Positions 1 through 28,740 of a stretch of DNA of 28,740 nt are shown in pieces. This stretch comes from a virus. Under the pieces are notes generated by a model. The model had not been told where the DNA came from and searched no databases. It worked only from the letters and a program-made list of their open reading frames with translations. The DNA is taken from IMG/VR virus record IMGVR_UViG_3300032285_002315, positions 1-28,740 of that record; one strand, given 5' to 3'. Numbering within the stretch: the stretch's first letter is position 1; the number at the start of each line of letters is the position of its first letter. Position numbers and translations under genes: made by a program.

Positions 1-208
1 ATTGTCCTTCAGTATTTCTACCCCAAGCAAATAACAATCCATCGCTACGAATAGCAACAGTGTGTAATCCACCACTACTTATTTTACTCCAACTGAAATA
101 ACTAGGGGTTCCGCTATCACCTAATAAGCCATTGGTATTGTCGCCCCACATGTATAGACTTGTAGGAAATCTGTTTAGACCTATTAGTTTGAAATCCGCG
201 AAGGACAT
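1..208 (-). CDS. RCC1-repeat protein, 3' end outside window
   Basis: Reverse translation from the ATG at 208-206 gives about 69 residues running open off the left edge. They contain MWGDNTNGLLGD, then ISSGGLHTVAIRSDGLLFAWG and RNTEGQ. This is the RCC1 (regulator of chromosome condensation) repeat pattern: G-x-x-H-T-x-A-I...DG-x-L-x-x-WG-x-N. RCC1 repeats build seven-bladed beta-propellers that act as binding platforms; in phages they occur in structural or adhesin proteins. The start directly follows the TAA of the upstream gene (211-209), with no spacer, so translation is probably coupled. How many blades follow cannot be seen. The repeat family is clear; the role as a host-binding or decoration protein is inferred from the fibre-gene context. 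Confidence 0.9.
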   Translation of the reverse strand, partial: MSFADFKLIGLNRFPTSLYMWGDNTNGLLGDSGTPSYFSWSKISSGGLHTVAIRSDGLLFAWGRNTEGQ

Positions 209-739
209 TTAAGCACTCCCGGGTTTTGTTGGGTAAGTTACAGTTGATTCGTTTACAAATTCAGTATCAGTTGTGTATAAATTTGGTAAATCACGTAGTG
301 CTTGCCTATATTCCTCATATAATTGAGTTAACTCAGTGCCGTTTAACTTAATAACATCGGCGAGTTGTGTGAAATCAGTTTCTGATAATAATACATCACG
401 TTTATTACGCAATGTTTCCATAGCAGAATTGTGTTGTGCTAATTTAATAGCGGCTAATTCTTCTGTAGTTTGTTGTGTTACTTCAGGAAAAACAATATCA
501 ATTATTTCATATGTTTCAACAACACTATCATTTTCAATCGCATGAATAGGGTTACCTACATATTGCGTATCACTATTATACGTTGGTGTTGTTTTAGTAA
601 TGGTTCTCCAGCCCAAACTATACAATGTGTCTGTATCATTTGCTAATAGATAGAAATTACTGATGTTTCTCCAGTTATCTGGATATAAATCATATACACC
701 TGTAATTTTTCCATCTTCTATGTGTGCATAGTTTGCCAT
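209..739 (-). CDS. Tail assembly protein, Phage_tail_APC-like C-terminal domain
   Basis: This 176-residue protein starts at the ATG 739-737, which shares its A with the TAA of the preceding gene (TAATG). The N-terminal 60 residues begin MANYAHIEDGKITGVYDL, a 'value reported by the fibre' style start seen in small phage tail proteins. Residues about 105-155 read LRNKRDVLLSETDFTQLADV, then YEEYRQALRDLP. RN-x-R-D-x-L-L-x-x-T-D...YRQALRDLP is the signature I know from the phage tail assembly chaperone-like family (Phage_tail_APC) and related tail-fibre assembly proteins. In this setting it may help fold or attach fibres, or may itself be a virion component. Domain assignment is by motif only. Confidence 0.85.
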   Translation of the reverse strand: MANYAHIEDGKITGVYDLYPDNWRNISNFYLLANDTDTLYSLGWRTITKTTPTYNSDTQYVGNPIHAIENDSVVETYEIIDIVFPEVTQQTTEELAAIKLAQHNSAMETLRNKRDVLLSETDFTQLADVIKLNGTELTQLYEEYRQALRDLPNLYTTDTEFVNESTVTYPTKPGSA

Positions 740-1263
740 TATAAATTCTGTCCCGAAATGAACGCTTCCCAGCTACTTCCGCCGTCTGAGCTAAAAAATA
801 CAAAAACGTCTTTCTTATTTAGTGTGCTTGTAATTGATGGTGCTGTACCACTGGGCCATTTAAAGTTTGTTGGCCATGTTACTGTACGTGCTGTACCATC
901 ACCAGTAATAATAATCATCATACTTGCTACAATACCGGCTGCTGGTACGTTAGCAATAGTAATGCTTGTTATGCTTTGTGTAAGTGTAAATTCAAATACG
1001 GTATAAGTTGTTAAATCTAATGCTAATAAACCACCAACAATAACAGGGCTAGTAGACAAGTTGATTGCAGTAGCTCCGGTGCCGCCACTACCACTACCAG
1101 TAACGTTAGATGACGGTATCTGTTGCCAAGTTAAAGTAGTACCAGATTGAATGAAGGCTTTGTAGAGATAGTTATTTGTAGGATTGTACCACTCATCCCC
1201 CGGGTTACCTAGCGGGGGTTGAGTTGTTGATACGGTGTGTTTGTTATAATCTCTTGTACTCAT
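739..1263 (-). CDS. Small fibre/tip protein with DEWYNPTNNYLY module
   Basis: This 174-residue protein has a good Shine-Dalgarno, AGGAG at 1275-1271, seven bases before the ATG. Residues about 14-50 (TQPPLGNPGDEWYNPTNNYLY...WQQI) are the short 'GDxWYNxxxxxLY' module common in phage fibre proteins. A related copy sits at the C-terminus of the 985-residue protein (GDQWFNTTANVLYEYI, around residues 932-947). The C-terminal half contains TWPTNFKWPSGTAP and ends DVFVFFSSDGGSSWEAF, a virion-protein block I recognise from marine phages. No enzymatic residues are evident. Likely a fibre-tip or decoration protein; exact function unknown. Confidence 0.87.
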   Translation of the reverse strand: MSTRDYNKHTVSTTQPPLGNPGDEWYNPTNNYLYKAFIQSGTTLTWQQIPSSNVTGSGSGGTGATAINLSTSPVIVGGLLALDLTTYTVFEFTLTQSITSITIANVPAAGIVASMMIIITGDGTARTVTWPTNFKWPSGTAPSITSTLNKKDVFVFFSSDGGSSWEAFISGQNL

Positions 1264-1283
1264 GACCTAACTCCTAGTGTAGA

Positions 1284-4154
1284 TTAGGCCTGTGCTTCCG
1301 TCCAAGAGATACGTGCGTTAATACTGTTTGTACCTGAGCCACTAATAACAGTAGCACAAACTGTAACAATATCAGGACCGTCTGGATATTTACCATTAGC
1401 AGTTGTTGGACAATTTAATGATGTTCCACCACCAATAATGCTTGTACCAATATCTCGAACCAAACTCAAGTCTTGCTGTGTAACACCTGCCGCATTAGTA
1501 AAGAATGAGAAAATAGATTCACCACCTGTGATTGTAGTACTTGCAGTATGCAATGCATATTGTGCTAAACTAGAACCACCAACTGATGCGAATGTTCCGC
1601 TACTTACAACCCCGTTCAATATCAAATCAATACGATATGGCTGAGTTGTGTATGCATCCATTTGTCGCATAATCAACTGCATGCGGTTAATAATTTCACG
1701 TGATCCTAATAATCCAGTTAAACCATTATCAACACTTGGCGAAATACGAATACTAATAAGAGCATAACGAACACCTGCTGTTACGTTTGAGATAGGAGTG
1801 TTTTGACCAACGTTGAACACCAATGATTTATCATCGTCATAACGTCCGTCCATGATAACTGATGAACCCCAGTGACTGATTGTACTTGCTTGTACTGGGC
1901 TACTTAATGTAACCATGATTGGTGCTGTACCACCCGGTGTATAGTTACTTGCACCAGTAACAGTAAATGTAGTTGCTGATCCTGTACCACCTGTTTGAGC
2001 ACGTGAACCAATTGTCAACGATGTTGTATAAAGTCCATAAGAGTTTAGACCATTTAATGTTTTTGCTGTAAATGAAATGAATTCAATTGTACCACCAACA
2101 CTTGCTTGGTTAACAACAACTGTACCAGAACTTGGCCAATCATCTAAGTTACCAAACAATGTCATTGTAGCACCCGTAGTAGCAGTACTGGATAATGTAG
2201 CTGTCAAATATGAATAATATGCTTGTGTATTTGTTTCATAACGTGCCGGTAAGTTACCAGAACGCATATATGCTTCTGTGTTTACGTTGTTGTTTGGAAT
2301 ACGATGACAATAGATGATTTCACCACGATTGTTTTTGAATCCAAAACGAATTGCACCAGCACCGTACCATGTATAGTCCATATAGAACATCTGCATACGT
2401 GTTAAATCAATACTGTAGCCACTTGCACCAGTACCATCTAACTTGTCAATATTAAAGTTACTTTGTTTATAACGTGTATCAATTGTTTTACTAATCAAAA
2501 TATTAGTTGCAGTTACACCACGATATTCTGGATAGACTTGCATACTTGTATCACTAGTAATTACTAACACAGTATAACTTTGACCACGAATAACAATCAT
2601 ATCGCCGGGCTTAATTTGACTACTGAATGTAGTGCTTGTACCTGTAACAGTAGGTGAACCGTTTGTTACAGCAACAATACCACTTAGTTGTCTTGTTGAG
2701 CTACGCTTGACTGCATATAAGTTTTGCCCATCATATTCATAGAAGAAACCGTTTTGTTGGTCAAACATACCAACACGATTCTTACTACCAAACCAACTTG
2801 TTGGGCTGATTGCAATCTCACCTACACCAACTGAGGTAGCTGGGTAAGTTGCAGGTGTTGAAGTAGCTGTATATGTAAACTGTAATAGAGTAGGAGCACT
2901 TGCTACAGTAAATGTTCCGTTGTATGCGCTATCATCACAACCAGTAACCTTAATAGTTGTACCTGCACTAAATCCATGAGGGAAGCGTGTGTTAACAGTA
3001 ATAGTTGTACCACTACCACCGTTACTTACGCTGTCAACATAAACGGCTGGCTTTAAAATAGTACCAGTACTGAATTGAATGCCTTTACCAGATTGATAAC
3101 GGAAATAACGACGGGTTTGACGAATAACCTGATAACCGTGATATGGTAATTGATTTGTAAACTGTACACCACCGTCAAACGCACGATGTGTAGTAAAACC
3201 TTGACTACGAACAAATACAGTTGCTGTTGATCCAGCCGCTAATGTCGCTGTACCAGCACTGATAGTTGACGTAATAGTAAAAGTAGTGTTAGTTGGTGTT
3301 GTTGCAATTTGCCAAGTACCATTTAAACCAGTAACACCTGTTGTACCCGCAATGAATACATGATTACCAATTGTTAATCCATGATGATATGTAGTAGTTA
3401 CGGTAATAGCCGTACCGCTTGCCGCTATACTAGATGTTGGGATACCCGCACCAGTAAAGAATGTAGCGGCATACAAATATGTCTTGGTAGTATCTAATAG
3501 TGTACCGCCTACCATTGTAGGTGCATTGAATGTTTTGTATGTGATGCTTGTATTAGTTGTTACTGTATCAATTAACCACCATCCGTCAGCGTTACCAATA
3601 TCTAATGAACCAACTACGAAAATAGGTTGACCGGCAGTTAAACCTGTTGTATTTGCCATTGTAACTGTAACCGTTGTACTACTTGAAGTTATGTTAGTAA
3701 ACGTTGTCGCACTTGTTGCATCATAAAACGCACTTGGACGATTATTCAATAAGCTGATACTTTCCCACTTAGTTGGTTGTGTACCATATTCAAAGTCAGT
3801 ATCAATTAATGATTGCGGTTGACTTGTACGCATTTTACCAACTGGGTCCATATATGTTTCAGCAGGAACCATTTCTGCATAAGTTTCTTCAACCATAATA
3901 GCAATTTTATCACTGCTACTATGACTTGTTGTGTTATATGATAAAACAATAGTGGTTGTTTCTGTACCAGTACTTGTGCTTACTGATCCAGTAATTGTTG
4001 CACCTAAACTTGGGTCACTAAAGTTATAAAGTATTGTACCTCTAGTTGTATTGGTAATCAATAACAATTGTTCTTGTCTGATTTGTTTGCCCGTGACAAC
4101 GATTGTCTTTGTGCTTGGTGTAAATGTGTATTGCTCTAATATTACATGTTTCAT
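1284..4154 (-). CDS. Large virion structural protein with DFEYGTQPTKWE motif
   Basis: This 956-residue protein is multidomain. Residues 102-144 hold MDPVGKMRTSQPQSLIDTDF followed by EYGTQPTKWE, a conserved block of structural proteins in T4-like cyanophages and related marine phages. Three beta-type modules follow at about 161-212, 248-304 and 383-437, each with a variant of 'HGL..G..V.I.G...NGT..I'. A module at 491-550 reads V-x-G-x-x-T-x-F...GDMIVIRGQSYTV...YRGVT. Residues 565-640 contain a second conserved core, including YMDYTWYGAGAIRFGF and NTEAYMRSGNLPARYE. It starts 4 bases after the TAA of the 144-residue gene. The Shine-Dalgarno is weak (GGGGA, nine bases away). Probably a tail or baseplate-associated adhesin scaffold; the role is inferred. 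Confidence 0.9.
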   Translation of the reverse strand: MKHVILEQYTFTPSTKTIVVTGKQIRQEQLLLITNTTRGTILYNFSDPSLGATITGSVSTSTGTETTTIVLSYNTTSHSSSDKIAIMVEETYAEMVPAETYMDPVGKMRTSQPQSLIDTDFEYGTQPTKWESISLLNNRPSAFYDATSATTFTNITSSSTTVTVTMANTTGLTAGQPIFVVGSLDIGNADGWWLIDTVTTNTSITYKTFNAPTMVGGTLLDTTKTYLYAATFFTGAGIPTSSIAASGTAITVTTTYHHGLTIGNHVFIAGTTGVTGLNGTWQIATTPTNTTFTITSTISAGTATLAAGSTATVFVRSQGFTTHRAFDGGVQFTNQLPYHGYQVIRQTRRYFRYQSGKGIQFSTGTILKPAVYVDSVSNGGSGTTITVNTRFPHGFSAGTTIKVTGCDDSAYNGTFTVASAPTLLQFTYTATSTPATYPATSVGVGEIAISPTSWFGSKNRVGMFDQQNGFFYEYDGQNLYAVKRSSTRQLSGIVAVTNGSPTVTGTSTTFSSQIKPGDMIVIRGQSYTVLVITSDTSMQVYPEYRGVTATNILISKTIDTRYKQSNFNIDKLDGTGASGYSIDLTRMQMFYMDYTWYGAGAIRFGFKNNRGEIIYCHRIPNNNVNTEAYMRSGNLPARYETNTQAYYSYLTATLSSTATTGATMTLFGNLDDWPSSGTVVVNQASVGGTIEFISFTAKTLNGLNSYGLYTTSLTIGSRAQTGGTGSATTFTVTGASNYTPGGTAPIMVTLSSPVQASTISHWGSSVIMDGRYDDDKSLVFNVGQNTPISNVTAGVRYALISIRISPSVDNGLTGLLGSREIINRMQLIMRQMDAYTTQPYRIDLILNGVVSSGTFASVGGSSLAQYALHTASTTITGGESIFSFFTNAAGVTQQDLSLVRDIGTSIIGGGTSLNCPTTANGKYPDGPDIVTVCATVISGSGTNSINARISWTEAQA
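2844..3674 (-). repeat. Three diverged HGL...NGT beta modules in the 956-aa gene
   Basis: Residues 161-212, 248-304 and 383-437 share the order: T-x-T/I-T-V strand; GLTAGQ, HGLTIGN or HGFSAGT turn; hydrophobic-I/V-x-G; then GTW/GTF and a closing T/Y-rich strand. They are diverged at the sequence level, so this is an old intragenic repeat, not a fresh duplication. The same module type is common in phage structural proteins. Confidence 0.7.
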
Positions 4155-4158
4155 CTTT

Positions 4159-4593
4159 TTAATCCCCGAATGCGATGGTAGCTGCCGAATATGGATAACG
4201 TCTGGTCTGAACTGACTGACTTGTACTTCTAACTATCATCACACATTGGTCTCCGTAGTTTGGTGCATTGTAAATGATGATATTACCACTTACAATTCTA
4301 TATCCTTTAAAAGAATCGTACTCTCTAATCCAAGGATACTCTAACTCATTTACATAAGGAGCTAAAATCTGTCCGTTTATTATAACTTGTACGTCTTTTG
4401 AATCTGTTATTGTATTTATGCTAGTTTGATCCAGCAACAGCGAAAACACAGTTTTACTGCCATCAAATTGACTAGAAATATCGTTTAATACGATTGGAAC
4501 ACTACTATTAAACAATCCACCTGTGTAGGTTAAATTGCCTACATTTGAGTTTGCAGTCGTTGAATTGGTTAATTTTATTGTTGTTAGTGCCAT
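4159..4593 (-). CDS. Conserved small virion protein (DSKDVQVIINGQILAPY)
   Basis: This 144-residue protein has its centre (residues about 41-115) as SQFDGSKTVFSLLLDQ, DSKDVQVIINGQILAPYV, ELEYPWIREYDSFKGYR and IIIYNAPNYGDQCVMIV. I recognise this block from structural genes of marine and cyanobacterial myoviruses. Its plan (DGS..xF.L strand, INGQ turn, APxxGD...I strand) parallels the 'TGDG...F.L...GxxQ...APPNGA.VEV' modules fused into the 400-, 924- and 393-residue proteins here, so it may be a free-standing version of that fold. No clear Shine-Dalgarno precedes the ATG at 4593; the start is 14 bases after the previous stop. Specific function unknown. Confidence 0.88.
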   Translation of the reverse strand: MALTTIKLTNSTTANSNVGNLTYTGGLFNSSVPIVLNDISSQFDGSKTVFSLLLDQTSINTITDSKDVQVIINGQILAPYVNELEYPWIREYDSFKGYRIVSGNIIIYNAPNYGDQCVMIVRSTSQSVQTRRYPYSAATIAFGD

Positions 4594-4607
4594 AATATGT
4601 ATTTAGC

Positions 4608-5537
4608 TTAAATTTTATAACGAATGATTACAATGCCTGAACCGCCATCAGCACCTGGACCGGGAAGTGTGCTTCCATTTCCTCCGCCTCCGCCTCCGCC
4701 TCCACCAGTGCCAGGTGTTCCCGCTGTTGCTGGAGTTGTTCCAGCTAAACCACCTGCGCCACCTCCGCCATTTCCGCCTGCACCTATGGTAGTAGTATAA
4801 TGTCCACCTCCGCCCCCACCTGCATAATATGTAGAAGTTCCTGTTATGTCATAAGCTTTACCTATACCACCTGTTGTGCCCACACTTCCTTGACTAGCGC
4901 CGGTGCCCGCGCCGCCGGCTCCGCCTCCGCTTGCTCCTGTGCTTGCACCATTATCACTTCCTCCACCGTTACCAAAACCACCAGAAGCACTAGCAGGTTG
5001 TTGTCCTGTACCTCCAGAGCCATTACCAGTATCAGATCCTGCACCACCACCGGAACCACCTGCTAAAAGTGTTGCATTTGATGCTACTCTAGTTGAGCCG
5101 CCACCTCCCCCACCTAGTGCTATTAAACTATTAAAACTTGAATTTTGTCCGGTACTACCTCTTACTGTCTGACTTGGTGCCGCACTACCACCGGCACCAA
5201 CTACAACTGAGTATATTCCAGGAGTAATACTTATGCCACTTGAATATATCAACCCCCCGGCACCACCGCCGCCAGCACCACCGTCAGAGGCTTGACAATA
5301 TCCACCACCGCCACCTCCTGCAACAATCAATACATCATACGTCACATTACGAAATATTGAATGGTCACTAATATTAAAGATAGAAGTGCCGGTAGTAGTA
5401 AATATATGCACCCTGTAAAGGACACCTGACACATTGATGTTATATGTTAAATCTCCGCCGGTATGATATGCATTAGACCCTACATATGTAGAAGTCATAC
5501 CGAATGAACCAGCATTAAATGCATTTAGTCTAGGCAT
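4608..5537 (-). CDS. Glycine-rich adhesin-like protein (309 aa)
   Basis: The N-terminus MPRLNAFNAGSF resembles MLRLNSFSGSGL of the 329-residue glycine-rich protein two genes upstream. Residues about 41-75 (YRVHIFTTTGTSIF...VLIVAGGGGGG) lead into a long glycine-rich domain with GGGGAGGLIYSSG, PGIYSVVVGAGG and many G-G-G runs. The C-terminus GGSGIVIIRYKI is the usual end of this family. Related glycine-rich tips exist in phage adhesins such as T-even gp38, where polyglycine helices pack into a sandwich; homology to gp38 itself is not claimed. The likely role is receptor contact at a fibre tip (inference). Only two bases separate it from the preceding stop, so coupling is likely. GC content is locally raised by glycine codons. 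Confidence 0.88.
   Translation of the reverse strand: MPRLNAFNAGSFGMTSTYVGSNAYHTGGDLTYNINVSGVLYRVHIFTTTGTSIFNISDHSIFRNVTYDVLIVAGGGGGGYCQASDGGAGGGGAGGLIYSSGISITPGIYSVVVGAGGSAAPSQTVRGSTGQNSSFNSLIALGGGGGGSTRVASNATLLAGGSGGGAGSDTGNGSGGTGQQPASASGGFGNGGGSDNGASTGASGGGAGGAGTGASQGSVGTTGGIGKAYDITGTSTYYAGGGGGGHYTTTIGAGGNGGGGAGGLAGTTPATAGTPGTGGGGGGGGGNGSTLPGPGADGGSGIVIIRYKI
4681..4704. repeat. Hexanucleotide microsatellite encoding Gly run
   Basis: On the plus strand the unit CCTCCG occurs three times in tandem, followed by one copy with a final A. On the minus coding strand this is GGCGGA-type glycine codons within a run of about nine glycines near residues 278-287 of the 309-residue protein. Because the unit is six bases long, slippage would add or remove two glycines without a frameshift. 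Confidence 0.8.
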
Positions 5538-5539
5538 GA

Positions 5540-6106
5540 TTATGCAAAACTTGAATATTGTCCAAAAGCTGTGAAATTATTATTAGCTTTAATAAATGTG
5601 AATGTTATCACATCAGTACCGTTTGCTGTTCCGGAAGGTGTTGAATTTCCGTACCATTTAATAGTTTGTGAATTAGTATTGATAATTACATTGGCATTGG
5701 GTACATATGCTGTTGCACCCTGAGATAATATCAAACTTACGGTTGTGATTCTAGCATCAGTGATTGATACATTTGCAAAACTAGCAACAAAGTTACTTGA
5801 CATACCTGAATGATAGAATGTAGCTGCCTGTGACACATCATGTACCACTGTTCCAGTAGCACCGGTTTTGTATACCAATGGTTCTACAACTGCGTTATAT
5901 GTAAGTGTTCCTGCAATGTTTAATCCAGTCAATGTACCAACTGATGTAATGTTTGGTTGAGCAGACGCTGATACATTTACTGCAACAGGAACATTAGATA
6001 CATTACCTGTTATGTTAGTAGCAGTAACATTGGCAATTGTAGTATTAGCAAACGTAAATGTTGCTGTTGTATCTACCATGTAAGGTTCTATTTGTGTTAA
6101 TGCCAT
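5540..6106 (-). CDS. Short fibre protein with KTGATGTV...QTIKW domain (188 aa)
   Basis: Residues 1-35 (MALTQIEPYMVDTTATFTFA) match the N-termini of the 985- and 924-residue fibre proteins in pattern: M-(A/S)-L-x-x-I...D...(F/Y)TF. One NITSVGTLTGLNIAG repeat follows at about 52-66. Residues 80-188 form a C-terminal domain with KTGATGTVVHD, FYHS, NFVASFANVS, QGATAYVPNA and QTIKWYGNSTPSGTAN. The same domain ends the 400-residue protein at 7116-8318, so the two genes are partial paralogues. A clear Shine-Dalgarno (AAAGGA) lies about 6 bases before the ATG. It sits between two glycine-rich genes; it may be an attachment or trimerising partner of a tip protein (inference). Confidence 0.88.
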   Translation of the reverse strand: MALTQIEPYMVDTTATFTFANTTIANVTATNITGNVSNVPVAVNVSASAQPNITSVGTLTGLNIAGTLTYNAVVEPLVYKTGATGTVVHDVSQAATFYHSGMSSNFVASFANVSITDARITTVSLILSQGATAYVPNANVIINTNSQTIKWYGNSTPSGTANGTDVITFTFIKANNNFTAFGQYSSFA

Positions 6107-6123
6107 TTGTTATCCTTTATATT

Positions 6124-7113
6124 TTATATACCATAAGGTGTTAAATCACCAGTATTAGTTGATGGGTACGACCTAGAACCCAGTGGTTGCAATCCCCAAA
6201 TAATTCTTACTGCACCGGCAACGCTAGCACCACCTGATTCAGGATAAGGTCCTCCAGAAGCAGCACTGGCACCACCACCACCACCGCCTCCGTAACTACC
6301 ACCTGCGCCACCAGAAGTTCCACCTAAAAAAGTAACTTGCACGCCACTCACCCCGGTTGTACCTCCGCTGCCGCCCCCGCCACCAGTAATACCTGATGTA
6401 ACATTAGAATTTTGTCCGGCAGCTCCACTAGTCCCTTGACCTAGTATACCAACACCACCGCCACCTGAACCACCAGACGGGAAGTTACCGTTACCGTTAG
6501 TGTCTCCATAAGCAACACCTCCACCTCCACCAGCTCCGCCACTACCTGCACCGGCGGCGGCACCTGATGTTGCACCTAAATAATAATTAGCTCCGGCTCC
6601 ACCATTACCTGCATAGCCGCCTGCACCACCTCCACCAGCAGATCCATTACCACTTATTTGTTTGCCACCAGTGCCACCATTGCCGCCACCATCACCTACA
6701 TAAGTTCCACCTAATGCATTACTTGTACCGTTTAGACCGCCACCTTGACCACCGCCACCTTTAACAGTAGTTGCATTGATAAAATAACTATCTCCACCAG
6801 TAACACCATTACCTGCTAAGTTTCCGGGTGTGCTTCCAGCTCCTACTACCACGGTATAAGTATTGCCAGGAACGACAGTTATGTTGTTTTTATAACCCAA
6901 ACCACCTCCGCCGCCGCCCCACGCATTTGAACCTCCCGAGCCTCCAGCACCAACACATACTACTGAAACAGATTTTACACCAGCAGGGCACGTCCAAGAA
7001 TAAGTTCCGGAAGTAGTATAAGTTTGTTGACCATATGGTACATAGTAAGTAGATTGCAATATCTCTCTTGCATTTGCTAATCCTGAACCACTGAATGAAT
7101 TAAGCCTTAACAT
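6124..7113 (-). CDS. Glycine-rich adhesin-like protein (329 aa)
   Basis: Residues 1-30 include MLRLNSFSGSGLANAREIL. Residues about 31-60 hold YTTSGTYSWTCPAGVKSVSV followed by VCVGAGGSGG, a known opening of phage glycine-rich tail proteins. YKNNITVVPGNTYTVVVGAG follows. Most of the rest is glycine runs separated by short variable strings. The C-terminus (VAGAVRIIWG, then LQPLGSRSYPST) differs from the other two glycine-rich genes, so the three are not simple copies. The two cysteines (in TCPAG and VVCVG) are unusual in this low-cysteine region. Probable receptor-contacting tip; the receptor is unknown. It starts two bases after the preceding TAA (TAATTATG). Confidence 0.88.
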   Translation of the reverse strand: MLRLNSFSGSGLANAREILQSTYYVPYGQQTYTTSGTYSWTCPAGVKSVSVVCVGAGGSGGSNAWGGGGGGLGYKNNITVVPGNTYTVVVGAGSTPGNLAGNGVTGGDSYFINATTVKGGGGQGGGLNGTSNALGGTYVGDGGGNGGTGGKQISGNGSAGGGGAGGYAGNGGAGANYYLGATSGAAAGAGSGGAGGGGGVAYGDTNGNGNFPSGGSGGGGVGILGQGTSGAAGQNSNVTSGITGGGGGSGGTTGVSGVQVTFLGGTSGGAGGSYGGGGGGGASAASGGPYPESGGASVAGAVRIIWGLQPLGSRSYPSTNTGDLTPYGI

Positions 7114-7115
7114 AA

Positions 7116-8318
7116 TTATCCATAAAATGTAGATTGTCCTAAAACAGTCCAGGCTGCACCTGTTCTTACAAGACTAAACGTAATTAAATCAATTTTTGAT
7201 GCGTTACCAGTAACTGCTATAGTAGCAATCCATTTAATAGTCTGTGCCACACCGTCTATCTGTACTGCTGTAGGTACATAAGGTGTTGCACCTTGATTAA
7301 CTAGTATAGTAACCATTAATACTCTATTGTCTGTAGTTGAAACATTAGTAAAGTTAGCTGTAAAGTTGGCTGCCGGAGTGTTATGATAAAATACAGCACC
7401 TGTGCTTAAATCATGTGTTACGGTTCCAGTAGCACCGGTTTTAGTTAGTAAAATATCTGCGGATAAGCCATAAGAAACAAGACCAGATACAGTTAAACTT
7501 GTTAATGTGCCAACACTAGTAATATTTGGTTGAGCACTGCTATATACTGTACTTGCTATTAAAGCATTTGGAACTTGACTACTAGTATTGCTGATATTAA
7601 TATTTGTGATGTTTGCAACGTTAGCTACTAAATTACCAGTAACAGATAAATTTGTTGAAACAACTTTACTATTTGCATTGTCTATCGTTAACAATCCTGT
7701 TCCAGCTAATGTACCGTTATTATTGAATTGTACTTGTGTATTACTACCAGCAGATCCAATAGTGTTAATTGCAGGACCAAATGTCATTACTTCAATTGGT
7801 GCATTATTTGGGGGTGCTGTTGTAAATGTTAATGTTGTTCCACTAACGCTATAATTAACTTTCTCTTGTGTTATACCACCAACAGTTACTAATGTGTAAT
7901 TTTTGTTTGTTGGACTTGTGCTTAATGTGTAAGTAGTTCCTGTACCATTACCAGTAAAATTATTAAATGTTAATCCGGTTAATACACCAACTGTGGCTGC
8001 GTTCCATGACTTTACTTCAATAACCGCACCCACGTCAGGTGTACCAGTAAACGTAACAATGTTTGTAGATAATGTATATGCAGATTTTAATTGACTAACA
8101 CCGTCAATATTGATACTGATAAAGTCTGCGCTGCCGGGGGTAAGACTTAGTGAAAATGAAGTTGTAACTCCATCACCGGTGAATGTATCAGTGAATACAC
8201 TTAATGTAGGCAATGTTGCTGGATTTCGTGTCCAAGACTTATATGTACTATTGTAGGTGTACGTGATACCATTTTGTACCGCTACTTGACCGTTTGTTGG
8301 ACTACTTGGGAATGCCAT
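7116..8318 (-). CDS. Modular fibre protein, two TGDG modules plus QTIKW domain (400 aa)
   Basis: The N-terminus MAFPSSPTNGQVAVQNGITY is the 'P-x-NGQ...GxxYxYN...W' start common in phage fibre proteins. Two beta modules follow at 46-106 (TGDGVTTSFSL...INIDGVSQ...VIEVKSW) and 121-182 (TGNGTGTTYTL...VGGITQEKVNYSVSG...PIEVMTF). Then come a TQVQFNN block (about 191-225), a QPNITSVGTLTSLTVSG repeat (263-279), and a C-terminal domain (293-400: KTGATGTVTHD, FYHN, QGATPYVPTA, QTIKW, VLGQSTFYG). The last is paralogous to residues 80-188 of the 188-residue protein. It lies between two glycine-rich genes. Its start is 26 bases after the previous stop, the largest gap in this part. Confidence 0.9.
   Translation of the reverse strand: MAFPSSPTNGQVAVQNGITYTYNSTYKSWTRNPATLPTLSVFTDTFTGDGVTTSFSLSLTPGSADFISINIDGVSQLKSAYTLSTNIVTFTGTPDVGAVIEVKSWNAATVGVLTGLTFNNFTGNGTGTTYTLSTSPTNKNYTLVTVGGITQEKVNYSVSGTTLTFTTAPPNNAPIEVMTFGPAINTIGSAGSNTQVQFNNNGTLAGTGLLTIDNANSKVVSTNLSVTGNLVANVANITNINISNTSSQVPNALIASTVYSSAQPNITSVGTLTSLTVSGLVSYGLSADILLTKTGATGTVTHDLSTGAVFYHNTPAANFTANFTNVSTTDNRVLMVTILVNQGATPYVPTAVQIDGVAQTIKWIATIAVTGNASKIDLITFSLVRTGAAWTVLGQSTFYG
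7773..8183 (-). repeat. Two tandem TGDG/APPNGA beta modules in the 400-aa gene
   Basis: Residues 46-106 and 121-182 of the 400-residue protein follow the same plan: T-G-(D/N)-G-x-x-T-x-(F/Y)-x-L-S...P...I/V-x-G-(V/I)-x-Q...Y-(T/S)-(L/V)...T-F...P...(A/P)-(V/I)-(I/E)-(E/V). Further copies are at residues 761-822 of the 924-residue protein (12921-13106) and 332-393 of the 393-residue protein (15789-15974). The second copy here is closer to the 393-residue version than to its own neighbour. Confidence 0.8.
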
Positions 8319-8344
8319 AATTTATGTTCTCTATGTATATTTAG

Positions 8345-9295
8345 TTAGATTGTCAGTGATCCCGAACTAGTAAAAATATATGTTCTATATCCATTTGCTA
8401 CGCTTATTGTAGGGCTTCCTGTAGTAGATGTGGCTGGAGAAAAACTATCAGCATAGCGAATAATAACTACACCTTTACCGCCATTACCACCAAAGTAAGC
8501 GCCACCGCCGTAATAAGCTGCACCGCCACCTCCACCACCTGTATAAGGTGTACCATTAGTACCAGGACCGGTTATTGTAGAAGAACCGCCGCCACCGTAG
8601 CCACCTACTCCTGCAGTACCACTATTAACACCGCCACCACCGCCACCACCTGCAAAATACACACTAGAACTTACCACTTGACCTATTGAGTATGTAGTAG
8701 CTTGAGTTGTAGTAATAATAGTGCTAGTTGTACCTACACCACCGTTGCCACCTGCAGTACCACTGGCATCACTTCCTTGTGCGCCGGCACCGCCACCGCC
8801 TCCACCGGAGTTACTTGAGCCGCCGTTGCCACCGCGATTACCTAAACCGCCACTGGCACTAGCTGGTTGTAATCCTGAACCGTAGTGTGTAAGGTCAGCA
8901 CCGTTCCAACTTGCACCGCCGCCCGAACCACCTGATGTCGCATTTGTATATGGACTATAAAATCCTCCAGTACCTCCACCAATAGCTGTAATCGTACTAC
9001 TACCTGAAATAGATGAGTTTGCCCCGTTGTTACCTCCGCCGCCACTTACGCCAGCACCTCCGGCTCCTACTGTTATTGTAATTGCTGATCCAGGTGTCAC
9101 AGAAAACCCAGTGTTTGTTACATATCCACCTGCACCCCCACCACCACAGCCTAAATTAGTTGCGCTTGCGCCGGAGCCGCCGCCTGCTACTACCAAATAT
9201 TCAATAGCAGTAGCAATTAATAATGGATTATTAGCACCGGTACTATTAAAATTCTTAGTACTAAGTTTTTGCAAACTGTGAGTTTTTACAGCCAT
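8345..9295 (-). CDS. Glycine-rich adhesin-like protein (316 aa)
   Basis: It starts at the ATG 9295-9293, overlapping the TAA of the 109-residue gene (TAATG), with GGAG eight bases upstream. The N-terminal 28 residues (MAVKTHSLQKLSTKNF...) are unlike the other glycine-rich genes. At about 32 EYLVVAGGGSGA begins the glycine-rich domain, with GGGGAGGYVTNTG, PGSAITITVGAGG and LQPASASGGLGNRGGNGG; the last recurs in the 309-residue protein as QQPASASGGFGNGGG. After GGKGVVIIRYADSF it has a C-terminal strand block, TTGSPTISVANGYRTYIFTS. Likely a fibre-tip adhesin by analogy with other phage glycine-rich tail proteins. Confidence 0.88.
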   Translation of the reverse strand: MAVKTHSLQKLSTKNFNSTGANNPLLIATAIEYLVVAGGGSGASATNLGCGGGGAGGYVTNTGFSVTPGSAITITVGAGGAGVSGGGGNNGANSSISGSSTITAIGGGTGGFYSPYTNATSGGSGGGASWNGADLTHYGSGLQPASASGGLGNRGGNGGSSNSGGGGGGAGAQGSDASGTAGGNGGVGTTSTIITTTQATTYSIGQVVSSSVYFAGGGGGGGVNSGTAGVGGYGGGGSSTITGPGTNGTPYTGGGGGGAAYYGGGAYFGGNGGKGVVIIRYADSFSPATSTTGSPTISVANGYRTYIFTSSGSLTI

Positions 9296-9624
9296 TAACT
9301 AATCTCCGAACCAAATAGATTAAAACTTAAATTTGCTGTACCGGCGTATACAGTGACTACATCAGTTGTGGCTAATGTTATTCCAATTGTTAGACTTATA
9401 CTATCATATGCAGGAATAGCCGTATTATAAGCAATATACTGTGCCGCAGTTAATGTTGCACCTGCAGGTCTAATTGCAATTCTAAATGTATCAGCCGAAT
9501 TGCCTTGATTACAAATAGTAATAGTAGAGACTACAGTGCTTGTTGCTGATGGAACTGTGTATAATGTTGTTGCTGTTGTTGCTGATGGATTACTTTGTCC
9601 TAAAACTTTGTATGTTGTTGCCAT
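9295..9624 (-). CDS. Conserved 109-aa virion-associated protein
   Basis: The sequence MATTYKVLGQSNPSATTATT, then LYTVPS, STITICNQGNSADTFRIAI, RPAGATLTAAQYIAYNT and the terminal NLSFNLFGSEIS match a small protein I recognise from many marine and cyanobacterial phages, where it is found among structural genes. It reads as a single compact beta-sandwich with no repeats. Shine-Dalgarno AAGGA lies eight bases before the ATG. It stands between the long repeat fibre gene (985 residues) and the first glycine-rich gene. No biochemical role is assigned; a capping, linker or decoration role is possible. Confidence 0.9.
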   Translation of the reverse strand: MATTYKVLGQSNPSATTATTLYTVPSATSTVVSTITICNQGNSADTFRIAIRPAGATLTAAQYIAYNTAIPAYDSISLTIGITLATTDVVTVYAGTANLSFNLFGSEIS

Positions 9625-9633
9625 ATATTTTCC

Positions 9634-12591
9634 TTATGCTCCCATTAATAAGAATGGGCTTAATGTAACTGATGTTGTACCACTGGTACTAGGTGTTGCA
9701 GAAAAAGTAGGTGAACTTATATCTACCCAATAACTTGCTGTTCCGTCGCTGATATATTCATATAAAACATTAGCTGTTGTATTAAACCATTGGTCGCCCA
9801 ATAAATTACCAGTTGCCGGGGGTGATGTGTCAGAAGTATATGTTAGACTTGTTCCACCTCCTCCACTTCCGGAAACTGCCGCCCAACTTAAATTGCCAGC
9901 GCCATCTGTTTTTAAATAATAGTTGGCTGCTCCGCCACCAATGTATACGTTACCTGCACTACCTAAATTAGTAATACCCGATACTGTTAAACTTGTGAGT
10001 GTACCAACGCTTGTAATATTAGATTGAGTTGCATTTATTACTGTGTTTGCTGAGTTAGCATTACCATATAGATTACCAATAAAGTAATTAGCTGTTGCCG
10101 CATTACCTAAGTTAGCATTTCCGCTAGTAATGTTACCTACTACCGCAAGATTACCAGTTACGTTTGCATAACCACCAATGTTTGCACCAGTGGTTGTAAC
10201 AGTCATTATACCTGTATAACCACCAACAGTGAAGCTTACGTTACCATTAGCGGTAGCAATAAAGACGTTACTAGTACCATTGAATATATATCCAGCACCA
10301 CCCAATCCTGTTAAGTTACTACCGTCACCATAAATATATTGTCCCTTAACTATACCGCTATTAGCGTATACATTACCAGATGTAATGTTAGTAGTAACTG
10401 CTAGATTTCCTAGTGTACCTACGTTTGTGACGTTGTATTGATTTGCTGTGCTTAATGTACCAGTCAATGCACTGGCACCAATTGTACCTGCGTTTGCATA
10501 TACGTTACCAGCAGTGATGTTACCCGTGCCTAATAAAGCAAAACCAGTACTTGTTATATTTGCTACTGTTACTGCATTAACAGTGAATGTAATGTTTGCA
10601 CCGGCTGTTGGAATTCTAATATTACTAGTACCGTTAGCAACTTGTCCGGCAGCATCAATACCACTTAAATAAAATCCATTACCCAAAAAGTAATTGCTGC
10701 CTGCACTGATATTACCTACAGTAGTTAATGTACCTGCTACATTAACGCCCGTACCAGTAATAGTCATTGTATTGTTACCAGCACTATAAACAGATACGTT
10801 GCCGTTCGCTACTGGAATGCTGACATTACTATTACCTAAATAAATTGTGTTGACGTTACCAATATTACTGATTAAGTAACCATCACCTTGTAAGAAGTTT
10901 GCTTTTACTAGATTACCTAAGTTAGCTGTACCAGAGCTAACTAAGTTCATGCCTGTACTGGTGAATGTTGCTACATTAGATACACTTGTTACTGATATTG
11001 TTACGTTACTGTTAGCGGCAACAACTACGTTACTGTTACCATTAACTAAAGAAACTGCTGTTACTGCTGAGATTCCTGATAATGCACTACCGTTACCAAT
11101 AAAGAAATTAGCACGGACATTACCAAAACTATTGAATGTTGTTACTTCACTTGAAACTGTTACGTTACTACCAAATGCGAATTCACTGTTTGAACTGTCC
11201 CAACCCATGAAAGCATCAACAGGTACTGTCGTATAGTAATGTAATAATGTACCACGGTCTTTGCTGTCATTACTTGCTAGTGCCGCACCATTTGCACCAC
11301 CGCCATATTCAATAATTGGGTCTACTACACGTGTTACAGTTGAATTTACTGATGTAGTAGTACCGGAAACTACTAAATTACCGCTTAATGTTAAGTTAGC
11401 ACCAGAGATATCACCCGTTGCTGTTATTGTTCCGTTGCCAAAAATTGTATTAGCTGTTGCGTTGCCAACTGTTAAACCAGTTAATGTACCAACACTTGTG
11501 ATGTTTGGTTGTGCGTTTGTTGTCACTGTTCCGGCAGTTCCGGCAGATACTGAATATGTAGAGTTAGCAACTGTGCCAGTAACATTAGCACCAACTAATG
11601 AACTTAATCCTGAACCGTTACCTATAAATCTTGCCGCAGTTAAATTACCACTTGAAGGCTGGTATTCTAAATCGTGTGCATTACCGTCTACGTACAACGC
11701 ACTATTACCTGTACTAGATACGTATGTTAAAAAGAATGTGCTTGTATCTGTTGAATTTGCAGTTACATTAACAAAATAAGCAACGTTAGCATTGGCTACT
11801 TGCCCAGATACATTAGCTCCGGCAACTGAGTTAGCGGTAGTTGCATAAGCAACAGCACCCGATACATTAGCACCAGCGACTGCGTTTGCTGTTGTTGCGT
11901 AAGTAGCAAGACTTACCGCTCCCATTACGTTAGCACCAGCTACTGCATTAGCAGTTGCCGCATATGTTACTTGACCACTTACGTTAGCACCAGCTACTGC
12001 ATTAGCAGTTGTCGCATATGCGACTGCACCTGATACATTACTACCTTGAATATTACTTAAATTATTACCGCTTCCACTAAAGTAATTTGCTATTACTAGA
12101 TTACCTAGGTTAGCATTACCACTTGATATATTACCAGTAACAGATAGACTAGAAAGAGTACCAACACTTGTGATATTACTTTGTGCGGCAATTGTAATGT
12201 TGCCTGCATAGGCTGCATAGTTTGCATTTGCTACTGTGCCTGTTACATTTGCACCTGCTATGCTAGATAACCCTGCGCCATTTGCAGTTATATTAGTGAC
12301 GGTTAATGTGTTAGAGGTTTTATTAAAAGTAAAATTGGCGCTAGCGCCAAAACTACTTGCATCATTGAATTGAACTTGGGTGTTTGACCCTGCAACACTA
12401 GAAACACCAGCACTAAAATTCCATGCTACACCATTAGCATATAATAAATTGTCTGTTTTTACATAATTAGCAGTTGCGGCGTTACCAAGATTGGCATTTA
12501 GTGCGATGAGGTTTCCGGTAGCTGTAACATTGTTGAATGTATAGTCACCGGTTGCATCTACTACTCTGGGTCTTATTTTTTCTAATGCCAT
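9634..12591 (-). CDS. Long modular tail-fibre-like protein (985 aa)
   Basis: N-terminus MALEKIRPRVVDATGDYTF pairs with those of the 924- and 188-residue proteins. In order: TQVQFND block (about 71-100); NITSVGTLSSLSVTGN (139-154); ATTANAVAGANVSG array (182-267); a YVDGNAHDLEYQPSSGN block (300-316); RVVDPIIE...DAFMGWD module (421-506); several 'GTSN...IP.A.GN..' beta blocks (505-800); further NITSVGTL copies (about 363, 719, 857); a YYLKTDGAGNLSW block (890-903); and a C-terminal GDQWFNTTANVLYEYI tip module (932-947). No cysteine and no coiled coil seen. The composition fits a long beta-repeat shaft with a distal tip, probably trimeric (inference). The start is 20 bases after the preceding stop, with no strong Shine-Dalgarno. 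Confidence 0.92.
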   Translation of the reverse strand: MALEKIRPRVVDATGDYTFNNVTATGNLIALNANLGNAATANYVKTDNLLYANGVAWNFSAGVSSVAGSNTQVQFNDASSFGASANFTFNKTSNTLTVTNITANGAGLSSIAGANVTGTVANANYAAYAGNITIAAQSNITSVGTLSSLSVTGNISSGNANLGNLVIANYFSGSGNNLSNIQGSNVSGAVAYATTANAVAGANVSGQVTYAATANAVAGANVMGAVSLATYATTANAVAGANVSGAVAYATTANSVAGANVSGQVANANVAYFVNVTANSTDTSTFFLTYVSSTGNSALYVDGNAHDLEYQPSSGNLTAARFIGNGSGLSSLVGANVTGTVANSTYSVSAGTAGTVTTNAQPNITSVGTLTGLTVGNATANTIFGNGTITATGDISGANLTLSGNLVVSGTTTSVNSTVTRVVDPIIEYGGGANGAALASNDSKDRGTLLHYYTTVPVDAFMGWDSSNSEFAFGSNVTVSSEVTTFNSFGNVRANFFIGNGSALSGISAVTAVSLVNGNSNVVVAANSNVTISVTSVSNVATFTSTGMNLVSSGTANLGNLVKANFLQGDGYLISNIGNVNTIYLGNSNVSIPVANGNVSVYSAGNNTMTITGTGVNVAGTLTTVGNISAGSNYFLGNGFYLSGIDAAGQVANGTSNIRIPTAGANITFTVNAVTVANITSTGFALLGTGNITAGNVYANAGTIGASALTGTLSTANQYNVTNVGTLGNLAVTTNITSGNVYANSGIVKGQYIYGDGSNLTGLGGAGYIFNGTSNVFIATANGNVSFTVGGYTGIMTVTTTGANIGGYANVTGNLAVVGNITSGNANLGNAATANYFIGNLYGNANSANTVINATQSNITSVGTLTSLTVSGITNLGSAGNVYIGGGAANYYLKTDGAGNLSWAAVSGSGGGGTSLTYTSDTSPPATGNLLGDQWFNTTANVLYEYISDGTASYWVDISSPTFSATPSTSGTTSVTLSPFLLMGA
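11074..11331 (-). repeat. DPIIE/DAFMGWD module copy (985-aa gene)
   Basis: Residues 421-506 carry RVVDPIIEYGG, LASNDSKDRGTLLHYY, DAFMGWDSSNSEFAFGSNV and GNVRANFFIGNGS. This is one of five copies in the window; the others are at 13782-14039, 16278-16511, 18769-19023 and 24038-24292. Confidence 0.9.
11791..12048 (-). repeat. ATTANAVAGANVSG array in the 985-aa gene
   Basis: Residues 182-267 contain tandem units of about 18-21 residues (54-63 bases) with the core A-(T/A)-TAN-(A/S)-VAGANV-(S/M)-G followed by AVAYA, QVTYA or AVSLATYA. The units differ largely at third codon positions. Equivalent arrays are in the 924-residue gene. Confidence 0.9.
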
Positions 12592-12611
12592 TATGGTAAA
12601 CTACTTTTCAA

Positions 12612-15386
12612 TTATTTTTGTGTCTTAACCCAACCCTGTGTACTATTATAATAAACCAATGTAAATGCTGTACGGTTTGTGCTGACTGTCAAGTCTGAGC
12701 TTGCACCTTCAATCTTACCACCGTTTCTTGCAACAGTAATGTTATTTGTACTAGCAGAACCAGTAGCATCAATAATACCAACTTCGTCACCCAAACTTGC
12801 TGTCGACGGTAATGTTAATGTAACTGCGCCACCTGAACTATCAATCAAGTATCTTACACCTGCAATTGCAGTTGAACTTGAGTTAATACCCTGATAAACA
12901 TATCCAAGTGAGCCAGCTGTACCACCATTAATGATTGTAATTTCAACGATAGCGCCGTTTGGTGGAGGATCGCTAAATGTAATAACTGCACCAGTTAAAC
13001 TATAAGAAGACCTTGGTTGAAATACACCACCAATAGCGACTAGTGTATAGTTGATATTGACTGGTGTAGAACTTAGAGTTTTCATTGTCCAGCTACCGTC
13101 ACCAGTATAAGTATCAACACTTAATGTAGTTGAAGGTAGTGCTGACCAACTTAGTCCACCTGATCCGTCTGTCTTTAAGAAGTAGTTTGCACTACCGCCA
13201 GTAATGTGTATGTTTGCAACTGCGCCCAATGCAACGTTACTTGCACCAGTTAAGTTAATTGTACCTGTACTTGTTACACCAGTTAGTGTACCAACACTTG
13301 TAATATTTGGCTGTGCCGCAGTGTAAACTGTACCTGAAACTAATGCATTTGCTACTTGACCTGATACGTTAGCACCAGCTACTGAGTTTGCAGTTGCCGC
13401 AAATGATACTTCACCTGATACGTTAGCACCTGCAACTGCATTAGCTGTTGTTGCATATGTTGCTAAATTAACAGCACCGCTTACATTAGCACCAGCTACT
13501 GAGTTAGCAGTTGTTGCATAAGCAACTGCACCGGTTACGTTTGCACCAGTAATACTTGTTAAAGCACTACCATTACCAATGATGTAACCACCTGTAACAT
13601 TGCCGGTAGTAGTTAAATTACCACTGCCCAAATTTGCATAACCAGCAATATTTACACCAGTTGTTGTAATAGTAACTACGTTTGCAGTACCACCAACACT
13701 TAATGTAATGTTACCGTCAGCAGTTGCAACATTAACATTACTTGTACCGTTTGCAATTTGGTAAGATGTTGAGGCTGAGACTCCAGTTAATTGACTACCA
13801 TTACCCAAAAAGTAACTAGCACGTACATTACCATAACTATTCCAAGTAACAACTTCACTTGTGACTGATACATTGCTACCAAATCCAAATTCTGCATTTG
13901 AGTTATCCCAACCCATAAATGCGTCAATTGCGGCACCTGAATAATAATGCAATAATTGACCTCTATCGTATCCATCATTACTAGCTAATGCACCGCCAGC
14001 AGTATTACCACCTTGTTCAATGATTGGATCTTTTACTCTGAATGTTGTTACGTTAGCATATTCAAAATTGCCAGAAACTGTTAAGTTACCGGTGATTGTA
14101 GAATCGCCGGATACTGTTAAACTTGTTAATGTACCTACACTTGTAATATTTGGCTGAGCCGCAGTATATACAGTACCTGCAATTAGTGCATTAGATACTT
14201 GTCCTGATACATTAGCGCCGGCTACTGAATTAGCGGTTGTTGCGTATGCTACTGCACCTGATACATTTGCACCGGCTACTGCGTTCGCCGTAGTAGCATA
14301 TGTTGCTAAATTGACAGCACCGCTTACATTAGCACCGGCTACTGAATTTGCAGTTGTTGCGTATGCTACTGCGCCGCTGACATTTGCTCCTGCTACTGAA
14401 TTAGCAGTTGCCGCAAACGACACTTCACCTGATACATTAGCACCGGCTACTGAGTTTGCAGTTGTTGCGTATGCGACTGCTCCTGTTACATTTGCACCGG
14501 TTATACTTGATAAACCACTACCATTACCACTAAAGAAATTAGCAGTAGCTAAATTACCTAAATTAGCATTACCGCTAGATATATTACCTGATACTGTTAA
14601 ACTAGTTAATGTACCAACTGATGTGATATTAGGTTGAGCCGCAGTGTAAACTGTACCTGAAACTAATGCATTAGCGACTTGACCTGATACGTTAGCACCG
14701 GCTACACTATTAGCAGTTGTCGCATAAGAGACAGCACCTGAAACGTTAGCACCAGCTACTGCATTTGCAGTTGCCGCATAACTTACTTGACCAGTAACGT
14801 TAGCGCCAGTAATTGATGTTAATCCAGAACCATTTGCAACAATATTGTCTACTGTTAAAGTTTTTGTAGAAACAGTGAAGGTTAAGTTAGCACTACCCGC
14901 TAAGTTAGTACCGTCATTGTATTGAATTTGTGTAGCACTACCACCTACGTTAGCATTACCAGTACCAGCAGTCATTGAGTGCCAGCTTAGTCCACCTGAA
15001 CCGTCAGTCTGTAGTACATATCCAGAACTTCCGCCGCCAATATGTAAGTTTGAAATTGAGCCTAAAGTGACGTTGGCAGTAGTTGTAAAATCAACAACTC
15101 CGGATGAATTGCTTACAGTTAATCCAGTTAAGCTTCCAAGACTTGTAATATTACTCTGTGCGCTAGCAGTAACATTAGTAGCAAGTGTAGCATTACCTAC
15201 AGTTCCTACAACATTTCCGCCCTGAATATTGTAAAGTGCATTGGCGTTGCCACTGAAGAAATTAGCGATTGCCAGATTCCCTAAGTTGGCATTACCGGAA
15301 TTTAAATTTCCCGTTACATTTGCGTTTGCAAACGTGAATGTATCGCTTTGGTCGATACTAAATTGTCTAATTTTTAACAGTGACAT
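12612..15386 (-). CDS. Long modular tail-fibre-like protein (924 aa)
   Basis: N-terminus MSLLKIRQFSIDQSDTFTFA. Then in order: NITSLGSLTGLTVSN; GYVLQTDGSGGLSW (122-135); ATQIQYNDGTNLAGSANLTF (151-170); three ATTANSVAGANVSG arrays (194-241, 297-401, 614-683) separated by QPNITSVGTLTSLTVSGN repeats; the VKDPIIE...DAFMGWD module (450-535); a second LKTDGSGGLSW block (737-747); a TGDG...PPPNGAIVEI module (761-822); and a C-terminal domain (828-924: AIAGVRYLIDSSGGAVTLTL, DEVGIIDATG, VYYNSTQGWVKTQK). That last domain is a recognisable C-terminal block of planktonic phage fibres. A strong Shine-Dalgarno (GAGGG) and a late-promoter-like GATAAATA precede it. Predicted shaft plus tip; function inferred. 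Confidence 0.92.
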   Translation of the reverse strand: MSLLKIRQFSIDQSDTFTFANANVTGNLNSGNANLGNLAIANFFSGNANALYNIQGGNVVGTVGNATLATNVTASAQSNITSLGSLTGLTVSNSSGVVDFTTTANVTLGSISNLHIGGGSSGYVLQTDGSGGLSWHSMTAGTGNANVGGSATQIQYNDGTNLAGSANLTFTVSTKTLTVDNIVANGSGLTSITGANVTGQVSYAATANAVAGANVSGAVSYATTANSVAGANVSGQVANALVSGTVYTAAQPNITSVGTLTSLTVSGNISSGNANLGNLATANFFSGNGSGLSSITGANVTGAVAYATTANSVAGANVSGEVSFAATANSVAGANVSGAVAYATTANSVAGANVSGAVNLATYATTANAVAGANVSGAVAYATTANSVAGANVSGQVSNALIAGTVYTAAQPNITSVGTLTSLTVSGDSTITGNLTVSGNFEYANVTTFRVKDPIIEQGGNTAGGALASNDGYDRGQLLHYYSGAAIDAFMGWDNSNAEFGFGSNVSVTSEVVTWNSYGNVRASYFLGNGSQLTGVSASTSYQIANGTSNVNVATADGNITLSVGGTANVVTITTTGVNIAGYANLGSGNLTTTGNVTGGYIIGNGSALTSITGANVTGAVAYATTANSVAGANVSGAVNLATYATTANAVAGANVSGEVSFAATANSVAGANVSGQVANALVSGTVYTAAQPNITSVGTLTGVTSTGTINLTGASNVALGAVANIHITGGSANYFLKTDGSGGLSWSALPSTTLSVDTYTGDGSWTMKTLSSTPVNINYTLVAIGGVFQPRSSYSLTGAVITFSDPPPNGAIVEITIINGGTAGSLGYVYQGINSSSTAIAGVRYLIDSSGGAVTLTLPSTASLGDEVGIIDATGSASTNNITVARNGGKIEGASSDLTVSTNRTAFTLVYYNSTQGWVKTQK
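13338..13547 (-). repeat. ATTANSVAGANVSG array C in the 924-aa gene
   Basis: Residues 614-683 hold units of 18 and 21 residues, including AVNLATYATTANAVAGANV and EVSFAATANSVAGANV. Plus-strand 13453-13502 matches 14296-14345 in array B over 50 bases with two mismatches, much closer than typical units in these arrays. Confidence 0.9.
13782..14039 (-). repeat. DPIIE/DAFMGWD module copy (924-aa gene)
   Basis: Residues 450-535 carry RVKDPIIEQGG, LASNDGYDRGQLLHYY, DAFMGWDNSNAEFGFGSNV and GNVRASYFLGNGS. It is closest to the 806-residue protein's copy in the sharing of EQGG, RGQLLHYY and GSNVSVT. Confidence 0.9.
14184..14498 (-). repeat. ATTANSVAGANVSG array B in the 924-aa gene
   Basis: Residues 297-401 hold five to six units of 18 or 21 residues, the longest array in the window. 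The order is AVAYA, EVSFA, AVAYA, AVNLATYA, AVAYA, QVSNA between successive GANV(S/T)G cores. Codon changes between units are mainly synonymous. Confidence 0.9.
14664..14807 (-). repeat. ATTANSVAGANVSG array A in the 924-aa gene
   Basis: Residues 194-241 carry two full units and a partial one: GANVTGQVSYAATANAVA, GANVSGAVSYATTANSVA and GANVSGQVANALVSG. It is followed directly by TVYTAAQPNITSVGTLTS, the same exit sequence that follows arrays B and C. Confidence 0.88.
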
Positions 15387-15408
15387 GGTTATCCCTCTTT
15401 ATATCTTG

Positions 15409-15416
15409 TATTTATC
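15409..15416 (-). promoter_or_regulatory. Candidate T4-type late promoter (GATAAATA)
   Basis: The minus strand reads GATAAATA at 15416-15409, in the 44-base gap before the 924-residue gene. It matches the T4 late promoter TATAAATA at seven of eight positions and the NATAAATA form reported for cyanophages. It is followed by GAGGG and the ATG at 15386, leaving room for a short leader. The motif is short and AT-rich, and another copy occurs inside a gene at 25627-25634, so the call rests on its position in one of the largest gaps. Confidence 0.4.
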
Positions 15417-15430
15417 TTAATTTTGGGTTA

Positions 15431-15784
15431 TTACTCGGTGACTTCAATCCAATTCACAGAATCTTCATCCCAACTATAGCGTTTATCGTCTGTAGGCATT
15501 GCAACTGGGGCATCCCACTGACATGTATCTTCATTCAATACCCAGCTGTTGAATGGTTTAGGTGGTATAAAAGCATCACGAACTGAATCGTAAGTGTATC
15601 CTATACCAGCATAATTCTTTCTTAATGGTGTACCACCTAATCTGTGCTCACCACCATATGTGTTATAACTTGTTTGTACAAAAGAACTTGGTTCCCCAAA
15701 CAAACCAGTATCAACTACATCTTGTTCTATAACAAGAACTCTTGTTACAATGTTGTTTTCATCTATTTGTGCAAAATGTGACAT
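15431..15784 (-). CDS. Conserved 117-aa cyanophage-type virion protein
   Basis: The sequence MSHFAQIDENNIVTRVLVIE, then FVQTSYNTYGGEHRLGG, KNYAGIGYTYDSVRDAFIPP, KPFNSWVLNEDTCQWDAP and the C-terminal YSWDEDSVNWIEV is very like a short protein common in T4-like cyanophages and other aquatic myoviruses, next to fibre genes. It is a non-repeat, tryptophan- and tyrosine-rich protein, unlike its Ala/Asn/Thr-rich neighbours. The start is one base after the TAA of the 393-residue gene. Its order between fibre genes suggests a small tail protein or an assembly factor; the exact role is unknown. Confidence 0.9.
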   Translation of the reverse strand: MSHFAQIDENNIVTRVLVIEQDVVDTGLFGEPSSFVQTSYNTYGGEHRLGGTPLRKNYAGIGYTYDSVRDAFIPPKPFNSWVLNEDTCQWDAPVAMPTDDKRYSWDEDSVNWIEVTE

Positions 15785-15785
15785 T

Positions 15786-16967
15786 TTAACCTATTCCTAA
15801 TGTTGTAACTTCAACTAATGCTCCGTTTGGTGGTGCAGAACTGAATGTTAGAACTGCTCCACTAACAGTATATGAACTCTTTGGCTGCATAATACCCTGT
15901 ACTACAGCAAAAGTAAAATTTTTATTTGACGGTGTTGCAGACAACGTAAATGCAACAGTTGTTCCGTCTCCGGTAAACTCATCTACTGCGCTACTTAATG
16001 ATGCGCTATCTGCGCCCCAGCTTAGATTACCAGCTCCGTCTGTTTTTAATACATACCCAGAACTTCCACCAGTAATATGTAGATTACTAATACTTCCCAA
16101 ACTTATATTAGCACCGCTAAATGCTGTATTTCCAGATACGCTTAAATTAACTAATGTACCTGTACTTGTAATATTTGGTTGTGCGGCTGTTATAACTGTA
16201 CCTGCTGTTGCAGAATTCAAGTTTGCTACTTGAGTAGTTGAATTAACAGTGAATGGCGCTGTACCAGTAGTTGCAGTAGATATAAAAGTCAATCCTTTTA
16301 TATTACCATATGTACCGCTAAACACTCCGTTAGTTTCAGTACCATCTACATAGTATTCAAATGCTAGGCTATCATTAGAAAATCCAAAGAATGCATGTTT
16401 ATCAGTTGTCTTAAAGTAATGTACATGTATACCAATGTCTTTACCATCATCACTTGTTAATGGTGCAAGATTAGCTTGAGTATGTAACTCAATTAGCGAA
16501 TCAACATAACTTACATTATTACTGTTAACTGTGATAGTAGTACCAGTAACAGTTAAATTACCAGATAATGTAGTATCACCTGATACAGTTAAACTAGTTA
16601 ATGTACCAACACTAGTGATATTGGGCTGTGCTGCCGTTCTTAGTGTACCGTAAAAATAATTTGCACTTACAATATTGGCACCACTAATTGTACCGCCTGT
16701 ACCGGTCGTAAACGTTGCATTGTTTGCGGCTAAATTTCCAACTACAGTTAATAGATTTGTAGCACTATTAAATGTAAGATTAGCACTAGCACCTAATACA
16801 TTGGCGCTGTTAAATTGAATATAAGTGTTACTACCGGCAGCCGCCGCAACTGCACCACCACCGGATATTTGACTATCAACGTAATTTTTAGTAGCCGCAT
16901 CGGATGCAATTGAAGGATCAGAAATATTCTTCAGTTGCGTTGGGGATGGGAATGAGAGCGTTGCCAT
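15786..16967 (-). CDS. Modular fibre protein (393 aa)
   Basis: N-terminus MATLSFPSPTQLKNISDPSI and then ASDAATKNYVDSQIS (21-35), the 'DAATKxYVD' block common in phage fibres. A TYIQFNS...GASANLTF block follows (48-66). NITSVGTLTSLTVSGD (116-131) and NITSTGTLVNLSVSGN (265-280) flank a diverged DPIIE-type module (153-230: VDSLIELHT...DDGKDIGIHVHYF...HAFFGFSNDS). Next is NLHITGGSSGYVLKTDGAGN (294-313). It ends on a TGDG...APPNGALVEVTTLGIG module (332-393). It thus has nearly the same module set as the 924-residue protein but without the ATTANSVAGANVSG arrays. It begins one base after the 806-residue gene's TAA, with no clear Shine-Dalgarno, so coupled translation is likely. Confidence 0.9.
   Translation of the reverse strand: MATLSFPSPTQLKNISDPSIASDAATKNYVDSQISGGGAVAAAAGSNTYIQFNSANVLGASANLTFNSATNLLTVVGNLAANNATFTTGTGGTISGANIVSANYFYGTLRTAAQPNITSVGTLTSLTVSGDTTLSGNLTVTGTTITVNSNNVSYVDSLIELHTQANLAPLTSDDGKDIGIHVHYFKTTDKHAFFGFSNDSLAFEYYVDGTETNGVFSGTYGNIKGLTFISTATTGTAPFTVNSTTQVANLNSATAGTVITAAQPNITSTGTLVNLSVSGNTAFSGANISLGSISNLHITGGSSGYVLKTDGAGNLSWGADSASLSSAVDEFTGDGTTVAFTLSATPSNKNFTFAVVQGIMQPKSSYTVSGAVLTFSSAPPNGALVEVTTLGIG
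16278..16511 (-). repeat. Diverged DPIIE/DAFMGWD module copy (393-aa gene)
   Basis: Residues 153-230 keep the frame of the module: SYVDSLIELH for DPIIE, LTSDDGKDIGIHVHYF for LASNDxKDRGxLLHYY, HAFFGFSND for DAFMGWDSSN, and GTYGNIKGLTFIS for the GNVRAxFF end. It is the most divergent of five. Confidence 0.7.
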
Positions 16968-16968
16968 T

Positions 16969-19389
16969 TTATGATGTAATTATAATAGATGCTACTTGAC
17001 TAAAATTAGTAAAGCCCCAGACTTTATAAGCCTGCCCAGAAATAGTAGTGCTGCCAGTAACGTCCGGTGTATCTACAATATCTGATCCCAAGAATATATG
17101 TTTAAATGTATGTGATGCTGTAGTTGGTGTTGCCATCCAAAGATAATCTGTTGAAGTAGTATTGGTATTAGCATATGTAGTGCCAATAACGATATTACTT
17201 GTTCCGTGACTATCGCTTGTAGTAAACGTAGGCACACTACTACTGCTTGTTGTTTTGTAGAATAATGGATAATATTTAGTAGCCGCAGTAACTGTACCAT
17301 TTACAGTAGCAGTCATTGTTCTGCTGCCAGCACCATATTGACCTGCACCATAGTAATCACTAGAAGTGATAGTATAATTCATTGTACTATCTAATGAAGT
17401 GCTAGTTCCGCTTGTTGCACCAGAACTTGTTAATGTACCAGATATACTATTAGCAGTGTTAGCATACGATACATTACCACTTGCTACTGTTGCTCCGCTT
17501 GTTGTAGTTGCATTCCAGTTAAATGTTTGATTCAAGCTCCAGTATGGGACTGATGAGCTTGGGAAAGTTCCACTCAATGCTGTTACGTTGAATGGTACAG
17601 GTTGATTGTTTGTTAAGGTTGTTCCGGTAGATGTATAAACACCTCTATTTGTAGTTAAGCTTACTGATACTGCATCTGTTGCATTAGTTTGTGTATTGGC
17701 TGCTGTTAAATATGAACTTGGAATCGTATATGTTCCATTTGCAGTGATGTTCAATGCCAATAGATTTGCACCAGTGACGTTACTACTACCAATATTAATA
17801 TAATCAGTACTCTTTACACTGAAAGTTGCGTTTGCTAGACTAAATGTTACGTTAACATTCTGTGTGTTTACTGTACCAGCAATGTAATTTGCATAAGCAT
17901 TCTTGCTAGTACCGCCACCATACCAAACATCTGTTGTGCTTAGTGATACAGGGCCTAACTGTGCAATTGTATATGTACCACCTGGGTAAGCTGGATCAGT
18001 ATAGCTAACTGATACATCAATTGCAGAACCAGCTACGATATTAGAGATAGTAGATACGATTGCGATTCCACCGGATGATTGTAATGCAGAGCCTGCACTT
18101 ACCCAACTTAGATTACCTGAACCGTCAGTACTTAATACATACCCACTTGTTCCACCAGTAACGTGTAAATTACTAACTGCACCAAGACTTACGTTAGGTC
18201 CAGTAAAGTTTACATTACCAGAGACACTTAAACTTGATAACGTTCCTACACTTGTAATATTTGGTTGACTACTTGATGTAACTGTTCCTGCTGTAGTTGC
18301 ACTTGATGCCGCTACATTAGTTAATAAACCGCCATCAGCAATGATTTTATCAACTGATAGTGTTTTAGTTGTTGAATTGAATGTTAGATTTGCACTACCG
18401 GCTAAATTAGTACCATCATTATATTGAATCTGTGTAGCACTGCCACCTACATTAGCATTACCGCTTCCAGAAGATGCCGGAACCCAACTTAAATTACCTG
18501 TCCCGTCTGTGCTTAATACATATCCTGTGCCGCCGCCTGTAATCTTAATGTTAGCTACTGCATTTAAGTTGATGGGACCAGCTACAGTTAAGCTAGATAA
18601 TGTTCCTAGACTTGTTACATTTGGCTGACTTGCTGTTGTTAATGTGCCTGACAAATAAGTAGCACTTACTAGATTACCACCAGACAATGAGTTTGCGCCG
18701 CCCATTGTAGTATCTAGCAATGTGCCGACTGACGTTATGTTTGGTTGCGCTGATGCTGTTACTGTTGTGGCAGAGCCACTTAGATTTCCTAAGAATACGT
18801 TAGCACGTACATTACCTAATTGATTATATGTAACAACTTCATTTGTAACTGATACATTGCTACCAAAACTGAATTCACCGTTACTATTATCCCAACCCAT
18901 GAACGCATCAACGGGTGCTGTTGTATAGTAGTGTAATAACTGACCACGATCCTTTAAGTCATTGCTTGCTAAGGGTGTGCCATCAACTGCGCCACCTTGT
19001 TCAATAATCGGGTCTTTGATGTTTAGTGTAGAAACGTTAGCGTATACTAAGCTTCCATTTACGATTAGATTACCAGAAAGTGTAGCGTTGTTACCAGTAA
19101 AGTCACCGTTAACTGATAAAGATGTAAGTGTACCGACACTTGTAATATTGGGTTGACTTGCTGTTGTAAGTGTACCTTGATAGTAATTAGCAATTACTAG
19201 ATTACCCAAACTAGCATTTAGTGCTGTAACATTCCCAGAACTAAAAATATTACCCTTTACACCAATGCCACCGGCTACTTTTAATGCACCTGTTACGTTA
19301 CTGGTAGCGGCATCTTGACCATCGATGTCCAACACCGTATCAATTTTTGCGTTACCGTATATTCTTGTACCTGAACGTAAGAGTGCCAT
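16969..19389 (-). CDS. Chimeric fibre protein with Ig-like C-terminal half (806 aa)
   Basis: The N-terminus MALLRSGTRIYGNAKIDTVL shares GTRIYG(N/D)A with the 1588-residue protein. The first 435 residues are window-typical: four NITSVGTL-type repeats (80, 216, 257, 376), the DPIIE...DAFMGWD module (123-207), IQYNDGTNLAGSANLTF (321-337) and two GYVLSTDGxGNLSW blocks. From about 440 the protein changes to Ser/Thr-rich beta sequence without these repeats. It ends TASHTFKHIFLGSDIVD...GQAYKVWGFTNFSQVASIII, a C-terminal block known from other phage structural proteins. The second half is probably the distal domain; Ig-like is a guess from strand pattern. Weak Shine-Dalgarno; a 26-base gap separates it from the previous stop. 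Confidence 0.9.
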   Translation of the reverse strand: MALLRSGTRIYGNAKIDTVLDIDGQDAATSNVTGALKVAGGIGVKGNIFSSGNVTALNASLGNLVIANYYQGTLTTASQPNITSVGTLTSLSVNGDFTGNNATLSGNLIVNGSLVYANVSTLNIKDPIIEQGGAVDGTPLASNDLKDRGQLLHYYTTAPVDAFMGWDNSNGEFSFGSNVSVTNEVVTYNQLGNVRANVFLGNLSGSATTVTASAQPNITSVGTLLDTTMGGANSLSGGNLVSATYLSGTLTTASQPNVTSLGTLSSLTVAGPINLNAVANIKITGGGTGYVLSTDGTGNLSWVPASSGSGNANVGGSATQIQYNDGTNLAGSANLTFNSTTKTLSVDKIIADGGLLTNVAASSATTAGTVTSSSQPNITSVGTLSSLSVSGNVNFTGPNVSLGAVSNLHVTGGTSGYVLSTDGSGNLSWVSAGSALQSSGGIAIVSTISNIVAGSAIDVSVSYTDPAYPGGTYTIAQLGPVSLSTTDVWYGGGTSKNAYANYIAGTVNTQNVNVTFSLANATFSVKSTDYINIGSSNVTGANLLALNITANGTYTIPSSYLTAANTQTNATDAVSVSLTTNRGVYTSTGTTLTNNQPVPFNVTALSGTFPSSSVPYWSLNQTFNWNATTTSGATVASGNVSYANTANSISGTLTSSGATSGTSTSLDSTMNYTITSSDYYGAGQYGAGSRTMTATVNGTVTAATKYYPLFYKTTSSSSVPTFTTSDSHGTSNIVIGTTYANTNTTSTDYLWMATPTTASHTFKHIFLGSDIVDTPDVTGSTTISGQAYKVWGFTNFSQVASIIITS
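18769..19023 (-). repeat. DPIIE/DAFMGWD module copy (806-aa gene)
   Basis: Residues 123-207 carry IKDPIIEQGG, LASNDLKDRGQLLHYY, DAFMGWDNSNGEFSFGSNV and LGNVRANVFLGN. Confidence 0.9.
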
Positions 19390-19415
19390 GCTGTTTTTTT
19401 ACCTTACTTATATAC

Positions 19416-19649
19416 TTATGATATTCCAGATACTTCGTCAAAAACTCCGGAAATTTTCAGTACACCCGTATTTAGCTGTTGCATGGCCTTACTATTTTCG
19501 GTGCCTGTGTATTCATCCAAGACATGAGCAAACACCCCGTTAGGGGTGATGCTTATATTATCTTGGCTGATTTCGCTGAACCCTATACTGTTGTCTTTGT
19601 CACAGTATAGGTTCCCTGTGTTACTCAATCTTGCCGCAATTTTAGCCAT
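19416..19649 (-). CDS. 77-aa small protein, scaffold of the LamG protein
   Basis: MAKIAARLSNTGNLYCDKDN starts after a clear GGAG Shine-Dalgarno five bases upstream. The protein has two recognisable ends: I-(A/G)-ARL near residue 4, and AMQQLNTGVLKISGVFDEV at the C-terminus, with VLDE between. The 322-residue LamG protein four genes upstream in the window order (24470-25438) has the same ends (IGARLTQDGTL, GELDE, AMKQFKTGELLVENEFDEV) but with about 240 residues of LamG domain inserted between GELDE and AMKQ. This gene is therefore the minimal form of that scaffold. It lies between two large fibre genes. Function unknown; perhaps a connector or attachment protein. Confidence 0.85.
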   Translation of the reverse strand: MAKIAARLSNTGNLYCDKDNSIGFSEISQDNISITPNGVFAHVLDEYTGTENSKAMQQLNTGVLKISGVFDEVSGIS

Positions 19650-19660
19650 AACATCTCCAA

Positions 19661-22600
19661 TTAATTGAAGATGAAGTCTAAACTACCTGATGTTGAGTTG
19701 AATTGAATGTAAGCCGCGCTATCTGTGTTACCGCTACCAACTGCAAAACCAACTGCTTTACCAGCATAAATGTTGCCTTCAGCAGAAATACCACCTGCAG
19801 TAGTAATTGTACCAGTAACTGCATCAGTTGCGTCTGTTGTACCTTCAGCAACGATGTTAGCAGTAGCAGTAATGTTTTGACCTTGAATATTACCTGTTGC
19901 AGTAATATAACCAGTTACATTAGCACCTGTACCAGTGATTTGAACAACTGTAGTTCCACCAGAAACCATGTTGATATTACCATCAGCAACTGGGATACTT
20001 ACATTGCTTGTACCATTTACAATTCTACTTGTATCATTAGATACAAAGCTTAGGTTACCGGCACCGTCTGTTTGAATGATTTGTCCAGCAGTACCACCAG
20101 AGATATAAACATTACCAATTGCATTTAAGTTTGATGTTCCTGCAACTGTTAAGCTTGTCAATGTACCAACTGTAGTAATATTACTTTGGTTATTAGAAGA
20201 TGTTGTTAATTTACCAGACAAGTAAGTAGCTGATACTAAGTTTCCACCATCAACATTACCAGCAGAAAGATTACCAGTAATATTAGCTGTAGCGTCTACG
20301 TTAATATTATGTACATTAGCTGTGTAAGTAGTAAATGTATTTGAGCTTGCATCAAATGTCAAATTAGCACTGTCTGTTAATCTGTCGGTCATTACTTCAG
20401 CAAATGTGATACGACCGCCTGTTAATGCATCAACAACAACGTTTCCTGCATTTAAAGTAGAAGTAACGTTAGCGTTACCAGTAACTGTTAATAGATTACC
20501 ACCAGAGAATGTCAAATTAGCGTTGTTTACTAATTTACCACTTGCTCCAGCAAATGTAACATATGTGTCAGTTAATGTAGAAACAAATACATTTGATGTT
20601 TCAACTTTACCAGTAATGTTTGCATTACCAGTAACTGTTAGTACATTACCTCCAGTGAATGTTAGATTAGCATTATTAATTAACTTACCACTTGCTCCTG
20701 CAAATGTAACATATGTATCAGTTAATGTAGAAACAAATACGTTTGATGTTTCAACTTTACCAGTAATGTTTGCATTACCGTCAACAGTGAAGACATTACC
20801 TGTTGGGTTAAATGTAAACTTAGAACTTGCCGCAAAGTTGTTACCGCTATTGTACTGAATATAAGTATCTAAACCAGCAGCTTGTTGCAAGTCCCATGCT
20901 GTACCGTTTGCATAATATAGATTATCTGTTAAGATACCAGCTGATGGATTAGAATTATTAATTGTAATGTTACCATCAGATGTTAAGCTAGTCAATGTAC
21001 CTAAACTTGTAATGTTTGGCTGACTTGCTGTTTCAATTGTACCATATAAGTGGTCTGATTTGACCGCACCACCTGTAGTTAATCCAACAAGCAAGTTTCC
21101 ACTTACATATTCTAGTTTAGTACCATCATTACTTAAATCACCATATGTGGTTACTGATTTAACTGTACCATCACCAGTACCAACTCCTGTTGCTGTAAAT
21201 TGAGTTCCTGGATTGCTATTAGCTGCACCTATTGTTGTGAAATCTGAACTACCTGTTGTAACGATTTCGTACTTTGTACCAGATGAGATTGCATTAGCAT
21301 TTATTGTAGAACCATAATGATCCATTACGTTTGAAGCAAACTGAATAGAACCATTTGCGCCAGCAACCTTAATGTTACCAGAAATGTTACCAGAAACGTT
21401 ACCTTGTAAGTCACCGATGAATTTACCAGAACCTAATGTAACATTACCTTCTGAGAACACAACACCACCAAAGTTAGCGTTGAAAGCAATCAAGTTCCCT
21501 GACAATTCTAAGTTAACACCAGTTGCATTACCAATATTAGGTGATACAAATGTTGCACTATCAGCAACCTTGATGTTACCACTCATATCATATGCTAATG
21601 TAGTTGTGTTAATCTTAGTACTGAATACTGTACCATTTAATATTAAACCAAGATTGGTGTTAGCTGTATAAGTACCTGCACCAGAGAACTGACTGAATAT
21701 AATATCAGATGTATTTAAAGTAGCAACTACTTCAGTCTGTACCCAACCTGTATCACCTTGTGTGTTACCATTAACAACGAATACGAAATCACCACCCGCA
21801 AATTCTGCGGCTGAGTTAGAATCGTCAGAACGTGTTAGTGTATTAGCACCTGAATCATAGTCATAGATACCGTTTTGTGCTTTTGTTGTTTGGTCTTTAA
21901 CAAGAACACGGTCACCGTTTTGTACAGTGTATCCATCAATGATTAATGGATTAGCTAAACTCTCAAATACATGAGAAATGCCGTTGTATCCTGCAATATT
22001 AGTTTTAGATGCAACTGCAACTGGCATATGAACGTGTAAACCTTGTGCAACACTATCAACATAACCTCTTGTTGCCGCATCTGTTGCATTCTGTGGAGCA
22101 CCAACGTTTGTGATTGCAACACCGCTAGCGTCAATTACACCAGAACCTGTTGGAAGTAGAACAACGTCATTGTTTCCTGCACCAGCTTTAACTGTAATGT
22201 CACCAGAAACAGCTTGAACTGTATTACCTAATAGATGACTATTAGCTTGAATGTTACCGCCTGCAACAACGTTTGTTGTTGCGTTTACGTTAGTAGAATT
22301 TACTGTTGTGATATTCCCAGTAGTTGCTTCAATAACGTTTGCACCGGTAATATTTGCGGCTCCTGCCATTGCAATATTACCAGAAACTCCCAAGTTACCT
22401 GCATTATATGTTAGGTCTGCACTGTCAACTAATTTGTGGTCACCGTTTGAGAATACTAAGCGAGTATTGCCTAAACTTCTAACTGTTGCATTTTGAACGT
22501 TAGCATTTGCATTTAATTGCAAGTTATCAGTTGTAAGTGTGTTAGATGCTCTATCAAAATTCAAGTTTGCACTTGCAGTGAAATTGTTTGATCCATTGTT

Positions 22601-24427
22601 AAACTGAATATCACCATTAGCACCTTGTGCTTCTTGTAAGTCCCAAGCTACACCGTTTGCATATCGCAAATTATCTGTTAAGATGTTTGTTGCCGCAACA
22701 TTACCTGTAACAGTCAATACTGTACCGTCAAATGTTAAGTTTGCACTATCTTTTATTTCTTTACTTGAACCAGCAAATGTTACACGACCTGCTGTTAGAC
22801 TTGTTACAACAACATTAGATGCATTAGCAGTTCCGGACATTGTTGCATTAGGAACGTTAAGTGTAGCACTACTGAAAGTAAATGATGAATCATCAGTCAA
22901 TGACTTGTCTGCATCAACGAATGGAACACGTGTTGATGTTAAGCTTGTAACAATAACTTCGGCTGCATTTGCAGTACCAGTCAGTGTTGCATTAGTGACT
23001 GACAATGTATTGCTTGTTGAATTGAATGTTAAGTTTGCACTGTCAATTAAAGCTTTTCCAGAGTTAGCGAAAGGAATACGTGTATCACCTAAGCTAGTAA
23101 CAATGACATTGGCTGCATTTGCAGTACCAGACATTGTAACATTATCAACACTTAATGTTTTAGTGAGGTCTACGTATTGTAAATTAGCACTTCTAGTTAA
23201 TCTGCTGTCACCGTTTAAGAAAGGAACAGTATGCTCTGCTAAGTCTCTGATTCTTGCACTACTTAAATTAGCAGTACCAAGATTACCTGTGCCAGTTGTT
23301 GTTAGGTCTACAAAGTGTGCAGAACCAGAAGCTTCAACATTAGCATTAGGTAATACTAAATCACCTGAATCTACTGTTAAATCACCGCTAGTATTAACTG
23401 TAACATTGCCACCTGCAGTCTCAAGTGTTACACCATTATTGTCAACTGTAACACGATTAGTATTGTCAAAATTTAACTGAGAATAATTTGCTGAGTATAC
23501 TTCAACACCAAAACCAGATTTGTCGTTAACTACGTTAACTGAGTTTTGCTTGTCAAGGTTTAAGTCACCCATAATGTTAGCGTCACCAGTATTGCCGTTT
23601 AATTCAATATTAGCACCGCCAATGTTTACTGTGTTACTTGTTTTATTAAATGTGAAACCACCTGTTGCGTTTGAAGTGTTACTGTCATTGAAAACAACAT
23701 CAGTATTTGCACCCGGAGCACTTGTAGAACCGCTAACGTTAGCATGTAGTGTTCCACCTACCCATAAACTACCAGCAACACCTACACCACCTGCAACAAT
23801 TAATGCACCGGATGTAGTGCTTGTTGATGATGCAGTGTTTGTTAAATTAACAATACCATTTGCGTTTAAGTCCGCAATATTTGATGTTCCGGAAACTGTT
23901 AAACTTGTTTGTGTGCCTAATAATGTGATATTGCTTTGTGTTGCACCTGTAACTGTACCTGCATAGTTAGCATAGTTAGCTTGGGCGACCCAACCAGTAA
24001 CATTAGCACCAGTAATATTTGCTAATAAGTCACCTTGACCAATGAAGTGATATGCTTTGACGTTACCGTAATCACCTGTTGCAATCGTAATATTACCGTC
24101 TTTTCCCGCGCCTTCGGTTGCTACTGCACCAAATTCAAACTGACCATTGGTTGTATGCCAGCCCATGTATGCTGTTGTGTCAGCACTACCATTCCAGTAG
24201 TGCATTAAAATACCACGTTCTTTATTGTCTTGTGTTGTTAGTGCCGCGCCTGCTGCTCCACCACCAAGTTCAAAGATTGGATCTTCTACTCTAGTAACTG
24301 TACTGTCAACAGAAGTTGTTGTTCCATTAACTACTAAGTTACCACTAATTGTAATATTACCTACGGATAGTGTCTGGTCAACTGTTGCGTCACCGTAAAT
24401 TCTAGTACCGTCTTTTAATTTTGCCAT
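19661..24427 (-). CDS. Very long modular tail-fibre protein (1588 aa)
   Basis: N-terminus MAKLKDGTRIYGDATVDQTL. In order: DPIFE...YMGWHTTN module (46-130); GANVTG and NITLLGTQTSLTVSG (140-180); a TSGALIVAGGVGVAGSLWVG block (205-224); about four 50-residue units of type VTSLGDTRIPF...DSANLTF (370-577) and one more at 638-684; the fibre module NATDAATRGYVDSVAQGLHV...NGDRVLVKDQTTKAQNGIY... NGNTQGDTGWVQT (779-898), known from many phage fibres; a SSDFTTIGAAN...GTQFTATGVGTGDGT block (1060-1088); a near-perfect duplicated 50-residue unit (1217-1316) plus a diverged third; late NITTVGTLTSLTVAG (1416-1430) and TDGAGNLSF (1453-1461) blocks. The C-terminus AAYIQFNSTSGSLDFIFN resembles the 175-residue protein's end. 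SD AAGGA nine bases upstream. Probably the longest fibre shaft here. Confidence 0.92.
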   Translation of the reverse strand: MAKLKDGTRIYGDATVDQTLSVGNITISGNLVVNGTTTSVDSTVTRVEDPIFELGGGAAGAALTTQDNKERGILMHYWNGSADTTAYMGWHTTNGQFEFGAVATEGAGKDGNITIATGDYGNVKAYHFIGQGDLLANITGANVTGWVAQANYANYAGTVTGATQSNITLLGTQTSLTVSGTSNIADLNANGIVNLTNTASSTSTTSGALIVAGGVGVAGSLWVGGTLHANVSGSTSAPGANTDVVFNDSNTSNATGGFTFNKTSNTVNIGGANIELNGNTGDANIMGDLNLDKQNSVNVVNDKSGFGVEVYSANYSQLNFDNTNRVTVDNNGVTLETAGGNVTVNTSGDLTVDSGDLVLPNANVEASGSAHFVDLTTTGTGNLGTANLSSARIRDLAEHTVPFLNGDSRLTRSANLQYVDLTKTLSVDNVTMSGTANAANVIVTSLGDTRIPFANSGKALIDSANLTFNSTSNTLSVTNATLTGTANAAEVIVTSLTSTRVPFVDADKSLTDDSSFTFSSATLNVPNATMSGTANASNVVVTSLTAGRVTFAGSSKEIKDSANLTFDGTVLTVTGNVAATNILTDNLRYANGVAWDLQEAQGANGDIQFNNGSNNFTASANLNFDRASNTLTTDNLQLNANANVQNATVRSLGNTRLVFSNGDHKLVDSADLTYNAGNLGVSGNIAMAGAANITGANVIEATTGNITTVNSTNVNATTNVVAGGNIQANSHLLGNTVQAVSGDITVKAGAGNNDVVLLPTGSGVIDASGVAITNVGAPQNATDAATRGYVDSVAQGLHVHMPVAVASKTNIAGYNGISHVFESLANPLIIDGYTVQNGDRVLVKDQTTKAQNGIYDYDSGANTLTRSDDSNSAAEFAGGDFVFVVNGNTQGDTGWVQTEVVATLNTSDIIFSQFSGAGTYTANTNLGLILNGTVFSTKINTTTLAYDMSGNIKVADSATFVSPNIGNATGVNLELSGNLIAFNANFGGVVFSEGNVTLGSGKFIGDLQGNVSGNISGNIKVAGANGSIQFASNVMDHYGSTINANAISSGTKYEIVTTGSSDFTTIGAANSNPGTQFTATGVGTGDGTVKSVTTYGDLSNDGTKLEYVSGNLLVGLTTGGAVKSDHLYGTIETASQPNITSLGTLTSLTSDGNITINNSNPSAGILTDNLYYANGTAWDLQQAAGLDTYIQYNSGNNFAASSKFTFNPTGNVFTVDGNANITGKVETSNVFVSTLTDTYVTFAGASGKLINNANLTFTGGNVLTVTGNANITGKVETSNVFVSTLTDTYVTFAGASGKLVNNANLTFSGGNLLTVTGNANVTSTLNAGNVVVDALTGGRITFAEVMTDRLTDSANLTFDASSNTFTTYTANVHNINVDATANITGNLSAGNVDGGNLVSATYLSGKLTTSSNNQSNITTVGTLTSLTVAGTSNLNAIGNVYISGGTAGQIIQTDGAGNLSFVSNDTSRIVNGTSNVSIPVADGNINMVSGGTTVVQITGTGANVTGYITATGNIQGQNITATANIVAEGTTDATDAVTGTITTAGGISAEGNIYAGKAVGFAVGSGNTDSAAYIQFNSTSGSLDFIFN
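20318..20779 (-). repeat. Tandem 150-bp units in the 1588-aa gene
   Basis: Units start at residues 1217, 1267 and 1317 (20779, 20629 and 20479). The first two encode GNANITGKVETSNVFVSTLT then DTYVTFAGASGKL(I/V)NNANLTF almost identically. Their DNA includes a stretch of about 80 bases with two mismatches. The third (to about 20318) is diverged (VVVDALTGGRITFAEVMTDR). The first pair looks like a fairly recent in-frame duplication. Confidence 0.93.
22376..23320 (-). repeat. Older 50-aa units of the same family in the 1588-aa gene
   Basis: Residues 370-577 and 638-684 contain five diverged copies of the unit: (V/A)-x-V-x-(T/R)-S-L...R-(I/V/L)-(P/T/V)-F...K-x-L-x-D-S-A-N/D-L-T-(F/Y). Examples are VIVTSLGDTRIPFANSGKAL, VIVTSLTSTRVPFVDADKSL and VVVTSLTAGRVTFAGSSKEI. 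With the three units at 20318-20779 this makes eight copies in one protein. Confidence 0.82.
24038..24292 (-). repeat. DPIIE/DAFMGWD module copy (1588-aa gene)
   Basis: Residues 46-130 carry RVEDPIFELGG, LTTQDNKERGILMHYW, TAYMGWHTTNGQFEFG and GNVKAYHFIGQGD. Here the module lies near the N-terminus, not in mid-protein as in the other copies. Confidence 0.85.
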
Positions 24428-24469
24428 TTTATTTTTCCTTTGTTTCTATAAAAGTTTTTTCTAGTGAAT

Positions 24470-25438
24470 TTACACTAATTGACCCGGAATAGGTTCATCA
24501 TCTAACACTTCATCAAATTCATTTTCTACTAGCAATTCACCAGTTTTAAACTGTTTCATTGCGCCGTTATAAGTTGTTGATGATGGAGTTTGAGTGTGCC
24601 AAGTCGCACCTCCTACATTTGTAACTGACTGAGTACTATTGGAGCTATCAGTTAACATACTACCGCTAGCTACAAAATTAAGTAGTAGCACTGTACTTGA
24701 TCCAGAAATAGCACTTACATGTATTCCTGCACTTTGTGTTTTTGTTAATGGATTTCTTGGTGTACTGAAGTTACCAGTGTAAACAGCAACACCTTTAACA
24801 ATACGAACTTGTGTAATATAGCCAGAGAAGTATCCATCTTTTACAAGATTAACTGCACCTTGACCACCGTCACTTAAATCAATTTCACCACCAATTGCTA
24901 AAGCACGTGAAGTAGTTGAATTATAAGGACTACTATCTGTAATTTTGCTTCTACCATTGATATAAACTACTACATTACCGCTATGCTTAACTAATGCAAT
25001 ATGATTCCATGTATTCATATTGAAAGAATATGCTCCAGAACCAATTGGGGCTCCAGAACCTTTCCAATAGTAAACTTGTCCATTCATAATTTCAACGTTG
25101 TCTCCGTCTGGAAAACACCATAGACGTTGATATGCTGTTGAAGTTGAATAGAACCAGCCTTCAATAGTGAAATCATTAGTGCCAAATTGAAAATCACCAC
25201 TACCGGACAATGACAAGTATTGACTTGTACCGTTTAACTCAACTGAACCACCTGATGGGGCTTGCTGAGATAACGTGATTTCGTCTAGTTCACCGGCAAA
25301 GATATTGGTTTTTGTGATTTTGTGAGCAGATCCAGTAACTTCATCAAAGCCGGTTTCCAAATCACCAGCAGTAGTACCGGCAGTTTGAAGTGTACCATCT
25401 TGTGTTAACCTTGCTCCAATTGTTCTTGGTTGTGACAT
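24470..25438 (-). CDS. LamG (concanavalin A-like) domain virion protein (322 aa)
   Basis: The N-terminus MSQPRTIGARLTQDGTLQTA leads to LETGFDEV and FAGELDE (up to about residue 53). Residues about 63-255 are a LamG/concanavalin A-like lectin fold: SVELNGTSQYLSLSGSGDFQ, TNDFTIEGWFY, NTWNHIALVKHSGNVVVYIN, GYITQVRIVKGVAVYTGNF and STPRNPLT. The C-terminus NGAMKQFKTGELLVENEFDE is the partner half of the small scaffold seen alone in the 77-residue protein. LamG domains bind carbohydrate or protein ligands, so receptor binding at the cell surface is plausible (inference). Shine-Dalgarno AGGAT sits about six bases before the ATG. A 42-base gap follows its stop, containing a weak five-base-pair inverted repeat. 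Confidence 0.9.
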   Translation of the reverse strand: MSQPRTIGARLTQDGTLQTAGTTAGDLETGFDEVTGSAHKITKTNIFAGELDEITLSQQAPSGGSVELNGTSQYLSLSGSGDFQFGTNDFTIEGWFYSTSTAYQRLWCFPDGDNVEIMNGQVYYWKGSGAPIGSGAYSFNMNTWNHIALVKHSGNVVVYINGRSKITDSSPYNSTTSRALAIGGEIDLSDGGQGAVNLVKDGYFSGYITQVRIVKGVAVYTGNFSTPRNPLTKTQSAGIHVSAISGSSTVLLLNFVASGSMLTDSSNSTQSVTNVGGATWHTQTPSSTTYNGAMKQFKTGELLVENEFDEVLDDEPIPGQLV

Positions 25439-25450
25439 TTATTATCCTGT

Positions 25451-25978
25451 TTACTTAAACTTAAATTCAAAGCTATCGACTGCTGAGTTGTATCCTAAGC
25501 TACCTTTTGGAGTTGTTCCGCCGCCAGTTAGATTAATATTGCCCCCTACAGTCACATCTTTAGCTATTCCTACACCCCCTACAGTGACAATTGAGCCAGT
25601 GTCCGTGGATGTAGAGTCTGTAGTACTATTTATCTCAAGTGAGTTATTTATGGATATAGAGTTGAAATTTGCGCCATCAGCGACAAGATTTCCGGAAAAA
25701 GTAGCAGTATCAACATTGGCTTCAATTGTATACCCATTTATGTCTATATTTCCAGTTAGATAAATTGAGTCAAAACGGTTAGCACTATTACCCAAAGAAT
25801 AAGCACCATTAGCATTTGGAATTAAATTGCTTGCTAGATAATTTTTGACACTTAAAACTGAAATGTTGGCTAGATTTGCTACTGTAATATTAGCTACATT
25901 AGCATTGCCCGTCGCGGCATCTAATCGTATATTACCTGTAGTAATTCCTGTTTTAACATTAAAATTCTTGTATGTCAT
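25451..25978 (-). CDS. Small fibre-type structural protein (175 aa)
   Basis: It starts MTYKNFNVKTGITTGNIRLD and contains LIPNANGAYSLGNSANRFDS then IYLTGNIDINGYTIE (52-86). This is the 'PN-x-x-xYxLGxxxNRxxxxYLxGN' block found in structural proteins of T4-like cyanophages and relatives. Residues 125-150 have TSTDTGSIVTVGGVGIAKDV, similar to TSTTSGALIVAGGVGVAGSL in the 1588-residue protein. The C-terminus SLGYNSAVDSFEFKFK parallels AYIQFNSTSGSLDFIFN of that protein. It is thus a minimal fibre sharing its C-terminal motif with the giant one. Shine-Dalgarno weak; 13 bases from the previous stop. Confidence 0.88.
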   Translation of the reverse strand: MTYKNFNVKTGITTGNIRLDAATGNANVANITVANLANISVLSVKNYLASNLIPNANGAYSLGNSANRFDSIYLTGNIDINGYTIEANVDTATFSGNLVADGANFNSISINNSLEINSTTDSTSTDTGSIVTVGGVGIAKDVTVGGNINLTGGGTTPKGSLGYNSAVDSFEFKFK

Positions 25979-25991
25979 TTTCTTATTCTTA

Positions 25992-27434
25992 TCAATCTTT
26001 TATGTATGTAGCCAAATAATTCAACACTGTTGTACTAGAAACCATTCTAGAAGCATAGAGATTTACATTTCCACCTGATATACTTGTGCTTACACTAACA
26101 ATATCAGTATCATCAGAACTGATATATCCATAAACAGTAATATAACTATCTGATCCATCGTGTATAACTAAAGCTTCTAGTGCTTCATAGGTTGTACTAT
26201 TTGACACCTTTATAATATATTTAGCAGTTCTATAAGTAGCAAGTGGGAAGGTATCAATTAATGTATCAGTTGTGATAGTGATATTTGCACTGTTGCCAAC
26301 AATACTACCCACTGACAATGTTCCAGGAACTTTAACAGTTGTACTAGAAGTCCCAATTGTTATATTGCTAATTGCGTACGGTGAAATACCAGTAAAGATT
26401 CCTGCCGCGCCGCTTGTTGTATTTGCGGCAATTGTAGCACCACCTAGACTTATAGCTCCATAGGTTGAGTCACCGCTTGAGTTAATATTGACTTGATTTA
26501 AGTTAGCTGTACCGCTTAACGTAGTAGCGTCTAGACCAGTTAAATAATGCCCGTTACCCAAATAATAATTTGTTCCAATGTTGATATTGCCACCAACCGA
26601 CAACACGCTTGTTGTATCGTTGAACGTTAAATTAGCATTACTTGTTGCGACATTTGATCCGGAGATATAAACAATCTGTGTGTTTCCAGAACTAAAATGT
26701 AGATTACCATAAACATCATTTGCTACTAGATTACCATTAACTGTAACATTACCTGAACCGTTCGGGTCAATAACAATACTGTCATTTGTGTTTATACTAC
26801 TGATTGTATTCCCGGTAATGTTTAAATTACCTAATGTAGCGTTTGAGATGCTAGAACTACTAGTAGTGCTTAATCCGATATCGCCGGTGTATCTTGCACC
26901 AGTGATGTAAATGCTCTTACCTGTGACTCCTGTACCAATTCCAGTCGGAATGTTTGTTCCTATAAAGTGTAATACACCTGACTGATAGTCAAAGTACCAC
27001 TGGTCATCAAGTGCAGTTGGGCTTGTTACACCTGCAGCCGTAATCTTGTTTGCGGCAATCGTTACTTGAGTTGTCTTATTTGATCCGGTAATACCTGAGT
27101 TGGCGATGTATACGCTAACAATATAGTCAGCACCAAACTCAGGACTGATCCAATCTGTTAAGTTTGTTTTCCATGTTCTGTTGTCTGCGGCTGTAGCATC
27201 TTCTGTACACTCAACTGTAGTAGAACCTGAGTATACGGTAACAACTGAACTTGATGTTGCAATACTTCCGGGAATCAAGTCAGAACGTTGCCAAATTCTA
27301 TCGCCACGAATTAGTAATGGGCTAGAAATGCTTTCTTCAAAACCCTGCTTGGCTGTTCCCAAGTCAGTCTTAGTTTTACCGTAGGCTATTTTCTTCCACA
27401 GATAGTCAACTTTTTGTGTATCAGAAATAGCCAT
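25992..27434 (-). CDS. T4-like marine phage structural protein (480 aa)
   Basis: Residues 1-180 include MAISDTQKVDYLWKKIAYGK, IRGDRIWQRSDLIPG, WISPEFGADYIVSVYIA, DDQWYFDYQSGVLHFIGTNI and SIYITGARYTG. This is an N-terminal region I know from virion structural proteins of marine T4-like phages. The middle has DPNGSGNVTVNGNLVANDVY (223-242), a TQIVYISGSN...NANLTFNDTT block (252-274) and YYLGNGHYLTGLD. The C-terminal domain, LIDTFPLATYRTAKYIIKVS...ALVIHDGSDSYITVYGYISS... NVNLYASRM (392-463), is also widespread in these phages. The start overlaps the TAA of the upstream gene (TAATG). It is the only gene here ending in TGA. Probably a tail or fibre-base protein. Confidence 0.92.
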   Translation of the reverse strand: MAISDTQKVDYLWKKIAYGKTKTDLGTAKQGFEESISSPLLIRGDRIWQRSDLIPGSIATSSSVVTVYSGSTTVECTEDATAADNRTWKTNLTDWISPEFGADYIVSVYIANSGITGSNKTTQVTIAANKITAAGVTSPTALDDQWYFDYQSGVLHFIGTNIPTGIGTGVTGKSIYITGARYTGDIGLSTTSSSSISNATLGNLNITGNTISSINTNDSIVIDPNGSGNVTVNGNLVANDVYGNLHFSSGNTQIVYISGSNVATSNANLTFNDTTSVLSVGGNINIGTNYYLGNGHYLTGLDATTLSGTANLNQVNINSSGDSTYGAISLGGATIAANTTSGAAGIFTGISPYAISNITIGTSSTTVKVPGTLSVGSIVGNSANITITTDTLIDTFPLATYRTAKYIIKVSNSTTYEALEALVIHDGSDSYITVYGYISSDDTDIVSVSTSISGGNVNLYASRMVSSTTVLNYLATYIKD

Positions 27435-28740
27435 TAACTAAAGCTCCATGATGTTATATAATCACCTGATGCTAGTGCGATACTAAACAAAACTTGATTA
27501 CCTGAGTTACCCGCTGAACTTGTACTAGCTTCACCGAATGTTATTTTATATGTTGCACCTGATATTACTGATCCTGTTGGTACTACTGAACCATCAGCAC
27601 ATCCGCTATCATTTGCACCCGCTACACCTGCTCCAAAGTAAGCAACGTGTGCATCTAACCAACCGTTAGTTGCAAATGGTAGTGAATCTGTTACTCCTGG
27701 AACTGCAAAGCGCAAGCCAGAAATCTTACCTGTTATTGTTACACTAAAGCTACTCTTACTTGCTCTTACAAAAGCACCTCTAAAATACTGTGTACCGCTA
27801 CGACCTGTAGACAAGTTGGGACCTACGGGTAAATATCCAGTTGATAAGTCAGTAGCAAAATTCTTTAATTGATTGAAACGTACAATGGCTTCGTCTGTTC
27901 CTGCAACTGTAACAGCACCAGACCACAAACTACTTGTATAATAATTAGTAGCAGTTACATATGCCGGAGTCGCGCCGCTTGCACCAGAAATTACAATACG
28001 TTTTGCTGGATTACTATTTGGAACAGCACCTACTGGGATAGTACAACTGATATTATCTTCTACAAATCCGCTAGGTGTAGCATTGAATACTTGAATCTTT
28101 TTAGTATGTGTAGCATAAGCACTTGATCCGTTGACGTTAGTTGCCAAGAACTTAATAGTCTGAACTGCGGCTACGCTAGCGACACCACCTACGTTAATTG
28201 TTTGACTACCAATTGTATATTGATTGCTACTTGTGTTACCTGTATTAGCTTTTGGTATGCCACCAGACAAGAATGTACTAGCACCATCTAAGTTACTATA
28301 TGTCTTAGTCTGTGTTGCGATTACGTTTCCTGTTGTGCTTTCATCGTTTGTACCAGCTTCAATTTGGAATGGAGTGGTTGTATTCTGATATGTCTGACCA
28401 ATCCAGTTATAGATATTAGCGCCAGTCAATGTGATTGTTGGGCTACCTGTGTTATAGTAAGGAATACCAGAGATATAACGATATGTCCCGTTTGTAGCGT
28501 TACTGATTGTAGCAACTGATACGTCAACTGTCGGTACACTTGTTACATCGTCTTTTACGAATTCAACAATATTTGTGTTGCCTGTTGAAGTATGACTTAG
28601 TTTAAAGTTATTAACACCCACAGTTAATGCAGAGTTTGTCTTAGAAACTTTAGCTGTAAAGCCTTTATATAATCCTGGGCTATAAATTGACACACCAAAC
28701 GCAATAGCTGTCCCGGTAGCGTCTAATAAATTGTAGTCAC
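27434..28740 (-). CDS. Virion structural protein, 5' end outside window
   Basis: The frame is open to the right edge; 15 more codons lie upstream of the GTG at 28693 (DYNLLDATGTAIAFG), and no Shine-Dalgarno precedes that GTG, so the true start is beyond the window. The visible 434 residues include VSIYSPGLYKGFTAKVSKTN (a structural-protein block), a run of Ser/Thr/Gly-rich beta sequence, FRGAFVRASKSSFSVTITGK (about residues 309-328 from the edge) and a C-terminal TYKITFGEASTSSAGNSGNQ followed by VLFSIALASGDYITSWSF. It belongs with the tail and fibre genes by position and composition. Function beyond 'structural' is not assignable. Confidence 0.88.
   Translation of the reverse strand, partial: DYNLLDATGTAIAFGVSIYSPGLYKGFTAKVSKTNSALTVGVNNFKLSHTSTGNTNIVEFVKDDVTSVPTVDVSVATISNATNGTYRYISGIPYYNTGSPTITLTGANIYNWIGQTYQNTTTPFQIEAGTNDESTTGNVIATQTKTYSNLDGASTFLSGGIPKANTGNTSSNQYTIGSQTINVGGVASVAAVQTIKFLATNVNGSSAYATHTKKIQVFNATPSGFVEDNISCTIPVGAVPNSNPAKRIVISGASGATPAYVTATNYYTSSLWSGAVTVAGTDEAIVRFNQLKNFATDLSTGYLPVGPNLSTGRSGTQYFRGAFVRASKSSFSVTITGKISGLRFAVPGVTDSLPFATNGWLDAHVAYFGAGVAGANDSGCADGSVVPTGSVISGATYKITFGEASTSSAGNSGNQVLFSIALASGDYITSWSFS

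Follow-up and report, generated by a model that had tools for sequence, protein, structure and literature searches.

A shuffled, uncatalogued domain in five adjacent phage fibre genes and its probable role as a bead within the fibre shaft

T4 gp34 contains a triple beta-helix, in which the hydrogen bonds run solely between monomers, interrupted by the beta-prisms P3 and P4, each with one antiparallel sheet per chain (PDB 4uxg, 4uxe, 5nxh; PMC5537660). Bd2133, a mosaic adhesive trimer (MAT) of Bdellovibrio, is a modular trimeric bacterial fibre with diversity in its C-terminal tips (PDB 8ond; PMC10769870). In cyanophages, the 'structural protein' of PHROG 697 (S-TIM4 ORF108, Syn33_099) is a single large protein of about 1890-2240 aa encoded directly upstream of gp13, as in the four cyanophage records inspected; S-TIM4 ORF108 changes during host adaptation (PMC6224464). 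Annotations of such cyanophage proteins include 'YadA domain-containing structural protein', a name taken from the YadA-type trimeric autotransporter adhesins.

Here, we describe a protein module in a 28.7-kb virus record (the window, meaning the whole stretch of DNA analysed), which consists almost entirely of a single minus-strand block of fibre-like genes. Because several related contigs encode the T4-type capsid protein gp23, the window probably comes from a T4-like phage; a megablast search of its bases 1-25000 against phage records gave no match. Five successive long fibre genes each contain one copy of the module, in frame, on the minus strand and at the coordinates given in the initial annotation. 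Like P3 and P4 of gp34, the module is predicted to punctuate an extended shaft with one compact antiparallel sheet per chain. The fibres that carry it would be modular trimers, as Bd2133 is, although the module is mostly internal, whereas the bacterial fibre varies at its C-terminal tips. The PHROG 697 proteins contain the module, as the window fibres do. They hold two or three copies in one polypeptide (aa 549-664 and 1222-1333 in S-TIM4 ORF108), whereas in the window each copy has a gene of its own, and these five genes, unequal in length, have mainly the module and the shaft repeats in common. The window proteins differ from the YadA adhesins in having no match to any YadA family of Pfam, either at E <= 10 in the five proteins themselves or at E <= 0.1 in 88 module copies.

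Five module copies in successive fibre genes

Profiles built from four copies were used to search the whole window, in six frames, for the copy that had been omitted. Each of the five blocks reported in the initial annotation was recovered by the profile of the other four (Table 1), while the best stretch elsewhere in the six frames reached E 0.08 or worse, giving neither a sixth nor a degenerate copy in the window. The leave-one-out E-values of the copies, between 3e-20 and 1e-44 as against 0.08 or worse elsewhere, mean that the window holds exactly five copies and that their resemblance is not due to chance. The limits and motif first given for the block can be refined. In the alignment, the unit that is conserved extends some 20 residues further upstream, to T(L/I)(S/T)GNLxVxG, and the quoted motif DPIIE...DAFMGWD reads DSLIE...HAFFGFS in the 393-aa fibre, whose copy is a divergent subtype with 29-36% identity to the others in the window. 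In the 1588-aa fibre, the module has the lead TISGNLVVNGTTT, and a short insertion precedes its last strand. Module depth along the five proteins ranges from 3% to 58%, with variable distances to either end; the mapped positions bear out the earlier description of four copies in the first half or middle of their proteins and of one, in the 1588-aa fibre, near the N-terminus.

Table 1. Positions of fibre genes, module copies and neighbouring genes in the window.
Feature	Window position	Strand	Module (aa)	Block as first noted (aa)	Basis or remark
Fibre gene, 1588 aa, one copy	19661..24427	-			ORF; syntenic orthologue in related contig
Full module, 1588-aa fibre	24032..24358	-	24-132	46-130	Leave-one-out HMM E 2.7e-30; five-copy alignment
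Fibre gene, 806 aa, one copy	16969..19389	-			ORF; orthologue 89% identical over 806 aa
Full module, 806-aa fibre	18769..19089	-	101-207	123-207	Leave-one-out HMM E 3.2e-43; alignment
Fibre gene, 393 aa, one copy	15786..16967	-			ORF; orthologue of 328 aa
Divergent module, 393-aa fibre	16269..16577	-	131-233	153-230	Leave-one-out HMM E 3.3e-20; whole-protein model
Fibre gene, 924 aa, one copy	12612..15386	-			ORF; orthologue 74% identical, full length
Full module, 924-aa fibre	13785..14105	-	428-534	450-535	Leave-one-out HMM E 3.5e-40; alignment
Fibre gene, 985 aa, one copy	9634..12591	-			ORF; orthologue of 1272 aa
Full module, 985-aa fibre	11077..11397	-	399-505	421-506	Leave-one-out HMM E 1e-44; AlphaFold2
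Glycine-rich protein	4608..5537	-			Pfam Gly_rich_2
Glycine-rich protein	6124..7113	-			Pfam Gly_rich_2
Gene with 'DEFTGDGTTVAFTLSATPSNKNFTFAVVQGIMQPKSSY'-type segment	7116..8318	-			Shared with the 393-aa and 924-aa fibres
Glycine-rich protein	8345..9295	-			Pfam Gly_rich_2
322-aa protein	24470..25438	-			Laminin_G_3, E 2e-13
Gene cut by window end	27434..28738	-			

The only additional ORF within the run of five genes encodes 117 aa and lies between the 924-aa and 393-aa fibre genes. A segment of the 'DEFTGDGTTVAFTLSATPSNKNFTFAVVQGIMQPKSSY' type occurs toward the C-terminus of the 393-aa and 924-aa fibres and also in a third gene, and it matches Pfam DUF4183 weakly in two of these three. The second half of the 1588-aa protein contains the segments 'GLHVHMPVAVASKTNI...GDRVLVKDQTTKAQNGIY' and 'KYEIVTTGSSDFTTIGAANSNPGTQFTATG', which we take to resemble recurring phage modules. 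The three glycine-rich proteins are candidate fibre tips, and the 322-aa protein that adjoins the fibre genes has a concanavalin A-like lectin domain and, judging by this match, is likely to be sugar-binding. The gene truncated at the end of the window lacks a strong counterpart in a related contig; there, the orthologue of its neighbour adjoins a fibre of 1990 aa that bears two modules.

Predicted fold and structural analogues

All structure predictions were made for single chains. The copy of the 985-aa fibre (window 11068-11433) was modelled with AlphaFold2 from 85 sequences, with three rows from annotated phage records left out, and reached a mean pLDDT of 93.8 and a pTM of 0.78. The model has strands at residues 60-67, 71-79, 84-94 and 97-103 which, because they succeed one another along the chain, would form a single compact antiparallel sheet. 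Residues 1-59 and 104-122 contain no intrachain strands and consist of extended chain with two short helical turns. The same four strands appear in a model of the whole 393-aa protein (178-185, 189-197, 202-212 and 215-220; pLDDT about 85-96), the rest of which is poorly predicted (whole-protein mean pLDDT 64.5). The initial annotation had opposed a self-standing fold to an extended continuation of the repeat, and the compact four-stranded sheet between strandless flanks, found in both copies modelled, speaks for the former. Extended flanks without intrachain strands are what an inter-chain-bonded shaft is expected to give in a single-chain model; they could partly reflect the absent partner chains or, in the 393-aa fibre, a shallow alignment.

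A profile search against PDB sequences found nothing significant, and the module profile had no significant match in T4 gp34-gp37 (gp37 nearly whole). Foldseek returned no PDB match at E <= 0.001, its top rows being T4 gp34 and then unrelated kinases. With VIA-align, the only PDB entries at Z >= 2 among the matches listed for the 985-aa fibre model were T4 gp34 (residues ~898-1025, Z 3.0) and the Mu fibre (Z 2.2). The top match of the 393-aa model was Bd2133, weakly and through its second beta-helix domain (Z 2.5), followed by an unrelated transposase complex (2.1). As common arrangements can reach a Z of 3 by chance, these matches are a lead and not a proof, and a known fold for the module is neither shown nor excluded by them. 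The matched region of gp34 comprises the triple beta-helix and its first beta-prism, P3, which has five strands as against the four predicted here; sequence similarity between the two is undetectable. The trimer clamp proposed in the initial annotation is compatible with this best structural analogy, the beads P3 and P4 of gp34.

Among predicted viral structures in BFVD, 17 models matched at E <= 0.001; where named they are tail-fibre or uncharacterised proteins, and two are labelled for other domains. Proteins of Micromonas and Ostreococcus viruses gave weak fold matches (E roughly 2e-3 to 2e-2), which hint that algal viruses may have comparable fibre domains but are too weak to support a claim.

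Distribution, orthologues and cassette exchange

Searches of the five window proteins and 88 module copies against Pfam and NCBIfam found no convincing domain over the module. The initial annotation had allowed that a well-characterised family might account for the block, and no such family in Pfam, NCBIfam or PDB sequences claims it. The profile of PHROG 697, an uncharacterised 'structural protein', was matched by all 88 copies, the module of the 985-aa fibre aligning to profile positions 1245-1340 (E 3.5e-21). Several families of virion proteins are matched as well, baseplate-wedge/fibre connectors among them. PHROG 697 is classed as 'head and packaging' though its members include large fibre-like module proteins, and the label is probably misleading.

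The module was found by tblastn in 101 cyanophage records, at less than 60% identity. A scan of IMG/VR gave at least 79 module loci, and an iterated profile collected 169 copies, some of them overlapping, in 86 sequences. Related contigs carry 2-9 copies each. No match was found in plasmids, and a search of bacterial genomes produced just two MAG contigs, possibly phage contigs, among 128 pattern matches. Two forms exist: a long form, as in the window, and a short form without most of the loop GAALASNDxK. The short form extends to the tail fibre of a roseophage and to huge phages. Most copies lie inside the protein, the median of their mid-positions being 0.45 in complete ORFs; 14 of the 169 copies lie within 60 residues of the C-terminus, and for these a tip role is possible. 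The module is an uncatalogued (in Pfam and NCBIfam) yet widespread fibre building block, which phages copy and swap between fibres. The conservation across five paralogues to which the initial annotation had drawn attention is not peculiar to this phage; it stems from a shuffled module that many phage contigs share.

In a related 83-kb contig, all five genes recur with their order unchanged. Four of the copies are 85-93% identical to their orthologues and 38-62% identical among themselves, so that the duplications predate the split from the related contig. Between orthologues, identity within the module exceeds that in the rest of the protein in three genes (0.90 vs 0.79, 0.93 vs 0.78 and 0.86 vs 0.62), and the two are about equal in the 806-aa fibre (0.87 vs 0.89). 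In the four retained pairs, dN of the module (0.04-0.10) is well below dS (0.49-1.0), which indicates purifying selection on the module.

The idea of general conservation does not extend to the 393-aa fibre, whose module is conserved less than any other part: compared with the 328-aa orthologue (L086 8578-9564), identity is about 82% outside the module and 33% inside. The nearest relative of this cassette is found in another contig (L023, 60%), and that of the orthologue's cassette is a copy in the relative's own genome (76%). These sequence comparisons show a natural cassette exchange involving the 393-aa fibre, a clean example of fibre mosaicism. As the exchanged stretch takes in some flanking shaft, the unit that moves may be larger than the module alone.

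Role of the module within the fibre

From the models and the gp34 analogy, we consider it reasonably probable that the module is an autonomous domain of about 80-100 residues with a structural job, forming a trimeric bead in a beta-helical shaft. Each of the five fibre proteins, which would be trimeric, has the module once; every chain would contribute a four-stranded antiparallel sheet, and three copies would pack round the fibre axis as a beta-prism-like bead. This bead would interrupt a thin beta-helical shaft of Ala/Asn/Thr/Gly repeats, whose strands would pair between chains only. Most likely, its job would be to hold the three chains in register, to stabilise the trimer and to set bead spacing and stiffness. 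A bead of this kind would leave the shaft strandless in a single-chain model, place the domain mostly inside the protein and tolerate drift at exposed positions. Since it would fold alone, and its edges join simple repeats, the module could readily be duplicated and recombined from one fibre gene to another.

Residue conservation, scored over 85 family members, bears on whether the module might instead bind a ligand, as the initial annotation had suggested from its E, H-YY, GW and EF residues. The near-invariant positions are G18, L20, V22, G24, D38, D59 and G61; these Gly, Asp and aliphatic residues look like turn and core residues, and the alternating mean hydrophobicity of the strand positions is consistent with one face being buried, whether inside the domain or in a trimer. 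At H65, 29 of the 59 long forms have His and others R, Q, E or W, while E or K predominates in the short forms; among the long forms, W78 varies between W, Y and F. The proposed ligand residues thus drift across the family and give no support to a dedicated ligand site; receptor-binding sites of the lectin type can themselves be variable, and the drift is compatible with binding. A lateral receptor- or glycan-binding domain, presenting three binding faces on the side of the fibre and gaining avidity along it, would make sense of a compact fold bearing the aromatics Y66, Y67, W78 and F85, and the fibre clusters of related marine phages (cyano- and pelagimyophages) are regarded as host-recognition clusters (PMC7029224). 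We nevertheless regard it as unlikely, given also that in three of the five orthologue pairs the module has diverged less than the remaining protein and in a fourth about as much, unlike a fast-evolving binding site. A mutation reported for S-TIM4 under host adaptation (PMC6224464), at position 580 of ORF108, lies inside the first module copy. We set this change, T580A, aside as functional evidence and keep it as a lead only, because its numbering disagrees with the deposited sequence, in which residue 580 is Asp and the nearest Thr residues are 577 and 584.

The differing depths of the module in five fibres encoded side by side, and the match of some relatives to baseplate-wedge/fibre connector families, would also suit a joint or branch point, either a flexible hinge or a place where another fibre or a fibre-assembly protein docks. 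This is quite improbable in our view: a depth of 3% to 58% leaves no fixed distance to either end, the domain is predicted to be compact, without a low-confidence hinge, and no partner gene was identified. That the copies persist mainly as homology promoting exchange between fibre genes, with no structural need for them, would agree with the cassette swap in the 393-aa fibre and with the intra-gene recombination between repeats hypothesised for S-TIM4 ORF108 (PMC6224464). Purifying selection in the four retained pairs and the preservation of the same strands at about 36% identity call for a reason at the protein level, and make such a recombination anchor very improbable. A side-binding role is possible, and in its most far-reaching form the module would be a 'plug-in' that aquatic phage fibres use as standard: an unnamed fold, folding independently, copied as often as nine times in one phage and passed as a cassette among unrelated phages, whose variable lateral surface would help to set host range and give several alternative side-binding fibres. 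We hold this extension to be quite improbable.

Because the module is absent from Pfam and NCBIfam though present in the fibre and structural proteins of very many aquatic phages, naming it would aid the annotation of proteins now called 'uncharacterised' or given doubtful labels ('YadA', 'head and packaging'). Predicted with confidence where the rest of the fibre resists modelling, it can also serve as a landmark, both in describing how fibres are built and in following how their genes recombine. Set beside the known systems, the module is a real, uncatalogued and shuffled fibre domain of a known kind, most likely the intra-fibre bead, and not a new system or mechanism.
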